Shown: positions 1 through 64,000 of the stretch, one piece after another
How the letters are laid out: the number at the start of each line of letters is the position of its first letter
Position numbering within the stretch: position 1 is the stretch's first letter
Assembly (NCBI GenBank): GCA_026392455.1
Contig: JAPLCB010000009.1
Coordinates: 248,001-312,000 of the forward strand
Source of the DNA: Propionibacteriales bacterium
GTDB lineage: Bacteria; Actinomycetota; Actinomycetes; Propionibacteriales; Nocardioidaceae
Reading direction: 5' to 3'
Length of the DNA: 64,000 nucleotides
The notes under the pieces: model-generated
What the model saw: the letters and a program-made list of their open reading frames with translations, nothing else
The model's database searches: none
Told to the model about the DNA's origin: nothing
Made by a program: the position numbers and the translations under genes

Positions 1-665
1 CGCAGCAGCTTGCCGAACGCCAGCTTGTCGCCGAACTCCACGCCGTAGGTGTTCACGTTCTGGCCGAGCAGGGTCACCTCGCTCACGCCCTCGGCGACCA
101 GCGCCTCGATCTCAGCCAGGATGTCGCCGGGGCGACGGTCCTTCTCCTTGCCGCGGAGTGCCGGGACGATGCAGAACGTGCAGGTGTTGTTGCAGCCGAC
201 CGAGATCGACACCCAGGCGGCGTACGCCGACTCGCGCTTGGTCGGCAGCGTGGAGGGGAAGACGTCCAGGGACTCCAGGATCTCGACCTGGGCCTCCTCC
301 AGGGACCGCGCCCGCTCCAGCAGCACCGGCAGCGAGCCGATGTTGTGGGTGCCGAAGACGACGTCGACCCACGGCGCCTTGGTGGTGATGGTGTCGCGGT
401 CCTTCTGGGCCAGGCAGCCACCGACCGCGATCTGCATCCCCGGACGCTTCGCCTTCACCGGAGCCAGCTGCCCGAGGTTGCCGTAGAGCTTGTTGTCGGC
501 GTTCTCGCGCACGGCGCAGGTGTTGAAGACGACGACATCGGCCTGGTCACCCTCGGACGCGGCCACGTACCCGGCGGTCTCCAGCAGACCGGAGAGACGT
601 TCGGAGTCGTGGACGTTCATCTGGCACCCGTGGGTGCGGACTTCGTAGGTGCGGGTCTCAGACAT
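1..665 (-). CDS. miaB: tRNA-2-methylthio-N6-dimethylallyladenosine synthase MiaB (5' part; runs off window)
   Basis: Radical-SAM methylthiotransferase that adds the 2-methylthio group to i6A37 of tRNAs reading UNN codons. The first about 221 residues are present, read from an ATG at 663-665. The N-terminal UPF0004 domain starts [17 protein letters not shown] and holds the auxiliary-cluster cysteines ([21 protein letters not shown]). The radical-SAM CxxxCxxC motif follows as [11 protein letters not shown], then [12 protein letters not shown], typical of MiaB rather than RimO or MtaB. The rest of the radical-SAM barrel and the TRAM domain lie beyond the window. In many actinobacteria miaB lies downstream of recA-recX, and here it is on the same strand about 8 kb further on, with unrelated genes between. 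Confidence 0.95.
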
Positions 666-702
666 GACCGGACAAGGGTACGCGGACCCCGACCCGATCA
701 CC

Positions 703-1356
703 TCACGGCAGCGTGATCGTCGGACGCTTGGTCACACCGTCGACCCGGGTGGCCACGACCTGGATCGCGCCCGGGTTCACGGTGAAGCCCTTGTTGCTCC
801 AGCAGACCAACGAGCCCTTGTCCTCCGCGAAGGAGGTGAAGAGGCCGGCGCCCGACAACGCAGGAGGAGCTTCGAACACGGTGCCGCCCATCAACCCGCC
901 TTCCCGTCCCACGGCCTGGTCGACGCCGCTGACCCAGCAGGAGAACTCGAACGCAGTCGCGGTGGACGGCCGCGCGGAGTAGCTCACCAGGTAGGTGCCG
1001 ACCGGCAGGTCCAGCGGCACGGCGATGCTGAACGCACTCCCCCCGCCCCCGGCCGTGATCACGATCGGGCGGGTCTGCAGCGAAGAACCCTCCAGGCCGT
1101 CGACCCGGTCGGCGTTCAGGTTGGCGACCTTGCCCCGGGCGTTCGTCGTCAGCGGTGCATTGGCGGTCGACTTCGTGGTCAGGCGGAGCGCAGGCCCGAC
1201 GGTGGTGCGGACCAGGCTGGTCTGCTGGTTGGCGCTGTTGATCTTGCCGAGCAGGAAGCTCTTCCCGGTCGCGGCCATGGCGACGGTGTTGGCGGCGAGC
1301 ACCAGCACGCAGACCGCACCGACGACGGTCAGGGCGGATGTGATCGATCGGGGCAT
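703..1356 (-). CDS. Small secreted protein of unknown function
   Basis: About 217 residues. The ATG at 1354-1356 is chosen because a perfect Shine-Dalgarno (AAGGAGGACC on the minus strand, near 1360-1369) precedes it; upstream in-frame codons lack one. A hydrophobic signal segment ([23 protein letters not shown]) is followed by a mature chain with the motif [14 protein letters not shown]. Comparable NAD-x-LDG motifs recur in secreted actinobacterial proteins and phage tail-fibre-like repeats. The C-terminal half looks like an all-beta domain with two cysteines ([15 protein letters not shown]) that could form a disulphide. It is transcribed toward miaB with about 38 bp between. The export call is well supported; the function is unknown. 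Confidence 0.7.
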
Positions 1357-1553
1357 GGCAGGGTCCTCCTTGGCGGATGTGGTGGGCTCAGGATGGCAGT
1401 GCGGCCGGGCGTTGACCATCCCCGGGGAACCATGAGCACGGCGTCCAGATCGGCGCGGTCGGACCCTGGTCAGCGACCGGATCGAGGTTTACATTTGAGG
1501 TGAGACGGGCAGCCTCCGAACAGGTCCGCAGCACCACCAAGAATTTGCAAGGA

Positions 1554-1587
1554 AGCGGCCCCGCACCAGCACGGGTGCGGGGCTGCT
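1554..1587 (-). terminator. Hairpin terminator after the MMPL gene
   Basis: The arms are AGCGGCCCCGCACC (1554-1567) and GGTGCGGGGCTGCT (about 1574-1587), around a short loop. It starts 7 nt after the stop codon of the MMPL gene. In the minus-strand transcript it is followed by CTTCCTTGCAAATTCTT, a pyrimidine-rich but not pure U tract. Confidence 0.65.
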
Positions 1588-1594
1588 TCGGCGC

Positions 1595-4500
1595 TCAGGC
1601 CGGGTCGGCCGCGACCGGCACCTTCGCCGGCCACCAGAGCTTCGGGCCTACCAGGGCCGCGAATGCCGGCACCACCAGGGTCCGGACGACGAACGTGTCG
1701 ATCAGCAGGCCGATCCCGGCCGTGAAGCCGAGCTGGACCAGGGTGGTCACCGACCCGCTCATCATCGCGAACAGCGACGCCGCGAAGATCACCCCGGCGG
1801 CGGTGATCACTCCCCCGGTCAGGGCAACCGCCCGGGCGACACCCTCGCGGGACCCGTCCGGCGCCTCTTCGTGGACCCGCTTGATCAGCAGCAGGTTGTA
1901 GTCCGCCCCGACCGCCACCAGCAGCACGAAGGCGATGCAGGCGACCGTCCACTCGATCGGGGTGTCCCCGATGATCTGCCAGACCAGGATCGCCAGGCCC
2001 ATGGTGGCGGCGTACGACAGGATCACCGAGGCCAGCAGGAACGTGGCGGCGACGATGCTGCGGATCAGCAGGAGCAGCACCAGGAAGACCGCGATCAGGG
2101 CCGCGATGCTCACCAGCCGGAAGTCGGACTGCGAGAGCTCGGCGATGTCGGCGTTGGTCGACGCCATCCCGGTCGCGGCCACCGCACTGCCGTCCAGGCT
2201 GGTCCCGCGCAGGCTGGTGGCGACCGCGTCGGTGACGTCACCGGAGCGATCCGCGGCCTCGGGCCCGAACGGGTCGGAGTCCCCGAGCACGATCAGCCGC
2301 GCGACGCGGCCGTCCGGAGAGAGGTACGCACCGCTGGCCAGCGCGAACCGGGGGTCCTTCAGCGCGCTCGGCGGGAGGTAGAACCCGCCACTGTCGGGCG
2401 GGGTCGCCTTCGCGACGCCCTGCAGGTACGCCGCGGCTGCCGCCAGGCCCGACTGGAGCTCGGTCACCGAGCCGGCGAGCTTCTTGGTCCCGCCTGCGAC
2501 CAGGCCGCTGGCGTCGGCCACCTGCCCAGTGCCGTCGGCGAGCTGGCCCAGGCCCTCCTTCAGGGTCCGCTGGGCCTCGAGCAGCTGGCCCGAACCGGAG
2601 CGTGCCGCGGCCAGGCCGTCGCGGATCCGGCCGAGCCCGGTGTCGAGGTCGACGGCACCGTCGGCGAGCTGGCGGGCGCCCCGGGCTGCGGCTGCCAGGC
2701 CCGGGACGAGCTGGTCTCGCTCGGCGGTCCAGATCTTCTCGATGCCGTCGCGCGCGCCCCGGCAGTACGGGTCCAGTCCGCAGGTGACGCTCCTGCTGAG
2801 AGCGTCGTGGGCCAGCCCCAGGCCGTTCACCGCAAGCCTGGTCTGGCTGACCGCCGAGGCCAGTCCGTCGGCGAGCTGGTCTGCCCCGGCCCGCAGCTTG
2901 GCGCTACCACCGGCAGCCGACCCCGAGCCCGCAGCCAGGCGCTCCAGGCCGGAGTGCAGCTTCTCGACCCCGGTCAGGAGCTGGCCGGCTCCGTCAGCAG
3001 CGTCGCCGGCCCCGGCCGCGACCTGGGCGGCGCCGTCGTCGAGCCGGCCCGCGCCGTTGACCAGCTTCTTCGCGCCGGCCTCGCCGGCCTGCAGCTGCTG
3101 TCCGGCACTGGCCAGCTTGTCGCCGATCAGGCCGCTCTGGTTGACCAGCGACGCCTGCTGGATCGTCGTACCGGTCGGGCGGGTGACCGCACGGACCGAG
3201 GTGACCCCGGCGACCCGGTTCGCCGCAGCCGACGCCTGCTCGAGGGCGGCCAGGTCGGTGGGGTTGCGCAGGTCGTGGTCGGCAGTGATCAGGACGAAGT
3301 CGGGCAGTGCCTCGTTCTTCGGGTAGTGCGCGTCCATCACCTGGTAGCCGAGGTTGCTCTCGGTGTCCTCGGGCTGCGGACTGCGCTCGTCGTAGCTGGG
3401 AGCGAACGCCGGGAAGAACGCCGCCAGCACGAGCAGCGGGACCACACCAGCAGCGAGCACCCGGACCGGGTGGGTGACGACCTGCTTGCCGAGGCGCTCC
3501 CAGCCACCGTTGCCGACCGGCCGCTCCCGGGGTTCGAGGAGGCCACGCGCACCCAGGCGGGCCAGCAGCGGCGGGGTCAGGGTCAGCGAGATGCCCAGCG
3601 CCAGCAGCACGCTCAGCGCGATCGGCGGTCCCGTCGTACGGAACAGGCCCACGTGGGCCAGTCCCAGGCACGCGTTGGCGAGGACGACGGTCAGGGCAGA
3701 ACCGATGATCACCGCCGAGACCCGGGCGGAGGCCAGCCGGGCGGCGAGCTGCGGTTCGACGCCCTCACGGCGCAGCTCGTGGTAGCGGCTGATCAGGAAG
3801 ATCGCGTAGTCCGTGGTCGCCCCGAGGACGACTCCGGTCAGGAAGGAGCCGGTGAAGGTCGACACGTCGAAGAGCCCGACGTCTCCGAACAGCGCCGTGA
3901 CCCCGCGAGCCGCCCCCAGGGCGATCCCGATGATGCCCAGGACGAAGGCCGTGGTCGCGAACGAGCGGTAGATCAGGAACAGGATGACCGCGATCCCGAC
4001 CAGGGTGACCGCGGTGATCTTGACGATGCTGTTCTCGACCTCCACGACCATGTCGGTGACGGTGGCCGAAGCGCCGGTGACCTTGATGTCGAGCCCGGCC
4101 GGACGCCCCTTCTCGGCATCGTCCCGGATGCCTTCGACCTGCCCGACGGAGGTGGGCGCGCCGGTGTAGCCGGGCAGACCGACCTGGAAGTAGATCGCTT
4201 CGCCGTCCTTGCTGGTCAGCGCTTCCCGGAGCTGGGGCTCGCTGAGGTCCTGGACGTAGGTGACGTTCTTGGTGTCGGTCTCCAGCCGCGACGCCAGGGT
4301 CGTGACGAACCGGGTGTCCTGCTCGGTCAGTCCGCCCTTGCGCTCGGCGACGACGACGATGAAGCTGCGACTCTTCCCGTTGCCGAAGGTCGCGTCCATC
4401 GCCTTGACGGCTCGCAACGACGGCGCGGACTCCGGCACGAAAGGCGTGCTGTCCTTGGCGACCACCGTCTCCAGCTGGGGCACCAGCACGTTGACCGCGA

Positions 4501-4600
4501 TCACGAACAGCAGCCAGCCACCGATCATCCACGGCGCCCTGGCGATCGTGAAGCGCGCCAGCCGGCCCAGGACGGAGCGGTCGTCGGCAGGAGAGGTCAT
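1595..4600 (-). CDS. MMPL/RND-family membrane transporter
   Basis: A 1001-residue integral-membrane protein of the MMPL branch of the RND superfamily, proton-driven exporters of lipids and hydrophobic compounds. A first TM near residues 22-40 (PWMIGGWLLFVIAVNVLVP) is followed by an extracytoplasmic loop (FVPESAPSLRAVKAMDATFG), a TM bundle near 190-350 with GATTDYAIFLISRYHE, and a second very long loop (about 400-740) rich in Leu/Ala/Gly heptads (AAGAGDAADGAGQLLTGVEKL) that probably forms a coiled coil. The final bundle contains GADYNLLLIKRVHEE. Both TM4-like and TM10-like segments keep the Asp-Tyr pair of the proton relay. It starts at an ATG with a terminator directly downstream, so it is probably a single transcription unit. 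The substrate cannot be read from the sequence. Confidence 0.9.
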   Translation of the reverse strand: MTSPADDRSVLGRLARFTIARAPWMIGGWLLFVIAVNVLVPQLETVVAKDSTPFVPESAPSLRAVKAMDATFGNGKSRSFIVVVAERKGGLTEQDTRFVTTLASRLETDTKNVTYVQDLSEPQLREALTSKDGEAIYFQVGLPGYTGAPTSVGQVEGIRDDAEKGRPAGLDIKVTGASATVTDMVVEVENSIVKITAVTLVGIAVILFLIYRSFATTAFVLGIIGIALGAARGVTALFGDVGLFDVSTFTGSFLTGVVLGATTDYAIFLISRYHELRREGVEPQLAARLASARVSAVIIGSALTVVLANACLGLAHVGLFRTTGPPIALSVLLALGISLTLTPPLLARLGARGLLEPRERPVGNGGWERLGKQVVTHPVRVLAAGVVPLLVLAAFFPAFAPSYDERSPQPEDTESNLGYQVMDAHYPKNEALPDFVLITADHDLRNPTDLAALEQASAAANRVAGVTSVRAVTRPTGTTIQQASLVNQSGLIGDKLASAGQQLQAGEAGAKKLVNGAGRLDDGAAQVAAGAGDAADGAGQLLTGVEKLHSGLERLAAGSGSAAGGSAKLRAGADQLADGLASAVSQTRLAVNGLGLAHDALSRSVTCGLDPYCRGARDGIEKIWTAERDQLVPGLAAAARGARQLADGAVDLDTGLGRIRDGLAAARSGSGQLLEAQRTLKEGLGQLADGTGQVADASGLVAGGTKKLAGSVTELQSGLAAAAAYLQGVAKATPPDSGGFYLPPSALKDPRFALASGAYLSPDGRVARLIVLGDSDPFGPEAADRSGDVTDAVATSLRGTSLDGSAVAATGMASTNADIAELSQSDFRLVSIAALIAVFLVLLLLIRSIVAATFLLASVILSYAATMGLAILVWQIIGDTPIEWTVACIAFVLLVAVGADYNLLLIKRVHEEAPDGSREGVARAVALTGGVITAAGVIFAASLFAMMSGSVTTLVQLGFTAGIGLLIDTFVVRTLVVPAFAALVGPKLWWPAKVPVAADPA

Positions 4601-4680
4601 GGCGGAAGTCTGCCGGGGTCAGCGCGTGGCGCGCGTCCTACTCCGGTACGAGACCTGACGTGACCCTCGTCGCACTCGGC

Positions 4681-4776
4681 TCACTGCGTTCCGGGCTTCT
4701 CGGTCGGTTCCGGCTTCGCAGGCTCAGCCGGACTCTGGACGTCGAAACCCGTCACTACGTTCCGGGCTTCTCGGTC
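4681..4776. repeat. 25-bp direct repeat duplicating the 3' end of the DUF4442 gene
   Basis: 4681-4705 and 4752-4776 match at 24 of 25 positions (core CGTTCCGGGCTTCTCGGTC), offset by 71 bp. The copy at 4752 contains the stop codon of the neighbouring gene. The other copy has G for A there, which removes that stop. Confidence 0.75.
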
Positions 4777-5237
4777 ACCCAGAGCTTGATGACACCCTCG
4801 ATGACGACCACCCCGTCGGTACGCAGACCCTTGACCCGGACGTGCAGGTCGGGGTTGTCGCCGGTCCACTGCTCGGGGTCCGTCTCCGCGATGCAGGTGA
4901 TGTCGGAGGTGGCCTTCGCCGTGTAGGAGATGTCCATGCCCTTGGGGATCCAGCGCTTGTTCGTCGGGATCGTCGACTCGGCCAGGGCCCCCATCGCTGC
5001 CTCGAGGCCGTTGCAGAGCGCGATCGCGTGCACGGTGCCGATGTGGTTCTGCACCGAACGACGCTTGGGGATGACCAGCTCGGCGTGGTTCGGCTCGACG
5101 ACGGTGAACCGCGGGTGGATGCTGGCGAAGTACGGCGCCTTCTGCGCGAAGGCCAGCGAGAAGAGCCGCTCCCCGACCAGCGGTCCGACGACGGGGAAGG
5201 TGGTGGCCTGCTTGTACAGGTCTGCGACGGTAGCCAT
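4755..5237 (-). CDS. DUF4442 hotdog-fold protein (thioesterase-like)
   Basis: 160 residues, matching in length and pattern the DUF4442 family, which has the hotdog fold of acyl-CoA thioesterases and FabZ-like enzymes. Family-typical stretches are PRFTVVEPNHAELVIPKRRSV, then HIGTVHAIALCNGLEAAMG, the central helix with the likely active-site region, and MDISYTAKATSDITC. There is no signal peptide, so it is cytoplasmic. The palindrome GTTACTAATGAGTAAC lies 10 nt upstream of the start codon, so the gene is probably repressed by a dimeric regulator. The same-strand GNAT gene upstream ends inside that palindrome (25 bp between genes). The acyl substrate is unknown. Confidence 0.8.
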   Translation of the reverse strand: MATVADLYKQATTFPVVGPLVGERLFSLAFAQKAPYFASIHPRFTVVEPNHAELVIPKRRSVQNHIGTVHAIALCNGLEAAMGALAESTIPTNKRWIPKGMDISYTAKATSDITCIAETDPEQWTGDNPDLHVRVKGLRTDGVVVIEGVIKLWVTEKPGT

Positions 5238-5246
5238 GGCTGTGAT

Positions 5247-5262
5247 GTTACTAATGAGTAAC
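5247..5262. promoter_or_regulatory. Palindromic operator GTTACT-AATG-AGTAAC
   Basis: Perfect 6-bp arms around a 4-nt spacer, just upstream of the DUF4442 start codon. It is AT-rich against the surrounding sequence. TTACT-N4-AGTAA palindromes are typical of TetR-family sites near actinobacterial acyl-CoA genes. The regulator is not identified; the adjacent genes are not regulators. Confidence 0.55.
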
Positions 5263-5966
5263 TAGACTGTCGAGGGATTCACTCCCATGACCTGCGCCAC
5301 ATCGAGCGAGCAGCCGATCACGGTGTTCGGCCGCCCGTCGGCCTGCGGCTCGTCGAACCAGAGACCTTGGGTGAAGCCGAGCTTGGCGAGCAGCCGCAAC
5401 GACCCGGCGTTGCGGTGGTCGGGAGCCGCGAAGAACTCCAGCGCCCCCGGGTACGCCGGCCAGACGATGTCGCGCAGGTAGACCCAGATCAGGCTGGTCC
5501 CGACGCCGCGTCCGACGTACGCCGGCTCCCCGATGGCGTAGTCGAACCCGATCGCGTCCGGGCGCGAGCAGAGCAGCGCGTAGTCCGGGTGGTCCGAGAT
5601 CCGGTAGTCCTGGCCGAATCCGATCGAGCGCCCGTTCAGCTCCCAGATCCACAACCGGGTCGGATCGTCTCCAGCCACCGCGGGCCCGTAGTAGGCCTCG
5701 ACCTGCTCGGCCGTCCGGTGCTCGTCCCACCACCGGGCCACGTGCGGCTCGTTGACCCAGCGGATCAGGTCGGGAAAGTCACCGCGCACCATCGGCCGGA
5801 CCGAGTAGCGGTTCTCCGGGTCGGCACGGAACCGGAGCGACTCGGTCGAGAGGTCGACCGCCAGCACGGGGCCGACGAGGTGCTCGAACCGGCCGAGAGC
5901 CCGGTCCGCCGCGACCGCCCACGACTGCCCCCCAGGCACCTGGCGACGAAGAATCTCGAACTCCAT
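5262..5966 (-). CDS. GNAT acetyltransferase, aminoglycoside 6'-N-acetyltransferase-like
   Basis: 234 residues from the ATG at 5964-5966, preceded by GAGGGA; the longer frame overlaps the divergent gene and lacks an RBS. The first 60 or so residues are extra to the acetyltransferase core, which runs from YSVRPMVRGDFPDLIRWVNEPHVARWW to the C terminus. The acetyl-CoA binding loop is YVGRGVGTSLIWV, followed by HRNAGSLRLLAKLGF, as in AAC(6')-Ib-like enzymes and related siderophore acetyltransferases. The substrate cannot be inferred, so no resistance role is claimed. The divergent SnoaL-like gene starts 34 bp away, so the two promoters must overlap. Confidence 0.75.
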   Translation of the reverse strand: MEFEILRRQVPGGQSWAVAADRALGRFEHLVGPVLAVDLSTESLRFRADPENRYSVRPMVRGDFPDLIRWVNEPHVARWWDEHRTAEQVEAYYGPAVAGDDPTRLWIWELNGRSIGFGQDYRISDHPDYALLCSRPDAIGFDYAIGEPAYVGRGVGTSLIWVYLRDIVWPAYPGALEFFAAPDHRNAGSLRLLAKLGFTQGLWFDEPQADGRPNTVIGCSLDVAQVMGVNPSTV

Positions 5967-5988
5967 TCCCTCATTCTGCCGCGAATGG

Positions 5989-5994
5989 TTTGAT
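5989..5994 (+). promoter_or_regulatory. Possible -10 box of a leaderless transcript
   Basis: TTTGAT lies exactly 6 nt before the GTG at 6001, and no Shine-Dalgarno is present. The layout matches the clearer leaderless starts elsewhere in the window. Confidence 0.35.
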
Positions 5995-6000
5995 GGCGCG

Positions 6001-6492
6001 GTGAGCCAAAACGAGAACATGTTGCAGTCCGCTTTCGAGCGCTACCTCGCCAAGGTCGACGAGATCTGCGAGACCCGCGACTGGTCCGCCTTCGCGGACA
6101 TGTTCACCGAGGACGCCACCTACTCCGAGCACGTGTACGGCGACTTCAACGGGCGCGAGGAGATCCGCCCCTGGATCATCAAGACGATGACCGAGTTCCC
6201 GGGCAGCGAGATGATCGGCTTCCCGCCGGCCTGGTACGTCTTCGACCCGCCGACCAACCGGGTGATCCTCGACGTCCGCAACATCATGCGCGACCCCGGT
6301 GACGGTTCGGTCCACGAGCAGTCGAACATCACCATCCTGACCTTCGACGACGAGGGCAACCTGATCCGCGAGGAAGACATCTACAACCCGCAGAAGTTCG
6401 CCGACATGACCCGCGAGTGGTGCCGCGTCGCCGATGCCCACGGAACCCTGAGTGACGTGGGCAAGCGGATGCTGGCAGCGCTCGGCGGCTGA
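6001..6492 (+). CDS. SnoaL-like / NTF2-fold protein
   Basis: 163 residues with the composition and layout of the SnoaL-like branch of the NTF2 superfamily, small cone-shaped alpha-beta barrels used as polyketide cyclases, isomerases, dehydratases or binding proteins. Visible hallmarks are the N-terminal helix ending FADMFTEDATYSEHVYG, GREEIRPWI, and the strand pair NRVILDVRNIMRDPGDGSVHEQSNITILTFDDEGNLIREEDIYNP. The start is GTG at 6001 (SQNENMLQ), apparently leaderless; ATG at 6019 is an alternative. The next gene starts 33 bp downstream. Catalytic activity cannot be inferred. Confidence 0.75.
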   Translation: MSQNENMLQSAFERYLAKVDEICETRDWSAFADMFTEDATYSEHVYGDFNGREEIRPWIIKTMTEFPGSEMIGFPPAWYVFDPPTNRVILDVRNIMRDPGDGSVHEQSNITILTFDDEGNLIREEDIYNPQKFADMTREWCRVADAHGTLSDVGKRMLAALGG

Positions 6493-6525
6493 CCGGTCGT
6501 GGCCGATCCGAGGGAGGTCCTCCGC

Positions 6526-8994
6526 ATGACTCGACAGCGCCGTCGCGTCGGGGCAGCAGCAGCGCTGCTCCTGACGATCGGCCTCGGCACCCTGACAGCC
6601 CCCGATGCCGACGCTCGCAACGGCAGCACCGGCAGCACCACCGGGTCTGCCACCGGAGCCGTCCGCTCCGGCGTGGTGACCGACGGACGGGCCAGGTTCC
6701 AGGTGATCAGCCCGTCGTTGATCCGGCTCGAGTTCGCCGCGGACGGCAAGTTCGAGAACCGTCCGACGATGACGGTCCCCCGGACCCGGCGTCCGGTGCC
6801 GGCGTACACGACCTCGGTCGAGGACGGCTGGCGGGTCATCCGGACCGCCGACGTGGTGCTCCGGTGGCGCCGCGGATCAGGCTCCTTCGACGCCGCCGAC
6901 CTGCGCCTGAAGTTCCTCGACCAGGGCAAGCCGAGAGTCGTCCGACCGGTCGCAGGCGCTGCGCACCGGTTCCTCGGTGGCTGGACCCGCGCCCTCGACC
7001 TGAAGTCCGGACCCGTCCCGCTCAACAACGGGATCCTGACCCGCGACGGCTGGTACGTGCTCGACGACAGCCGATCAGCCCTGCTGACCACCACGGCGCA
7101 CGGGTACGCCGTCCGCCCGCAGCGCGCCGGCGCCTACCAGGACTGGTACGCGTTCGCCTACGGTCACGACTACACCGCCGCCCTCCGCGACCTGCGCACG
7201 CTCACCGGAGCGGCTCCTCTGCTGCCGCGCAACGCGTTCGGGGTCTGGTACTCGAAGTACTACGCCTACTCCGACGCGGACCTGAGGTCCCTGGCCGCTC
7301 GTTTCGACGCCGAAGGGGTCCCCCTGGACACCCTGTCCCTGGACACCGACTTCAAACGCGTCAACGACCCGACCGGCGCAGCCGTGGCCTCGACCGCCGT
7401 GGGAGCCCCGGGCATGGACTTCTCCTGGAACGGGTGGGACTGGAACACCGGGCTCTTCCCCGATCCCGACGGTTTCGTGCGTTGGGCGCACCAGCGTGGC
7501 ATCACCCTCGCCGCCAACATCCACCCGTCGATCAACAGCAACGACCCGGCCTTCCCGGCCGCGAACTCGGCTGCCGGCGGGCTGCCGTCGAGCAACGAGT
7601 GCCGGGTTCTCCAGGCTGACCTGACCGGGACCTGTCACGTCTTCGACTGGACCGACCCGAAGCAGCTGGCGGCGTACTTCGCCCTGCACAAGACGTTTGC
7701 CGACTCCGGGATCGACGCCTTCTGGCTCGACTGGTGCTGCGAGAACGCGGACGGCGTGGCCGATGCCCCCGGGCTGTCGCCGGACACCTGGATCAACTCG
7801 CGGTACGCGGCGTACCAACGATCACGGGGCCAACGGTGGCCGGCGTTCTCGCGGATCGGCGCGTCGTACGTCAACGACGGCGAGTACGGCGACCGCGGCA
7901 CCGGCGCGGGAACGCCGGGAGCACTGGCCGAGCACCGCAACACCGTCCAGTTCACGGGCGACACCTGTGCGACCTGGCCGATGCTCGCGTTCGAGGCCGA
8001 GATGACCGCGGCGGCGTCCTCGATCGGCCTGCCGTACGTCAGCCACGACATCGGGAGCTTCAACGGGACCCCCGGCGTCGGCGGCTGCCAGGCCGTGACG
8101 GCCGCCCTCGCCAAGGCGACTCTGCCCGACGACCTCTACGTGCGCTGGCTCCAGCTCGGCACCTTCCAACCGCTCGACCGACTGCACTCCAACCACGGCA
8201 GCCGACTGCCGTGGGAGTACTCCGGCGCGACCCGGGCGGCCGCCACGCAGGCCCTCACGCTGCGCGGTCAGCTGGCGCCGTACACCTACACGGCGGCGCG
8301 GCGGGCGGTCGACACCGGCCTTCCGATGGCGGGGCCGCTGTACCTGGCCTGGCCCGGGCGCCCCGCGGCGTACGCGCACCCGAGCCAGTTCACCTTCGGC
8401 CGCGACCTGGTGGTCGCGCCCGTGACCGCGCCAGGCACCCCGGCCCCGGTGACGCTGTGGGTCCCCCCGGGTGACTGGGTCGAGTACACGACGGGCCGCA
8501 GGTTCCACGGGCCGCAGACGGTCACCCTGACCGTCCCGCTGTCCAGGATCCCGGTGCTGGTGCGCGCCGGGAGCGTCCTGCCGACCCAGGCCGCCGGGCT
8601 GGCGACGGGCTCAGCACCGAAGAGCAGGCTGACGCTGACGGCCTACCCTGGGTCGGGGTCCGGCACCCTCTACGACGATGCGGGGCGCGGCTTCGGGTAC
8701 CGCGTCGGCGAGCACACCCGGACCCGGTTCGACCAGGTACGCGCCCGGGGGGTGACGACGTTGAGGATCGGCGCCGCTCGGGGCTCGTTCCCGGGCGCGT
8801 TGGCCGCCCGCACCTGGGACGTCTACGTCCGTGCGGTCGCAGCACCGACCCGGGTCACCGTCAACGGCACGACCTTCCCCCGCGCGACCACCTCGGGCGG
8901 TCGCGGATGGAGCTACGACCCGGCAACCCGGACGGTACGGGTCGTCACCGGGCGAGTGGCAAGCTCTCGCGGGGCCGTGATCGTGGTTCGGTAG
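6526..8994 (+). CDS. Secreted family GH31 glycoside hydrolase (alpha-glucosidase/xylosidase-like)
   Basis: 822 residues from the ATG at 6526, chosen because AGGGAGG ends 8 nt upstream; the earlier GTG at 6499 lacks a site. A signal peptide (RRRVGAAAALLLTIGLGTLTAPDADA) indicates export. The N-terminal beta domain is followed by the (beta/alpha)8 barrel from about residue 230 (FGVWYSKYYAYSD). The nucleophile motif is IDAFWLDWCCEN, with Asp in the usual WxD position. YVSHDIGSFNG is the expected acid/base region, and LYDDAGRGFGY marks the C-terminal beta domain. GH31 enzymes release alpha-linked glucose or xylose or act as transglycosylases; the substrate is not readable here. Confidence 0.88.
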   Translation: MTRQRRRVGAAAALLLTIGLGTLTAPDADARNGSTGSTTGSATGAVRSGVVTDGRARFQVISPSLIRLEFAADGKFENRPTMTVPRTRRPVPAYTTSVEDGWRVIRTADVVLRWRRGSGSFDAADLRLKFLDQGKPRVVRPVAGAAHRFLGGWTRALDLKSGPVPLNNGILTRDGWYVLDDSRSALLTTTAHGYAVRPQRAGAYQDWYAFAYGHDYTAALRDLRTLTGAAPLLPRNAFGVWYSKYYAYSDADLRSLAARFDAEGVPLDTLSLDTDFKRVNDPTGAAVASTAVGAPGMDFSWNGWDWNTGLFPDPDGFVRWAHQRGITLAANIHPSINSNDPAFPAANSAAGGLPSSNECRVLQADLTGTCHVFDWTDPKQLAAYFALHKTFADSGIDAFWLDWCCENADGVADAPGLSPDTWINSRYAAYQRSRGQRWPAFSRIGASYVNDGEYGDRGTGAGTPGALAEHRNTVQFTGDTCATWPMLAFEAEMTAAASSIGLPYVSHDIGSFNGTPGVGGCQAVTAALAKATLPDDLYVRWLQLGTFQPLDRLHSNHGSRLPWEYSGATRAAATQALTLRGQLAPYTYTAARRAVDTGLPMAGPLYLAWPGRPAAYAHPSQFTFGRDLVVAPVTAPGTPAPVTLWVPPGDWVEYTTGRRFHGPQTVTLTVPLSRIPVLVRAGSVLPTQAAGLATGSAPKSRLTLTAYPGSGSGTLYDDAGRGFGYRVGEHTRTRFDQVRARGVTTLRIGAARGSFPGALAARTWDVYVRAVAAPTRVTVNGTTFPRATTSGGRGWSYDPATRTVRVVTGRVASSRGAVIVVR

Positions 8995-9034
8995 CCACGC
9001 CGAAGCTGCAGGCTCGGGATGCCGCTGACTCACG

Positions 9035-9058
9035 TGGGGCCCGACTCAACGGGCCCCA
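9035..9058. terminator. Bidirectional hairpin between GH31 gene and recX
   Basis: Perfect 8-bp arms TGGGGCCC and GGGCCCCA around an 8-nt loop, between convergent genes that end at 8994 and 9086. No strong U tract is present on either side. Confidence 0.6.
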
Positions 9059-9085
9059 AGGCCCTCCTCGGTAGCGCGTCAGGCC

Positions 9086-9727
9086 CTACTCAACGTGCTC
9101 GGGATCGTTGAGGTCGGCGTCCAGCTCTTCGCGGACCACCCGGAACGAGACCGAGCTGGAGTAGCCCTTGCGGGCCAGCATCCCGACGAGCCGACGGATC
9201 GCCACCTGCTGGTCGAGCCCGCGCATCGAGCGGAGCTTGCGCTGCACCAGCAACCGAGCCGCCTCGACCTCGTCGTCGGTGTCCACCGTGTCCAGCGCGG
9301 CCCGGGCGACCTCGTCGTCGACGCCCTTGCGGCGGAGCTCGTGGGCCAGGGCCCGACGGGCCAGACCCTTACCGCCCTGGCGCTGCGTCACCCACTCCGC
9401 AGCGAACGCCTCGTCGTCGATCAGGCCGACCTCCTCGAACCGGTCGAGCAGGGTGCCGGCGACGTCGTCGGGCACGTTCTTGCTCGCCAGCTTCTTCGCC
9501 AGCTCGGCCCGACTGCGGGCACGTCCGGTGAGCTGGTCGAGCAGGATCTTGCGACCGACTGACTCCGGGTCGGCCTCAGGTCCGAGATCGCGGTCGTGCT
9601 CGGAGTCGGCCGGCTCCGGGGAGCGGCGGCGCCGCTTGGCGCCGCCGCTCTCGACCGTGAGGTTCACCGGCTCGTGGGTGACCCCGAAGAGCGCCGCAAC
9701 GTCCTGCGGATCGGAGATCGAGGGCAT
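9086..9727 (-). CDS. recX: RecX, regulator of RecA
   Basis: 213 residues. RecX binds the RecA filament and limits its ATPase and strand-exchange activity. The family repeats of three-helix units are visible: KILLDQLTGRARSRAELAKKLASKNVPDDVAGTLLDRFEEVGLIDDEAFAAEWV, then RQGGKGLARRALAHELRRKGV. About 60 acidic and basic N-terminal residues precede the conserved core. The gene lies downstream of recA on the same strand, the classic order, but with 153 bp packed with palindromic repeats between. A perfect 13-bp inverted repeat lies inside the N-terminal coding region (9621-9650). Both features could keep RecX below RecA levels. Confidence 0.93.
   Translation of the reverse strand: MPSISDPQDVAALFGVTHEPVNLTVESGGAKRRRRSPEPADSEHDRDLGPEADPESVGRKILLDQLTGRARSRAELAKKLASKNVPDDVAGTLLDRFEEVGLIDDEAFAAEWVTQRQGGKGLARRALAHELRRKGVDDEVARAALDTVDTDDEVEAARLLVQRKLRSMRGLDQQVAIRRLVGMLARKGYSSSVSFRVVREELDADLNDPEHVE
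9621..9650. repeat. Perfect 13-bp inverted repeat inside recX
   Basis: GAGCGGCGGCGCC (9621-9633), a 4-nt loop, and GGCGCCGCCGCTC (9638-9650). It encodes the Gly-Ala-Lys-Arg-rich stretch near RecX residue 30 and would form a very stable mRNA hairpin. Confidence 0.8.
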
Positions 9728-9751
9728 GAAAGGACTCCTGTCGGGTCACCG

Positions 9752-9791
9752 GGTTTCGAGGCAGGCGCCAGAGCGCCTGCACCTCAACCAG
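9752..9791 (+). repeat. REP-like palindromic repeat, copy A
   Basis: Starts GGTTTCGAGGC and ends GCACCTCAACCAG, with an inner inverted repeat (AGGCGCC/GGCGCCT-like). First of three copies between recX and recA. Related copies lie at 9800-9838, 9848-9881, 15734-15773 and 61136-61175. Confidence 0.75.
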
Positions 9792-9799
9792 CGGGTGGT

Positions 9800-9838
9800 G
9801 GTTACGAGGCCAGTGCCTAGCGCCTGCACCTCAACCAG
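9800..9838 (+). repeat. REP-like palindromic repeat, copy B
   Basis: Starts GGTTACGAGGC and ends GCACCTCAACCAG, in the same orientation as copy A and opposite to copy C. B and C together form a perfect 15-bp stem: CACCTCAACCAGCAG at 9827-9841 pairs with CTGCTGGTTGAGGTG at 9845-9859 around a 3-nt loop. Confidence 0.75.
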
Positions 9839-9847
9839 CAGCGACTG

Positions 9848-9881
9848 CTGGTTGAGGTGCGAGCTTGCGAGCCTCGAAACC
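9848..9881 (-). repeat. REP-like palindromic repeat, copy C
   Basis: Read on the minus strand it is GGTTTCGAGGCTCGCAAGCT followed by CGCACCTCAACCAG, the cleanest copy in the window. It overlaps the last base of the recA stop codon at 9881. Confidence 0.8.
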
Positions 9882-10975
9882 TAGAAGTCGATGCCGTCGG
9901 GGTCGATCACCTTCGGGACTCCGCCGATGTCACCGGCCGGGGCATCGACGGTCGCACCGATGCCGAGCTTCTCGAGGATCCGCTTCTCGATCTCGTTGGC
10001 CAGGTCGGGGTTGTCCTTGAGGAACTGGCGCGAGTTCTCCTTGCCCTGGCCGAGCTGGTCGCCTTCGTAGGTGTACCAAGCGCCGGCCTTGCGGACGATG
10101 CCCTGGTCGACACCCACGTCGATCAGACCACCTTCGCGCGAGATCCCCTTGCCGTACATGATGTCGAACTCGGCCTGCTTGAACGGCGGCGCGACCTTGT
10201 TCTTCACGACCTTGACCCGGGTCCGGTTGCCGACCATGTCGGTGCCGTCCTTGAGGGTCTCGATCCGGCGGACGTCCAGACGCACCGAGGAGTAGAACTT
10301 CAGCGCCTTGCCACCGGTGGTGGTCTCCGGCGAACCGAACATCACGCCGATCTTCTCGCGGAGCTGGTTGATGAAGATCATCGTGGTGTTGGTGTTGTTC
10401 AGCGCACCGGTCATCTTGCGCAGCGCCTGGCTCATCAACCGGGCCTGCAGGCCGACGTGACTGTCGCCCATCTCGCCCTCGATCTCGGCCTTCGGCACCA
10501 GGGCCGCCACCGAGTCGATCACGATCAGGTCCAGCGCGCCGGAACGGATCAGCATGTCGGCGATCTCCAGCGCCTGCTCGCCGCTGTCGGGCTGGGAGAC
10601 CAGCAGGGCGTCGGTGTCGACGCCCAGCGCCTTGGCGTAGTCGGGGTCGAGGGCATGCTCGGCGTCGATGAAGGCGACGATGCCGCCGGCAGCCTGGGCG
10701 TTCGCCACGGCGTGCAGCGCGACGGTCGTCTTGCCGGAGGACTCCGGGCCGTAGATCTCGACGACCCGACCGCGCGGCAGGCCACCGAGGCCGAGCGCGA
10801 TGTCCAGCGAGATGGAGCCCGTCGGGATGACCTCGAGGGGGGCGCGGACCTCGTCACCGAGGCGCATCACCGAACCCTTGCCGTAGTTCTTCTCGATCGT
10901 GGCCAGGGCCATGTCGAGGGCCTTGTCCTTGTTGTCGCGGTCCTTCTCGGTCGCGGTCTTGCCTGCTCCAGCCAT
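9881..10975 (-). CDS. recA: RecA recombinase
   Basis: 364 residues from the ATG at 10973-10975 ([20 protein letters not shown]), preceded by AGAAGGA; longer in-frame starts have no site. RecA forms the ATP-dependent filament on single-stranded DNA for homologous recombination and stimulates LexA self-cleavage. Visible motifs are Walker [10 protein letters not shown], Walker B region [17 protein letters not shown], loop L1 around [22 protein letters not shown], and loop L2 with [22 protein letters not shown]. The C terminus is short ([12 protein letters not shown]). No intein is present, unlike some mycobacterial recA genes. A LexA-type box lies about 150 bp upstream, so SOS induction is expected. 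Confidence 0.98.
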
Positions 10976-11122
10976 GTCTTCGTCCTTCTCTCGAGGTCCT
11001 GCGCGCCTGTCTTCGGCAGTTCGTGTCTGCCAGACGCTAGAGGCGGCTCCCGACACTCACTTCTGCCCTGCTGGACCGGTGGAGAGTGGCCGGCGATTCC
11101 CGCCTGTGGAAGACACCGTAGC

Positions 11123-11136
11123 CGAACAGGTGTTCG
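11123..11136. promoter_or_regulatory. LexA (SOS) box upstream of recA
   Basis: CGAAC-AGGT-GTTCG is a perfect palindrome that matches the actinobacterial/Gram-positive SOS consensus CGAAC-N4-GTTCG. It lies about 148 bp upstream of the recA start codon, between recA and the MFS gene. Confidence 0.85.
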
Positions 11137-11310
11137 AAGTCAGCCAGGTCGCGTCGGTGTGTCGCGGCACCCCGGGACCCGGCTCGGGCCCAGGAACGAG
11201 CCCAGGAACGGGGCGCCCACGATGAGGGGAGGGAGGGACGCCCCGTTCAGGGAAACGGGTACCCGCCCGGACGGGCGCCGAAACCGGTTCGGGACGGCCG
11301 GGCCGCCTGC

Positions 11311-12576
11311 TCAGGCAGCCGGGCCGTCGCCGGGTGCCAACCGGCCGGCCCAGACGGCGGCCAGCAGACCCACGAACGCGAAGATCGAGGCGAAGGCCGC
11401 CAGCGTCGGGAAGCCCCAGGCCGCGACGACCAGCCCCGAGGCGCCACCACCGACAGCGGCCGCCAGGCTCATCACCAGGTCAGCCGTCCCCTGGACCGCG
11501 GTCAACGATGCCAGCGGGGCGTGCTGCGCGACCAGCGTGGACGCCGCGACGGTGACCACCGACCAACCCAGGCCGAGGCCGAACAACCCACCGAAGATCT
11601 CCGGCGAGCTGCCCTCGGGCGCCTGCGCGCAGACGTACAGCGACGCCAGCAGCACCGCTCCCCCGACGACCAGGACCCGGGCGGCACCGAACCGGTCGGT
11701 CGCCGAACCGACCACCGGCGCGAACGCGAACATGCCCAGGACGTGCAGGCTGATCACGACACCGATCACCTTCAGCGACGCGTGCCCGTGCTCCATGTGC
11801 AACGGCGTCATCACCATCACCGAGACCATCACCGCGTGGGCGGCCGCCATCGCGACCATCGCCGCCAGCAGCACCGGCCGGGCCCGCAGCACGACACGGA
11901 CCGGCTGGGCGGCAGCCGCCACCGCGGTCCCGCCGCTGACGGCATCCGCGTGGATCTGCCGGGCGGTCAGCAAGGGGTCGGGTCGCAGCCGCACCCAGAG
12001 CACCGCGGCCGCGACCAGCATCCCGGCAGCGCCGAGGGCGAACGGACCGGTCAGCACCGGGATCCCCAGAGCGTCGGCCAGGTCTGCCGCCGGGCCGGTC
12101 AGGTTCGGGCCGGCGACAGCACCGATCGTGGTCGCCCACACCACGATCGCCAGCGCCCGGCCCTGCCCGTCGGGCGGCGCCAGATCGGTGGCGGCGTACC
12201 GGGAGGCATAGTTCGCCGAGCTGGTCGAGCCCAGCAGCACCGCCCCCACCAGCAGCAGCGGCATCGACTCCAGCACCCCGGCGAGGACCGCGAGCGCCGA
12301 ACCGGCGGCACCGAGCAGGTACCCGAGGACCAGACCGGCTCGGCGGCCGCGGTCCGCCATCACCCGGGCCAGCAGCCAGGACGCGCCGGCGGCACCGAGT
12401 ACCTGGGCGGTCTGGGCCGTGCCGGCCAGCCGCTCCGAGCCGGAGAGGTCGCGGGCCAGCAGCGAGGCTGTCGCCACCCCGATCGTGATCCCCAGGGCTC
12501 CGAACGCCTGGGCACCGGACAACGTCCGGACCGTACGACGTTGCACCGCCACGATGCCAGCAGCAGCGACGGCCAT
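11311..12576 (-). CDS. MFS transporter
   Basis: 421 residues, about 12 predicted TM segments with no large domains, as in major-facilitator drug or metabolite exporters. The start (MAVAAAGIVAVQRRTVRTLSGAQAFG) is the ATG at 12574-12576, which overlaps the DUF3046 stop (TGATG), so the two are translationally coupled. A typical MFS loop appears as ASRYAATDLAPPDGQGRALAIVVWATTIGAVAGPNL. It lies between DUF3046 and recA, which are close neighbours in many actinobacteria, so this gene seems to be an insertion into that neighbourhood. The substrate is unknown. Confidence 0.82.
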   Translation of the reverse strand: MAVAAAGIVAVQRRTVRTLSGAQAFGALGITIGVATASLLARDLSGSERLAGTAQTAQVLGAAGASWLLARVMADRGRRAGLVLGYLLGAAGSALAVLAGVLESMPLLLVGAVLLGSTSSANYASRYAATDLAPPDGQGRALAIVVWATTIGAVAGPNLTGPAADLADALGIPVLTGPFALGAAGMLVAAAVLWVRLRPDPLLTARQIHADAVSGGTAVAAAAQPVRVVLRARPVLLAAMVAMAAAHAVMVSVMVMTPLHMEHGHASLKVIGVVISLHVLGMFAFAPVVGSATDRFGAARVLVVGGAVLLASLYVCAQAPEGSSPEIFGGLFGLGLGWSVVTVAASTLVAQHAPLASLTAVQGTADLVMSLAAAVGGGASGLVVAAWGFPTLAAFASIFAFVGLLAAVWAGRLAPGDGPAA

Positions 12577-12770
12577 CAACGGTCCTTCGCGGGGAGCTCC
12601 AACGCCGCCCAGACCGCGCGCCAGACCTGCTTGGGCGACTCGCCGGCATCGAGGGCCTCCTGCGCCGTCCGTCCGCCCAGGTCGGCCATCACGTACAGGG
12701 ACGCCCACGAACGTGCATAACCGACCCCGAGCGCCAGCTCGAGGCGCTCCCAGAACTCCGTGTGCCTCAT
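12576..12770 (-). CDS. DUF3046 protein
   Basis: 64 residues that match the DUF3046 family from end to end: MRHTEFWERLELALGVGYA, SWASLYVMADLGGRTAQEAL and VWRAVWAALELPAKDR. The family is confined to actinobacteria and often lies beside recA (for example Rv2738c beside recA in Mycobacterium tuberculosis). Its biochemical role is unknown. It overlaps the DinB-like gene by ATGA and the MFS gene by TGATG, so all three are co-translated. Confidence 0.9.
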   Translation of the reverse strand: MRHTEFWERLELALGVGYARSWASLYVMADLGGRTAQEALDAGESPKQVWRAVWAALELPAKDR

Positions 12771-13285
12771 CGACCGATGTCGTGCAGGTGGTGGACGACG
12801 TCGTGCAGGTAGTAGGCGCCCAGGGAGGCGACAGTGAAGGCCGACCCGTTGCTGCGCCGTCCGGTCCGCTGCCACTGCTCCGGGTGGACGTCGGCGAACA
12901 CGGCAGCGATCGCGGCGGCGGCAACGGCCATCTCGTCGGCCACCACCCTCGGGTCCTGGTCGCCGTACCGGTCCTCGACGGCGGTCACGTCCTGGTCCCA
13001 GTTGGCGAAGACCGGGTCGTCGACGTCGAGCATCAGCCGCACCCGCTCGGCGAAGAGCCGGTGCACGTCCCGGACGTGGCAGCCGTACTCCAGCGGGGAC
13101 CAGATGTGGGCCGCCGGGCGGACCGCCGCGTCCGGACCCGTCAGCACCCCGTCCCACCCGCGGAGGTTCTGCTCGATCAGGTCGGGGAGGTCCGTCACCG
13201 CCACGGCGGCGGGATCGAACCCGCACTCGGCGCAGGGTTCGTCCAGGACCCAGGTCCAGTCCTTGGTGTCAGGTTCGATGGCCAC
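12767..13285 (-). CDS. DinB-like / mycothiol-dependent-enzyme-type four-helix protein
   Basis: 172 residues with the DinB/YfiT-like four-helix-bundle pattern. Candidate metal ligands are the His in WSPLEYGCHVRDVHRLF and the C-terminal YYLHDVVHHLHDI. In actinobacteria such proteins include mycothiol-dependent isomerases and S-transferases, but many members are uncharacterised. An N-terminal extension holds CAECGFDP, a possible extra metal or redox site. First gene of the coupled group with DUF3046 and the MFS gene. Confidence 0.7.
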   Translation of the reverse strand: MAIEPDTKDWTWVLDEPCAECGFDPAAVAVTDLPDLIEQNLRGWDGVLTGPDAAVRPAAHIWSPLEYGCHVRDVHRLFAERVRLMLDVDDPVFANWDQDVTAVEDRYGDQDPRVVADEMAVAAAAIAAVFADVHPEQWQRTGRRSNGSAFTVASLGAYYLHDVVHHLHDIGR

Positions 13286-13345
13286 GGCGCCAGTCTGCCG
13301 CAGACCGCACGCCGGGCGCGCCGGGATTTCCAGCGCCGACTGCGG

Positions 13346-14410
13346 TCAGCGGTCCAGGTCGACCTTGACCCTGCGGGTCTCCAGGGTCGAGGTGTAGCCG
13401 ACACCGGTGGTCGACTGCTTGGCGAACTCGCCCCCGAACACCAGCGAACCGCTCTTGGCGCCGGCCGGGACCTCGAACCCGAGGGTGACCACCGCCGGGT
13501 CCGGGTCCAGGTCGCGCGCCGGCACCGACCGTCCCCCGGAGAGCACGAACCGGAGCTCGGAGGGGTCGAAGGCACTTGACCCTGCCTGACCGTCGTAGGT
13601 GTAGGCCACTGCGACGACCAGGAACACGTTGTCGGGAGAACCGGGCGTCAGCGGCCCCAGGAAGAAGTGCCGCTGCACGTTGCCGATGCTGACCGTCCGG
13701 AAGAACGCGTCGGTGGGCATGCCGTCGGGTCCCGTCAGCGGGGTGCTGGTCCGCTCACCGAGCCGGAAGCGCTGGGAGACCGGGATCGGATCGAGCCGGC
13801 TCGGCTCGGCCAGCACCGTGATGTTCTGGCCGGTGTCGTCGCTCAGCAGCGACAGCGACTGCGGGAAACCGTCCGCGTCGATCTGCAGCGAGACGTCGTT
13901 GGTCCCGGGCGGCACGACCACCACGTAGGTGCTCTTGCCTTCCTCCAGCGAGGACTCCTGACCGTCGATCGAGATCACCGGCGAGAGCGAGGCCCAGGAG
14001 GCGCAGGGCGTGATCTCGCAGTCCCAGTCACCGACGCGGAACGCCATCATCCGGCTGCCTTCGGGGGCCCGCCGGGTCTCCTGCTCGGTCACGACCGAGT
14101 CGACCTTGGAGAGCGCCAGCAGCGCGATCCCCGCGCTCTTCGACCCCATTCCGCGCGGCTTCTCCAGCGTGGCGGGCTCGGCCTGGGGCGCCGGGATCAG
14201 CTCACCGATCACGGCCGGTCGGAGCCCGACCACGCCCGAGGGTCCACCAGCGCTGCTGCTGCCGCCGCCGGCGACCGCGGTGCCGATCACCGCGCCGAGC
14301 AGGACCGTGGCCACCAGGACGGCCGCCGCGATGAGGGCCTGGCCCAGAACGGGTTGCTCGTCCAGGGTGGTGCGGAACCACGCCACCAGTCGGTTCGGTT
14401 CCTTCGCCAT
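13346..14410 (-). CDS. Membrane-anchored protein of unknown function
   Basis: 354 residues. A short cytoplasmic N terminus (AKEPNRLVAWFRTTLDEQPVLGQ) precedes one TM segment near residues 25-47 (ALIAAAVLVATVLLGAVIGTAVAGG). A Gly/Ser linker and a large extracytoplasmic part follow, probably beta-rich, ending in a domain that resembles DUF4352-type ligand domains in layout only (DNVFLVVAVAYTYDG ... LVFGGEFA). No catalytic motif was recognised. It is divergent from the GNAT gene that starts at 14494. Confidence 0.65.
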   Translation of the reverse strand: MAKEPNRLVAWFRTTLDEQPVLGQALIAAAVLVATVLLGAVIGTAVAGGGSSSAGGPSGVVGLRPAVIGELIPAPQAEPATLEKPRGMGSKSAGIALLALSKVDSVVTEQETRRAPEGSRMMAFRVGDWDCEITPCASWASLSPVISIDGQESSLEEGKSTYVVVVPPGTNDVSLQIDADGFPQSLSLLSDDTGQNITVLAEPSRLDPIPVSQRFRLGERTSTPLTGPDGMPTDAFFRTVSIGNVQRHFFLGPLTPGSPDNVFLVVAVAYTYDGQAGSSAFDPSELRFVLSGGRSVPARDLDPDPAVVTLGFEVPAGAKSGSLVFGGEFAKQSTTGVGYTSTLETRRVKVDLDR

Positions 14411-14493
14411 CGGCCCTCCTCTCCACGGTCCGGCCTGACCTCGTTACCGGGCGCAAGTCTGCCGCACCACGGGGGCGATGGGAGCATGGGCCG

Positions 14494-15027
14494 ATGAGTT
14501 CGGTCATCATCCGCGAAGCCCGTGCCTCGGACCTGGCTGCTGTCGGCGAGATCTACACCTTCGAGTCCGAGCACGCGTACTCGACGTTCGAGACCCAGCG
14601 ACGACCGCTCGCCGACTGGCAGCACAAGCTCGGTTCCGGCGACCCGTTCCTGGTCGCGGTCAGCGACGAGGGCGTCCTCGGATTCGCCTACGCATCGCCG
14701 TTCCGGGACCGGCCCGCGTACCACCGGACCCGCGAGACCTCGGTCTACCTGGACCGGACGGCCCGCGGCCGGTCGCTGGGGACCCGGCTGTACGCCGAGC
14801 TGGTCGCCCGGCTCCGCGCGGACGGCTTCCACACCGCGCTGGCCCTGATCGCGCTCCCGAACGAGGCCAGCGTCCGACTGCACCGGGCGCACGGGTTCGA
14901 GCACGCCGGCACGATGCGCGAGGTCGGCGACAAGCAGGACCGCCTGATCGACGTCGGGGTCTACCAGCTGATGCTGCAGCCTCAGAAGGCCGGCTCGACG
15001 GTGACCGAGTCCCAGCCCGGGTCGTAG
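14494..15027 (+). CDS. GNAT acetyltransferase, phosphinothricin-acetyltransferase-like
   Basis: 177 residues, a single GNAT domain. It resembles the PAT/YncA group: IREARASDLAAVGEIYTFESEHAYSTFE at the N terminus, the acetyl-CoA loop RGRSLGTRLYAELVARLRADG, and the C-terminal NEASVRLHRAHGFEHAGTMREVGDK. This group acetylates amino-acid-like compounds such as methionine sulfoximine or phosphinothricin; the natural substrate here is unknown. Its 3' end overlaps the convergent pseudokinase gene by 46 bp. Confidence 0.82.
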   Translation: MSSVIIREARASDLAAVGEIYTFESEHAYSTFETQRRPLADWQHKLGSGDPFLVAVSDEGVLGFAYASPFRDRPAYHRTRETSVYLDRTARGRSLGTRLYAELVARLRADGFHTALALIALPNEASVRLHRAHGFEHAGTMREVGDKQDRLIDVGVYQLMLQPQKAGSTVTESQPGS

Positions 15028-16505
15028 GCGGCACTGGCCGGGTCGACGCAGCTGACGGCCTGGCGTTGCGCCGGTACCAGCTCGGCGGTGCGGCAGTCCA
15101 GGGCGACCAACGCGTTCTTGCCCTTGCGGAACTTCACGGTGAAGTGCGCGGTCTCGGGCTGCGTCGAGACGTTCAGCGCGAAGAGCCCGGTGAGCTGCCA
15201 GCGCTCGGAGTCGGTGACGACCTTCCAGCCGGCGTCGACCTTGAACGCCGAGAAGGTGAAGGCCTCACCCTGGGTGATCGTCTGGGGCGGTGTGGTCGCT
15301 GCCTTCCCGAAGTTCGAACCGCCCCGGCCGTTGACCAGGACGAACACCACGACCAGCAGCACGATCGGCACCACCAGCAGGAGACCACCGGGGATCAGCC
15401 AGCCCAGGTCAGCGGCCCGGTCCGCACGACGACGGGCGCGGGGAGCAGGTTCGGGTGCGGGCTCAGGGTCGGCCTGGGCCTCCGGCTCCGGCTCGGGCTC
15501 CGGCTCGGCGGACTCGACCGCCGGAGCGGCCACGCTGCGACGCGCACGCCACCCCCGGGCACGTCGCGTTTCCGGTGAGGTCGCCGGCTGCTCCGGCTCG
15601 TCGGCACCGACCTCGTCGACGAAGAGCGGCCTCACCTCCGGCGCGGACGGCGGCTCGACGACCACTGCCGGTTCCGGCACCGGCTCGACCACGACCGCTG
15701 GTTGAGGTGCCGGCACCGGCTCGACCACGACCGCTGGTTGAGGTGCTGGCGCGCTAGCGCTGGCCTCGAAACCCGGAAGGGACGCCGGCAACCTGCCCAC
15801 CCCGGCGAGCGCCGCGGCCAGCCCGGACAGGTCGTACCGGTCCTCGGACGCAGCCGCCACCGACCGACGGAGGATCTCGTTGAGCCGGTCGAGGCCCTGA
15901 TCGCCGGCCGGCAGCTGCGGAACCGCCTCCGTGCCTGCGGCAACAGCACTGCCGCTGAGGACCAGCCACAGCAGCCGCCCCAGCGCCGGGACCGCACCCG
16001 GGCCCGGGTCGGCGCCGCTCAGGACGCCGTTGACCCCGAGGTAGGCGTAGAGAACGCTGCCGCGGTCCCGCACCAGGACGTCGCTCGGACCAACGTCGTC
16101 GACCACGATGCCGGCACACTCAGCATCAGCGATGGCCTCGCAGAGCTGCCCGACGACGCTCAGGGCGACCTGCGGAGCGGGACGACCGTGCACCCGCAGG
16201 TAGTCGTCCAGGTTGCCGTCCGGGACGAACTGGCTGACCAGGAAGAGGAAGCCGTCGCGCTCGCCGTGGTCGTGGAGCTGGGTCACGTGCAGGGCGTTGA
16301 GCGACGCCAGCGCCGCTGCGTCCCGGGAGAACCGGTCTCCGAACCCGGGCGCACCGGTCAGCTCCGGGTCGAGGAGCTTGATCGCGACCTGCCGGCTGAG
16401 CCGGGCGTCGAAGGCCTCGTAGGTGGTGCCGCGGCCACCGGTCCCCAGCACCCGCACGAGTCGGTACGCGCCGAAGGCATCGCCGACTTCCGGGAACCTC
16501 GCCAT
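14982..16505 (-). CDS. Membrane-anchored Ser/Thr protein kinase homologue, probable pseudokinase
   Basis: About 507 residues from the ATG at 16503-16505 (GAGAAGG 5 nt upstream; a GTG one codon earlier is possible). The kinase-like domain, about residues 13-265, keeps the glycine loop (GTGGRGTTYEA) and the VAIK lysine (RQVAIKLLDPEL). The catalytic loop, normally HRDVKPSN, reads VDDVGPSD, and DFG is replaced by YLG (LYAYLGVNG). The Mg-binding Asn and Asp are therefore missing. A Pro/Ala/Glu-rich linker (about 265-370) contains a REP-derived segment and 12-residue repeats (PAPQPAVVVEPV). One TM follows (LIPGGLLLVVPIVLLVVVFVLV) and then an extracellular domain with two cysteines. A signalling scaffold or nucleotide sensor is more likely than an active kinase. 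Confidence 0.82.
   Translation of the reverse strand: MARFPEVGDAFGAYRLVRVLGTGGRGTTYEAFDARLSRQVAIKLLDPELTGAPGFGDRFSRDAAALASLNALHVTQLHDHGERDGFLFLVSQFVPDGNLDDYLRVHGRPAPQVALSVVGQLCEAIADAECAGIVVDDVGPSDVLVRDRGSVLYAYLGVNGVLSGADPGPGAVPALGRLLWLVLSGSAVAAGTEAVPQLPAGDQGLDRLNEILRRSVAAASEDRYDLSGLAAALAGVGRLPASLPGFEASASAPAPQPAVVVEPVPAPQPAVVVEPVPEPAVVVEPPSAPEVRPLFVDEVGADEPEQPATSPETRRARGWRARRSVAAPAVESAEPEPEPEPEAQADPEPAPEPAPRARRRADRAADLGWLIPGGLLLVVPIVLLVVVFVLVNGRGGSNFGKAATTPPQTITQGEAFTFSAFKVDAGWKVVTDSERWQLTGLFALNVSTQPETAHFTVKFRKGKNALVALDCRTAELVPAQRQAVSCVDPASAAYDPGWDSVTVEPAF
15675..15746. repeat. 36-bp perfect tandem duplication in the kinase linker
   Basis: 15675-15710 and 15711-15746 are identical. Each unit encodes 12 residues (PAPQPAVVVEPV register) and carries a TGGTTGAGGTG repeat arm. 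The length keeps the reading frame. Confidence 0.85.
15734..15773 (-). repeat. REP-like palindromic repeat inside the pseudokinase coding sequence
   Basis: Read on the minus strand it starts GGTTTCGAGGCCAGCGCTAG and ends CGCCAGCACCTCAACCAG. It matches the intergenic copies at recA-recX and at 61136, but here it is translated in frame as GFEASASAPAPQPA. Confidence 0.8.
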
Positions 16506-16647
16506 CACAACCTTCTCGACTCGTGCCCGTCAGAACTTCGTGCCTCCTCGCGGAATATAGCCGCCGATCCGGGTCCAGGGGTTGGATCGGCACGAACTCG
16601 CCACGGGGCGGATCAGGGCAGAGCCGACCCGGCCACGACGCGAAGAA

Positions 16648-16694
16648 CCTCGCGGTCGGCGCCCGTCTGACCAGGACAGGTACCGACCGCGAGG
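16648..16694 (-). terminator. Hairpin downstream of pstB
   Basis: Perfect 12-bp arms CCTCGCGGTCGG (16648-16659) and CCGACCGCGAGG (16683-16694) with a 23-nt loop, 22 bp after the pstB stop. In the minus-strand transcript it is followed by TTCTTCG. Confidence 0.55.
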
Positions 16695-16715
16695 AGTCTG
16701 GAGGGAGGTGCTCGA

Positions 16716-17561
16716 TCAGCCGAAACGGCCGTTGACGTAGTCCGAGGTGCGCTGGTCGGTGGGGGCGGAGAACATCACGTCGGTGCTGCCGTGCTCGACG
16801 ATGACACCGGGGGCGCCGTTCTCGGCCAGGAAGAAGGCGCACTGGTCGGAGACCCGGGCCGCCTGCTGCATGTTGTGGGTGACGATCACGATCGTCACGT
16901 CCGCGGAGATCTCCTTGATGGTCTCCTCGACCACCCGGGTCGAGGTCGGGTCCAGGGCCGAGCAGGGCTCGTCCATCAGCAGCACCCGCGGGTTGACCGC
17001 GAGCGACCGGGCGATGCACAGCCGCTGCTGCTGACCACCGGACAACGCCGAGCCGGGCTGCTTGAGCCGATCCCGGACCTCGAGCCAGAGTCCGGCACGG
17101 ACCAGGCTGGTCTCGACCAGGTGGTCGCGCTCGGACCGCGACACCTTCACGCCGGTCAGGTGCAACCCCGCCAGGACGTTGTCGTAGATCGTCATCGCCG
17201 GGAACGGGTTGGGCTTCTGGAAGACCATCCCGATCGACCGACGCGCATCGGTGACCTTGCGAGCAGGGTCGTAGATGTCGTCGCCGTCGAGCCGGACCTC
17301 ACCGGCGAGCTGCGCTCCGGGAACGAGCTCGTGCATCCGGTTCAGGATCCGCAGGAAGGTGGACTTGCCGCAGCCCGAGGGCCCGATCAGGGCCGTCACC
17401 TGGCCCGACGGGACCTCCAGCGAAACCCGGTCCAGCACCTTGCGCTGGCCGAACCAGGCCGAGACCCGGTGAGCCTGGAGCGAGCCGGAGCGTCCCGGCT
17501 GGCCCGGGTGCTCAAGACCCGGCTCGCCGGAATCGACAGCTGGCAGTACGGCGGTGGTCAT
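16716..17561 (-). CDS. pstB: Phosphate ABC transporter ATP-binding protein PstB
   Basis: 281 residues. The ATPase subunit of the PstSCAB importer drives phosphate uptake at the inner face of the membrane. Motifs: Walker [11 protein letters not shown]-loop [17 protein letters not shown] (the PNPFP form is typical of PstB), ABC signature LSGGQQQR, Walker [14 protein letters not shown] and the switch His in [11 protein letters not shown]. About 25 residues precede the usual PstB start. An AAGGAGAAG site precedes the ATG. It is the last gene of the locus, about 9 kb from pstA, separated by the surface-protein genes, with its own AT-rich leader and hairpin at 17586-17628. Confidence 0.95.
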
Positions 17562-17585
17562 GTCGCCTTCTCCTTGGTCAGGTGA

Positions 17586-17628
17586 TGGTGCCGGGAGGCT
17601 GCGCGGGAGGGCGGCTCTCCCGGCACCA
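17586..17628 (-). terminator. Hairpin between the Ig-like gene and pstB
   Basis: Perfect 12-bp arms TGGTGCCGGGAG (17586-17597) and CTCCCGGCACCA (17617-17628), 19-nt loop. It lacks a U tract and ends just upstream of the pstB ribosome site, so it may be a terminator of the upstream gene, an attenuator or an mRNA stabiliser. An AT-rich stretch with a possible minus-strand -10 box TACAAT lies at about 17634-17639. Confidence 0.5.
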
Positions 17629-17654
17629 TCAGATTGTAATAAGAGTAACTTACT

Positions 17655-18866
17655 TTAGTTAGTCACCTTGATGGAAACCGGCGCCGCGTTGCTCGCGCCG
17701 ACCAGGCTGCTGCCGGCGTACTTCGCCACCAGCCGGTAGGTCCCGGCGGCCCGGAACTTGGGCAAGGTGATGGTGATCTTGCCGTTGGTCGCGGCGGTCA
17801 GCGTGACCGTCTTGAGCAGCTTGCTGCCGACGTAGATCCGGATCGTCCCGGTCGGCTTAAGGACGCCCGCGGCCTTGACGGTGACGATGATCCTCGGAGC
17901 GACCGCCTTCCTGATCGGCGTCGCGTAGATCTTGCCGACGGTCGTCGAGATCGCCTTGCTGACCACGACGTTCTTGGGAGCCGCCTGGCTCGCCGCGATC
18001 GTCCCGGTGCCGCCGTACTTGACCGTCAGCGCACTGGTTCCCGGCACCAGCTTCGTTCCGGGGACCGTGATCGTCGCCTTCCCCAGACCGGTACTGGTCA
18101 ACGCCTTGCTGGCGAGCAGCGTCGCACCCTTGAAGACCGACACGGTGCCGGTCGGACTCGGGGTCCCGGCGACGGTCACCGTCGCGCTGACGTTGAACGC
18201 GGTGCCGTACCGGGCCTTGGTGGGAACCACCGAGGCCGTCGTCGACGGCGTCAGGTTCACCGGCGACGCAGCGATCGCCCAGCTGGAACCAGTGACCTTG
18301 ATGTACGTCGAGGCGTACGTCGTCCCGACGCCCTTGGCATTGCCGGTGCGCAGACGGATCTCGTAGACCCCTGCGAAACCGGTGGCGCTCGACGTGTTCG
18401 GGTACGCCGCGATGTAGTCGGCGAGCGACTCGCTACCGGCCGTCCCCTTGACCGCCGGGTCCGCGCCGATCACGCCGGGAGCGCCGGAGACCGGGTACGC
18501 GTTCGCCCCGGTCAGCTGGGACCCGGTCCAGGCGCCCTGGACCAGGCTCGGGTTCGCGGTGTAGGCGAACAGCGAGGCGTGGGTGTCCCCGGCGCGGAGG
18601 TCTCCGTCCACCGAGGCGTACGGGACGAAGGGCTTGGCAGCGACCAGCCCGGAGGTGATCTCAGCCCCCGCCGCGTCGTAGAACTTCAGCGGGGTGGCCG
18701 AACGGTCCGGGTTGGCGGTCACGGTGGTCTCGTCGGCGCTGTACCAGGCGAGCGCGTCGGGGTCTCCGGTGAATCCGGCCGCGAACGCGGCACCAGCGGC
18801 GGCCGTGGTGGCGAACAGGGCGAGCCCTGCTACTACTGCCCACGGCTTGCGAAGTCGTGTCTTCAC
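17655..18866 (-). CDS. Secreted protein with two bacterial Ig-like repeats
   Basis: 403 residues from the GTG at 18864-18866 (VKTRLRKPWAV), with a GAGAGG-type site upstream; the longer frame runs through the neighbouring gene. A signal peptide (VVAGLALFATTAAAGAAFAA) is followed by a domain (about 28-210) related to the protein encoded at 18940-19575: both have a SLADYIAAYP/TLADFTAAYP motif, then YEIRLRTG and YVQLRLVVG. Two Big_3_5-type Ig-like repeats follow (SPTGTVSVFKGATLLASKAL and KPTGTIRIYVGSKLLKTVTL). There is no LPxTG signal or C-terminal TM, so it is either released or held non-covalently. It lies inside the Pst-like locus, and its role there is unknown. Confidence 0.75.
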   Translation of the reverse strand: MKTRLRKPWAVVAGLALFATTAAAGAAFAAGFTGDPDALAWYSADETTVTANPDRSATPLKFYDAAGAEITSGLVAAKPFVPYASVDGDLRAGDTHASLFAYTANPSLVQGAWTGSQLTGANAYPVSGAPGVIGADPAVKGTAGSESLADYIAAYPNTSSATGFAGVYEIRLRTGNAKGVGTTYASTYIKVTGSSWAIAASPVNLTPSTTASVVPTKARYGTAFNVSATVTVAGTPSPTGTVSVFKGATLLASKALTSTGLGKATITVPGTKLVPGTSALTVKYGGTGTIAASQAAPKNVVVSKAISTTVGKIYATPIRKAVAPRIIVTVKAAGVLKPTGTIRIYVGSKLLKTVTLTAATNGKITITLPKFRAAGTYRLVAKYAGSSLVGASNAAPVSIKVTN

Positions 18867-18939
18867 GATGTTCCTCTCAAAGGATCTGGATGGATCACTC
18901 GGTCGGTCGAGCGATCCGGGAGCTTGTTCTGGGACTGCG

Positions 18940-19575
18940 TCACGGCACTGGGTTCCGGGCTGTCTGGGCCGTGCCCCGACAGTCGCCGCCACCACCGGTG
19001 ACGAGCTCCCAGCGGTCGCCGTCGATGCGGACGTCGGCGGTGTCGTACTTGGCGCGCGGTGGCGCCCCAACGCCGCCCACGACCAGGCGGAGCTGGACGT
19101 AGCCGTCCCAGGTCGCCGGGTAGGCAGCCGTGAAGTCGGCCAGGGTGGTGGACCTGTCGCTGATCCGCGCGAACGGGTGCGCGACATCGGTCACCGTGGT
19201 CGCCTTCGTGAGGAGCCCACCGCTGAATTCCTCGGGCGAGACGCCTTCGCGTGGTTGGTAGGCCAGCAACGTGGCGGTCCCTCCCTGGGCGTACTGTCCG
19301 TCGACCGCGGTCGAACCCACGACCAGGTCGGCGAACGGTGCGTCCTTGGTGGAGCCTCGGGTCACTTCCGACCCGTCGACGTTGCAGAACGTCAACGTGC
19401 CGGTCGCGGCAGGATCGGTGTACGGCGCCTCGGGGTCCTGGTGGACCACGAACCAGCCGGTCGCGAGCCCGACGAGCACACCCGCCGCCGCGATCGCGAT
19501 CCAGACCTTGGTCCGGTCCGCGCGCGCGGGTGCGACGGCCTGGTCAGGACCTTCGCTCTCGGTGGATGTACTCAT
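18940..19575 (-). CDS. Single-pass membrane protein related to the neighbouring Ig-like protein
   Basis: 211 residues. The cytoplasmic N terminus is followed by one TM near residues 23-45 (VWIAIAAAGVLVGLATGWFVV) and an extracytoplasmic domain of about 160 residues. The domain parallels the N-terminal domain of the downstream Ig-like protein (TLADFTAAYPATWDGYVQLRLVVGG against SLADYIAAYPNTSSATGFAGVYEIRLRTG), so the two genes probably arose by duplication. It starts at an ATG 41 bp after the SBP-like gene and is probably co-transcribed with it. No catalytic motif seen. Confidence 0.65.
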   Translation of the reverse strand: MSTSTESEGPDQAVAPARADRTKVWIAIAAAGVLVGLATGWFVVHQDPEAPYTDPAATGTLTFCNVDGSEVTRGSTKDAPFADLVVGSTAVDGQYAQGGTATLLAYQPREGVSPEEFSGGLLTKATTVTDVAHPFARISDRSTTLADFTAAYPATWDGYVQLRLVVGGVGAPPRAKYDTADVRIDGDRWELVTGGGGDCRGTAQTARNPVP

Positions 19576-19616
19576 CGGTGCTCGCTCTCGGCGCAGTGGT
19601 GGACGTCGGGTCAGGA

Positions 19617-20921
19617 TCAGGGGGTGCCCTTGTCGACGTACGCCGGCGTGATGCCCGCGGCCGTCAGGAGCGCCTGCCCGGCCTCGGTCTGGACGAACGG
19701 TGCCGGACCGTCAGGGTTGTAGAAGAGCGCCTGCACCCAGTTCAAGGTGCTGCCCGGCTGCCACGGGGCCGTCGACTGGTAGTCGGAGTCACGGAAGATC
19801 GCGTTGTACGGGAAGTCCACGACGAACGACGAGGCGCCACCGGTCTGGTTGGTGCCGTTCTCGTCGAGCAGCTTCAGGCCGGCCACGCTGAGCGGGGTAC
19901 GACTGGCGGCGGTGTAGGAGTTCGCCCCCGCCGTGCCGTTGACGGTCGGGTCGACGTAGTAGCCGTTCTGCAGCAGGCGGAACCGACCCCGCGGGAACGG
20001 GACGATGGTGTTCTGCTTGTCGGTGTTGCTGGCCAGGCCGGTGATCACGGTGGGGTCGTTCTGCTGCACCTGGCGACGGTTCGGGTTGGTGATGTAGTTG
20101 GTGACGAAGGCGTTCTTCTCCGCCGTGGTCCCGAACGCCTGGCCCCAGTACGCCGCGAGCGGGCGCAGGAACACGTCGCGCATCCCGGCCGAGGCCGGCA
20201 GTGTCAGCGGCAGGATCGTGTCGGTCCCGGTCCCACCGACGGCGTCCCAGGTGAGCACCGGGGTGTCGTCGGCCTTCTTGCCGCGGTAGATCCAGGCGAC
20301 CTGCTCGACGGTCAGCGTGGAGGGCGCGTGGGTGTCGGTCGAGGTCAGGATCAGGTCCTTGTCGAGACCGATCTGGACGGTGTGGATGGTGCCGACACCA
20401 GCAGCGCCAGCGGCGGTGGCGCCCTGGGCCGCGGTCGGCAGGTTGGGGCTGCGAGCGACGTCGATCCAGTGATTGGTGCCGTCCTGCAGCAGTGCGGTGA
20501 TGCCGCCGTTCCCACCGGAAGGACGGACCTCGTTCGGCGCGCCGGCGGCCAGGGTGGCGGCCGGGTTGAGCACCTTGATGTCGTTGAGCTTGACGTAGTC
20601 CTCGTTACCGGCGACGCCGTCGAGGCTGCCCGAGTAGGTGTTGGACGAGGCCGGGTCGACGTACGCGGTGCGGCCCTGGGCGTCCCCGGAGGAGTCGAAG
20701 CTGACCAGCCGCCACTTGTTGCCGGCGGTGTTGAACCCCGGGAGGGCGCCGTACCCGTCGGCCAGGAAGTTGAAGGCGTTCTGCTGGATGTCCGAGCCCA
20801 CCGTCACGACGTCCTTGGGCTGCGGCGCCAGGTCGGCCTCGGCGGGCGCCTGCGCCAGCAGGGCTCCGATGGTTGCCAGACCGACGACGGATACGCCGAG
20901 GGCCTTCCTCTTTTTGTGCAT
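19617..20921 (-). CDS. Secreted PstS-like substrate-binding protein
   Basis: 434 residues with a signal peptide (KKRKALGVSVVGLATIGALLAQAPAEA). The mature start VVTVGSDIQQNAFNFLADGY resembles the first strand and anion-binding loop of PstS-type periplasmic binding proteins. LTVEQVAWIYRGKKADDTPVLTWDAVGG corresponds to the family's IFTGKITNW region, and FPRGRFRLLQNGYYVDPT lies in the second lobe. There is no lipobox or C-terminal anchor, so it is probably soluble or bound to partner proteins. A leader of about 130 bp with AT-rich sequence precedes it, so it may have its own promoter within the locus. Confidence 0.7.
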   Translation of the reverse strand: MHKKRKALGVSVVGLATIGALLAQAPAEADLAPQPKDVVTVGSDIQQNAFNFLADGYGALPGFNTAGNKWRLVSFDSSGDAQGRTAYVDPASSNTYSGSLDGVAGNEDYVKLNDIKVLNPAATLAAGAPNEVRPSGGNGGITALLQDGTNHWIDVARSPNLPTAAQGATAAGAAGVGTIHTVQIGLDKDLILTSTDTHAPSTLTVEQVAWIYRGKKADDTPVLTWDAVGGTGTDTILPLTLPASAGMRDVFLRPLAAYWGQAFGTTAEKNAFVTNYITNPNRRQVQQNDPTVITGLASNTDKQNTIVPFPRGRFRLLQNGYYVDPTVNGTAGANSYTAASRTPLSVAGLKLLDENGTNQTGGASSFVVDFPYNAIFRDSDYQSTAPWQPGSTLNWVQALFYNPDGPAPFVQTEAGQALLTAAGITPAYVDKGTP

Positions 20922-21057
20922 TGCCTTGCCTTTCTTAGTTAACTCAGTCGAGTTTGAGATCGCGAAGGGCCGCGAGCTCAGAAGTTCGAGGGGGGTGTGC
21001 AGACCTTACGGGCTCACGGATTGATTGTGTAGTAAGTCTTGCATCTTGGTACACATT
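20922..21057 (-). promoter_or_regulatory. AT-rich leader of the SBP-like gene, possible internal promoter
   Basis: Contains the palindrome AGTTAACT (20937-20944) within TTTCTTAGTTAACT, a stretch GATTGTGTAGTAAGTC and a purine-rich site before the ATG. TTTCTTAGT also occurs upstream of pstC at 28714-28722. No PHO-box direct repeat of the Streptomyces type (GTTCACC) was recognised. Confidence 0.35.
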
Positions 21058-21972
21058 TCAGATCAATGCTGGAAGGAGGCGGGAAACCAGGGACGAAACC
21101 ATCCAGAGCACGGCCAGGACCGCCGGCAGACCGGTGACCCAGGCTCCGACCCGCGACCAGCGGAACCAGGCCCAGACCGCACCGATCAGCGCCAGCACCA
21201 ACAGCTGCACCGCCACGGCGAGCAACGCCAGCTGCCCGGTACTCGCGCGGGCCCTCATCCCGATCCCCTGCGGATCCGGACCGGTCACCGGGCCGGCCAC
21301 CACCGGCTTGCCGAGCAGCTTCGCGTCGACGTAGAGCACCTCGGAAGGACGCAACGAGGAGAGCCACCCGTCACCCACCGAGGTGACCAGCGACAGCCGG
21401 GCCTCGCCGGGTGCGGGAGCAGCGATCTCCTCCCCCTCGGTCCGGTTCCCGGTGACCTCGAAGGTGAACTCACCCTGACCGGTCGTGACCCGGATGTCGT
21501 CGCCCGCGCGGAGCTCGTCGATCCGCCCGAACGGGGCGCCGAAGGTCAAGGACCGACCGGTCACCACGCTCCAGCCGGCCTGCCCGGGGAGCACCGTCCC
21601 GAGTGCGTGGCCCGGACCCTGCTTCAGCTGCTCGCTGCGGCCACCCTCGACGACCACGAGGTTGTCGACCCCCACGTCGGGGATGCTCAGCAGCGCCACC
21701 GGTTCACCGGCGACGATCGGAGCCCCGACCGGTGCCGTGCCCTCGGCGAGCTGCGAGCGCAGCTCGTTGTAGAGGCGGTCCTGGTCGTGGGACTTCTCGA
21801 AACCGCTGAGCACCAGGAGGTAGACCAGCATCCAGGCGAGCAGGATCGCCAGCGCCAGCATCACCGGGCTGAGCAGGGCCGGCAGGTCAGCGCGCCGGTC
21901 GCCGCCGGGAGGCGACGCGTCGATCTCCCCGGCGTGCACCTCGGTGGTCGCGGGCGGGGTCAGCGTGCTCAT
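21058..21972 (-). CDS. Sortase-fold membrane protein lacking catalytic residues (pseudosortase)
   Basis: 304 residues: an N-terminal TM near 37-57 (VMLALAILLAWMLVYLLVLSG), a class E/F sortase-like domain at about 88-222, and two C-terminal TMs (247-268 and about 278-298). The fold is recognisable from IPDVGVDNLVVVEG, QGPGHALGTVLPGQAGWSVV and FGAPFGRIDELRAGDDIRV. The catalytic His of the GH(R) motif is replaced by Arg at about 140 (VTGRSLTFG), the catalytic Cys of TLxTC by Ser at about 198 (LSLVTSVGD), and the usual Arg before the last strand is not seen. Transpeptidase activity is therefore unlikely. The start overlaps the stop of the upstream gene (ATGA at 21969-21972). Confidence 0.75.
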   Translation of the reverse strand: MSTLTPPATTEVHAGEIDASPPGGDRRADLPALLSPVMLALAILLAWMLVYLLVLSGFEKSHDQDRLYNELRSQLAEGTAPVGAPIVAGEPVALLSIPDVGVDNLVVVEGGRSEQLKQGPGHALGTVLPGQAGWSVVTGRSLTFGAPFGRIDELRAGDDIRVTTGQGEFTFEVTGNRTEGEEIAAPAPGEARLSLVTSVGDGWLSSLRPSEVLYVDAKLLGKPVVAGPVTGPDPQGIGMRARASTGQLALLAVAVQLLVLALIGAVWAWFRWSRVGAWVTGLPAVLAVLWMVSSLVSRLLPALI

Positions 21973-24776
21973 CGTCGTACCCTCCGCAGCCCGTCACGGA
22001 CCAGGGCGCTGACCTCCGCGGCGATCGCGCGACGGTGCGGCAGCAGCCGCAGACCTGCACCGCCGACCAACGAGGCGAACAGCAGCCCGAAAGCGACCAG
22101 GAACCCGAGGTTGCCCAGCGGCGAGTAGTCCCGCTTGGTCTTCACCAGCTGGATCGGCGCCGTGACCGTGGCGGCCGGGCCGGCCTGCGGCTGACCCGGG
22201 TTCGGCGAGACAGCGACGTCGGGGAGCACCCCGGTGCCGCCGCCCGGTCCGGCCACCGGGGTGGTCGGCGCCGGCGTCGGGTCGACCGCGGGGGCCGCCT
22301 CGAACGCGGTGCTGCACTTCCCGGCCGGCCCGCTGCTGCCCGGCAGCTGACCGGTCTGCGCCTTGACCAGTCGCGAGGCCCGGACCGTGTAGGCCCGGAG
22401 CACCTCCAGGCCGCTGGCCGCGGTGATCGGCAGGTACCCGGCCGGCAGCTCACCGTTCGCGGAGCCTGCCTCCTGGCCGGTGGTCGCGGCGTAGCAGAGG
22501 AAACGGGAAAGCTTCCCGGCCGCCTCCGGCTCGACACCCTCGGTCGGGACGTCGGCGAAGACCGGGACCAGACCCGGGTACGCCGTGGCCCCGCCACCGG
22601 AGCGCAGCGCGGAGTAGTCGAACGTCCACGCCCCCGCGTCGTCCGGCTTGATGTACTTGGCCGCGTTCCGCAGCCCGGCCGGGTCCGGGTAGACGAAGCT
22701 CCGACCGGCCCCGTCGTCGAACCGCTCGCCCGCCGGGACGGTCGAGGTGGTCTGCAAGGACGCGAGCCGCAGGTTGTAGCGGGCGGCGGCCGACAGGGTC
22801 GACAGCCCCAGCACCATCCGCGAACCGACGAGCTGGCGACCGAGCTTCTTCAGACCCAGACGGCTGATGTCACCGCGATCCCCCGCCTCGCAGGCAAAGT
22901 TCACCGCCGACAGTGCGTACTGGATGTTCAGCGCGATCGACCCGAGGTTCGCCGTGGGGTTCGAGACCAGGCCCAGGACCGGCGAGGGGCTGTTGGAGTA
23001 GCAGAAGTTCCTGTCGCTGGCGATGAACGAGTCCGGTGCGATCCAGGTGTCCAGCTGCGGCCAGGCCTCGGTCGGCAGCTCGATGTCCTTGTACGCCGGG
23101 TTCACCTTCATCCCCCACGGGTCCGGGGTGCCGTCCAACCACGCCCGGGCCTCGGGATCGGAGTCCAGGAAACGGGTCACCGACCACATCAGGTCGGAGT
23201 CGGCCGAGAGGATCTGGACGGTGGCTGCGGTCGCGTTGGCCGAGTCCGCCTTCATCCCGGGGTTGAGGGCCTTGAACTCCGGGTCCACGGTGATGTTCAT
23301 CGGGTTCCCGGCCAGAGCCGCGTAGTCGGTCCGGACGATGTCGAGCGCCGGGTACGACTGGCTGAGCAGCTTGGCGAGCAGCCGGCCGTTGAGGCGCAGC
23401 GACTCCCGGGGCGACTTGTCGGCGTTGTCGACGTTGAAGACCACACCGAAGCCACCGACCGCGATCGGCGCCTGCACCGTGGGGCGCGTGGGCGACTCCA
23501 GCGGCTGCGACCCGAGAGCGGCCTCGATGTTGCCGACCGCGAGCAGGTTGCGCGAGGCCACCTCCGAGGACTGGACGTGCACGAACGGGAAGAGGCCCTT
23601 GTCGGTGCAGAAGCGCGGTTGCCAGGAAGCGGTCAGCTCGTTGAGGACGACCGACCCGTAGACCGGCTGCGGCTTGCCGCCGCCGACGACCTTGCAGATC
23701 GAGTCCGAACCGGCGAAGCTCAGCGGCACCGTGATCCGGTTGTGCCAGTTCGACGGCGCCCACCACAGCGCACCCGCGGTCGCGAGGTTCGTCTCGACTG
23801 CGTCGGTGTGCTCCTGACCGGCTCCGTAGGCATCGGGCCGGGCGCACTGAGCGGCTGCCTCGGTCGCCTCGGCCTCGGTCGGCCGAGCCGCGACCGGCAG
23901 CTTGGTGCCGTACGGGTCGCAGCTGATCCCGACCACCGGGACGGCCACCAGCGAGCAGTCCACGGTGCTGGTGCAGCCGAGCGAGGCGTTCTCGCTGGAG
24001 GTCCACACCGCGAAGTCGGCACTGCCGCTGCCGTCGGCCTTGGTGACGCCGTAGGTGGTGTTGCTGGGCAGGCTCCCGGACCCGACCTCGTCGGACTCCG
24101 GCGCCATTCCGACACAGTCGGCCAGCGGGGTCGGACCGCCCTGGTACACGGTGCCGTTCTTGGCGATGAACGGCAGCCACCGCTCGGCCGGCGCGAGCCG
24201 GCCGCAGGCGTCCGGCCGCGGCTCGGGCTCTCCGACGTGCCGTTCGCGCTCGGCGGCGGTCGCGAACGCGTCCGAGCGCCAGGCCGGCCAGCGGGTGGAG
24301 GTGTCCTTGCGGAACCGCTCCTGGGCTGTCTGGGTCCAGCAGGTCTCCGGTCGGACCCTGGTCTGCCCGCGACCCGGGTTCTCAACACCTCGGCACTGCA
24401 GCAGCACGAATGGATACTCGACACCGACTCCGGCCCCGGAGTGCACGTCGCTGACCAGGCCACCGCTGGGATGCGCTCCCGTCCACCGGACGGCCACCTC
24501 CTGGCGCCCACGGAGGTTCGTGGTCTGCGACACGGTCAGCTTGACGTCGTAGTCGGCCACCGTCGTCACCGTGTCGTCAGCCGCGATCGCGGTCCGCGCG
24601 ATCTTCTTCGTCTGGCTGAAGGCAACCGCGCCAGCCGCGTCGGCCGCACCGGTGGTCGACGTGACCACCGGGGCGAAGACGATCCCGCCGGCGGCGAACA
24701 GCACCGCCACCAGCACCAGGGCGATCCGGGCCTGGGCGCCGCTCGGCAGCGCGCGTGCTCGCGACAGCAGGCTCAT
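21969..24776 (-). CDS. Large surface protein with PstS-like segments and C-terminal TM
   Basis: 935 residues from the ATG at 24774-24776 (GGGGAG 5 nt upstream; a GTG one codon earlier is possible). A signal segment (ARIALVLVAVLFAAGGIVFAP) leads into about 850 extracellular residues and a C-terminal TM near 885-907 (LGNLGFLVAFGLLFASLVGGAG) with a basic cytoplasmic tail. The middle contains binding-protein features: APIAVGGFGVVFNVDNADK and LRLNGRLLAKLLSQSYP resemble the lobe-crossing strand and IFTGKI region of PstS. At least a dozen cysteines suggest disulphides. A Pro/Gly-rich stalk precedes the TM. It overlaps pstS at its start and the pseudosortase gene at its end. Function unknown, probably ligand capture or sensing at the cell surface. 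Confidence 0.75.
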   Translation of the reverse strand: MSLLSRARALPSGAQARIALVLVAVLFAAGGIVFAPVVTSTTGAADAAGAVAFSQTKKIARTAIAADDTVTTVADYDVKLTVSQTTNLRGRQEVAVRWTGAHPSGGLVSDVHSGAGVGVEYPFVLLQCRGVENPGRGQTRVRPETCWTQTAQERFRKDTSTRWPAWRSDAFATAAERERHVGEPEPRPDACGRLAPAERWLPFIAKNGTVYQGGPTPLADCVGMAPESDEVGSGSLPSNTTYGVTKADGSGSADFAVWTSSENASLGCTSTVDCSLVAVPVVGISCDPYGTKLPVAARPTEAEATEAAAQCARPDAYGAGQEHTDAVETNLATAGALWWAPSNWHNRITVPLSFAGSDSICKVVGGGKPQPVYGSVVLNELTASWQPRFCTDKGLFPFVHVQSSEVASRNLLAVGNIEAALGSQPLESPTRPTVQAPIAVGGFGVVFNVDNADKSPRESLRLNGRLLAKLLSQSYPALDIVRTDYAALAGNPMNITVDPEFKALNPGMKADSANATAATVQILSADSDLMWSVTRFLDSDPEARAWLDGTPDPWGMKVNPAYKDIELPTEAWPQLDTWIAPDSFIASDRNFCYSNSPSPVLGLVSNPTANLGSIALNIQYALSAVNFACEAGDRGDISRLGLKKLGRQLVGSRMVLGLSTLSAAARYNLRLASLQTTSTVPAGERFDDGAGRSFVYPDPAGLRNAAKYIKPDDAGAWTFDYSALRSGGGATAYPGLVPVFADVPTEGVEPEAAGKLSRFLCYAATTGQEAGSANGELPAGYLPITAASGLEVLRAYTVRASRLVKAQTGQLPGSSGPAGKCSTAFEAAPAVDPTPAPTTPVAGPGGGTGVLPDVAVSPNPGQPQAGPAATVTAPIQLVKTKRDYSPLGNLGFLVAFGLLFASLVGGAGLRLLPHRRAIAAEVSALVRDGLRRVRR

Positions 24777-26413
24777 CACAGCTCCCCGCGCCGTCGGACC
24801 AGGCGGCTGACGCCGACCGGGGTGACAACGGCCCCGAGGAACAGGCCGATCACCAGCAGGGTCAGCACCGCGGAGGTTCCGTCGGACTGGCCGGCGTCCA
24901 GGGTGGTCGGCACGATCACGGCGTCGCCGGCCTGCGCAATCTGCCCCGAGGCCGGCACCAGGAGCCCGGTCACCGGGTCCTGGACCAGCCCGCCGGCACC
25001 ACCGGTCGCCCCGGTCGCGCCCGTCGTACCGGTGCCGGTCCCGTTGGTACCGGTGCCGGCACTGCCGGTCCCAGCCTTGGTGCCGGTCGATCCCGGGTTG
25101 CTGTTGAAAGAACCAACACCCTCGGCGCAGGGGTCCGCTCCGATCTTGTCGCAGGCCGGAGGCTGCGGGGCGATCTGCGCCAGGTGGTTCACGTTGGGCT
25201 TGCCCGCGATGAAGGTCGGGTTGTTGCAGGTGCTGACGTCACGCCTGGTCAGGTCGACCGCCGGGTCCGCCTTCTTGATCTTCGCGATCTGCTCGAACCC
25301 GGCCTTGACCAGGTTGATCGGCAACGGCGAGTACCCGACCGGACCGATCTCGGACTGCCCCTGGCAGATCGAGTAGTAGAGGAAGTCGGCGAGCGTCTGC
25401 CGCTTCGGGGTCGAGCTCAACCGCTTGTCGTCGGCTGCGGTCGGGATGATCGCGTAGACGTAGGAGGACAGCGCGTAGGTCCGCTTGTCGGGGTTGACGT
25501 AGACCCGGTCAAGCTTCTGGGTCAGGTAGTTGGGGTCGGCCGGATTGTTGTTGATCTGGGCCGCGGTCAGCGCGACCGCCACGTTGTACTGCGTCGGCAA
25601 CGTGTAGTAGCCGGCCTTGTTGAGCAGCTTGGCAACCGGGAAGTTCGCCATCAGCGGGTAGGAGTACTCCTCCATCGCGATCGAACCGACGGCGTTCTCG
25701 GACTTCACGTAGTTCATGACGCCGTCCGACCCGGTCTGCGCCTTCTGCGGTCCGTTGGCGGCACCGCAGTTCGTCGGGTAGTAGTCGGTCGGTGCGGCCT
25801 TTCCGTTGCAGGCCTTCCAGATCGCCGGGTACTCCTTGGTCAACCACGTCGTGAACTGGTTGGTGACACCGGCCCCGTCGGCGCGCACCACCGGGATGAT
25901 CGGGATGGACGGCAGCGTGCGGCCGTTGTTGTCCGCGGAGATCTGCGGGTCGTTCCAGTTGGTGATCTTGTTGGTGAAGATCTTCGCGACGGTCTCGCCG
26001 GACAGCCGCAGGTTGCGGATCGCCTTGCCGCCGACCTTGACGTTGTACGGGAACGACGTCCCGCCGGCGACGACCGGGAGGTAGGCGAACGAACGTCCGC
26101 CGGAGTTGTCGGGCGCGCCCGTGGTCGGGTCCTGACCCCGGTACGGCGAGTCGGTGACGCCGAAGTCGGTCGACTTGTTCGCGTAGTCCTTGCGCCCCTG
26201 GGCGGCACCATTCGCGGTGTAGACGACCTGGAGTCCCTGGTTCTCGACGTCAGCCACCCACTGGTTGATGGCGTTGGCCGCCCAGCTCGACCCGGAGCCC
26301 TGGATCAGCGCGTGCGCGGCAGCGGCCTGCGCGCCGCTGGGCCCGACCAGCAGCGCCAGGATCCCTGACAGCGCGACCGCTCCGGTGCGCAACAACCTCC
26401 GCGAGCCGATCAT
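24776..26413 (-). CDS. pstS: PstS phosphate-binding protein with C-terminal membrane anchor
   Basis: 545 residues, starting at the ATG 26411-26413 that overlaps the pstA stop (ATGA). Signal peptide: TGAVALSGILALLVGPSGAQA. The binding domain, about residues 30-390, has IQGSGSSWAANAINQWV (phosphate loop), STDFGVTDSPYRGQDP, VAKIFTNKITNWNDPQI, and SDGVMNYVKSENAVGSIAMEEYSY. A Gly/Thr-rich stalk follows (GTGSAGTGTNGTGTGTTGAT). A TM at the end (AVLTLLVIGLFLGAVVTPVG) replaces the usual lipobox anchor. PstS proteins are normally about 370 residues, so the stalk and anchor are unusual. It delivers substrate to PstC-PstA. Confidence 0.9.
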   Translation of the reverse strand: MIGSRRLLRTGAVALSGILALLVGPSGAQAAAAHALIQGSGSSWAANAINQWVADVENQGLQVVYTANGAAQGRKDYANKSTDFGVTDSPYRGQDPTTGAPDNSGGRSFAYLPVVAGGTSFPYNVKVGGKAIRNLRLSGETVAKIFTNKITNWNDPQISADNNGRTLPSIPIIPVVRADGAGVTNQFTTWLTKEYPAIWKACNGKAAPTDYYPTNCGAANGPQKAQTGSDGVMNYVKSENAVGSIAMEEYSYPLMANFPVAKLLNKAGYYTLPTQYNVAVALTAAQINNNPADPNYLTQKLDRVYVNPDKRTYALSSYVYAIIPTAADDKRLSSTPKRQTLADFLYYSICQGQSEIGPVGYSPLPINLVKAGFEQIAKIKKADPAVDLTRRDVSTCNNPTFIAGKPNVNHLAQIAPQPPACDKIGADPCAEGVGSFNSNPGSTGTKAGTGSAGTGTNGTGTGTTGATGATGGAGGLVQDPVTGLLVPASGQIAQAGDAVIVPTTLDAGQSDGTSAVLTLLVIGLFLGAVVTPVGVSRLVRRRGEL

Positions 26414-27576
26414 CGGTCTTTCCTCTCTGTGACGACACGCGTCTTGACGACGCGGGGCTTGACGACGAACCTGGCAAGCACGAACAGCGACAGCACGACC
26501 ACCAGCAGCACCGTCGCGGCGGCGTAGGCGCGCACCTCGGCGTTCGGGTTGCCTGAGACGACCGAGGCGTACACGAACAGCGGCAACGAGTTCATCGGGT
26601 TGTGGAACGGGTCGGAGTTCATGAACGTCGAGGCACCCGACGTCAGCAGCACCGGGGAGGTCTCCCCCACGGCGCGCGCGACTCCGAGGATCAGCGCGGT
26701 CGCCAGACCGGGGCGAGCCGTCGGGAGCACGACCTTCCAGACGGTCTGCCACTTCGTGGCCCCCAACGCGTACGACGCCTCGCGCAACCCGCCCGGCACC
26801 ACCCGGAGCACCACGTCGCTGGCCCGCGCCATGATCGGCAGTGCCATCACCGCCAGCGCGAGCGCAGCGGCGAACCCGCTGCTCGGGACGCCGAGCTTCA
26901 CGATGAAGACCGTGTAGATGAAGAGACCGGCCACGATCGAGGGCAGGGCTGTCATCGCCTCGACCACGGCTCGCACCAACCGAGCACCGCGCCCGCCGAC
27001 CTCGGACATGTAGATCGCGGTGAGCAGCCCGAGCGGCATCGCGATCGCCACCGCGATCCCGACCTCGATCACGGTGCCGACGATGGCGTGCGCGATGCCA
27101 CCGGTGTCGAAGTCCGAGGACGGCCGGACGCCGGCCATGTCGTCGAGGTAGAAGTTCGGGTGCACCAGCGCCGGCATTCCCTTGGCCACGATCACCACGA
27201 CCGTGCTCAGCAGTGCGGCGCCGACCAGGGCCGGTCCACCGATCACGGCGGTGGTCACCACCCGGTCCACGACGACGTGCCGCGGCTGGGTCAGGGCGCT
27301 GAGGCCGGCGTAGAAGAGGACGAAAGCCAGGTACCAGCAGACGACGAACCCGATCTTGCCGTCGAAGGGCAGCAGCTTGGTGTAGAGCAACCAGACCGCG
27401 GCCAGCGACCCGATTGCTGCCGCCACCGACGTCAGGACGTCGTCGCGGGTGCGCGACCGGGGGCGGCGCAGGACCTCGGCGCCCTCGGGCACCACGGGTA
27501 CGGCCCGGCGGCGTCCGGGGAGTCGCGGCTGTTCGGCGTCCGACTCGCGGACCGGCGGCTCGACCAGGGTGGTCAC
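26410..27576 (-). CDS. pstA: Phosphate ABC transporter permease PstA
   Basis: 388 residues from a GTG at 27574-27576 that overlaps the pstC stop (GTGA). The permease core includes the cytoplasmic coupling (EAA-type) loop around REASYALGATKWQTVWKVVLPTARPGLATALILGVARAVGETSPVLL, diagnostic of PstA. PSSDFDTGGIAHAIVGTVIEVGIAVAIAMPLG is typical of the family. About 60 extra N-terminal residues are basic and proline-rich and precede two additional predicted TM segments. With PstC it forms the membrane channel. Confidence 0.93.
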   Translation of the reverse strand: MTTLVEPPVRESDAEQPRLPGRRRAVPVVPEGAEVLRRPRSRTRDDVLTSVAAAIGSLAAVWLLYTKLLPFDGKIGFVVCWYLAFVLFYAGLSALTQPRHVVVDRVVTTAVIGGPALVGAALLSTVVVIVAKGMPALVHPNFYLDDMAGVRPSSDFDTGGIAHAIVGTVIEVGIAVAIAMPLGLLTAIYMSEVGGRGARLVRAVVEAMTALPSIVAGLFIYTVFIVKLGVPSSGFAAALALAVMALPIMARASDVVLRVVPGGLREASYALGATKWQTVWKVVLPTARPGLATALILGVARAVGETSPVLLTSGASTFMNSDPFHNPMNSLPLFVYASVVSGNPNAEVRAYAAATVLLVVVLSLFVLARFVVKPRVVKTRVVTERKDR

Positions 27577-28610
27577 AGCTCGGTCACCTCGTTCCCGCGG
27601 GCGCGGGCGACGACCATGGCGGCGCCGGTGTTGACGACCAAGGTCATGCAGAACAGCACGAAACCTGCGGTGAGCAGGGCCGAGAGTTGGGACGGTGACG
27701 CCTCCTTGAAGCCGCTGGCGATCAGCGCCGAGATGGTCGACGTACCCGCCTCCAGGACGTACGGCTTGAGCTCGAAGGTCTGCGAGATGATCAGGACGAC
27801 CGAGATCGTCTCGCCGAGCGCGCGCCCCAGCGCCAGCATCGTCCCGCCGACGACGCCGCTCTTGCCGAAGGGCAGGACCACGGTCCGGACCATCGCCCAG
27901 CGGGTAGCGCCGAGCGCGATCGCCGCCTCCTTCTCGCCGACCGGCGCCTCGGAGAAGACCTCGCGCATGACCGAGGTGGCCATCGGGAAGATCATCATCG
28001 CGACCGCGATGGCGGCCATCGCCGCGGAGCCGGCGTACGACGGGTAGCCGGGCGCCTGGCTCCAGATCGGGTAGTCGGTGTCGGTCCGGACGTGGAGCAG
28101 CGGGATCCAGCCGAAGGTCTTGCTGAGCCAGTGCGCCACGTGGGTGGCGTGCGGCTGGACGAAGACGAGGACCCAGAGCCCGAAGACGATCCCGGGCACC
28201 GCGGCCATCAGGTCGGTGAGCCGGATCAGGGTCGGCCGCATCCAGCCCGGAGCCCAGTCGGTGATGAACAGGGCGCTGAGCAGGGCCAGCGGGAACGCGA
28301 ACAGCAGCGCGATCACCGCGACCTGGATGGTCCCGAGCACGACCGCCGCAATCCCGACGATGTCCTGGCTCGGCAGCCACCGGTACTCGGTGAAGTACGA
28401 CCACCCGTAGTGGCTCAGCGTCGGCCCGGCCTGGATCCCCAGGAAGATGCCGATCGAGGAGACGATCACCAGCACCAGGAGACCGACCGAACGCACACCG
28501 TTGACGAAGATCCGGTCCTGGAGGGTCAACCGGGTCGCCACCTGGCGAGGGATGTCGTCGCGCTCGAGGAGGTCGCCCCCGGCTCCCGGGCGGGGAGTCG
28601 AGTCACTCAA
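27573..28610 (-). CDS. pstC: Phosphate ABC transporter permease PstC
   Basis: 345 residues if translation begins at TTG 28608-28610 (LSDSTPRPGAGG), which has AAAGGA about 7 nt upstream; a GTG at 28649 without a site is the alternative. The family core is clear: YFTEYRWLPSQDIVGIAAVVLGTIQVAVIA, the loop APVGEKEAAIALGATRWAMVRTVVLPFGKSGVVGGTMLALGRALGETISV, and six TM segments. First gene of the locus; it overlaps pstA by 4 nt. The upstream region holds an AT-rich stretch (28687-28735) and a 32-bp tandem repeat. Confidence 0.93.
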   Translation of the reverse strand: MSDSTPRPGAGGDLLERDDIPRQVATRLTLQDRIFVNGVRSVGLLVLVIVSSIGIFLGIQAGPTLSHYGWSYFTEYRWLPSQDIVGIAAVVLGTIQVAVIALLFAFPLALLSALFITDWAPGWMRPTLIRLTDLMAAVPGIVFGLWVLVFVQPHATHVAHWLSKTFGWIPLLHVRTDTDYPIWSQAPGYPSYAGSAAMAAIAVAMMIFPMATSVMREVFSEAPVGEKEAAIALGATRWAMVRTVVLPFGKSGVVGGTMLALGRALGETISVVLIISQTFELKPYVLEAGTSTISALIASGFKEASPSQLSALLTAGFVLFCMTLVVNTGAAMVVARARGNEVTEL

Positions 28611-28686
28611 TGGACGGTCCTTTCCATGGTCTTCACCCCACCCGGTCACGGTGACGCGTGGACCAGCCCGAACTCGTCCCGGGGCG

Positions 28687-28735
28687 AAACTATACACAAT
28701 TGATCGAGTTAGGTTTCTTAGTAGACCAAATTGGG
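28687..28735 (-). promoter_or_regulatory. AT-rich leader, probable promoter of pstC
   Basis: A sharp drop in GC content upstream of pstC. Minus-strand TGTATAGT gives a plausible -10 box near 28690-28697, and TTTCTTAGT (plus strand 28714-28722) is shared with the SBP-like gene leader. No canonical -35 or PHO box seen. Confidence 0.4.
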
Positions 28736-28740
28736 TACGC

Positions 28741-28826
28741 GACCGGGCGCAGATGTCCCGCCGCAAGACGCCGACCGGGCGCAGATGTCCCGCCGCAAGA
28801 CGCCGACCGGGCGCAGATGTCCCGCC
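28741..28826. repeat. 32-bp tandem repeat, 2.7 copies
   Basis: Units start at 28741, 28773 and 28805 with GACCGGGCGCAGATGTCCCG; the last is truncated after 22 nt. The copies are identical where they overlap. They lie between the TetR stop codon and the pstC promoter. Confidence 0.9.
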
Positions 28827-28831
28827 AGGAC

Positions 28832-29395
28832 CTAGGGCTGGGCTTCGCTGCTGAGGAAGGTGATCAGGTTCTCGATGTCGTCGGCCGTCGGCTGCGGCAA
28901 CGAGGCCTGGCCGTGGGCGAACCCGATGCCGGCGTACACCAGGAGGCCGGCGCGAAGCCGGGCGTCCTGCGCCGAGTGGCCGAGCTCCAGCAGGGCGGCC
29001 TGGACGAGCTCGAAGACGAACTGGTCGGCCTCGACGATCACCACGGCGACCTTGGCGTCGTCCTTGGCCCACTCGCGCAAGGCCCGCTCGACGCTCCAGG
29101 AGCGGTCGTCGATCAGCCGCAGCGCCATCGCCCGGATCCGCTCCAGCGGAGGCAGCGCGTGCAGCTCCGAGAGCCCGCTCAACGCCTCGCGGGTCTCCGC
29201 GCACCACTTCTCCGCGATCGCGGCGAGGAAGGCGTCCAGGTCGGCGAAGTGCCAGTAGAAGCTGCCCTTGGTCACCCCGAGCTCACGGCAGAGCCGGTTG
29301 ATCTTGATCGCCCCGACGCCTTCGTCCATCAGCAGGGCGAGGGCGCGCTCGGTCCAGTCGTCGATGGACAACCTGGAGGAGGCGCTCGCAGTCAC
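28832..29395 (-). CDS. TetR-family transcriptional regulator
   Basis: 187 residues from the GTG at 29393-29395, preceded by AAGGTGG. An in-frame ATG at 29443 lies inside the operator palindrome and is rejected. The N-terminal helix-turn-helix is standard TetR: WTERALALLMDEGVGAIKINRLCRELGVTKGSFYWHFADLDAFLAAI. The C-terminal ligand domain is helical and less conserved. It is divergent from the MpaB-like gene, and the palindrome CCATACCTTAGGGTATGG lies between them. A near-identical palindrome lies at the Mce operon promoter, so this protein is the best candidate regulator of both. The ligand is unknown, probably a lipid or acyl-CoA given the targets. Confidence 0.88.
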   Translation of the reverse strand: MTASASSRLSIDDWTERALALLMDEGVGAIKINRLCRELGVTKGSFYWHFADLDAFLAAIAEKWCAETREALSGLSELHALPPLERIRAMALRLIDDRSWSVERALREWAKDDAKVAVVIVEADQFVFELVQAALLELGHSAQDARLRAGLLVYAGIGFAHGQASLPQPTADDIENLITFLSSEAQP

Positions 29396-29439
29396 GGGAC
29401 CCACCTTAGCGAGGGTGCGGACGGTTGCTGACCGGCTGA

Positions 29440-29457
29440 CCATACCTTAGGGTATGG
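29440..29457. promoter_or_regulatory. TetR operator palindrome (site 1)
   Basis: CCATACC-TTAG-GGTATGG, perfect 7-bp arms, between the TetR gene and the MpaB-like gene. It ends 4 nt before the ATG of the latter. The arms are identical to those of site 2 at 40291-40308. Confidence 0.8.
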
Positions 29458-29461
29458 AGTT

Positions 29462-30736
29462 ATGACCGCTGAGACGACTCCCGACGTCGACCGCCGTGAA
29501 TGGCGCGCACCCACGCACTTCCGGTACTGGGAAGCCCGCGACGAACCGGCCTGGCGCAGCCGCGAGAAGCTGGTCAAGAAGCTGTTCGGCCACGAACTCT
29601 TCCCGACCGATGAGCACGCCCGGTTCCTCCTCGACGACCTGTACGGCGGCGACCCGGTCGCCGAGCGGTTCGTGGCTGAGGTCTTCTCCGGTCCCGGCGG
29701 CCACCAGAAGGGCCGGGCGATGCTGACCCGGGCGCTCGCCGACGGCATCGATGCCGTCGAGGACGCACCGCAGTCGATGAAGGACCTGTTTGCCGAGTTC
29801 GACACGGTGCCGGACTGGGTCGACCGCGACCAGGTCGAGCTCGGGGCGGAGATCTGGCGACGCTGGGGGACGATGCTCTTCAACGTCGCCGGCGTGATCA
29901 CCCTGGAGATCTACACCGAGAGCGGCGTCGCCACCCCGCTGTCCCTGGCCGGCGGGTATGCCGGCGACAACGCACTGCGACGGTTCCTGGAGTCCTGCAA
30001 GTTCTGGATCGACACCTCCGAGGCCGAGGCCCTCTTCACCCCCGGCTCCGAGGGCCGGACCACGGCGATGCTGGTCCGGATCATGCACGTCGCGGTCCGC
30101 AAGCGGGTCGAGGACCACCCCGAGTGGGACAGCGAGAAGTGGGGCCTGCCGATCAGCCAGACCTACATGATGCTCACCCAGATCGGCGGCAGCATCGCCC
30201 CCGCGATGGCGCTGTGGGTGCTGGGCTACCAGACCACGCCGAAGGAGATGCGCGCTCTGCTGCACTTCAACCAGTACCAGGGCCACCTGCTCGGCGTGCA
30301 GCCGCAGTGGCGGCCCACGACCGTCCGCGACTGCCTCCAGGTGCTGGCGATGTCCACGGCGGCCCGGTCCTACGACTCCGGCCAGCACGGCAAGGAACTG
30401 ATCGAGTCGTTCCCGGCGGCCTTCGCCCCGCGCCCCGGCCAGACCCGGCTGCAGCGGCTGCGGTCGGCGTACAGCTACCGGATCATCGCGGCGTACTGCG
30501 GGGTCTGGATGGCGCCGGCGACCCGCAAGCCGTACGACCTGCCGCGGGCCTTCCCCTGGGTCCTGATCCTGGTGCTGCGCTGGCCACTGATCACGGTCAC
30601 CGAGCTGCTGCGTCGCCTGCCCGGCCTCGGCGGCCTGCACAACAAGGTCATGGTCAAGCACCGGCGCAGCTGGTACGAGGCCCAGATGGAAGGCCGCGAG
30701 GCCGCCTTCGACGCGTCCTCCGGGCTGCGTCGCTAG
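29462..30736 (+). CDS. Oxygenase MpaB-family protein (DUF2236, latex-clearing-protein-like)
   Basis: 424 residues of the DUF2236 family, which includes the b-type haem oxygenase latex clearing protein Lcp and fungal MpaB; members cleave or oxidise long hydrophobic chains. All-helical pattern with family stretches FRYWEARDEPAWRSREKLVKKLFG, TESGVATPLSLAGGYAGDNALRRFLES, and VRIMHVAVRKRVE with a candidate haem-ligand His. A C-terminal hydrophobic segment (AFPWVLILVLRWPLITVTELL) may sit on the membrane. There is no Shine-Dalgarno and the operator abuts the ATG, so translation may be leaderless. The CrtC/AttH-like gene follows 99 bp downstream. The substrate is unknown. Confidence 0.78.
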   Translation: MTAETTPDVDRREWRAPTHFRYWEARDEPAWRSREKLVKKLFGHELFPTDEHARFLLDDLYGGDPVAERFVAEVFSGPGGHQKGRAMLTRALADGIDAVEDAPQSMKDLFAEFDTVPDWVDRDQVELGAEIWRRWGTMLFNVAGVITLEIYTESGVATPLSLAGGYAGDNALRRFLESCKFWIDTSEAEALFTPGSEGRTTAMLVRIMHVAVRKRVEDHPEWDSEKWGLPISQTYMMLTQIGGSIAPAMALWVLGYQTTPKEMRALLHFNQYQGHLLGVQPQWRPTTVRDCLQVLAMSTAARSYDSGQHGKELIESFPAAFAPRPGQTRLQRLRSAYSYRIIAAYCGVWMAPATRKPYDLPRAFPWVLILVLRWPLITVTELLRRLPGLGGLHNKVMVKHRRSWYEAQMEGREAAFDASSGLRR

Positions 30737-30760
30737 CTCCAGCCAGGTACCGAGGCTCCC

Positions 30761-30815
30761 TCCGAGGCTCGTTCACGGCACCTCAGGACAAGCCCTGCGC
30801 TCGCGCCTCAACCAC
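30761..30815. repeat. Degenerate REP-like repeats
   Basis: TCCGAGGCTCG followed by GGCACCTCA (30761-30785) and then GCGCTCGCGCCTCAACCA (about 30796-30813) resemble decayed arms of the TTTCGAGGC...ACCTCAACCAG element. They lie in the 99-bp gap between the MpaB-like and CrtC-like genes. Confidence 0.35.
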
Positions 30816-30835
30816 CACCGAAGTGAGGAATCACC

Positions 30836-31903
30836 TTGAGCAAGACCGCCATCGTCGAGGCCTGGAACGGGCCCGGCCCGCAGGACTCGTTCATCACCGA
30901 GGTCCAGCCCGTCGACCACGGGCTGCACCCGTCGACCAGCAAGCTCGCCTTCGAGCACTGGTACTTCGACGCCCGCCTGGACACCGGCCACACCGTCGTC
31001 GGCTTCATCACCAAGCGCCGGCCGGAAGAACCGCCGTGGGCGAAGCCGTCGGTGGAGCTGCTGATCTACTCCCCCGACGGCACCAAGCGACAGGTCCGGG
31101 CGCACTACCCGAAGACCGAGGCCAGCTTCGCGCTCGACGACGTCAACGCCCAGGTCGGTCCGAACAAGTGCTGGGTCGACCGCTCCGGCGCCCTGCCGGT
31201 GCAGCACCTCTTCATGGCCGAGGAGGACGTCGTCTTCGACCTGGCCTTCCACAACGAGCTGCCGAGCTGGATGCCGGGCAAGGGCGAGACGCACTACAAC
31301 GCCAAGGAGTCCTTCGGCTGGGTCGTCGCGGCCCCGCGCGCCCGGATCACCGGAACCGTGAAGATCGGTGACCTGACCCTGGACGCCGCCGGCATCGGGT
31401 ACGCCGACCACAACTGGGGCGCCGGCGACATGAAGCGGATCATCGAGCGCTGGCACTGGGGCCGCCTGTACGTCGAGGACTACTCGTTCCTCTTCGCCAA
31501 CGTGATGACCCAGAAGCGGTTCGACCACCACCGCTCGCAGCCGGTGATGCTCGCCAAGAACGACAAGATCGTGCTGAGCACCGGCGAGGTCGAGCTCACC
31601 GAGGGCCCCATGGTGTTCCACGAGAACGCCAACCGCGAGTACCCCACCTGGGTCGAGCTGAGCTCGCCGGGCACGTTCAACCTCCGCCTGGACGTCGAGC
31701 GAATCATCGATTCGCAGGACCTGCTCGACGAGGTCCCGGTGATCCGTCGGATCAAGCCGCTGATCCGCACGCTCGTCGGCCGCCCCGGCTACTTCCGCTT
31801 CGACTCGAAGTTCGTCCTGGACGTCTGGGAGGACACCCCCGACGGCGTCGTCAAGCAGACCCGGACCGGCCACACGCTGCACGAGATGGTCGCCCTCGCC
31901 TGA
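30836..31903 (+). CDS. CrtC/AttH-like (lipocalin-like hydratase family) protein
   Basis: 355 residues from a TTG start at 30836 with GAGGAAT upstream. The sequence fits the CrtC/AttH-type double-calycin fold, used by carotenoid 1,2-hydratase and related lipid-binding enzymes: FEHWYFDARLDTGHTVVGFITKR near the N terminus, and the family hallmark GIGYADHNWGAGDMKRIIERWHWGRLY at about residues 183-208. There is no signal peptide. It probably forms an operon with the MpaB-like gene under the TetR operator. Hydration or binding of an isoprenoid or steroid-like molecule is possible but inferred. Confidence 0.68.
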   Translation: MSKTAIVEAWNGPGPQDSFITEVQPVDHGLHPSTSKLAFEHWYFDARLDTGHTVVGFITKRRPEEPPWAKPSVELLIYSPDGTKRQVRAHYPKTEASFALDDVNAQVGPNKCWVDRSGALPVQHLFMAEEDVVFDLAFHNELPSWMPGKGETHYNAKESFGWVVAAPRARITGTVKIGDLTLDAAGIGYADHNWGAGDMKRIIERWHWGRLYVEDYSFLFANVMTQKRFDHHRSQPVMLAKNDKIVLSTGEVELTEGPMVFHENANREYPTWVELSSPGTFNLRLDVERIIDSQDLLDEVPVIRRIKPLIRTLVGRPGYFRFDSKFVLDVWEDTPDGVVKQTRTGHTLHEMVALA

Positions 31904-31914
31904 TCCGTTGAGAA

Positions 31915-32031
31915 GGGCCTGCCGCGCTGTTCAGTCGGGCCTGCCGCGCTGTTCAGTCGGGCCCGCCGCACTGTTCAGAAGGGCCTGCCGCGCTGTTCAG
32001 TCGGGCCCGCCGCGCTTTTCAGTCGGGCCCG
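31915..32031. repeat. 22-bp tandem repeat, five copies plus a partial
   Basis: Units begin at 31915, 31937, 31959, 31981 and 32003 with GGGCCTGCCGCGCTGTTCAG or one- to few-base variants, and end GTC or GAA. A sixth unit is cut after 7 nt. It fills the gap between the convergent CrtC-like and mceF genes. No spacers are present, so this is not CRISPR. Confidence 0.92.
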
Positions 32032-32081
32032 GAGGTTCGTACGGAGCGTAGGGCCCATCTCAAGCGCGCGGCACGCCCCTC

Positions 32082-33161
32082 TCAACGGGTGACGCCGCGC
32101 GGGACGCTGGCAGGCTCCCGGCAGCCGATGTCCGCGGGGAGCTTCGAGGGCGTCGGGTCGTGGATCGACTTCCACTGCTCGGCCGGGATGTAACCCAGGC
32201 GGCACGGCGTCGGGCTCCCACCGCCGACGAAGGTGAAGTGGGCCCGGCCGTCGCGGCCCGGGGTCTGCGCGCTGGCCAGCGCCCACGGCACGGCGACCAG
32301 GGTCTCCTCCAGACCGTCGCGGTGATCAGCACCGATCCCCGACAAGATCACCAGCGGGTCCAGCAGCGCCGCCAGCCCCGGGTCCAGCCCGTCGGCCAGT
32401 GCTTGCAGCTGACGGGCCGCCAGGGTCCCGTCGGTGAACACCGCCCGCACCTGCGGGTCGTTGGTGGCGAAGACGCCGGTGACCTTCACCAGGTCGCCCA
32501 GCAAGGTGGCGATCGTGTCGGCCTGCTCGTTCTGGGTGCCGAGCACGACGGCGCCGTCGCGGAGCAACGCCGTGGTGGCCGGCAGCGCGTCCTGGGCCTC
32601 GGCGAGGATGTTCTCGGAGTTGGCGAACAACCGGCCCAGGTCGTCCCCGGCTCCGCTGAACGCGGCCGCTGACTCGTCGACGACGGTCGCCAGCGCCTCG
32701 GGGTCCACCGAGCGCAGCAGTCGGTCGGTCGCCACGATCAGCTCCTGGTCGTCGACCGGGGTCGAGGTCGCCCCGACACCGATCACCGCACCGTCCGCCA
32801 GGAAGGGCCCGTCGTTGGTGTGCGGGACCAGGTCGACGTACTGCTCGCCCACGGCCGAGCGGTTGTGCACCTCCGCGGTCAGGTCGTCGGCCGGGATCTT
32901 CCACTTGTTCTTGATCGCCAGGACCGCGGTGACACCGTCGGTGCGGAACTCCAGGTCGGTCACCCGCCCGACGGTGAACCCTCGGTAGGTCACCTCACCG
33001 CGCTCGAAGAGCCCGCCGCTCTCCTCCAGCTGCACCGAGACCGTGTACGTCGTGGAGAACCACGCGTCGGTCAGGCCGGCGTAGCGGGCACCGGCGTTGA
33101 CGATCGCGATCCCGGAGATGACCAGGAAGACCCAGAGCCGGATCCGTACGCCGCGGGTCAC
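32082..33161 (-). CDS. mceF: Mce-family protein, sixth of the operon (MceF-like)
   Basis: 359 residues: an N-terminal TM anchor (RLWVFLVISGIAIVNAGARY), the MCE/MlaD domain at about 37-115 (YTVSVQLEESGGLFERGEVTYRGFTVGRVTDLEFR) and a long helical region that ends in a Cys-containing tail. Mce proteins form hexameric tunnels that carry lipids across the cell envelope to the YrbE permeases. Last gene of the operon; it overlaps mceE by ATGA. A 22-bp tandem repeat array lies downstream. Subunit letters are assigned by gene order only. Confidence 0.9.
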   Translation of the reverse strand: MTRGVRIRLWVFLVISGIAIVNAGARYAGLTDAWFSTTYTVSVQLEESGGLFERGEVTYRGFTVGRVTDLEFRTDGVTAVLAIKNKWKIPADDLTAEVHNRSAVGEQYVDLVPHTNDGPFLADGAVIGVGATSTPVDDQELIVATDRLLRSVDPEALATVVDESAAAFSGAGDDLGRLFANSENILAEAQDALPATTALLRDGAVVLGTQNEQADTIATLLGDLVKVTGVFATNDPQVRAVFTDGTLAARQLQALADGLDPGLAALLDPLVILSGIGADHRDGLEETLVAVPWALASAQTPGRDGRAHFTFVGGGSPTPCRLGYIPAEQWKSIHDPTPSKLPADIGCREPASVPRGVTR

Positions 33162-34273
33162 CGGGTGCCTCCCAGCAGTCCGTTGACCACGCCGAGCAGC
33201 TGGCCCAGCCCACTGGTGGGCGGGGTCGTCGACGGCACCGGCAGAGCCGGGGCCGTCTGCTCGCCGAGCAGGTCCTGCAGCTTCTCGTCGTCGCCGACGA
33301 GATTGCCGATCAGCCTCAACGGGGTCAGGTCGACCAGCACGTCGAGGTTGACGTAGTCGCCCTTGACCGCGTTCAGCACCTCGTCGGGGAACGGGAAGCT
33401 CAGCACCGTCTCCAGCACCTTGGGCAGGTCGTCGCCGGCCTTCTGCAGCTGGGCGAGCACCGGCTCGAGCGCCTTCAGGTCAGCCACCAGGTCGGCGCCC
33501 GAGCGGCGGACCAGGGTGCTGGCCTGCTGACTGAAGTCCGAGAGGTGGTCCAGCATCGCGACCAGCTCCTGCCGCTGGCCGGCCAGCGTCCGGACCGCCG
33601 GGGTGATCGTGTCCAGCGCCGCTGCCACGGTGGACCGGTCGTCGGCGATCTGCCCGGCCAGCCGGTCCACGTTGCCCAACGTCGAGATGATGGTCGCGCG
33701 GTTGCGGTCCAGGGTGCCGACGAAGCCGTTGAGCTCGCGCAGGAAGGTCTTGGTCGCCTCGGTGTCGCCCAACGCGGTGTCGAGCTCGGTCGTGATGGTC
33801 TTGAGCTGGGCGATCCCGCCGCCGTTCAGCAGCAGCGACAGCGCGCCGAGCACCTCCTCGACCTCGCGGCCCCGACTGGTGCTGGCCAACGCGATCGTGG
33901 CACCGGACACCAGGGTGCCCGAGGCGGCTCCGGGTACCGCCAGCTCGACGTACTTCTCACCCAGCAGGCTGGTCTGCGCGATCCGGGCGGTCACGTTGGC
34001 CGGGAGGTCCAGGTCGCTGCGCAGCCTCAGGGTGACCCGGGCGTTCCAGCCGTCGCGACCGATCTCGGCGACCTTGCCGACCGTCACGTCGTCGTACTTC
34101 ACGGTGGCATCGCGGGCCAGGCTCAGCACGTCGGTGAACTCTGCGGTCACGACCAGCGGGTCTGCGCCGACGTCGGGCCCGCCGGGCAGCGGCAGGTCCT
34201 GCATCCCGGCGAAGCCGCAGCCGCTGAGCAGCAGCGCCAGCAGGGCTGCGGTCCCGGCTGTCCGGCGGCTCAC
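33158..34273 (-). CDS. mceE: Mce-family lipoprotein (MceE-like)
   Basis: 371 residues from a GTG at 34271-34273 that overlaps the mceD stop (GTGA). A signal sequence with lipobox LLLSGC (Cys about 19) makes it the lipoprotein subunit, the usual property of the fifth Mce gene. The MCE domain follows at about 42-125 (PLVVTAEFTDVLSLARDATVKYDDVTVGKVAEIGRDG), then the extended helical domain and a Pro-rich end. Confidence 0.92.
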   Translation of the reverse strand: MSRRTAGTAALLALLLSGCGFAGMQDLPLPGGPDVGADPLVVTAEFTDVLSLARDATVKYDDVTVGKVAEIGRDGWNARVTLRLRSDLDLPANVTARIAQTSLLGEKYVELAVPGAASGTLVSGATIALASTSRGREVEEVLGALSLLLNGGGIAQLKTITTELDTALGDTEATKTFLRELNGFVGTLDRNRATIISTLGNVDRLAGQIADDRSTVAAALDTITPAVRTLAGQRQELVAMLDHLSDFSQQASTLVRRSGADLVADLKALEPVLAQLQKAGDDLPKVLETVLSFPFPDEVLNAVKGDYVNLDVLVDLTPLRLIGNLVGDDEKLQDLLGEQTAPALPVPSTTPPTSGLGQLLGVVNGLLGGTR

Positions 34274-35466
34274 CGGGCACCTCCCAGGAACGGCAGCGAC
34301 AGCGTTCCGAGCAGGGCCGCCACCGGTCGCGGCGTCCCGGCTGCCGAGGGCTTCGCGCTTACCGGGGACGACGGCGCGGCCGGCAGACCGCCACGCAGGT
34401 CCAGCTGGTCGAAGGCCGTCCGCAGGGCCGCGCACAGCGGTTCGACCGCGGCTCCGGCCTGCTTCTTCAAGGTGTCGCAGATGACCTGGTCGAGCACCCG
34501 GGCGACCTCGGTGAAGTTGGCCCGGGTCCGGACCGCCTGCGCCTGGGCGTCGTAGGTCTCGGTGAGGTTGGTGAAGGCCAGCGGGGCGATGTCGAGGATC
34601 TCGCTCAGCGCCTTCCGCTCCGAGACCAGCGCCGACGCGACCGACGCCAGCTGCTCGACGTTGGAGGTGAGCAGACCGCGGTTGCGCTGCACGAAGGTGG
34701 TGACCTCGCCCAGGGTCCCGGCCAGGGTGGCGAGCAGGTCGGACAGGCGTTCCGAGTCGCCGGCCAGGGACGCCGACACCGCGCCGAGCTGGGTGTTGAA
34801 GGTGCGGACGTCGGCGTCGTACCGGGCGAGGGTGCCGGTCACACCGCTGAGGTTCTTCACGGTGCTGCCCAGCTCCTCGGCCCCGGCACTGATCACGTCG
34901 GTGGCCGCCGCCAGGTCCCGCAACGCCCGACGGGTCGGCTTGCCGGTCCCGTCCAGGACGCCGGCCATCGTCTTCAGGGCCGCCGCGAGAGCGCCGTTCC
35001 GGTTGGCCCCGTCAGGCCCCAGGGCGGTGGCCAGGTCGGTCGTCACCCGCAGCGACTCGTCCAGCTCGACCGGGATCCGGGTGTCGTCGATCCCGATCAC
35101 GGCACCGCTGGCGAGCACCGGCCCGTCGACGTAGCCCGGGGTCAGCTGGACGAACCGGTCGGCGATCACCGACGGCGCGATCAGGACCGCCTGGACGTCG
35201 GCGGGGAGCTTGAACTCGCTGCCGTAGGACATCTCGACCCGGACAGCGGTGCCGTACGGGGTGATCTCGGTGACCTTGCCGACCCGCATGCCCATCACCC
35301 GGACGTCCGAGCCGACGAAGAGCCCGACGGTGCGGTCGAACTCGGCCGTCACCGTCCGGGTCGAGGAACCGGACGTGAGCAGCAGCGACCCACCGATCAG
35401 GGTGAGCACCAGCACCGTCAGCAGGGTCGCGACGGGCAGGGTTCGCAGCCGGTCCAGGAGGTTCAT
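34270..35466 (-). CDS. mceD: Mce-family protein (MceD-like)
   Basis: 398 residues with an N-terminal TM (PVATLLTVLVLTLIGGSLLLTSG), the MCE domain at about 35-115 (VTAEFDRTVGLFVGSDVRVMGMRVGKVTEITPYG) and a long helical tail with a Cys near the end. The start overlaps the mceC stop by ATGA. No lipobox. Confidence 0.92.
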   Translation of the reverse strand: MNLLDRLRTLPVATLLTVLVLTLIGGSLLLTSGSSTRTVTAEFDRTVGLFVGSDVRVMGMRVGKVTEITPYGTAVRVEMSYGSEFKLPADVQAVLIAPSVIADRFVQLTPGYVDGPVLASGAVIGIDDTRIPVELDESLRVTTDLATALGPDGANRNGALAAALKTMAGVLDGTGKPTRRALRDLAAATDVISAGAEELGSTVKNLSGVTGTLARYDADVRTFNTQLGAVSASLAGDSERLSDLLATLAGTLGEVTTFVQRNRGLLTSNVEQLASVASALVSERKALSEILDIAPLAFTNLTETYDAQAQAVRTRANFTEVARVLDQVICDTLKKQAGAAVEPLCAALRTAFDQLDLRGGLPAAPSSPVSAKPSAAGTPRPVAALLGTLSLPFLGGAR

Positions 35467-36425
35467 TCGCCCTCGATCCGCAGCGAGTCGGGGGCGTTGC
35501 CGATGTAGGAGTCGAACCAGGGCCCGCCGCCGATGGTGTTGACGAAGACCCGCGCGAAGGTGGCCACCGCCGAGACCGTCGCGGTCAGGTCGTCCTGCCG
35601 GGCCTCCAGCTGACCGGTCACGGCCGCCAGGGCGGTCAGGGCCGGGGTCAGCTGGGCCTGGTTGTCGGCCACCAGGCCGCGCAGCTGCTTGGCCAGCCCG
35701 GTGGTGTGCACGATCAGTCCGTGGATCGCGTCACGACGCCGGTCCAGCTCGGTGAGCAGGTCCGCGGCGTCACGGACCAGGCCGGCGATGTCACCACGAC
35801 TGCCGTCCAGGGAGGCGGTCAGCCGCTCGGACCGGGTCAGCAGCGCGGCGACGTCGGAGTCCCGGTCGGCGATGGTGCGGGCGATCGTCGACAGTCCCCG
35901 CACCGAGGCTCGGACGTCGGGACCAGCGCCGTCGAAGGTCGACGAGATCGCGGTGAGCGCGCGCTCCAGCTGCCCGGTGTCGATCGGGTCGGTCGTCCGG
36001 GTGAAATCACCCAGGGCCTGGGTGACGTCGTACGCCGGCGCGGTGCGCTCCACCGGGATCGACCCGCGCAGCGTGCCGGTACCGGCCGGGATCACCTGGA
36101 GGAACTTGCTGCCCAGCAGGTTCCCGACCTTGATCCGGGCCGTGGTCAGGTCACCGAGGGCGAGGTCGTCGGGGACGCTGAACCGGACGGTGACGTAGCC
36201 GCGCCCCATCGCCAGCTCGTCGACCTGGCCGACGCGGACACCGGCCACCTCGACCGGGTCGCCGGCCTCGATCCCGGACGCGTCGGTGAAGCGGGCACTG
36301 ACCTCCCGTCCACCCTGACCGATGAGCGGCAGCCGCCCCGCGTTCAGCGCAGCCAGCACCACCAGCAGCGTGATCACCAGACCGATGGCTCCCTGGTACG
36401 CCGGGCGGTCCCGCCAGCCGCTCAC
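35463..36425 (-). CDS. mceC: Mce-family protein (MceC-like)
   Basis: 320 residues from the GTG at 36423-36425, which restores the 4-nt overlap (GTGA) seen at most junctions of this operon; a GTG three codons upstream is also in frame. A TM anchor (GAIGLVITLLVVLAALNAGRL) precedes the MCE domain (VSARFTDASGIEAGDPVEVAGVRVGQVDEL). The helical region ends GGGPWFDSYIGNAPDSL, a conserved-looking C-terminal motif shared with the mceB product. Confidence 0.9.
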   Translation of the reverse strand: MSGWRDRPAYQGAIGLVITLLVVLAALNAGRLPLIGQGGREVSARFTDASGIEAGDPVEVAGVRVGQVDELAMGRGYVTVRFSVPDDLALGDLTTARIKVGNLLGSKFLQVIPAGTGTLRGSIPVERTAPAYDVTQALGDFTRTTDPIDTGQLERALTAISSTFDGAGPDVRASVRGLSTIARTIADRDSDVAALLTRSERLTASLDGSRGDIAGLVRDAADLLTELDRRRDAIHGLIVHTTGLAKQLRGLVADNQAQLTPALTALAAVTGQLEARQDDLTATVSAVATFARVFVNTIGGGPWFDSYIGNAPDSLRIEGE

Positions 36426-37513
36426 GGCGCGCACCGCCCTGCGGTGTCGACGACGTGGATCTGGGAGAGCTGCTCGTTGATCCAGGCGTCCAGCCCGGGG
36501 AACCCGGCCCCCAGCGTGACCCGCATCCCGCAGACGTAGTAGTTGAACCAGGACCCGTACGACGCCGTCGCCGCCAACCGGGCGAGCTTGTCGGGCAGGT
36601 GGTCCAGGGCATGGTCGATCTCAGCCTTGCCGAGCGGGGAGGCCAGCGTCCCGGCGACCTTGCGCAGCGCGGCGATGTCGGCCTTCGTCGACGGCCGGGC
36701 CGCGCGGAGCAGGTCGGCGGTGAGCCCGGTCATGGTGTCGATGTGGCCGATCGCGGCGGTGACGCTGGTGCGGTCCTTGGCCAACCCCCCGACCAGGACC
36801 CGGAGCTGGCTGATCAGCTCCTCGAGCTGACCGTGCCGGTCGGCCACCGAGCCGACCGCGACGTTGAGGTTCGACACCACGCTGCCGATCAGCTCGTCGC
36901 GGCGCGCCAGCCCGGTGGTCAGGGACGCCGTCCGGGCGATCAGGTTCTGCACGGTCGCACCATCGCCCTGCAGGGTCCGGACGATGTCCAGGGTCAGGCT
37001 GTTCACGTCGGCCGGCGACAGTGCCACCAGCAGCGGTTTGAAGCCGTCGAGCAGGTCGTCGAGGTCGAGCGCGGGCTGGGTCCGGTCGCGTGCGATGACC
37101 TGCCTCGCCGGCTGCACGGAGCCGGGCGTCGCCCCGTCGAGCAGTGCCAGGTAGCGGTTACCGGCGAGGTCGAGGTAGCGGATCTCCAAGCGGGTGGTGC
37201 TGGTCAGGGGCAGGTCGTCGTCGACGTCGAAGGTGACCTTGGCGGCAACGCCGGTCGCATCACTGGTCACCCCGACGGCCGTCACCTTGCCGACGCCGAC
37301 CCCGGCGACCCGGACGTCGTCGCCCGGCGCGAGCCGGCTGGCCGACGCGAAGACCGCCTGGTAGGTCTGCCGCGGGTTGCTGGCCCCGAAGGGCCGGATG
37401 GTCGCTGCGATGGTCGCGGTGATCACGATCGAGACAACTGCGAACAGCAGCAGCCGGGCGGCCGCACCGCCGGTGCTGGGCAGGCCCCCTGGTCGGGTCC
37501 TCGCGGCGGCCAT
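36422..37513 (-). CDS. mceB: Mce-family protein (MceB-like)
   Basis: 363 residues. TM near 20-40 (ARLLLFAVVSIVITATIAATI), MCE domain (YQAVFASASRLAPGDDVRVAGVGVGKVTAVGV) and a helical region ending YGSWFNYYVCGMRVTLG, the Mce tail motif. The start shares one base with the mceA stop (TGATG), and the end overlaps mceC. Confidence 0.92.
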   Translation of the reverse strand: MAAARTRPGGLPSTGGAAARLLLFAVVSIVITATIAATIRPFGASNPRQTYQAVFASASRLAPGDDVRVAGVGVGKVTAVGVTSDATGVAAKVTFDVDDDLPLTSTTRLEIRYLDLAGNRYLALLDGATPGSVQPARQVIARDRTQPALDLDDLLDGFKPLLVALSPADVNSLTLDIVRTLQGDGATVQNLIARTASLTTGLARRDELIGSVVSNLNVAVGSVADRHGQLEELISQLRVLVGGLAKDRTSVTAAIGHIDTMTGLTADLLRAARPSTKADIAALRKVAGTLASPLGKAEIDHALDHLPDKLARLAATASYGSWFNYYVCGMRVTLGAGFPGLDAWINEQLSQIHVVDTAGRCAP

Positions 37514-38652
37514 CAGCTGCCACCCCCGAAGAGCAAGGACGTCAGGCTGGTGTCGCCGGCGCCGTCGTTCAGGTCGACCGGCCCGTACGGGATCGGCGCC
37601 TTCGGCAGCCCGCGGCAGGCCGGCCCGGTACCGAGGTCGCCGAGCACGAGCTTGTCAGCCGGCGTGTAGCCGCGCGCCTGGGCACCGATGGTGAAGTGCC
37701 CCTGGAACGCGTTGTTCCTGATCTGCTCGGCCGAACGTGCCTCGACCTCCAGGAAGCCACCGATCACGCAGACGAGCTCCGGCGAGTACTCGGCGAGCAG
37801 CTCGAGGGTCGGGCGGTTCAGCCGGGCCACCTCAGCCAGGTTCGCGGCGTTGGCCGCCAGCAGGTCGTCTCCGGAGACCGAGGCAGCGGAGAGCGAGGAG
37901 ATGAAGGACGGCAGGTCGCTCACCTGGACCGAGCGAGCCGTGACGGTGGCGTTGCGGGCCACCGAGAGGAAGTCGGCGGTGGCGTCGGCGTACTGACCGG
38001 TGACGGACTCGAGCAGCCCCAGGTCCTTCTCGAAGAGCGGGGTCCGGGCGTTCAGCGCCCCGAGGTAGCTGCCCCCGTCGGCGATCAGCCGGCGCAGGTC
38101 GTCCCCCCGGCCGGACAGGCCCTGGGAGAGGCCGCCGAGTGCACCGGCCAGCTGGTCGGGGCGGATCGCGGTGATCACCGGGTCGAGGTCGTCGATCACG
38201 TCGGTGAGCTCGGTCGCCTCGGCCGAGGTGTCCTCGCGGATCACCGATCCGGTGACCAGGTGCCCGGCAGCGGTGGTCGAGGACGAGGTCAGCTCGACGA
38301 ACTTCTGGCCGAACAGCGTGGTCGGCAGGATCCGCGCGACGACGTCGACGGGGATCCGGTCGGCATCGTCGGCATCGATCTGCAGGGTGACCCGGGCCCG
38401 GTCAGCGACCGCGTCCACCGCGGAGACCCGTCCGACGATGGCGCCGTTCATCCGGACGTCGCCGCCGACGTTGAGCTGGGACCCGGCCGTCCGCGCGTCC
38501 ACGGTCACGGTGACGTCGTCGTCGAAGACGTGCTGGTACGACGCGATCGAGACCCAGACCAGCAGCCCGACCACCAGGACGTAGACCAGCCCGGCGAGCT
38601 CGAGCCGGCGGGCCCTGCGGGGGGCTTCGGCCAGCACGGCGAGCGGCATCAT
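37513..38652 (-). CDS. mceA: Mce-family protein (MceA-like)
   Basis: 379 residues from the ATG at 38650-38652 (overlap ATGA with yrbEB; a second ATG follows directly). TM near 22-42 (LAGLVYVLVVGLLVWVSIASY), MCE domain (VTVTVDARTAGSQLNVGGDVRMNGAIVGRVSAV) and a long helical domain with a Cys-containing tail. First Mce subunit after the two permeases, as in mycobacterial mce operons. Confidence 0.92.
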   Translation of the reverse strand: MMPLAVLAEAPRRARRLELAGLVYVLVVGLLVWVSIASYQHVFDDDVTVTVDARTAGSQLNVGGDVRMNGAIVGRVSAVDAVADRARVTLQIDADDADRIPVDVVARILPTTLFGQKFVELTSSSTTAAGHLVTGSVIREDTSAEATELTDVIDDLDPVITAIRPDQLAGALGGLSQGLSGRGDDLRRLIADGGSYLGALNARTPLFEKDLGLLESVTGQYADATADFLSVARNATVTARSVQVSDLPSFISSLSAASVSGDDLLAANAANLAEVARLNRPTLELLAEYSPELVCVIGGFLEVEARSAEQIRNNAFQGHFTIGAQARGYTPADKLVLGDLGTGPACRGLPKAPIPYGPVDLNDGAGDTSLTSLLFGGGS

Positions 38653-39470
38653 CCGGTGATCCTGACGGTCGTGGACGAGCCCCACACCGCGAACGAGATG
38701 AAGAAGTCGCTGACCGTGAGCACCACGATCGACGTCCGGATCGCCTGACCGACCGCGACCCCGACGCCGGCGGGTCCACCGGTCGCGAAGTAGCCGTAGT
38801 AGCAGTGGATCAGGATGATCACGATCGCGAAGACCAGCACCTTCAGGAACGACCACCCCACGTCGGCCGGGGACAGGTACTGGCTGAAGTAGTGGTCGAA
38901 CGTCCCGGTGGACTGGCCGAAGTAGCCGGTGGTGACGGTCCTGGTGGCCAGGTACGACGCGAACAGGCCGATCGCGTACAGCGGGGCGATCGCGATCACC
39001 GCGGCCACCATCCGGGTGCTGACCAGGAACGGGATCGACGGCACCGCCATCGTCTCCAGCGCATCGACCTCCTCACCGATCCGCATCGCCCCGAGCTGGG
39101 CGGTGAAACCGCAGCCGATGGTGGCGGCGAGCGCGACCCCGGCGATCAGCGGGGCGGACTCCCGGGTGTTGAAGTACGCCGACAGGAACGCCGAGAAGTT
39201 GGTGGCGCCGATCTGGTCGAGGGTGGAGTGGCTCTGCAGCCCCACCTCGGCCCCGATCGCGAAGGACAGCGCGATCATCACCCCGACGGTGCCGCCGACC
39301 ACGGCCATGCCGCCGCTGCCGAGCGCGATCTCGGAGAGCACCTTGAGGGTCTCGCGGCGGTACCGGGTGACCGCCCGCGGCGAGGCCCGCAGCGAGCTGC
39401 CGTAGAACTCGAGCTGGTGGCCGAGCCGGCGCAGGCTCGAGCGCGCACCCCCGACGTCGATCAGGGCCAT
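38649..39470 (-). CDS. yrbEB: YrbEB / MlaE-type ABC permease
   Basis: 273 residues with about five TM segments. The MlaE family signature is present: AGVALAATIGCGFTAQLGAMRIGEEVDALETM, the coupling loop to the ATPase. The C-terminal part CYYGYFATGGPAGVGVAVGQAIR is also typical. It pairs with YrbEA to form the inner-membrane permease of the Mce lipid importer. One base separates it from the yrbEA stop codon. Confidence 0.94.
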   Translation of the reverse strand: MALIDVGGARSSLRRLGHQLEFYGSSLRASPRAVTRYRRETLKVLSEIALGSGGMAVVGGTVGVMIALSFAIGAEVGLQSHSTLDQIGATNFSAFLSAYFNTRESAPLIAGVALAATIGCGFTAQLGAMRIGEEVDALETMAVPSIPFLVSTRMVAAVIAIAPLYAIGLFASYLATRTVTTGYFGQSTGTFDHYFSQYLSPADVGWSFLKVLVFAIVIILIHCYYGYFATGGPAGVGVAVGQAIRTSIVVLTVSDFFISFAVWGSSTTVRITG

Positions 39471-39471
39471 C

Positions 39472-40263
39472 TCAGCCGCCGCTCGGGAACAGCTGGAAGT
39501 ACGCCACGCTCATCAGGTAGTTGGCACCGAAGAGCAGCAGGAAGGTCATCACCACGGACTCGTTGACGGCCTGGCCGACACCCTTGGGCCCCCCTTTGAC
39601 GTGCAGGCCCTTGTAGGACCCGACGACCGCGGCGATCGCCCCGAAGACCAGTCCCTTGAGCAGGCTGGCGTAGAGGTCGGGGCGGGTGGCCAGGGCGCGG
39701 AACGACTCGACGTACACCCCGGACGTGCCGTTCTGGAGGACCACGTTGAAGACGTAACCGCCAGCGATGCCGACGCCCATCACCAGCCCGGTCAGCAGCA
39801 CCGCGACCACCATCGCAGCGAGCACCCGGGGGACGACGAGCCGGTTGATCACGTTGATGCCGAGCACCCGCAGAGCATCGATCTCCTCGCGGATCATCCG
39901 GCTGCCGAAGTCGGCGCAGATCGCGGAGCCACCGGCACCGGCGAGCAGCAGCGCTGTGGCCAGGGGCGCTCCCTCGCGCAGGATCGAGACCACCGAGGCC
40001 GCACCGGCGAAGCTCTGGGCGCCGAGCTGCTGGGTGAGGCTGCCGACCTGGAGGGCGACGACGGCTCCCAGCGGGATCGACACCAGGGCGGTCGGGACGA
40101 TCACGACCCGGGCGATCTGCCAGCCCTGGTCGACCGCTTCGCGCCAGGCGAACGGGACGACGAAGAACCCGCGGACCACCGCCCCGACGAAACCGAAGAA
40201 GAGGCCCAGGCCGTCGAGACCGACCAGCGCGCGCTCGCGCAGGCCTGGTTCCGTCGATGCCAT
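39472..40263 (-). CDS. yrbEA: YrbEA / MlaE-type ABC permease
   Basis: 263 residues, first gene of the Mce operon. MlaE signature: LLAGAGGSAICADFGSRMIREEIDALRVLGI, then KGLVFGAIAAVVGSYKGLHVKGGPKGVGQAVNESVV. The TetR operator site 2 lies 28-45 nt upstream of its ATG, so the whole operon is probably under that control. The ATPase partner (MceG/MlaF) is not encoded in this window, as in mycobacteria, where it is unlinked. Confidence 0.94.
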   Translation of the reverse strand: MASTEPGLRERALVGLDGLGLFFGFVGAVVRGFFVVPFAWREAVDQGWQIARVVIVPTALVSIPLGAVVALQVGSLTQQLGAQSFAGAASVVSILREGAPLATALLLAGAGGSAICADFGSRMIREEIDALRVLGINVINRLVVPRVLAAMVVAVLLTGLVMGVGIAGGYVFNVVLQNGTSGVYVESFRALATRPDLYASLLKGLVFGAIAAVVGSYKGLHVKGGPKGVGQAVNESVVMTFLLLFGANYLMSVAYFQLFPSGG

Positions 40264-40290
40264 GGTGCTCCTCGTCCGTTCGGGCGCTCA

Positions 40291-40308
40291 CCATACCCTT
40301 GGGTATGG
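40291..40308. promoter_or_regulatory. TetR operator palindrome (site 2) at the Mce promoter
   Basis: CCATACCC-TT-GGGTATGG, perfect 8-bp arms. The outer 7-bp arms equal those of site 1 at 29440-29457. It lies upstream of yrbEA and about 100 bp upstream of lhr. Confidence 0.8.
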
Positions 40309-40394
40309 GGCGGTTGTCCAGCATGCTCCGCTCCGTGCTCATGCTGCACTGTCAACGAGCGAGGAGCACGTTCGGCACTGTCGGCGCGCTGAGC

Positions 40395-40400
40395 CATGAT
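40395..40400 (+). promoter_or_regulatory. Possible -10 box of leaderless lhr transcript
   Basis: CATGAT, then 6 nt, then the GTG start of lhr. No Shine-Dalgarno is present, in line with the other leaderless candidates. Confidence 0.4.
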
Positions 40401-40406
40401 GGACGG

Positions 40407-43400
40407 GTGGACCAGTTCAGCGAGGCGACCCGGACCTGGTTCCAGGCTGCCTTCGCGGCCCCCACCCCCGTTCAGACCGGGGCCTGGGCCGCGATCGCCG
40501 CACGGCAGCACGCCCTCGTGGTCGCGCCGACCGGATCCGGCAAGACGCTGGCAGCGTTCCTCTGGTCGCTGGACCGGATCGCCACCGAGCCGCGCCCGAC
40601 CGAGAAGCTCCAGCGCTGCCGGGTGCTCTACATCTCGCCCCTGAAGGCCCTGGCCGTCGACGTCGAGCGCAACCTCCGGGCGCCCCTGGCCGGCATCCGG
40701 CACACCGCGCAGCGCCTGCAGGAGGAGGGGCTGGGCACCAGCCTGCCGGACATCACCGTCGGCGTCCGGTCCGGCGACACCAGCCCGGCCGACCGCCGCC
40801 GGCTCAGCACCAGCCCGCCGGACATCCTGATCACCACGCCCGAGTCGCTGTTCCTGATGCTCACCTCCCAGGCCCGCGAGTCCCTGCGCGGCGTCGAGAC
40901 CGTGATCCTCGACGAGGTCCACGCCGTCGCCGGGACCAAGCGCGGTGCCCACCTGGCGCTCTCCCTGGAACGTCTCGACGAGCTGCTCGAGCGACCGGCC
41001 CAGCGCATCGGTCTGTCCGCGACGGTGCGACCGATCGACGAGGTCGCCCGTTACCTCGGCGGCCACGCCCCGGTGGAGATCGTCGCCCCGGCCTCGGAGA
41101 AGACCTGGGACCTCAAGGTCGTCGTCCCGGTCGAGGACCTGACCGCGTTGGGCGAGTCGCCGACGGGCGACGACTCGTCGCAGGACCCCCGACGATCCGG
41201 GTCGATCTGGCCGCACGTCGAGGAGCGGGTCGTCGACCTGATCGAGCAGCACACCTCCACCATCGTGTTCACCAACTCCCGCCGGCTCGCCGAGCGGCTG
41301 ACCGCCCGGCTGAACGAGATCGCGGCGGAGCGAGAAGGAAGCACACCGGGCCCGAACGCACCGGAGGAGCGGAGCGAGGGAGCACGGATCGAGCCCGGTG
41401 GGCGTGGGGCCCACCGCCCGCCGGCCGAGGTGATGGCTCAATCAGGTCAGAGCGCGGGCGCTCCCGCGACGATCGCCCGGGCCCACCACGGGTCTGTCTC
41501 CAAGGAGCAGCGGGCGATCATCGAGGACGACCTCAAGCGCGGCCGGCTCCCCTGCGTCGTCGCGACCAGCAGCCTGGAGCTCGGCATCGACATGGGCGCG
41601 GTCGACCTGGTCATCCAGATCGAGTCGCCGCCCTCGGTGGCCAGCGCCCTGCAGCGGGTCGGGCGAGCCGGGCACCAGGTCGGCGAGACCTCCCGCGGCG
41701 TGCTGTTCCCCAAGCACCGCGGTGACCTGATCCCCGCGGCCGTCGCGGTCGAGCAGATGCGCGTCGGCGGCATCGAGGCCCTGCGGATCCCGACCAACCC
41801 CCTGGACGTGCTGGCCCAGCAGATCGTCGCCGCCACTGCGGTCGACGAGTGGTCCGTCGACGACCTCTACGCCCTGACCCGTCGTGCGGCCTCCTTCGCG
41901 GGACTGCCGCGCAGCGTCTTCGACGCCTGCCTGGACCTGCTCGCCGGGAAGTACCCCAGCGAGGAGTTCGCCGAGCTCCGGCCCCGGGTGGTCTGGGACC
42001 GCGTCGCCGGCACCGTCACCGGGCGGCCGGGGGCCCAACGACTCGCGGTGACCAGCGGCGGCACCATCCCCGACCGCGGACTCTTCGGGGTCTTCCTGGT
42101 CGGTGCCGACCCGCGTCGTGGCGGAGGGCGCGTCGGGGAGCTGGACGAGGAGATGGTCTACGAGTCCCGGGTCGGCGACCTCTTCACCCTGGGCACCAGT
42201 ACCTGGCGGATCGAGGACATCACCCACGACCGGGTCCTGGTCTCCCCGGCTCCCGGTCAACCCGGCCGACTCCCCTTCTGGACCGGCGACTCGCTGGGAC
42301 GCCCGGCCGAGCTGGGTGGGGCGATCGGAGCCTTCACCCGCGAGCTCGCCGCGATGAAGCCGAAGGAGGCCACGGCCCGTGCCGTCGCCGCTGGCCTGGA
42401 CGCGTGGGCAGCGAGCAATCTGGTCGCGTTGCTGACCGAGCAGCAGGAGGCCACCAACGCCGTCCCGCACGACCGCCAGATCGTCCTGGAGCGCTTCCGC
42501 GACGAGCTCGGTGACTGGCGCCTGGTGGTGCACTCGCCCTTCGGCACCCCCGTGCACGCTCCGTGGGCGCTGGCGATCAATGCCCGGCTGCGGGAGCGGT
42601 ACGGGACCGACGCCCAGGCGATGGCGGCCGACGACGGCATCGTGCTGCGGATCCCGGAGACCGACCAGGACCCTCCGGGCGCCGAGCTGATCGCCTTCGA
42701 ACCCGACGAGATCGAGCAGATCGTCACCACCGAGGTCGGCGGCTCGGCGCTGTTCGCGGCCCGCTTCCGGGAGTGCGCCGCGCGGGCCCTGCTGCTCCCA
42801 CGGCGCGACCCCGGCCGTCGTTCGCCGCTGTGGCAGCAACGCCAGCGGTCGGCCCAGCTGCTCGAGGTCGCCTCGCGCTACCCGTCGTTCCCGATCGTGC
42901 TGGAGACGGTCCGCGAGGTCCTCCAGGACGTCTACGACGTGCCGGCCCTGGTCGGTCTGCAACGCCGGATCGCCGAGCGGCAGGTGCAGCTCGTCGAGGT
43001 GTCCACGCACCGGGCGTCCCCGTTCGCGCAGTCGTTGCTCTTCGGCTACGTCGCCGCCTTCATGTACGAGGGCGACTCGCCGATCGCTGAACGCCGCGCC
43101 GCCGCGCTGACCCTGGACCAGGGCCTGCTCGCCGAGCTGCTCGGCCGTGCCGAGCTCCGCGAGCTGCTCGATCTCGAGGTGCTCGCCGAGGTCGAGGCCG
43201 AGCTGCAGCGGACCGCGGAGGACCGCCGCGCCCGCGGCACCGAGGGCATCGTCGACGTGATCAGGATGATCGGGCCGCTGGGCACCGACGAGGTCAACGA
43301 GCGCTCCGCCAGCAGTCCGGCCGAGGTCGCCGATGCCTTGGCCCTGCTCACCGAGGCCCGCCGGATCGTGGAGGTCCGGATCGCGGGCACCCCGCGGTGG

Positions 43401-45029
43401 GCGGTCGTCGAGGACGTGGCCCGGCTGCGCGACGGGCTCGGCGTCCCGGTCCCGGCCGGCACCCCGGACGCGTTCACCGAGGTCGTCGAGGACCCGCTGG
43501 CCGACCTGATCGGTCGGTACGCCCGCACCCACGGCCCGTTCACCACGACGGAGGTGGCCGACCGGCTCGGCCTGGGAGTCGCCGTCGCCCGGCAGACCCT
43601 GCTGCGACTAGCAGCCCAGGGCCGGGTGCTCGAAGGCGAGTTCCGGCCGGCCGGTTCGGGGAGCGAGTGGTGCGACGCCGAGGTGCTGCGCAAGCTCCGC
43701 CGTCGTTCCCTGGCCCGGTTGCGGCAGGAGGTGGAGCCCGTCGAGCCGGCCGCGCTCGGTCGCTTCCTGCCCGCGTGGCAGCAGGTGATCGGGGCTGCTC
43801 GTGGGGTGCGCGGACCCGACGGGGTGATCGCGGTGGTCGAGCAGCTGGCCGGCTGCCCGGTCCCGGCGTCCGCGCTGGAGACGCTGGTGCTCCCGTCCCG
43901 GGTCGCCGACTACCAGCCGGCCTACCTCGACGAGCTGACCGCGTCCGGCGAGGTGCTCTGGGCCGGGCACGGAGGACTCTCCGGCGCCGACGGCTGGATC
44001 TCCCTGCACCTGGCCGACTCTGCTCCGCTGACCCTGCCCGGGCCCGGCGACCTGGAGCTGACCGCGGAGCAGCAACGCCTGCTCGACGTGCTGGCCGGGG
44101 GCGGCGCCTACTTCTTCCGGCAGCTCGGCCAGCAGCTCGGGTCCACCGACGACTCCGCGCTGGCCGCTCTGGTCTGGGAGCTCGTCTGGGCCGGACACCT
44201 GGGCAACGACACGTTGGCCCCGCTGCGCGGCCTCAACCGCACGGGGAAGGCCAGCCACCGGGCCCGCCGGACCCCGCCACGAGCCCGGGTGACCACCTCG
44301 CGCAGCAGCCTGGGCCGAGCACCTGCCGTCACCCGGACAGGTCCGCCGGACATGGCGGGCCGCTGGTTCCTGCTGCCCGAGGTCGAGACCGACCCGACCC
44401 GACGGGCCCATGCGGCCACCGAGGGACTCCTGGACCGGCACGGCGTGGTGACCCGGGGCGCCGTGGTGAGCGAGCGCACAGCCGGCGGGTTCGCCGCGGC
44501 GTACCGGGTGCTGGCGACGTTCGAAGAGTCCGGACGTGCCCGCCGCGGGTACTTCGTCGAGGGCTTGGGGGCCGCCCAGTTCGGGACCGCGGGCGCGGTT
44601 GACCGGCTCCGCACCTTCGGGTCGTCCGCCCCCGACGAGAAGCTCGTCGGCATCACCCTCGCCGCCACCGACCCCGCCAACCCGTACGGCGCCGCTCTGC
44701 CCTGGCCCCCACGTACCTCGTCCGGGGCCGAGGGCGGGCACCGCCCCGGGCGCAAGGCCGGCGCTCTGGTGGTCCTGGTCGGCGGCGACCTGGTCCTGTA
44801 CGTCGAGCGCGGCGGCCGGACCCTGCTGACCTTCGGCACCGACGAGGGCGTGACCGCCGCGGCGATCGAGAGCCTGGGCACCGCGGTCCGGCGCGGCGCC
44901 CTCGGCACGTTGACCGTCGAGAAGGCGGACGGCGCGAATATCCTGGGCGCCGACTCCGAGGCGATCCGGACAGCCCTGGAGTCGGCCGGTTTCGTGGCGA
45001 CGAGCAAGGGGCTCAGAATTCGTGGTTGA
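40407..45029 (+). CDS. lhr: Lhr-type ATP-dependent DNA helicase
   Basis: 1540 residues from the GTG at 40407; an in-frame extension to 40257 crosses the Mce operator and is rejected. Lhr is a 3'-5' superfamily-2 helicase in DNA repair. Motifs: Walker A APTGSGKTLAAF, motif Ia YISPLKALAVDVERNL, DEVH box ILDEVHAVAGTKRG, motif III LSATVRP, and the second RecA domain with VATSSLELGIDMGAVDLVIQIESP and QRVGRAGHQ. Winged-helix and Lhr-core regions follow, and the long C-terminal domain typical of full-length actinobacterial Lhr runs to the end. A low-complexity insert of about 50 residues splits the two RecA domains. nei2 follows directly, as in Mycobacterium (Rv3296-Rv3297). Confidence 0.95.
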   Translation: MDQFSEATRTWFQAAFAAPTPVQTGAWAAIAARQHALVVAPTGSGKTLAAFLWSLDRIATEPRPTEKLQRCRVLYISPLKALAVDVERNLRAPLAGIRHTAQRLQEEGLGTSLPDITVGVRSGDTSPADRRRLSTSPPDILITTPESLFLMLTSQARESLRGVETVILDEVHAVAGTKRGAHLALSLERLDELLERPAQRIGLSATVRPIDEVARYLGGHAPVEIVAPASEKTWDLKVVVPVEDLTALGESPTGDDSSQDPRRSGSIWPHVEERVVDLIEQHTSTIVFTNSRRLAERLTARLNEIAAEREGSTPGPNAPEERSEGARIEPGGRGAHRPPAEVMAQSGQSAGAPATIARAHHGSVSKEQRAIIEDDLKRGRLPCVVATSSLELGIDMGAVDLVIQIESPPSVASALQRVGRAGHQVGETSRGVLFPKHRGDLIPAAVAVEQMRVGGIEALRIPTNPLDVLAQQIVAATAVDEWSVDDLYALTRRAASFAGLPRSVFDACLDLLAGKYPSEEFAELRPRVVWDRVAGTVTGRPGAQRLAVTSGGTIPDRGLFGVFLVGADPRRGGGRVGELDEEMVYESRVGDLFTLGTSTWRIEDITHDRVLVSPAPGQPGRLPFWTGDSLGRPAELGGAIGAFTRELAAMKPKEATARAVAAGLDAWAASNLVALLTEQQEATNAVPHDRQIVLERFRDELGDWRLVVHSPFGTPVHAPWALAINARLRERYGTDAQAMAADDGIVLRIPETDQDPPGAELIAFEPDEIEQIVTTEVGGSALFAARFRECAARALLLPRRDPGRRSPLWQQRQRSAQLLEVASRYPSFPIVLETVREVLQDVYDVPALVGLQRRIAERQVQLVEVSTHRASPFAQSLLFGYVAAFMYEGDSPIAERRAAALTLDQGLLAELLGRAELRELLDLEVLAEVEAELQRTAEDRRARGTEGIVDVIRMIGPLGTDEVNERSASSPAEVADALALLTEARRIVEVRIAGTPRWAVVEDVARLRDGLGVPVPAGTPDAFTEVVEDPLADLIGRYARTHGPFTTTEVADRLGLGVAVARQTLLRLAAQGRVLEGEFRPAGSGSEWCDAEVLRKLRRRSLARLRQEVEPVEPAALGRFLPAWQQVIGAARGVRGPDGVIAVVEQLAGCPVPASALETLVLPSRVADYQPAYLDELTASGEVLWAGHGGLSGADGWISLHLADSAPLTLPGPGDLELTAEQQRLLDVLAGGGAYFFRQLGQQLGSTDDSALAALVWELVWAGHLGNDTLAPLRGLNRTGKASHRARRTPPRARVTTSRSSLGRAPAVTRTGPPDMAGRWFLLPEVETDPTRRAHAATEGLLDRHGVVTRGAVVSERTAGGFAAAYRVLATFEESGRARRGYFVEGLGAAQFGTAGAVDRLRTFGSSAPDEKLVGITLAATDPANPYGAALPWPPRTSSGAEGGHRPGRKAGALVVLVGGDLVLYVERGGRTLLTFGTDEGVTAAAIESLGTAVRRGALGTLTVEKADGANILGADSEAIRTALESAGFVATSKGLRIRG

Positions 45030-45031
45030 GG

Positions 45032-45808
45032 ATGCCTGAGGGCGACACCGTCTGGCAGACGGCTCGCCGGCTCGATGCACTGAACGGCCAGGTCCTGGTC
45101 GCCTCGGACTTCCGGATCCCGAGCCTGGCCACCACCGACCTGGCCGGGCGTACCGTGCTGGAGACCGTCAGCCGGGGCAAGCACCTGCTGACCCGGGTCG
45201 ATGGCGGCGTCACGATCCACTCGCACCTCAAGATGGAGGGGCGCTGGGACGTCCAGGCCGCGGGCAAGCCGTGGCGCCGGCCCGAGCACGAAGCGCGCGC
45301 GGTGCTGCACACGGGGTCGACCGACGCGATCGGTTTCTCGGTCCTGCTCGACGTGGTGGCCACCAGCTCCGAGCACACCCTGGTCGGGCACCTGGGTCCG
45401 GACCTGCTCGGCCCGGACTGGGACCCGGCGGTCGCCGTCGAACGTCTCTCCCGGCTGCCGCACGTGTCCATCGGCGAGGCCCTGCTCGACCAGCGCAACC
45501 TGGCCGGTGTCGGCAACGTCTACCGCGCCGAGATCTGCTTCGTCGCCGGGGTCGCGCCGCGGACCCCGGTCGCCGAGGTGCCCAACCTGCCCCGGATCGT
45601 CGCGCTGGCCCACCGGATGCTCGAGCTGCACCGCGACCGGTCCAGCAGGGTCACCACCGGCGACCGTCGACCGGGCCGCCGACTCTGGGTCTACCGGCGC
45701 CAGGGGCCCTGCCTGCGGTGCGGGACCCCGATCCTGGTCGACGAGTTCGGCCCGGAGGGCCAGGAGCGCACCGTGTGGTGGTGCCCGTCGTGCCAGCCTC
45801 CCCGCTGA
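45032..45808 (+). CDS. nei2: Fpg/Nei-family DNA glycosylase (Nei2-like)
   Basis: 258 residues. The start is fixed at ATG 45032 because the enzyme needs Pro2-Glu3 at its N terminus (MPEGDTVWQTARRL): Pro2 is the Schiff-base nucleophile, Glu3 the general acid. The helix-two-turn-helix appears around IGEALLDQRNLAGVGNVYRAEICFVAGVAP, and the zinc finger is CLRCGTPI...WWCPSCQ. These bifunctional glycosylases excise oxidised pyrimidines and nick the strand. The gene begins 2 nt after the lhr stop, so the two are probably co-expressed for repair. Confidence 0.93.
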   Translation: MPEGDTVWQTARRLDALNGQVLVASDFRIPSLATTDLAGRTVLETVSRGKHLLTRVDGGVTIHSHLKMEGRWDVQAAGKPWRRPEHEARAVLHTGSTDAIGFSVLLDVVATSSEHTLVGHLGPDLLGPDWDPAVAVERLSRLPHVSIGEALLDQRNLAGVGNVYRAEICFVAGVAPRTPVAEVPNLPRIVALAHRMLELHRDRSSRVTTGDRRPGRRLWVYRRQGPCLRCGTPILVDEFGPEGQERTVWWCPSCQPPR

Positions 45809-45824
45809 CACCGTCGCCCGGCCC

Positions 45825-45830
45825 TACGCT
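45825..45830 (+). promoter_or_regulatory. -10 box of leaderless HNH gene transcript
   Basis: TACGCT, a 6-nt spacer, then the ATG at 45837; no Shine-Dalgarno. Confidence 0.5.
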
Positions 45831-45836
45831 GCCGTC

Positions 45837-46211
45837 ATGGCAGTGACCCGGAAGGCGCGGTACGCGCGACGCCGCAAGCTGCGGATGGACCGGGTCGAGC
45901 ACGACCTCAGCCCCGAGCAGTGGACAGCCCTGCAGGAGGCCTGGGCCGGGTGCGCGTACTGCGGGGCCACCGACACGGCGTTGCAGCGCGACTGCGTCCA
46001 GCCGATCTCGCGCGGGGGCCGCTACACCCTGGACAACATCGCCCCGGCCTGCGCGTCCTGCAACGCCAGCAAGTGCAACGACGAGGTCACCGGCTGGCTG
46101 CGGCGCAAGCGTCTCGACGAGCGCGCGTTCCTGCAGCGGCACGTCGAGATCCAGGCGGCGTTGGCCGAGCGGTTCGCGGGCCCGGCGGTCGACGCCACCC
46201 CGCCGGACTGA
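45837..46211 (+). CDS. Small HNH endonuclease domain protein
   Basis: 124 residues. The HNH domain has the zinc cysteines CAYCG and CASCN, between which lie the catalytic region DCVQPISRGGRYTLDNIAPAC and the Asn-containing turn; the tail SKCNDEVTGWL fits the family. Note that the usual His-His of the first HNH strand (DHxxP) reads DCVQP, with Cys and Val-Gln in those positions, so catalysis is uncertain. A basic N terminus (RKARYARRRKLRM) could bind DNA. It follows nei2 by 28 bp with its own leaderless promoter. Role unknown. Confidence 0.75.
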   Translation: MAVTRKARYARRRKLRMDRVEHDLSPEQWTALQEAWAGCAYCGATDTALQRDCVQPISRGGRYTLDNIAPACASCNASKCNDEVTGWLRRKRLDERAFLQRHVEIQAALAERFAGPAVDATPPD

Positions 46212-46214
46212 TCG

Positions 46215-46475
46215 TCAACGTCGTCGGAACCGCAGGAGGACCAGAGCCCCGAGGAAGCAGCCGACGTAGAGCACCGGGAACCAGACGAGCAGGACCACCA
46301 ACTCGGTCGGTCCCACCCCGAGGCCAGGGTGTCCGACGGCACCGTCGTCGGGCCCGGCGATCAGCAACGGAACCACCGAGCCGACGACCAGCCCCAGGGC
46401 GAGGACGAGGCCCCACCAGGCCGCTCGACGAGGTTCCCAGCCGCAGGTTCGGAATCTGATCTCCTCGGGTGACAC
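46215..46475 (-). CDS. Small two-TM membrane protein
   Basis: 86 residues from a GTG at 46473-46475, with AAGGAAG 5 nt upstream. Two TM segments: AAWWGLVLALGLVVGSVVPLLIAG and TELVVLLVWFPVLYVGCFLGALVLL, then a basic end (RFRRR). No family recognised. It ends 3 bp from the convergent HNH gene. Confidence 0.55.
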   Translation of the reverse strand: MSPEEIRFRTCGWEPRRAAWWGLVLALGLVVGSVVPLLIAGPDDGAVGHPGLGVGPTELVVLLVWFPVLYVGCFLGALVLLRFRRR

Positions 46476-46585
46476 GGTGACTTCCTTGCGGTCGAGCAGG
46501 ACCTACGGCCCCTGACACCCTGGACGACACAGCCAGGGCCCCGGCATCACGCGACGCAAGGACGCTCCCGCGCCCACCTCCCCCG

Positions 46586-46591
46586 TAGGCT
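46586..46591 (+). promoter_or_regulatory. Upstream copy of the leaderless TAGGCT promoter
   Basis: TAGGCT, 6 nt, GTG (46598). It closely repeats the promoter of the next gene at 46664: GTAGGCTCCCCGCGTG against GTAGGCTCCGCGCGTG. Confidence 0.4.
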
Positions 46592-46597
46592 CCCCGC

Positions 46598-46666
46598 GTG
46601 ATCCCCACTTCGTTCGTCATCGCGTCGGCGCCCACTCGGCCTCGGGCACACTCGGGCGCTCGGTAG
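46598..46666 (+). CDS. Possible 22-codon leaderless micro-ORF
   Basis: GTG start at 46598 in the same promoter-to-start spacing as the next gene, 22 codons (VIPTSFVIASAPTRPRAHSG then AR), and a TAG stop at 46664-46666 that is also the first three bases of the next promoter's TAGGCT box. It could be a leader peptide, a small protein or a chance result of a promoter duplication. No homology recognised. Confidence 0.25.
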   Translation: MIPTSFVIASAPTRPRAHSGAR

Positions 46667-46669
46667 GCT
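46664..46669 (+). promoter_or_regulatory. -10 box of leaderless spermidine-synthase-like gene transcript
   Basis: TAGGCT, 6-nt spacer, then the GTG at 46676. Confidence 0.5.
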
Positions 46670-46675
46670 CCGCGC

Positions 46676-48181
46676 GTGGCAAACCGATCCCGCTCCCTCG
46701 AAGTCCTCGTCTTCACGGTCGGCGCCGGAACCCTGGGCTCGGAGATCGCGGCGGCCCGCCTGCTGGCCCCCTGGTTCGGCGCCAGCACGATCGTCTGGGC
46801 CAACACGATCGCGATCGTCCTGGTCGCACTCTCGATCGGTTACGCCATCGGCGGCCGGTACGCCGACAAGGACCCGCGCCCGGCCGGGTTGGCCAAGATC
46901 GTCCTGATCGCCTCGGCTCTGCTCGCGGTGGTCCCGTTCGTCAGCGGACCGTTCCTGCGCCAGTCCGTCAAGGCCGTCGACCAGCTGAGCGCCGCGACGT
47001 TCCTGGGCTCCCTGGTCGGGGTCGGGGTGCTGCTCGCCGTACCGCTGCTGATGCTCGGCATGGTCTCGCCGTACGCCGTGCGACTGACCGTCGACTCGGT
47101 GGCTGATGCCGGCCGGACCGCCGGGCGCCTCTCCGCGATCGCCACCGTCGGCTCCCTGACCGGGACCTTCGCGTCCTCGCTGCTGCTGATCCCGGTGGTC
47201 GGCACCCGCCGTACGTTCCTGATCTTCGCGGCCCTGATGGCGCTCGCCGCACTGCCGCACCTGACCCGCGGACGACTGGCAGCGGCCGGCGTACCGCTGG
47301 CGATCCTGGCCCTGGTCGCCGTCCCCACCGGCACCCTGAAGGCGTCCACGAACGGCGAGAAGGTGGTCTGGGAGAAGGAGACCGAGTACCAGTACGCCCG
47401 GGTGCTCCTCGACGACGACGGCCAGCGTTCGCTGGAGCTGAACGAGGGCCACGCGGTGCACTCGCTCTACACCCCGGGCGCCTGGCTGGTCGGCGGGTAC
47501 TGGGACGAGATGCTGTCCCTGGCGACCACCCCCAGCGGAGGTGCCCCCGGGTCGGTGGCGATCCTCGGCAACGCCGCCGGTACGACAGCCCGGGCGATCG
47601 GCCACTACTTCCCGGGCACCCGCGTCGACGCCGTCGAGATCGACGGGGAGCTGACCGAGGTCGGCAAGGACCAGTTCGACCTGACCGCGCCGGACCTGCA
47701 CACCCACACCGCGGACGCGCGACCGTGGCTCCAGGCGACCGACCGGACCTTCGACGTGATCATGGTCGACGCCTACCGGCAGCCCTACATCCCGTTCTAC
47801 CTGGCCACCGAGGAGTTCTTCGCGCTGGTCAAGGAGCACCTCAACCCGGGAGGCGCGGTGATCATCAACGTCGGCCACCCCAGCGACTCGGACTCCCTCG
47901 AGAAGGTGCTGACCACGACGATGGCGACGGCCTTCGGGCAGCAGAACACCTGGCGCAACCCGGTCACCGCAACGAGCACGGTCCTGCTGGGCACCGCTGG
48001 CAGCGACCCGCGGGACGCGTTGCGGAACGCGGCCACGACCGCCCCGGCCGACCTTGCCCCGGTGCTCGGTGCCACCGCCGCTCGGCTGCGTCCCGGGCTG
48101 ACCGGAGGCACGGTGTACACCGACGACCGGGCACCGGTCGAGTGGCTCGTCGACACCTCGCTCGCCGCTGAGGCGCAGTAA
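46676..48181 (+). CDS. Membrane-fused spermidine-synthase-like protein
   Basis: 501 residues. The N-terminal half (about 1-220) is an integral-membrane domain with about seven TM segments (LLAPWFGASTIVWANTIAIVLVALSIGYAIGGRYAD is typical of fused-MFS/spermidine synthase proteins). The C-terminal half is a Rossmann methyltransferase-like SpeE domain: VAILGNAAGTTARAIGHYFPGTRVDAVEIDGEL (the usual GGGDG loop reads GNAAGT) and FDVIMVDAYRQPYIPFYLATEEFF. The loss of the GGGDG loop makes true aminopropyl transfer uncertain. Family members are widespread and largely uncharacterised. Confidence 0.8.
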   Translation: MANRSRSLEVLVFTVGAGTLGSEIAAARLLAPWFGASTIVWANTIAIVLVALSIGYAIGGRYADKDPRPAGLAKIVLIASALLAVVPFVSGPFLRQSVKAVDQLSAATFLGSLVGVGVLLAVPLLMLGMVSPYAVRLTVDSVADAGRTAGRLSAIATVGSLTGTFASSLLLIPVVGTRRTFLIFAALMALAALPHLTRGRLAAAGVPLAILALVAVPTGTLKASTNGEKVVWEKETEYQYARVLLDDDGQRSLELNEGHAVHSLYTPGAWLVGGYWDEMLSLATTPSGGAPGSVAILGNAAGTTARAIGHYFPGTRVDAVEIDGELTEVGKDQFDLTAPDLHTHTADARPWLQATDRTFDVIMVDAYRQPYIPFYLATEEFFALVKEHLNPGGAVIINVGHPSDSDSLEKVLTTTMATAFGQQNTWRNPVTATSTVLLGTAGSDPRDALRNAATTAPADLAPVLGATAARLRPGLTGGTVYTDDRAPVEWLVDTSLAAEAQ

Positions 48182-48214
48182 CGCGATACGCCCCCACGAC
48201 GGGCGATTTGTACC

Positions 48215-48220
48215 TAGCAT
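48215..48220 (+). promoter_or_regulatory. -10 box of leaderless GH26-like gene transcript
   Basis: TAGCAT, 7-nt spacer, then the ATG at 48228. Confidence 0.45.
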
Positions 48221-48227
48221 CGCCGCA

Positions 48228-49292
48228 ATGACTGAGGGTGTGGATCGCCGGGGATTCCTGCGGACGGGCGCTGCGGGAGCGCTGACGACCGCGGGCCTCG
48301 CCGCGCTCGGCGGCCTGGGTGACGCCGCCGCTGCCGCCACGGTCGGCAAACCACGGATCCCCGGCTACTACCGCGACGCCGCCGGACGTGCCCACAGCCG
48401 GGCCTACTTCGGCCTCTTCCACGCCCGCTCGACGCCGGGCATCTCCGAGCCCGAGGAGCTGGAGGACCAGATCGGCCGGAAGGCGGTGATCAACCACTGC
48501 TTCCGGCAGCCGCCCGAGACACCGTGGGCGCCGTTGCGGACCCGGATGCTGCGCGACAAGGCGGCCGGCCGCATCCCGATGCTGTCGTACGCCGGCGGCG
48601 AGACCCCCGGGATCGCCGACCACGACCAGGCCGCACTGGCCCGGCTGACGGAGATCGCTGCCGGTCGGCGCGACGCCGCGATCGACGGCCAGGCGCGCGC
48701 GCTGAAGGCTCTGGGGACGCCGGTGTTCCTCCGGTTCACCTGGGAGTTCGACCTGCGCTACCCCGGCCCGGTCGGCGTCCGCACGCACAAGGCCGCGTGG
48801 CGGCACGTGCGTCGCCGTTTCCAGGCCGTGGGGGCGAACAACGTCGCCTTCGTGTGGTGCCCGTCGTGGCTGGCGTTCAGCAACGGTCGCGCCGAGGCGT
48901 TCTACCCGGGCGACACCTACGTCGACTGGATCGGGGTCGACGGGTACGCCCGTTCCCCCGACTACCTGTCCTTCGCCGGCATGTTCGCGAAGGCGAACAC
49001 GTTCGCGGCAACGCGCGGCAAGCCCCTGATGGTCTCCGAGACCGGGGTCCACCGGCGTGCCGGCGACGACCCTTCCTCGGGCAGCACCGCCCAGAGCGCC
49101 TGGCTCGACGCCGTCCGGAGCCAGCTCGACCAGAACCGGTTCTCCGCGGTGAAGGCGCTGCTCTACTTCCACGTCGACGGCGACAACCAACCGAGGCCCA
49201 ACCAGTGGCGGGTGACCAGCCCGCTGGACGGTCCTGCGTTCCGTTCGTTCACCGCGCTGGCACGTCACCCCCGACTGAAGGCGCTGCGGTAG
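48228..49292 (+). CDS. Tat-exported GH26-like glycoside hydrolase
   Basis: 354 residues. The twin-arginine signal DRRGFLRTGAAGALTTAGLAALGG sends the folded protein out of the cell. The mature part matches the GH26-type (mannanase/licheninase) barrel: VFLRFTWEFDLRYPG holds the probable acid/base Glu, NVAFVWCPSW is a conserved core strand, YVDWIGVDGYA the usual strand before, and GKPLMVSETGVHR the probable nucleophile Glu. The substrate, a beta-mannan or mixed-linkage glucan, cannot be told from the sequence. Confidence 0.75.
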   Translation: MTEGVDRRGFLRTGAAGALTTAGLAALGGLGDAAAAATVGKPRIPGYYRDAAGRAHSRAYFGLFHARSTPGISEPEELEDQIGRKAVINHCFRQPPETPWAPLRTRMLRDKAAGRIPMLSYAGGETPGIADHDQAALARLTEIAAGRRDAAIDGQARALKALGTPVFLRFTWEFDLRYPGPVGVRTHKAAWRHVRRRFQAVGANNVAFVWCPSWLAFSNGRAEAFYPGDTYVDWIGVDGYARSPDYLSFAGMFAKANTFAATRGKPLMVSETGVHRRAGDDPSSGSTAQSAWLDAVRSQLDQNRFSAVKALLYFHVDGDNQPRPNQWRVTSPLDGPAFRSFTALARHPRLKALR

Positions 49293-49324
49293 CGCCGACA
49301 CTCCCCAACCACGGCCGCGCACGG

Positions 49325-49330
49325 CACAAT
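49325..49330 (+). promoter_or_regulatory. Possible -10 box of leaderless transcript
   Basis: CACAAT, 6 nt, then the ATG at 49337. It departs from TANNNT at the first base. Confidence 0.3.
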
Positions 49331-49336
49331 GGCGCC

Positions 49337-50272
49337 ATGGAAGCAGACGATCTGGCGTCTGCCGATGACCTCTGGTGGTCCTGGGCGGTGCTCGCGACGG
49401 GCGACCGCCTGCCCGAAGGAGCCGAGGCCGGGCTCGACACCGACGAGCACGTGCTGTCCTACTCCTACGGCGGTTCCTGGGCCCGGATGCAGCGGATCGG
49501 CGGCGGCCGAGCGGTCATCTGGGGCGCCGCCAGCGGATCGGTCAGGGACGCCATCAGTGCGCACCTCGACGTGCTCGAGGGCGCGCCGGACTGGGCGAGC
49601 TCGAACGCCGTCTGGCGCTCGATCCGCACCACGAAACCTGGCTTCCTGGCGTGGTACTCCCGCGACGGCTGGGACACCAGCACGACCGGCATGTTCGACG
49701 GGGTCGTCGACCTGCTCTCCCCGCTGCTGCGGGCCGACCCGCACCTGGTGGCCGCCGCGCGCGACGGCGAGACCGAGAACCCGGTGCTGCTGGCCGCTCA
49801 GGGCGTGGCCCACGTGTCCGCCCAGGGTGCGATCCGCAAGCGTCTGCGCAGCCAGATCCACCGGCAGATGCGGGACACCGTCGAGCGCGAGCGCGGGCTG
49901 CCCGAGCGGCCGACCCTGCTGGCCCGGTGGTACCGCGTCAGCGACCCGGGGATCAGCTTCCAGCACACCGTCCTGGTCAACCAAGGTGACCTGCAGCCCC
50001 TCGACGACGCCCCCTGGTTGCCCGAGGCCCTCCAGGTCAGCCTCGGCAACATCCTGCGCGAGCTCCACCGCGCCGAGGCCGGCGACGAGTCCGGCGCCTG
50101 GATCACCGCCCAGGTCAGGGTTGCGTCCGGTCGGATCACGATCGCCCGGGCCTTCGACAGCCTGCCGTCGTGGTACTCCGGCAAGGGTCCGACCCTGCGT
50201 GCCCTGAATTGGGAGATGCAGCAGCGCAGTGCCGCCTGGCGCCCTGCGTGGGCCACCCTGCTGCCTGGCTGA
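49337..50272 (+). CDS. Cytoplasmic protein of unknown function
   Basis: 311 residues, no signal peptide or TM segment, rich in Trp (for example DDLWWSWAVLATGDRL, WASSNAVWRSIR, APWLPEALQ). An acidic start and a mixed alpha/beta pattern, with no catalytic motif or known family recognised. The ATG at 49337 fits the leaderless layout. Convergent with the response-regulator gene across the palindrome region at 50283-50363. Confidence 0.6.
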   Translation: MEADDLASADDLWWSWAVLATGDRLPEGAEAGLDTDEHVLSYSYGGSWARMQRIGGGRAVIWGAASGSVRDAISAHLDVLEGAPDWASSNAVWRSIRTTKPGFLAWYSRDGWDTSTTGMFDGVVDLLSPLLRADPHLVAAARDGETENPVLLAAQGVAHVSAQGAIRKRLRSQIHRQMRDTVERERGLPERPTLLARWYRVSDPGISFQHTVLVNQGDLQPLDDAPWLPEALQVSLGNILRELHRAEAGDESGAWITAQVRVASGRITIARAFDSLPSWYSGKGPTLRALNWEMQQRSAAWRPAWATLLPG

Positions 50273-50282
50273 GACGGCGACA

Positions 50283-50306
50283 GTTTCACGCCAGCTGGTG
50301 TGAAAC
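50283..50306. repeat. Near-perfect 24-bp palindrome, copy 1
   Basis: Core TTTCACGCCAGCTGGTGTGA, one mismatched pair, arms extended by G and AAC. It lies between convergent genes. The same element recurs at 54200-54227 in another convergent gap. Confidence 0.8.
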
Positions 50307-50345
50307 CGCGTCGACAGCCTGTTGCAACGACGGTTTCGCCAAGAA

Positions 50346-50363
50346 TCACACCTCCTGGTGTGA
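50346..50363. terminator. Hairpin upstream of the response-regulator 3' end
   Basis: TCACACC-TCCT-GGTGTGA, perfect 7-bp arms and 4-nt loop, flanked by CGGTTTC and AACCG. A variant of the neighbouring palindrome; probably a bidirectional terminator together with it. Confidence 0.55.
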
Positions 50364-50374
50364 AACCGACAGCG

Positions 50375-51025
50375 TCAGAGCAGCCTGCGCTCGTTCGCCC
50401 AACGGGTCAGCTCGTGCCGCGAACTCAGCTGCAGCTTCCGCAGCACCGCACCCATGTGCGTCTCGACCGTCTTGATCGAGATGAACAGCTCGCCGGCGAC
50501 CTCCTTGTAGGAGTAGCCCCGGGCGATCAGCCGCATCACCTCGCGCTCGCGCTCGGTCAGCCGGTCGAGGTCCTCGTCGACGGCGGCCACCTCGACGGTC
50601 CCGGCGAAGGCGTCCAGTACGAAACCGGCCAACCGCGGGGAGAATACGGCATCACCGGCAGCGACCCGGTCGATCGCATCGACGAGCTCGGCGCCGGTGA
50701 TCGACTTGGTGACGTAGCCGCGAGCCCCTGAACGGATCGTGCCGATCACGTCCTCGGCTGCGTCCGAGACGCTCAGTGCCAGGAACTTGGTGCCAGGTGC
50801 CTTCCCCGCCGTACGCCGGATCACCTCGGCACCACCACCACCGGGCAGGTGCACGTCGAGCAGGACGACCTCGGGGTTCCCGGCGATCACGGCTGCCACT
50901 GCTTGGTCGACGTCAGCAGCCTCCGCGAGCACGGTGACCGCATCACCGAGCTCGGCCCGTACGCCGGCGCGGAACATCGCGTGGTCGTCCACGATCACGA
51001 CACTGTGCTTCACCGGCACGGCCAT
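50375..51025 (-). CDS. LuxR-family response regulator
   Basis: 216 residues. The receiver domain has VVIVDDHAMFRAGVRAEL, phosphoacceptor Asp at about 57 in EVVLLDVHLPGGG, the switch Ser (LALSVSD) and Lys (GYVTKSITG). The C-terminal LuxR helix-turn-helix reads LTEREREVMRLIARGYSYKEVAGELFISIKTVETHMGAVLRKL. It overlaps the sensor kinase stop by one base, so the pair is coupled. Its likely targets are the divergent PspC operon and its own operon, through the 20-bp repeats at 52323-52362. Confidence 0.93.
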   Translation of the reverse strand: MAVPVKHSVVIVDDHAMFRAGVRAELGDAVTVLAEAADVDQAVAAVIAGNPEVVLLDVHLPGGGGAEVIRRTAGKAPGTKFLALSVSDAAEDVIGTIRSGARGYVTKSITGAELVDAIDRVAAGDAVFSPRLAGFVLDAFAGTVEVAAVDEDLDRLTEREREVMRLIARGYSYKEVAGELFISIKTVETHMGAVLRKLQLSSRHELTRWANERRLL

Positions 51026-52311
51026 CAGTCCTTCAGGATCGGTTGGGTCAGACGGATCTCGGTGCCGGTTCCCGGCGTACTGCGGACCTCAGCTGAGCCG
51101 CCGTGGCGGCGCATCCGCTCGACGATGCTGTCACGGACGCCGTGGCGGTCCCCCGCGATCGCGTCCGGGTCGAACCCGGTGCCGCGGTCGCGGACGTAGA
51201 TCGCGATGGACTCGGTGCCGGCCTCGGCGTAGACGTCCACCTTTGCTGCCCCGGAGTGGCGGGCTGCGTTGACCACGGCCTCCCGGGTCGCCAGCACCAG
51301 TGCGCGCAGGTCGTCGGAGACGGCGGGGTCACCGACGCAGACCACCTCGACCGGTACGCCGTACGCGTCCTCGGTCTCGCCGGCAAGCTCGCGCAGGGCA
51401 GCCGCCAGCGTCGTGGCGTCTCCACCTGAGGAGTCGAAGAGCCAGGATCTCAGGTCACGTTCCTGGGCTCGTGCGAGACGGGCGACGGCGACGGGGTCTG
51501 CAGCCGACTTCTGGATCAGGGTGAGGGTCTGCAGGACGGAGTCGTGCAGGTGTGCGGCCACGTCAGCGCGCTCCTGGGACCGGACCCGTTCGGCACGTTC
51601 CTCGCTGAGGTCCGACGTCAGCCGGAGCAGCCACGGGCCGGCGATCAACGCGATCCCCAGGAGACCGAGCGCGGTCGCGACCGCGACGTCGCGGACGGCG
51701 CCCCAACCACCGCCGCCGATCGACACCACGATGATCGCCGAGATCACCATCGCGACCCCGATCAAGAGCCGCAGGTACGGCGCCGGCCCGCCCTGACCCA
51801 CAACGGCCCGGAACAGACTGATCCTGCCGGTCGAGTCGACCCAGCGTTCGCGCTGCGCCTCGTCGGCCTGGCGCCACAGCACGGCGACACCACCGACGGC
51901 GAGCATCATCGGGACCAGGATCTGGCCCTGGCCGCTGATCATCGCGAACAGCAGGCAGAACCCGACCCCGATCGCAGCCAGCGCGATCAGCGGGCCGTAG
52001 TCGGCGAGCTTCAACCCGCGCCGCGGCCGCTTGCCCTGGCGGTCCGCTGCGGCGATCCCGGGCGGGGCATCGTCGAAGTGCCGCTGCACCGGGAGGAAGA
52101 TCCACAGACCCGCGTAGAAGAGCACCCCGAAGCCACCCATCACGCTGGCCACGATGAATCCGATCCGCACCGTCGTGACTGGCAGCCCGAGGTGCTCGGC
52201 CAGCCCGGACGCCACCCCGCCGACCGCGCTGTCGTCGGGGTTCCGGTACGCCTTGCGCACGCCGGCAGGAGCCGATCCGGCACTCAGGTGCCCGGGCGCT
52301 GGTGTGCTCAT
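51025..52311 (-). CDS. PspC-domain sensor histidine kinase
   Basis: 428 residues. The N-terminal PspC domain (about 19-78: KAYRNPDDSAVGGVASGLAEHLGLPVTTVRIGFIVASVMGGFGVLFYAGLWIFLP) is followed by more TM segments up to about 230. The HisKA_3 dimerisation region has the phosphoacceptor His at about 256 (AAHLHDSVLQTL), and a HATPase domain follows (EAVVNAARHSGA, VRDRGTGFDPDAIAGDRHGVRDSI, GTGTEIRL). This LiaS/DesK-like arrangement often senses envelope stress in actinobacteria; that role is inferred. Confidence 0.9.
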   Translation of the reverse strand: MSTPAPGHLSAGSAPAGVRKAYRNPDDSAVGGVASGLAEHLGLPVTTVRIGFIVASVMGGFGVLFYAGLWIFLPVQRHFDDAPPGIAAADRQGKRPRRGLKLADYGPLIALAAIGVGFCLLFAMISGQGQILVPMMLAVGGVAVLWRQADEAQRERWVDSTGRISLFRAVVGQGGPAPYLRLLIGVAMVISAIIVVSIGGGGWGAVRDVAVATALGLLGIALIAGPWLLRLTSDLSEERAERVRSQERADVAAHLHDSVLQTLTLIQKSAADPVAVARLARAQERDLRSWLFDSSGGDATTLAAALRELAGETEDAYGVPVEVVCVGDPAVSDDLRALVLATREAVVNAARHSGAAKVDVYAEAGTESIAIYVRDRGTGFDPDAIAGDRHGVRDSIVERMRRHGGSAEVRSTPGTGTEIRLTQPILKD

Positions 52312-52322
52312 GGACCCATCGT

Positions 52323-52362
52323 GGCATCAGGGGTGAGCCCGGGGCATCAGGTGTGACCCCGA
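52323..52362. promoter_or_regulatory. Two 20-bp direct repeats between the kinase and PspC operons
   Basis: GGCATCAGGGGTGAGCCCGG (52323-52342) and GGCATCAGGTGTGACCCCGA (52343-52362), 17 of 20 identical, followed by CCTGACCCC and ATCAGGGG half sites. Candidate binding sites for the LuxR-type regulator, serving both directions. Confidence 0.5.
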
Positions 52363-52433
52363 GACCTGACCCCGACGCAGAATCAGGGGCGTCCCCGATA
52401 GGCAGCGGCCGCCGCGGGGACCACGATGGAGCC

Positions 52434-53654
52434 ATGAGCCAAACCACCGAGGACCCGAACAGCGGGTCTCCCCAGCAGCAGACCCTGCCGCCGCCGCACC
52501 AGGACCTGGACCGACTGCGCAGGAGTGTGTCCGACCGCTACATCGCCGGCGTCGCCGGTGGCCTCGGTCGACACTTCAACATCGACCCGACCGTCATACG
52601 CGTCCTGCTCGCAGTGCTGACCCTGTTCGGCGGCGCCGGCGTCCTGATCTACGCCGTGTGCTGGTTCTTCGTGCCCGAGGAGGGCAAGGAGAAGGCCACG
52701 ATCAACATCGGGACCGACGCCCGGAAGATCCTGCTCCTCGCAGCTGCGGGCATCGCGCTGCTGCTCGCGATCGGCGACTCGTTCAACGGCTTCGGCGCCG
52801 GGTGGCCGATCGCCAGCATTGCCGTGGTGATCGCCGTGGTCGTGATCGCCCGCGACAAGCGGGCCGTCCGCCGCGCGCAACCCGGCACCGACTGGAACCA
52901 GTACGCCCAGCAGGTGAGCCAGCAGGTCACCGACCAGGTGACCGAGCGCGTCAACGAGCAGATGACCCAGCAGTACGGGACCGGTCAGGCCCCGCCGGCG
53001 TGGTACCCGTCGGCGGTCACCCCGCCCCTGCTTCCGCCGCACCCGAAGCGAACCGGGATCCTCTGGTTCTGGCCCACCCTGGCGTTGATCGCTATCGCTC
53101 TCGGCACTGTCGGGATCATCGACCAGACCTCCCAGGTCACCGCCGGCGTCTACCCCGCGGTCGCGCTGGGCGTGACCGGGGTGATGCTGCTGGTCGGTTC
53201 GTTCGTCGGTCGACCCGGTGGCCTGATCCTGCTCGGGATCGTCTCGACCGTCGCGCTCGCCGCAGCGACCGTCCTCGGTACGTTCAACTTCGACGGCCGC
53301 AACCTGGAAGCGAACCCGCTCACCTCCACCGAGGTCCAGTCCGAGTACGAGGTCCACATGGGCCGGATCCAGCTGGACCTGACCGACGTTGCCGACGTCG
53401 AAGCGCTGGCCGGTCGCGAGATCGACCTGCACCTGAATGCCGGAGAGATCACAGTGATCGTCCCGCGCAGCCTCAACGTGCAGATCAACGCCGAGACCGG
53501 GTTCGCCGGAGGAATCAAGATCCCCGGGTACGACGGCGGCGGCATCGAGGACCAGGCCAGCCGCACCATCACCGGTTCACCTGCCAACACCCTTCCGCCC
53601 CTCGAGCTGGACCTCGAGGTCCGGGTCGGCCAGATCACCGTGGAGCAACGATGA
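52434..53654 (+). CDS. PspC-domain membrane protein
   Basis: 406 residues from the ATG at 52434. A cytoplasmic Gln/Pro-rich start is followed by a PspC domain at about 30-80 (RSVSDRYIAGVAGGLGRHFNIDPTVIRVLLAVLTLFGGAGVLIYAVCWFFVPEE). A linker with Gln/Val repeats (QQVSQQVTDQVTERVNEQMTQQ) may be a coiled coil. Four more TM segments and a C-terminal beta-rich domain end the protein (YEVHMGRIQLDLTDVADVEALAGREIDLHLNAGEITVIVPRSLNVQINAETG), which resembles LiaF/DUF2154-type domains. LiaF-like proteins inhibit LiaS-type kinases, so this may be the partner of the divergent kinase. Confidence 0.82.
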   Translation: MSQTTEDPNSGSPQQQTLPPPHQDLDRLRRSVSDRYIAGVAGGLGRHFNIDPTVIRVLLAVLTLFGGAGVLIYAVCWFFVPEEGKEKATINIGTDARKILLLAAAGIALLLAIGDSFNGFGAGWPIASIAVVIAVVVIARDKRAVRRAQPGTDWNQYAQQVSQQVTDQVTERVNEQMTQQYGTGQAPPAWYPSAVTPPLLPPHPKRTGILWFWPTLALIAIALGTVGIIDQTSQVTAGVYPAVALGVTGVMLLVGSFVGRPGGLILLGIVSTVALAAATVLGTFNFDGRNLEANPLTSTEVQSEYEVHMGRIQLDLTDVADVEALAGREIDLHLNAGEITVIVPRSLNVQINAETGFAGGIKIPGYDGGGIEDQASRTITGSPANTLPPLELDLEVRVGQITVEQR

Positions 53655-53944
53655 GCCAGAACACCACCCACCCGGCCCGGCGACCTGTCGGGGTTGCGCA
53701 CCTGATCTTCGGCCTGATCTTCACCGGCCTCGCCGCGATGTGGCTGATCGGCGAGGCCAGCGGCACCGACGTCCCCGACCTGGCCCTCGGCTTCCCGGCC
53801 GTCCTGATCGGCGCCGGCGTGGTCGGCCTGGTCGCCATCCTGGTGAACCAGCGACGGGCTCGCACCGAACTGGTCCCCGCCGCCGCCACCAGGGCGCTGT
53901 CAGACGACACCACCATCCTGCACACCGAGAAGGACGAGTCATGA
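53651..53944 (+). CDS. Small two-TM membrane protein
   Basis: 97 residues, with TM segments GVAHLIFGLIFTGLAAMWLIG and ALGFPAVLIGAGVVGLVAILV, then a charged tail. Start and end overlap the PspC genes on both sides by ATGA, so it is co-translated with them. No family name recognised. Confidence 0.7.
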   Translation: MSQNTTHPARRPVGVAHLIFGLIFTGLAAMWLIGEASGTDVPDLALGFPAVLIGAGVVGLVAILVNQRRARTELVPAAATRALSDDTTILHTEKDES

Positions 53945-54153
53945 GCAACCACGAAGCCGCCCCCCAGCCCAAGCGCCTGCTGCGGACCAACGACGACAAG
54001 ATGATCGCCGGAGTCTGCGGCGGACTGGCCCGCTACTTCGGGATCGACCCGACGCTGGTGCGGGTGGCCGCGGTGGTCGCTCTGGTCGTCGGCTTCCCGG
54101 CCGCGCTGATCGCGTACGTCGTCGCCTGGGCGATCACCCCGCAGGCAACCTGA
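53941..54153 (+). CDS. Small PspC-domain protein
   Basis: 70 residues, almost all PspC domain: KRLLRTNDDKMIAGVCGGLARYFGIDPTLVRVAAVVALVVGFPAALIAYVVAWAITP. PspC proteins sit in the membrane and take part in phage-shock or envelope-stress signalling. Third gene of the coupled group; a palindromic repeat region follows. Confidence 0.88.
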   Translation: MSNHEAAPQPKRLLRTNDDKMIAGVCGGLARYFGIDPTLVRVAAVVALVVGFPAALIAYVVAWAITPQAT

Positions 54154-54199
54154 CCAGCACGAAACTGACCCGCCAGCATGTTGCAACCGGCTGGCGGGT

Positions 54200-54227
54200 C
54201 GGTTTCACGCCAGCTGGTGTGAAACCG
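54200..54227. repeat. Near-perfect palindrome, copy 2
   Basis: Core TTTCACGCCAGCTGGTGTGA, as at 50283, arms extended by CGG and AACCG. It abuts the stop codon of the MerR gene. An adjacent upstream hairpin, CCGCCAG...CTGGCGG around TGTTGCAACCGG, lies at about 54169-54198. Bidirectional terminator function is likely. Confidence 0.75.
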
Positions 54228-54977
54228 TCAGCGGGACAGAGAGCGGGTGATCACCTGGTTCGCCGCCCGCTGGAACCCGCTGACGACGGCCTCCAGGGTG
54301 AGCTGGCGCAGGCGAGCCATGGTGTGCTCGAACTCGGCTTTGTCAGCCTCGGTCTTGGGGCCTTCCAGGAACGGCGCGAGCACCTGGTCGCGCAGCACGT
54401 TGGTGAGCTCGTCGGCGAGCTCCTCCATGTGCCGGTTGATCGCCTCGCCGGCGGCCACCATGGAGTTGACCGGGATCGGCAGGTCCAGGACCTGGAGTCC
54501 GACCGAGAACGCGGGCAAGATCTCGTAGCGACCGTCGGCTGTCTCCTCGACCGACATGGTCGCGATCAGCCGGGTCAGGGCGTCGTCGTCGAGCTTGCGG
54601 TTGGCCCGGGCCTCGAGCTGCTTGCGGGTGACGACCTCGTGCCCGCCGGTCTTCCAGCTGGTGAGCATCGCACGCTGGACAGCGAGGTCCTCCACGGAGG
54701 CGTCGGCGGGGATCTTGGCCAGGTACTTCTCGATGGCGGCGAGGGTGAAGCCGTGGTCCTGCAACGCGCGGATGAGCTCGAGCCGGGCCCGGTGCTGCGC
54801 GGAGTAGTAGGCCATCCGGCCACGACGCATCGGCGGCGGCAGCAGCCCCAGCCCGGCGTAGTAGCGGGTGGTGCGGACCGTCATCCCGGTGACGGCGGCG
54901 AGCTCGTCGACCGTGTACGACGCGTCCGGTGATGCGGGAACGGCGTCGACGGACCCGTCGGCAGCGGCTGTGCTCAT
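54228..54977 (-). CDS. MerR-family transcriptional regulator
   Basis: 249 residues from the ATG at 54975-54977, with a strong GAAGGAGGACC site. The MerR winged helix is YTVDELAAVTGMTVRTTRYYAGLGLLPPPMRRGRMAYYSAQHRARLELIRALQDHGFTLAAIEKYL. The long C-terminal effector domain (about 160 residues) has no cysteine cluster, so metal sensing is unlikely and a larger ligand more probable. It is divergent from the acyl-CoA dehydrogenase operon, with dyads ACTGTAACAGT and GTGACAG-N5-CTGTAAC between. Probable regulator of that operon. Confidence 0.88.
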   Translation of the reverse strand: MSTAAADGSVDAVPASPDASYTVDELAAVTGMTVRTTRYYAGLGLLPPPMRRGRMAYYSAQHRARLELIRALQDHGFTLAAIEKYLAKIPADASVEDLAVQRAMLTSWKTGGHEVVTRKQLEARANRKLDDDALTRLIATMSVEETADGRYEILPAFSVGLQVLDLPIPVNSMVAAGEAINRHMEELADELTNVLRDQVLAPFLEGPKTEADKAEFEHTMARLRQLTLEAVVSGFQRAANQVITRSLSR

Positions 54978-55036
54978 CGGTCCTCCTTCGACGTCGCCGG
55001 GGCCCGAGAAGCGGGCGGCCCCACTGGCACGGTGCG

Positions 55037-55047
55037 ACTGTAACAGT
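55037..55047. promoter_or_regulatory. ACTGTAACAGT dyad
   Basis: Perfect odd-length palindrome near the MerR start, part of the divergent regulatory region. CTGTAACAG recurs at 55115-55123. Confidence 0.5.
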
Positions 55048-55102
55048 AGAACTGGCAGGTTCGAGGCGCCCTTCGTGGACCCCGCTACCCCGACCTTGTA
55101 TC

Positions 55103-55121
55103 GTGACAGTATTGCTGTAAC
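55103..55121. promoter_or_regulatory. GTGACAG-TATTG-CTGTAAC dyad
   Basis: Inverted arms match at 6 of 7 positions around a 5-nt spacer, upstream of the acyl-CoA dehydrogenase gene. A dyad of this size is typical of a MerR operator between promoter elements. Confidence 0.5.
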
Positions 55122-55174
55122 AGTTACCTTGTCAGCATCTCCCGACACCCGAACCCGAGAGGCCGCCCAGCCCC

Positions 55175-56314
55175 ATGCGCGATATTTTCACCGCAGAACA
55201 CGAGGACTTCCGCAAGACCGTCCGCTCCTTCATGGAGAAGGAGGTCACGCCGTTCCACGACCAGTGGGAGAAGGACGGGATCGTCCCGCGCGAGGTCTGG
55301 ACCAAGGCCGGCGAGCTCGGGCTGCTCTGCTTCGACGTCCCCGAGGAGTACGACGGTCCGGGGGTCGACGACTTCCGCTACAACGTGATCGTGTCCGAGG
55401 AGCAGGCCCGCGCCGGAGCGAACGGCCTCGGCTTCTCGGTGCACACCGACATCATCGTTCCCTACATCTCCGACGTGGCCACCGACGAGCAGAAGCAGCG
55501 CTGGCTTCCCGGCTGCGTCAGCGGCGAGATCATCACCGCGATCGCGATGACCGAGCCCGGCACCGGCAGCGACCTCCAGGGCATCAAGACCTCCGCCGTC
55601 GACAAGGGTGACCACTACGTCCTCAACGGCTCGAAGACCTTCATCTCCAACGGCATTAACGCCGACCTGGTGATCGTGGTCGCCAAGACCAATCCGGAGG
55701 CCGGGCACCTCGGCTTCAGCCTGCTGGTCGTCGAGCGCGGGATGGAGGGCTTCGAGCGCGGCCGCAACCTGGAGAAGATCGGTCTGCACGCGCAGGACAC
55801 CGCCGAGCTCTCCTTCAACGACGTGGTCGTGCCCAAGGCGAACCTGCTCGGCGAAGAGGGCCAGGGCTTCATCTACCTGATGCAGAACCTTCCCCAGGAG
55901 CGCTTGATCATCGGGGCCCAGGCGGCTGCCGCCTGCAACTACATCGTCGAGCTGTGCCTGGACTACGCCAAGACCCGCGAGGCCTTCGGCAAGCCGATCG
56001 GCAAGTTCCAGAACACCCGCTTCACGATCGCCGAGATGGCCACCGAGGCGAAGATCACCCAGGTCTTCATCGACGACTGCCTGCGCAAGCACCTCGACGG
56101 CAAGCTCGACACGGCGGACGCCTCGATGGCGAAGTACTGGGCCACCGAGCTCCAGAACAAGCTGGTCAACCAGGGCGTGCAGCTGCACGGCGGCTACGGC
56201 TACATGCTGGAGTACCCGATCGCGAAGGCCTACCTGGACAGCCGGATCTCCACCATCTACGGCGGCACCACCGAGATCCAGAAGGAAATCATCGGCCGTT
56301 CCCTCGGCCTCTGA
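55175..56314 (+). CDS. Acyl-CoA dehydrogenase
   Basis: 379 residues. A flavoenzyme that introduces the C2-C3 double bond into an acyl-CoA. Family motifs: ITAIAMTEPGTGSDLQGIKT (FAD/substrate strand), GSKTFISNGINADLVIVVAKT, DYAKTREAFGKPIGKFQNTRF, and the C-terminal GGYGYMLEYPIAKAYLDSRISTIYGGTTEIQKEIIG. In the last motif Gly stands where medium-chain enzymes have the catalytic Glu (YEGT), so the base is probably elsewhere, as in long-chain/isovaleryl types. First gene after the MerR-controlled promoter region; the second dehydrogenase follows 47 bp downstream. Confidence 0.93.
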   Translation: MRDIFTAEHEDFRKTVRSFMEKEVTPFHDQWEKDGIVPREVWTKAGELGLLCFDVPEEYDGPGVDDFRYNVIVSEEQARAGANGLGFSVHTDIIVPYISDVATDEQKQRWLPGCVSGEIITAIAMTEPGTGSDLQGIKTSAVDKGDHYVLNGSKTFISNGINADLVIVVAKTNPEAGHLGFSLLVVERGMEGFERGRNLEKIGLHAQDTAELSFNDVVVPKANLLGEEGQGFIYLMQNLPQERLIIGAQAAAACNYIVELCLDYAKTREAFGKPIGKFQNTRFTIAEMATEAKITQVFIDDCLRKHLDGKLDTADASMAKYWATELQNKLVNQGVQLHGGYGYMLEYPIAKAYLDSRISTIYGGTTEIQKEIIGRSLGL

Positions 56315-56361
56315 CCCCTGCTGCGACAGCGGCGACCCCACCCTGACGAAGAGAGTGCCCC

Positions 56362-57552
56362 ATGGATTTCAACCTGCCTGAGTCCGCGATCGCCGTCCGG
56401 GACGGCGTCGCCGCTGTCGCCGCGAAGTACGACCACGCCTACTGGTCGCGCTGCGAGGAGGAGCACCGCTTCCCCGACGAGGTGTTCAAGGACCTCGGTG
56501 ACGGCGGCTGGCTCGGACTGTCGATCCCCGAGGAGTACGGCGGCGGCGGCCAGGGCCTCCTCGAGCTCGCCGTCGCCAACGACACCCTCTGCGCCTCGGG
56601 CGGCACCCAGGGCACGTTCATCTACGTGACCACTCCCGGCTTCGGCGCGATGACGTTGGTCCGGCACGGCACCGACGAGCAGAAGCAGCGCATCCTGCCC
56701 GGGTTGGCCTCGGGCGACCTGCAGTTCTCGTTCGCGCTGACCGAGCCGGACGCCGGGTCGAACGCCATCGAGATCACCACCCAGGCACGCCGCGACGGGG
56801 ACGACTTCCTGATCAAGGGGCAGAAGGTCTGGATCTCCAACGTCGAGCGTGCCGACTGGATGGTCGCGGTCACCCGCACCGTCCCGGCTGCGGAGGCGAA
56901 GGCGGCCGGCGGCAACCGGACCCACGGCTTCACCTTGTTCCTCATCGACGTCAAGGAGGCCCTCGCTGCGGGCACCTTGACCTACACGCCGATCCCGAAG
57001 ATGGGCAGCAACATCCTGCAGTCCTCCCAGGTCTTCTTCGACGACGTCCGGGTGCCGGCCGAGAACGTCCTCGGTGAGGCCGACAACGGCTTCGGCGTCC
57101 TGTGGGACGTGCTGAACCCCGAGCGGATCCTGGCCGCGGCCGGCGCGGTCGGCTCGGCGGACGCCGCCCTCGACGTGGCCGCGCAGTACGCCCGCGAGCG
57201 GATCGTCTTCGGCCGCCCGATCGGTTCCAACCAGGCGATCCAGTTCCCGCTGGCCCAGATCAAGGCCAAGACCGAGCTGGCCCGCCTGATGACCTACAAG
57301 GCCGCCTGGCTCTTCGACAACGGCCAGATGTGCGGCAACGAGGCCAACGTCGCCAAGCTCACCGGGGCGCAGGTCGCGTGGGAGGCGGCCGATCAGGCCT
57401 TCCAGACCCTGGGCGGGATGGCGTACTCCAAGGAGTACCCGGTCGAGCGGATGTTCCGCGACGCCCGGATCGGGAAGAACATCCCGGTCTCCGAGCAGCT
57501 GGTGCTGGCCCACATCGGCACCTCGATGCTCGGGCTCCCCAAGAGCTACTAG
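56362..57552 (+). CDS. Acyl-CoA dehydrogenase (second, divergent type)
   Basis: 396 residues. Same fold, distinct subgroup: FSFALTEPDAGSNAIEITTQARRDGDDFLIKGQKVWISNVERADWMVAVTRT, ARERIVFGRPIGSNQAIQFPLA, and a C-terminal MFRDARIGKNIPVSEQLVLAHIGTSMLGLPKSY that lacks the usual GT-x-EIQ motif. Such members often serve carnitine, branched or unusual acyl-CoAs. It probably acts in one pathway with the preceding dehydrogenase and the ligase downstream. Confidence 0.9.
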   Translation: MDFNLPESAIAVRDGVAAVAAKYDHAYWSRCEEEHRFPDEVFKDLGDGGWLGLSIPEEYGGGGQGLLELAVANDTLCASGGTQGTFIYVTTPGFGAMTLVRHGTDEQKQRILPGLASGDLQFSFALTEPDAGSNAIEITTQARRDGDDFLIKGQKVWISNVERADWMVAVTRTVPAAEAKAAGGNRTHGFTLFLIDVKEALAAGTLTYTPIPKMGSNILQSSQVFFDDVRVPAENVLGEADNGFGVLWDVLNPERILAAAGAVGSADAALDVAAQYARERIVFGRPIGSNQAIQFPLAQIKAKTELARLMTYKAAWLFDNGQMCGNEANVAKLTGAQVAWEAADQAFQTLGGMAYSKEYPVERMFRDARIGKNIPVSEQLVLAHIGTSMLGLPKSY

Positions 57553-57648
57553 GCGGCTCGGGAACCTCACCCCTTCCCGGTACGTTCACGCCCGTAAGAC
57601 ACTGTGACCCCCGCCACACCCAGTTGAGCCAACGCAGCAGGAGCAGAC

Positions 57649-59508
57649 ATGACCGACGTCCTTGCCGAGCGCGCCGAGATCGACGCGCAGATCGCCGGCC
57701 GCAGCATCGCCCACGCCTTCGCCGACACCGTTGCCCGCCTCGGCGACGCCCCGGCGTACTCGGACAAGGTCGGCGTCGAGGGCACCGACTGGCGCACCCT
57801 GAGCTGGAACGAGCTGCGCGACCAGGGCCTCGACGTCGCTGCTGCCCTGATCGACCTCGGCGTCGAGCCCGGCGACCGGGTGGCCATCATGGCGACCAAC
57901 CGGATCGAGCACATCCTCGCCGACATCGGCGCCATGCACGCCGGCGCTACCGGGATGTCGATCTACAACACCCTCTCCCCCAGCCAGGTCGCGTACGTCG
58001 CAGACCACTCCACCCCGGCCGTGGTGATCCTCGAGAACGCCGACCACGTCGCGCGCTGGTCGGACGCCCTTGCGGCCGCTGCTCCCACGCAAGTCGTCGT
58101 GATCGACCCGACGGCCGCGCCCGCCGGCGCGATCACCTGGGACGACCTGGTCAAGCGGGGTCAGTCGCTGCGCTCGGAGCTGGACGCCGAGATCGCCCAG
58201 CGCTGGCAGGCGATCTCCCCCGAGCTGCCCGCCACGATCCTGTACACGTCCGGGACCACCGGGAACCCCAAGGGCGTGGTGATCACCCACCGCAACGTGC
58301 TCTTCGAGGTCGCCAGCACGGACAAGACCGTCGGTGCCAGCGAGGACGAGGACCTGGTCACGGTCTCCTACCTGCCGTACGCGCACATCGCCGAACGGGT
58401 CCTCGGCATCTACCTCCCCCAGGTGATGGGCGGGCACCTGCACCTGGTGGCCGACCCCGCGCTGCTGGTTGCCTCCCTCGGACAGGTCAAGCCGACTCGC
58501 TTCTTCGGCGTCCCCCGGGTCTGGGAGAAGATCCAGACCGGGATCGGCGGCCTGCTGGCGATGGAGACCGACGAGAACAAGAAGAAGGCTGTCGCCGACG
58601 CGATGGCCACCGGTCTGGAGTACGTCGAGTCCCTCCAGTACGGCAACACCACCAGCCCGGAGCTCCAAGCGCGCTTCGACGCTGTCAACGCCGCCGTCCT
58701 GACCCCGATGAAGTCGATGCTGGGTCTCGAGCGGGTGGCCTGGGCCGGCAGCGCCTCGGCGCCGATGCCGATCGAGACCGCCCGGTTCTTCGCCGGACTC
58801 GGCTTCTCGATCTACGACATCTACGGGATGACCGAGACCTGCGGCGCCGTCACCGCCTGCGGCCCGAGCGCGTTCCGTCTCGGCACCGTCGGTCGCGCCC
58901 AGCCCGGGATCGAGGTCCGGCTGGCCGAGGACGGCGAGATCCTGGCTCGAGGACCGGTGACCACCACCGGGTACCACAAGAACCCGGAAGCAACAGCCGA
59001 GCTGATCGACGCCGAAGGCTGGGTGCACACCGGTGACATCGGCGAGATCGACGAGGACGGCTTCGTCAAGGTCGTCGACCGCAAGAAGGAGCTGATCATC
59101 ACCTCGGCGGGTAAGAACATCGCTCCGTCGAACATCGAGAACATGCTCAAGGAGAGCCCGCTGGTCGGCCACGCCCTGGCGTACGGCGAGGGCAAGCCGT
59201 ACGTCGTCGCGATCCTGACGCTCGACCCTGACGTCGCGCCGATCGTCGCCGGCAAGATGGGCATCGAGGCAGAGGCAGCGGCCGACCTGACGGCGCTCTC
59301 GACGAACCCGGCGATCCTCGGCCTCGTCGGCCAGGCCGTGGAGAAGTGCAACGAGCGGCTGTCGCGCCCCGAGCAGGTCAAGAAGTGGAAGCTGCTGCCG
59401 GTCGAGTGGACCGCCGAGTCCGCCGAGCTCACCCCCACCCTGAAGCTCAAGCGGCGCGTGGTGCACACCAACTACGCGGCCGAGATCACTGCGCTCTACG
59501 AAGACTGA
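57649..59508 (+). CDS. Long-chain acyl-CoA synthetase (AMP-binding)
   Basis: 619 residues. It activates a fatty acid with ATP and CoA. Motifs: TILYTSGTTGNPKGVVITHRNV (ATP/AMP P-loop), IYDIYGMTETCGAVTACGP (A5), GWVHTGDIGEIDEDGFVKVVDRKKELIITSAGKNIAPSNIEN (A7-A8 with the hinge) and the final Lys region LTPTLKLKRRVV. It resembles FadD15-type enzymes in actinobacteria. GCAGGAG precedes the ATG. It supplies acyl-CoA to the dehydrogenases upstream. Confidence 0.93.
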   Translation: MTDVLAERAEIDAQIAGRSIAHAFADTVARLGDAPAYSDKVGVEGTDWRTLSWNELRDQGLDVAAALIDLGVEPGDRVAIMATNRIEHILADIGAMHAGATGMSIYNTLSPSQVAYVADHSTPAVVILENADHVARWSDALAAAAPTQVVVIDPTAAPAGAITWDDLVKRGQSLRSELDAEIAQRWQAISPELPATILYTSGTTGNPKGVVITHRNVLFEVASTDKTVGASEDEDLVTVSYLPYAHIAERVLGIYLPQVMGGHLHLVADPALLVASLGQVKPTRFFGVPRVWEKIQTGIGGLLAMETDENKKKAVADAMATGLEYVESLQYGNTTSPELQARFDAVNAAVLTPMKSMLGLERVAWAGSASAPMPIETARFFAGLGFSIYDIYGMTETCGAVTACGPSAFRLGTVGRAQPGIEVRLAEDGEILARGPVTTTGYHKNPEATAELIDAEGWVHTGDIGEIDEDGFVKVVDRKKELIITSAGKNIAPSNIENMLKESPLVGHALAYGEGKPYVVAILTLDPDVAPIVAGKMGIEAEAAADLTALSTNPAILGLVGQAVEKCNERLSRPEQVKKWKLLPVEWTAESAELTPTLKLKRRVVHTNYAAEITALYED

Positions 59509-59515
59509 GGACCCC

Positions 59516-61120
59516 ATGACCGCGATCGTCGAGAACCACCTGCGCCACGTCGACATCCCGTCGGCACGCCCCTCCTGGGTGACCGACGAGGTGCTCGCGG
59601 ACCTCGCCGGCCGGGTCTCGCGCGACCCGGCCGGGACCGAGTCCGTGACGACGTACGCGCCGTACGACTCGCGGGCGATCGTGACCCTGCCGGTGAGCTC
59701 CGCCGAGGACGTCCGCCAGGCCGTGGCGGCCGCCCGGCTCGCTCAGGTCGCCTGGCGCAAGCGGGACTTCCGCGAGCGCGCGCAGGTAATGCTCAACTTC
59801 CACGACCTGTTCCTGGCCGAGCAGGACAAGATCATCGACCTGATCCAGTGGGAGATGGGCAAGGCCCGGTTCACGGCGTGGCAGGAGATCCTCCAGGTCG
59901 CCAACATCACCCGGCACTACGCCCGGGCGGGCGCCAGGTACCTGGCGCCGAAGGGCGTCCGGGGTGCCGTCCCCGGCCTGACCAAGGTCGCCGAGACCCG
60001 GGTGCCCAAGGGCGTCGTGGGGATCATCTCGCCGTGGAACTACCCGTTCTACCTGGGCGTCGGCGACGCCGTACCGGCCCTGCTCGCCGGTAACGCGGTG
60101 GTCTCGAAGGCCGACTCGCAGACCGCGCTGACGCTGCTGCTCGCGCGCGAGCTGATGGGCCGCGCCGGCTTGCCGACGGACCTCTGGAAGGTCGTGGTCG
60201 GCGAGGGCAACGTCGTCGGTACCGCACTCATCGGCGAGGTCGACTACATCGGCTTCACCGGTTCGACGGCGACCGGCCGGATCGTCGCCGAGCAGGCCGG
60301 CCGGCGGCTGATCGGTGCGTCCCTGGAGCTGGGTGGGAAGAACCCGCTGATCGTGCGGGCCGACGCCGATGTTGCCAAGGCCGCCGAGGGGTGCGTCGCC
60401 TCGTCCTTCGCCAACACCGGCCAGATGTGCATCCACACCGAGCGGGTACTGGTGCACTCCGACGTGTACGACGAGTTCCGGACCGCTGTGGTGCACGCGA
60501 CCCAGTCGCTGCGCCTGGGGCAGACCTTCGACTACACCGTCGACATCGGCTCGCTGGCCTCCCCGGCCCAGCTGGCCACCGTCGCCGAGCACGTCGAGCA
60601 GGCCCGCGCCGCCGGGGCCACCGTCCTGACCGGAGGCCGGGCCCGACCGGACCTGGGCCCGCTGATGTACGACCCGACGATCCTCGAGGGCGTCACCGCC
60701 GACATGACCGTGTGCCACCAGGAGACCTTCGGGCCGGTGATCTCGCTGTACCCCTTCTCCTCCGACGCCGAGGCGATCGCGCTGGCCAACGAGGGCAGCT
60801 ACGGCCTGTCGGCCAGCATCTGGTCGAAGGACACCCACACCGCCCGGACGATGGCGGCCCAGATCCGTTCGGGCTCGGTGAACATCAACGACGGCGCCGA
60901 AGCCGCAGCCGGCTCGATCGAGGCCCCGATGGGCGGCATGGGTGACAGCGGTCTGGGGCGTCGGCACGGCGCCGAGGGCATCCGCAAGTACACCGAGGCC
61001 CAGACCGTGGCCGAGCAGCGCGGCATGGCTCTCGGCCCGCCGGCCTCGATGGCCCTCGACAAGTTCGTGAGCCTGACCAACGGCCAGCTCAGGCTGCTCC
61101 GCAAGCTCCGCGTCCGCTGA
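59516..61120 (+). CDS. Aldehyde dehydrogenase, succinate-semialdehyde dehydrogenase-like
   Basis: 534 residues, NAD(P)-dependent. Motifs: IISPWNYPFYLGVGDAVPALLAGNAVVSKADSQTALT, GFTGSTATGRIVAEQAGRRL, catalytic Glu in SLELGGKNPLIV and catalytic Cys in FANTGQMCIHTERV. It resembles GabD2 of Mycobacterium in length and in the NTGQMCIHTER motif. It starts 7 nt after the ligase stop, so it is co-transcribed. In this context the true substrate may be a fatty aldehyde rather than succinate semialdehyde. Confidence 0.88.
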   Translation: MTAIVENHLRHVDIPSARPSWVTDEVLADLAGRVSRDPAGTESVTTYAPYDSRAIVTLPVSSAEDVRQAVAAARLAQVAWRKRDFRERAQVMLNFHDLFLAEQDKIIDLIQWEMGKARFTAWQEILQVANITRHYARAGARYLAPKGVRGAVPGLTKVAETRVPKGVVGIISPWNYPFYLGVGDAVPALLAGNAVVSKADSQTALTLLLARELMGRAGLPTDLWKVVVGEGNVVGTALIGEVDYIGFTGSTATGRIVAEQAGRRLIGASLELGGKNPLIVRADADVAKAAEGCVASSFANTGQMCIHTERVLVHSDVYDEFRTAVVHATQSLRLGQTFDYTVDIGSLASPAQLATVAEHVEQARAAGATVLTGGRARPDLGPLMYDPTILEGVTADMTVCHQETFGPVISLYPFSSDAEAIALANEGSYGLSASIWSKDTHTARTMAAQIRSGSVNINDGAEAAAGSIEAPMGGMGDSGLGRRHGAEGIRKYTEAQTVAEQRGMALGPPASMALDKFVSLTNGQLRLLRKLRVR

Positions 61121-61135
61121 CGGCCTCCCCCACTG

Positions 61136-61175
61136 CCGGTTGAGGCGCGGGCGCGCCAGCGCTCGCCTCGAAACC
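61136..61175 (-). repeat. REP-like palindromic repeat, intergenic copy
   Basis: Read on the minus strand it starts GGTTTCGAGGCGAGCGCTGG and ends with CCTCAACCGG, with inner arms GGCGCGCC. It lies between the aldehyde dehydrogenase stop and the next promoter. Confidence 0.75.
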
Positions 61176-61185
61176 CCCTGAGGTC

Positions 61186-61191
61186 TACGGT
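61186..61191 (+). promoter_or_regulatory. -10 box of leaderless transcript
   Basis: TACGGT, 6 nt, then the ATG at 61198; no Shine-Dalgarno. Confidence 0.5.
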
Positions 61192-61197
61192 TGCCCC

Positions 61198-61740
61198 ATG
61201 ACCGAGCCCTGGCAGGACCAGCCCCCGCTCACCCGGGCAGTCGTCGGCTTCGCAGGTGCCCTGGTCACGTTGAGCACCGACGGCGTGGCCTCCACCGTGC
61301 GGGTCGCCGGCAAGGCCGAGACGTTCCTGGACGAGTCGATCGGGTTCATGCGCGACGCCCGCCCGCTCGTGGTGGCCCTGACCCAGGCCGTCGAGTCCGG
61401 GATGATCGACGACGTCCGCCGGATCATGCGGATCACCGAGACCACGGTCAACCAGATCGCCCTGGTCAGCGCGCGGCTCGACAGCGCCGCCACCCAGATC
61501 GGGAAGATCCTGCCGAGCATCGACCGGACCGCCGAAGGCATGAAGAAGGTGCTGCCGGTGATCGAGGGACTCCCGGCCACCCAGGAGGACATCCGGCTCG
61601 CCCGCGATGCGGTCCAACGGGTGGAGGCCCTGGTCAACGCGACGTTCAGCCAGCTCGACATGATCCCCGGCGCGAAGCTGGTCAAGGGCCTCACCGGGAG
61701 CGTTGCCGGCACCCTCACCGGCCGGACCCCGAAGAGCTAG
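61198..61740 (+). CDS. Helical protein of unknown function
   Basis: 180 residues, no signal peptide; predicted mostly helical, with an amphipathic stretch LDSAATQIGKILPSIDRTAEGMKKVLPVIEGLPATQEDIRLARDAVQRVEALVNATF that could form a coiled coil or membrane-associated helices. The N terminus VVGFAGALVTLSTDGVASTV may touch the membrane. No family recognised. Its stop codon overlaps that of the convergent GDPD gene (61737-61740). Confidence 0.6.
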   Translation: MTEPWQDQPPLTRAVVGFAGALVTLSTDGVASTVRVAGKAETFLDESIGFMRDARPLVVALTQAVESGMIDDVRRIMRITETTVNQIALVSARLDSAATQIGKILPSIDRTAEGMKKVLPVIEGLPATQEDIRLARDAVQRVEALVNATFSQLDMIPGAKLVKGLTGSVAGTLTGRTPKS

Positions 61741-62693
61741 CGGGCCAGCGCCATCCCGGGGAGCCGCTGGCGGCCGAGCACGGCGATCTCCGGGAAGTCG
61801 CTGATCAGTCCGTCGATCCCCGAAGCCAGGAGCAACGCTGCCTCACCGGCAGCGTCGCCGTGCCCGTGCGGCGCGGCACCGATCCGCAGGTTCGACGGCA
61901 GGTACTGGTTCTCGGCCCGGTGCGTCCAGACCAGGACGTCCAGGCCCCGTTTGTGGGCCTTGGCGACGAGCTTGGACGGCTCGCCGACCCGGCCGGCGAC
62001 GTCGAGCGGCAGGACGGCGTTGCGCCGTACGGCGACCCCGACTGCCAGGTCGACGATCTTGCTGAGGTCCTTGCCGGTAGGCGCCTCGTCGAAGATCTTG
62101 TAGGAACGCGACGCAGCCAGGTCCTCGAGCGCCCGGGTGCTGAAGCTCATCCAGGTCAGGTCGTCGGTCTCGGGGTTCTCGACCAGCTCAGGCAGCCAGA
62201 GGCCCTCCTTGCGCAGCCGTCCGGGTGACTTCAGCTCGACGTGGATCCCGAGCCGGGTGCCGGTCCGCTGGGACTCGGCGTTGCGCAGCGCGATCACTTC
62301 GGCCAGCGTCGGGATCGGCCAGCGTCCGTTGTGGGCCGCGCTCCCGGCACGCTTGCGCGGCCACCGCTCCCGGGTGGTGAGCTCACGGAGCTCGGCCAGG
62401 GTGAAGTCGTGCACGAACCAGCCGGTCTCGACCCCGTCGCCGACCTCGATGCTGCGCTTGAGGTGCGCGAACTCCGGGCGGCTGGCGACGTCGGTGGTCC
62501 GGGACAGCTCCAGGTCGTGCCGACAGACCAGGACACCGTCCTTGGTCGCGACGACGTCGAGCTCGACCGAGTCGGCGCCCAGCCGGTACGCGAGCTCGTA
62601 GGCGCCGAGGGTGTGCTCGGGACGATGTCCGCTCGCACCCCGGTGAGCAATCACCAGAGGGTCTCCGAGGCGGCGGGAGGGGCGGGAGGCCAT
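61737..62693 (-). CDS. Glycerophosphodiester phosphodiesterase
   Basis: 318 residues with the GDPD barrel: VIAHRGASGHRPEHTLGAYELAYRLGADSVELDVVATKDGVLVCRHDLELSRTT, which holds the catalytic His pair (HRG and the later RHD) and the metal-binding Glu-Asp (ELDV). Further family stretches: LGIHVELKSPG and LDVLVWTHRAENQYLP. There is no signal peptide, so it probably hydrolyses glycerophosphodiesters in the cytoplasm to glycerol-3-phosphate and an alcohol. Confidence 0.9.
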   Translation of the reverse strand: MASRPSRRLGDPLVIAHRGASGHRPEHTLGAYELAYRLGADSVELDVVATKDGVLVCRHDLELSRTTDVASRPEFAHLKRSIEVGDGVETGWFVHDFTLAELRELTTRERWPRKRAGSAAHNGRWPIPTLAEVIALRNAESQRTGTRLGIHVELKSPGRLRKEGLWLPELVENPETDDLTWMSFSTRALEDLAASRSYKIFDEAPTGKDLSKIVDLAVGVAVRRNAVLPLDVAGRVGEPSKLVAKAHKRGLDVLVWTHRAENQYLPSNLRIGAAPHGHGDAAGEAALLLASGIDGLISDFPEIAVLGRQRLPGMALAR

Positions 62694-62751
62694 GGCATCA
62701 GCGTGACCGGCTTCGGTGGACAGCAGGTGTCCCGCCGGACAACCGACCGTT

Positions 62752-62757
62752 TACGGT
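62752..62757 (+). promoter_or_regulatory. -10 box of leaderless YbaK-like gene transcript
   Basis: TACGGT, 7 nt, then the ATG at 62765. An in-frame GTG at 62756 overlaps this box, which supports the ATG. Confidence 0.5.
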
Positions 62758-62764
62758 GCCTTTC

Positions 62765-63310
62765 ATGTTCGGCATCCACACTCTCGGCACCCTGACCACC
62801 AGCCCGGCCCTGGACCGCCTCGATCTCGTCGGCGCACCGGTCGCTGACCTGCTCCGCACCTGGGAGCACGCCAAGCACGTCGGGGTGGTCGAGATCGACC
62901 CGGCCCTGGCCGACACCGCCTCGACCGTCGAGGTGTACCGGGTCCCCTGGGAGGCTGGAGCGAACTGCGTCGTGGTGGCCGGGAAGCGCGAGGGCAACGA
63001 GCGGATCGCCGCCTGCGTCGTTCGCGGGGACACCCGCGCGGACGTGAACGACCGGGTCAAGCGGCTGCTCGACGTACGGAAGTGCTCGTTCCTGGACCAC
63101 GACCGCGCGGTCGCCGAGACCGGGATGGAGTACGGCGGGATCACCCCGATCGGACTGCCTACGGGATGGCGGCTGCTGCTCGACTCGCGGGTTCCGGAGA
63201 TCGGGACCGTCCTGATCGGCTCCGGCATCCGGGGGTCGAAGCTGGTCCTGCCCGGCAGGATCCTGGCCCTGCTGCCGGGAGCCGAGGTCGTCGAGGGCCT
63301 TGCTGGCTAG
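62765..63310 (+). CDS. YbaK/EbsC-family aminoacyl-tRNA deacylase-like protein
   Basis: 181 residues. The YbaK fold hydrolyses mischarged aminoacyl-tRNAs or related esters. Visible: TVEVYRVPWEAGANCVVVAGKREGNERIAACVVRGDTRADVNDRVKRLLDVRKCSFLDHDRAVAETGMEYGGITPIGLPTGWRLLLDSRV. The TGMEYGGITPIGLP stretch is the conserved substrate-loop motif. Free-standing; the editing specificity is unknown. Confidence 0.82.
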   Translation: MFGIHTLGTLTTSPALDRLDLVGAPVADLLRTWEHAKHVGVVEIDPALADTASTVEVYRVPWEAGANCVVVAGKREGNERIAACVVRGDTRADVNDRVKRLLDVRKCSFLDHDRAVAETGMEYGGITPIGLPTGWRLLLDSRVPEIGTVLIGSGIRGSKLVLPGRILALLPGAEVVEGLAG

Positions 63311-63376
63311 ACCGAAGCAGGATCTCAGGGGAAACCCCGAGGCGCGCTGTCCGTGGTTTCTGGTTCGATACCTGTC

Positions 63377-64000
63377 ATGCACCGACAGATCGCAGGCAGG
63401 CTGACCGGACCCGTCACCAAGTGGGTCGTGCTCGTGGGCGCGATCATCCTGGTCGGGATCATGGCGCCCCTCAACAGCAAGCTCATCGACGTCCAGAACA
63501 ACGAGGCGTCCTCGTGGCTGCCCCAGTCGGCCGAGTCGACCAAGGTCGTCGAGGAGCTCACCGGCACCGTCGACCCCAACGACATCCCGACCCTGGTCGT
63601 CTACCACCGTGACTCCGGGCTGACCGCTGGCGACCTGGCCGCGATGGACGAGGACGCGAAGGAGATCGAGAAGATCACGGGCGTCACCGCCCAGGGTGCC
63701 TTCTCCCCCAACGAGGCCAAGGCCCTGCAGGCCACCGGGGCGAAGGTCCCTGCGCTCCTCTCCGAGGACGGCAAGGTCGCCTTCGTCGCGTTCACCTTCA
63801 ACTTCGGGCAGAACGGCTGGCAGGACATCCCCGACGCCGCCAAGGAGGTCCGGGCCCTGTCGACGATCGACGGCGTCGACGTGCACCTGGCCGGCTTCGG
63901 TGGTCAGGCCTCGGACGCAGCGGAAGCCTTCGAGGGCATCGACACCAACCTGATCTTCATCACCCTCTTCGTCGTGATCATCATCCTGCTGTTCACCTAC
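63377..64000 (+). CDS. MMPL/RND transporter (5' part; runs off window)
   Basis: The first 208 residues of an MMPL-type exporter, from the ATG at 63377. First TM: WVVLVGAIILVGIMAPLNS. Then the extracytoplasmic loop with NNEASSWLPQSAESTKVVEEL, typical of this family's first periplasmic domain, and the start of TM2 (LIFITLFVVIIILLFTY) at the window edge. It resembles the complete MMPL gene at 1595-4600 in class but not closely in sequence. Confidence 0.88.
   Translation, partial: MHRQIAGRLTGPVTKWVVLVGAIILVGIMAPLNSKLIDVQNNEASSWLPQSAESTKVVEELTGTVDPNDIPTLVVYHRDSGLTAGDLAAMDEDAKEIEKITGVTAQGAFSPNEAKALQATGAKVPALLSEDGKVAFVAFTFNFGQNGWQDIPDAAKEVRALSTIDGVDVHLAGFGGQASDAAEAFEGIDTNLIFITLFVVIIILLFTY

Follow-up and report, generated by a model that had tools for sequence, protein, structure and literature searches.

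What a Pst-type importer does in the company of a sortase-like protein and several surface proteins, and whether phosphate is still what it carries, are questions raised by a locus in the window, by which we mean the whole 64,000-nucleotide stretch of Propionibacteriales DNA that was analysed. Nine genes lie here on the minus strand (16716–28610) in the order pstC-pstA-pstS-BIG-pseudosortase-SBP-TM-Ig-pstB, as follows.

27573..28610, minus strand: pstC, permease subunit, 345 aa, TTG start; TIGR02138 220.7 bits (cut-off 196.45), matches solved PstC chain 9k3x_B (9.5e-46)
26410..27576, minus strand: pstA, permease subunit, 388 aa; TIGR00974 226.6 bits (cut-off 193.45), matches solved PstA chain 9k3x_A (9.5e-36)
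24776..26413, minus strand: pstS-like binding protein, 545 aa; PF12849 1e-35, TIGR00975 178.7 bits (cut-off 205)
21969..24776, minus strand: BIG, 935 aa; hhalign to PstS E 9.5e-15 in a one-to-one comparison, with the alignment extending into the low-complexity stalk
21058..21972, minus strand: pseudosortase, 304 aa; PF04203 5.6e-15, class E sortase model NF033747 75.7 bits (cut-off 160)
19617..20921, minus strand: SBP-like secreted protein, 434 aa; hhalign to PstS E 1e-6
18940..19575, minus strand: TM protein, 211 aa; no Pfam match, ectodomain aligns to the N-domain of the Ig protein (E 5.5e-24)
17655..18866, minus strand: Ig protein, 403 aa, GTG start; PF16640 7e-25
16716..17561, minus strand: pstB, ATPase, 281 aa; TIGR00972 337.1 bits (cut-off 343.2)

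The original prediction had counted eight genes, though its own list also gives nine, and had called the locus fused, yet the genes are separate. The overlaps of 1–4 nt that it described among the first five genes agree with those measured here, these being 4 nt for pstC/pstA (27573–27576) and pstA/pstS (26410–26413), 1 nt for pstS/BIG (at 24776), and 4 nt for BIG/pseudosortase (21969–21972). Because of these overlapping junctions, at least the first five genes look like one operon. Downstream of the pseudosortase gene, there are gaps between the genes and no overlaps. A kinase-like gene (14982–16508) adjoins pstB.

The importer core is readily recognizable, with PstC and PstA both above their NCBIfam cut-offs and PstB marginally below its own. 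Moreover, the Walker A, signature, and Walker B motifs of PstB are all intact, both in the window and wherever related loci have a full-length pstB. PstS falls below its curated cut-off, and is built of a signal peptide without a Cys lipobox, the PstS domain, a Gly/Ala/Thr-rich stalk, and a C-terminal TM helix, much as originally predicted; a C-terminal hydrophobic segment is found in 100/102 PstS proteins. Similarly, BIG consists of an N-terminal Cys-containing region, a PstS-like domain, a stalk, and a C-terminal TM helix, and the terminal hydrophobic segment recurs in 100 of the 104 distinct family members. While only PstS-like segments had been claimed for this protein, beginning at about residue 374 it can be aligned along the PstS domain, and no Pfam domain above cut-off was found in the window BIG or in 54 of its relatives. 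In the hhalign alignment to PstS, BIG lacks the Arg and the Ser-Gly-Thr of the ligand loop, and may for this reason bind nothing. The third PstS-fold protein of the locus is SBP, a secreted relative without a TM anchor (C-terminal hydrophobic segment in 0/73), whose family is matched by PF12849 in 17 of 36 members (best 4.1e-16), the window SBP not being among these. A direct comparison of BIG with SBP gave no signal (best E 0.23), though each aligns to PstS.

By sequence, the pseudosortase has a class E-like sortase domain flanked by two hydrophobic segments, the C-terminal one being present in 107/108 pseudosortases, and its best match in the PDB is a class E sortase chain (5go5_A, 7.9e-12). 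Unlike class E sortases, however, the window protein has Arg in place of the catalytic His and Ser in place of the catalytic Cys, and contains no cysteine at all. In fact, the catalytic Cys is found in none of 111 distinct pseudosortases and the catalytic His is missing from 108 of the 109 that cover the position (one keeps it), whereas ordinary sortases of the class E type retrieved in the same search have the His in 12/12 and the LxTC motif in 11/12. No Cys occurs within the last 250 residues of 70/108 pseudosortases, and in the remaining 38 there is one or more, never at the catalytic position. At the catalytic Arg position, none of the 111 has Arg, which is present in the sole full aligned control (L159). 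Judged from the lost catalytic Cys and His, the sortase-like protein is catalytically dead. That it could still be an enzyme with another nucleophile would suit the good conservation of the domain (mean column identity of 41% among 36 sequences) and the Arg that replaces His in 104 of the 111 proteins, but the Cys position is taken by A in 87, S in 14, G in 8, T in 1, and V in 1, and we regard this possibility as very improbable.

The TM protein has an N-terminal TM segment, as recognized by eye, and one extracellular domain. The Ig protein is secreted and combines an N-domain with Big_3_5 repeats, and it aligns to WxL-locus proteins of relatives (E 2.1e-16). The TM protein gives a weak match to the larger of the WxL-locus proteins (E 6.8e-4), and its homology to the small ones is unsupported (E 0.11). 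Among the sibling loci, those of subtypes III and IV have WxL- and WxLIP-type genes, though Pfam gave no WxL or WxLIP match in the nine proteins of the window.

We observed that this gene set is found again, within the family and also in further families of the class, far more than expected by chance, and so the homologues are not scattered, which was the co-occurrence check put forward with the original prediction. Among loci found with the pseudosortase as the seed, pstB is present in 28/28 and BIG in 27/28 within the family, and in 19/26 and 17/26, respectively, in the remainder of the class. With BIG as the seed, the pseudosortase is present in 51, pstB in 50, and the PstS gene in 57 of 60 loci; these two sets overlap, as L009 and L099, and likewise L047 and L107, are the same places. 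In the nine class loci without BIG, the contig upstream of the pseudosortase is shorter than about 4 kb. As for pstB, it is missing from the examined stretch in 7/26 class loci, of which contig ends truncate L142, L150, and L157, and in L149 it may lie upstream, past the end of the contig, as it does in type IV. In the remaining three (L135–L137, all of genus g69), no pstB occurs in the 5 to 9 kb available on the usual side, and two of these genomes carry a second locus with pstB. In L063, a complete-genome record, BIG is in several pieces, and in L032 there is a tblastn match to BIG, yet no BIG reading frame above threshold. Outside the class, matches were seen in G321 and G252, with a weaker one in G238 and a borderline one in G332. 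The extra proteins were also checked for phage or otherwise unrelated domains, and no such Pfam match above cut-off was found in the window proteins and the 54 BIG relatives.

With regard to the ligand, the loops of the window PstS read NGAAQG, TDSPY, and RADGAGVTN. At the positions of S38, D56, R135, S139, and T141 (E. coli numbering), which we take to be the phosphate-coordinating side chains of PstS, the window protein has A, D, R, A, and V, so that three of these side chains are gone, whereas the Ser/Thr side chains are kept in subtype II. The window belongs to subtype I, a clade with support of 1.0 in which A, A, and V/I stand in place of S, S, and T (10/10 in the tree). Moreover, the equivalent loop of SBP differs from that of the other subtypes in 13/13 subtype I rows (12 distinct loci, the window included). 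This parallel change in PstS and SBP is a single event in one clade.

PHO-box-like repeats preceding pstC were found, among 82 pstC places and at p ≤ 0.05, in 20/24 of subtype II, 11/34 of subtype III, 6/14 of the places without an automatic subtype label, and 0/10 of subtype I. The window pstC scored 8 of 14 (p 0.97). Many streptomycete loci of subtype III have no such repeat at this threshold, and seven further class loci gave 3/7. The unlabelled second loci in L008, L010, and L024 are of subtype II by their PstS and have the repeat. Upstream of pstB, the PHO box was at background level in the nine loci tried with pstB last. The genome of the window carries three copies, namely a canonical Pst (C4, L001) whose pstS has a perfect PHO-box-like repeat, a lipobox-like N-terminus, and different loops, the altered subtype I copy of the window, and a copy of subtype III in which a PHO-box-like repeat is also present. 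Going by the motif, subtype II and part of subtype III are probably under PhoP control and serve phosphorus uptake. Because the PstS side chains are lost, the SBP loop is changed, and pstC lacks the repeat, phosphate is disfavoured at the window locus. Subtype I appears to have left PhoP control with its ligand site altered, so that its cargo is most likely a different, possibly phosphorus-containing, ligand.

The reading that we prefer, at about an even chance of being correct, is an importer derived from Pst, with binding proteins that form a relay at the surface and the dead sortase as scaffold, serving phosphorus capture in its relatives and an altered ligand in the window. A type I ABC importer would have been rebuilt into a surface assembly, in which PstS and BIG are raised on stalks and held by their C-terminal TM helices, SBP is secreted and probably kept at the wall by the Ig-type proteins, and the class E-type pseudosortase, with hydrophobic segments at both ends, serves as a fixed scaffold, or as a subunit for docking, instead of an enzyme. 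SBP would capture the ligand on the outside and pass it to the anchored PstS and/or BIG, from which it would reach PstC-PstA, with PstB supplying the ATP for import. The original prediction had likewise proposed a surface assembly that hands phosphate or another ligand to PstC-PstA; of this, the conserved assembly, the several PstS-fold proteins, and the pseudosortase are borne out by the recurrence of the gene set, the hand-over is what we infer, and phosphate finds no favour here given the lost site residues and repeat. More tentatively, and with somewhat less than an even chance, we suggest that the active-site-less sortase is a permanent importer subunit organising a PstS-fold relay that crosses the actinobacterial wall in three steps (secreted, stalked, stalked), a relay that arose for scavenging phosphorus and, in the window lineage, was adapted to a new ligand through matching changes in two binding proteins.

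Alternatively, PstCAB might be no importer, and its ATP might instead move or activate BIG, the pseudosortase, and the Ig/WxL proteins in remodelling the surface at the wall, in the manner of FtsEX, a model of an ABC system that uses ATP on extracellular proteins. Extracellular proteins do make up most of the coding mass, relatives' loci include genes for WxL and peptidoglycan-binding WxLIP proteins, and phosphate-site residues are lost in subtype I. We nevertheless consider this unlikely, as PstC and PstA score as importer equivalogs and match solved subunits, the PstS gene is retained in nearly all BIG-seeded loci, and the repeats of subtype II point to nutrient uptake. Binding proteins tethered by TM segments, together with ligand loops that have changed, would also fit a receptor complex in the membrane that signals the presence of an external ligand and no longer carries out net transport, but the PstB motifs are intact, Pfam finds no kinase, PhoU, or response regulator among the window's nine genes, and the sole PhoU match of the genome lies elsewhere, on C4, making a sensor decidedly improbable.

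A plain phosphate importer paralogue, its extra genes being passengers with unrelated surface roles, would account for the recognizable Pst core and for extra genes that vary between subtypes. Against this, BIG, SBP, and the pseudosortase stay with the pst genes across the family and class, and other genes of the set lie beside the pseudosortase in all 54 places except L136 and L157, both at contig ends; we hold this reading to be quite unlikely as well.

Compared with known systems, the locus resembles the PstSCAB phosphate importer in its PstC, PstA, PstB, and PstS domain, and subtype II, like canonical pstS, mostly has the PHO-box-like repeat. It differs in the stalked, TM-anchored PstS without lipobox, in having two further PstS-fold proteins and a pseudosortase, and, for the window subtype, in lacking three presumed phosphate-site side chains and the repeat. 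The WxL-type and WxLIP-type genes of the subtype III and IV siblings, along with the kinship of the Ig protein to the siblings' WxL-locus proteins, recall the WxL/Csc clusters of Firmicutes (WxL, WxLIP/DUF916), though the window locus itself has neither match and, to our knowledge, the Csc clusters have no ABC importer. A wall-spanning relay into an ABC importer, as we propose it, together with a sortase in the locus, would be akin to the Isd haem relay of Staphylococcus, in which related binding domains (NEAT) span the wall; the domains here, however, are of the PstS fold, Pfam finds no NEAT domain in the window's nine proteins, and the sortase lacks its catalytic residues, in contrast to the active sortase B of an Isd-type relay. 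As the original prediction had also stated, no description of this gene set was found in the literature searched, nor did a search by two terms find a paper on a non-enzymatic sortase fold in a transporter.

The usual picture of a Gram-positive ABC importer includes a single binding protein, which is a lipoprotein. If our reading is true, the combination of a dead sortase with three PstS-fold proteins in a conserved locus would amount to a new actinobacterial surface architecture for nutrient capture, and possibly to the first non-enzymatic role of the sortase fold within a transporter. The genome of the window, with its canonical Pst, subtype III, and subtype I copies, would then offer a ready case of ligand change for direct comparison.

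The locus comprises nine genes on one strand that span positions 16716-28610 of the window, and from pstC through the pseudosortase gene the successive junctions overlap by 4, 4, 1, and 4 nt.

Genes of the locus in the window, in reading order
27573-28610, minus, pstC (TTG start)
26410-27576, minus, pstA
24776-26413, minus, pstS
21969-24776, minus, BIG, the 935-residue surface protein
21058-21972, minus, pseudosortase
19617-20921, minus, SBP-like protein (SBP)
18940-19575, minus, transmembrane (TM) protein
17655-18866, minus, Ig protein
16716-17561, minus, pstB

Searched against Pfam/NCBIfam, the nine proteins yielded the importer subunits, a sortase domain, Ig repeats, and, in PstS, a PBP domain; for BIG, SBP, and the TM protein no match exceeded its cut-off. 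Here, one-to-one profile-profile comparisons (not database searches) revealed that the PstS domain is matched by BIG from residue 374 on (E 9.5e-15, in an alignment extending into the low-complexity stalk) and by SBP (E 1e-6). PF12849 is matched by 17 of 36 SBP relatives (best 4.1e-16) and not by the window's own SBP. As scored by a crude hydrophobicity test, a C-terminal hydrophobic segment is present in PstS (100 of 102 distinct sequences), BIG (100/104), and the pseudosortase (107/108), and in none of 73 SBPs. A lipobox-like motif occurs in two of 104 PstS proteins; in this genome's canonical PstS (L001) the N-terminus is lipobox-like. Moreover, a relationship links the TM protein ectodomain to the N-domain of the Ig protein (E 5.5e-24), and the Ig protein in turn to WxL-locus proteins (E 2.1e-16).

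Beside the locus, a perfect 32-bp tandem repeat of 2.7 copies (28740-28826) separates pstC from a TetR-type gene (28832-29443), and divergent from the latter is a plus-strand gene with an MPAB/Lcp rubber-oxygenase-type catalytic domain (29462-30736, 9.5e-12). At 14982-16508 on the minus strand lies a protein kinase-like protein with a TM segment (Pkinase 5.2e-10, residues 15-151); on visual inspection, its catalytic-loop and DFG regions look degenerate.

Across 111 distinct pseudosortase sequences, the window's included, the catalytic Cys position is occupied by Ala (87), Ser (14), Gly (8), Thr (1), or Val (1), and the catalytic His position by Arg (104), Lys (4), or, in L008, His (1), with two sequences not covered. 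As controls we took 12 of the first 13 sortase-like matches below the score gap of the family search, and these have the His in 12/12 and the LxTC motif in 11, the Cys position being covered by the alignment in six. This gap is wide, with 30 places at E <= 1.3e-32, all covering most of the query, followed by 3.1e-21.

The gene set is conserved around both seeds. Among 60 BIG-seeded loci (59 search matches and L007, the genome's second locus), same-strand genes within 12 kb included pstS in 57, the pseudosortase in 51, and pstB in 50; eight of the nine loci lacking the pseudosortase are contigs cut short, and the sole reason for scoring the ninth, L032, in this way is that no reading frame was recovered for its BIG seed. 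L063 is a locus broken into pieces. In Nocardioidaceae, the pseudosortase is found in 21/100 genomes at 30 places, and the 28 remaining after removal of the window and L007 have pstB in 28, BIG in 27, and pstS in 26, with L009/L099 and L047/L107 being places shared by the two seeded sets. In the class, 23 of 118 genomes hold copies that span most of the query, and partial copies occur in another two. All 26 places outside the family were fetched, and other genes of the set accompany 24, the remaining two (L136 and L157) standing at contig ends; 17 of the 26 have BIG and 19 have pstB, and the nine places without BIG have less than ~4 kb of contig upstream. No pstB was found downstream in three loci of one genus, over 9 kb in L136, ~9 kb in L137, and ~5 kb in L135; these lack pstB on the usual side and may depend on a second locus for their ATPase; two of the three genomes contain such a locus. 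In a draw from the phylum, 5/119 genomes, the window's own counted, gave a match at E <= 1e-20. The gene set also occurs in L027, a record titled Melainabacteria, a label that may be a binning error because of its 69% G+C.

By gene order, we distinguish subtype I (the window; BIG-pseudosortase-SBP-TM-Ig-pstB), II (a fusion of SBP with Ig repeats), III (SBP-WxL-(WxLIP)-...-pseudosortase-pstB), and IV (pstB leading, accompanied by genes of WxL, WxLIP, and TM type), besides other orders (e.g., L114, L119, L120, L125, L129, and L130). As IV shows, the TM protein also occurs outside I. WxL (PF13731) scored above cut-off in 3/8 sibling-locus proteins tested; these include two WxLIP candidates, of which one passed the WxLIP cut-off. 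The L007 WxLIP gene exceeds its cut-off narrowly (27.5 vs 27.3 bits). The genome holds three loci, namely subtype I, subtype III (contig C5), and canonical Pst (C4). L007 is a complete subtype III copy with a WxLIP gene, two Ig proteins, and a PHO-box-like repeat before pstC. Three subtype I loci (L008, L010, and L024) are directly followed by a type II pst locus.

Phosphate-contact positions in PstS are named after the residues of E. coli PstS. Across 94 PstS rows the usual site is S, E, R, S, T, with E replacing the canonical D in 76, and in subtype I it reads A, D, R/H, A, V/I (the PstS of L024 is cut off and that of L098 split across two reading frames). In a single FastTree run rooted on the genome's canonical PstS, subtype I forms one clade (support 1.0) that groups with IV (0.999), the latter itself supported at only 0.51. 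Similarly, SBP has AGM or AGV in subtype I and SGT in most others; the subtype I rows number 13 if the window is counted, and 12 are distinct, L009 and L099 being one place.

PHO boxes, with GTTCACC as direct-repeat unit (PMC4415409), are described before pstS (PMC7866108). At p <= 0.05, judged against random stretches of the same locus and uncorrected for multiple tests, a PHO-box-like repeat precedes pstC in 20/24 subtype II, 11/34 subtype III, and 6/14 unassigned loci, and in 0/10 subtype I places. It occurs in 3/7 further class loci with enough upstream room and, before the first gene pstB, in 1/5 of type IV. The genome has two perfect GTTCACC direct repeats, one before canonical pstS and the other at C3:352906 (L131).

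No description of the locus or its odd parts was found in the open-access library searched, most subscription papers and bioRxiv preprints being outside its scope. We take the locus to be an importer whose capture step would be shared among three PstS-fold proteins, some nearer to the membrane and some farther out, and in which the dead sortase is a putative scaffold. The Isd relay and FtsEX offer analogies. For the window's copy, the loss of the phosphate-site residues together with the missing PHO-box-like repeat argues that it would serve a ligand other than phosphate.
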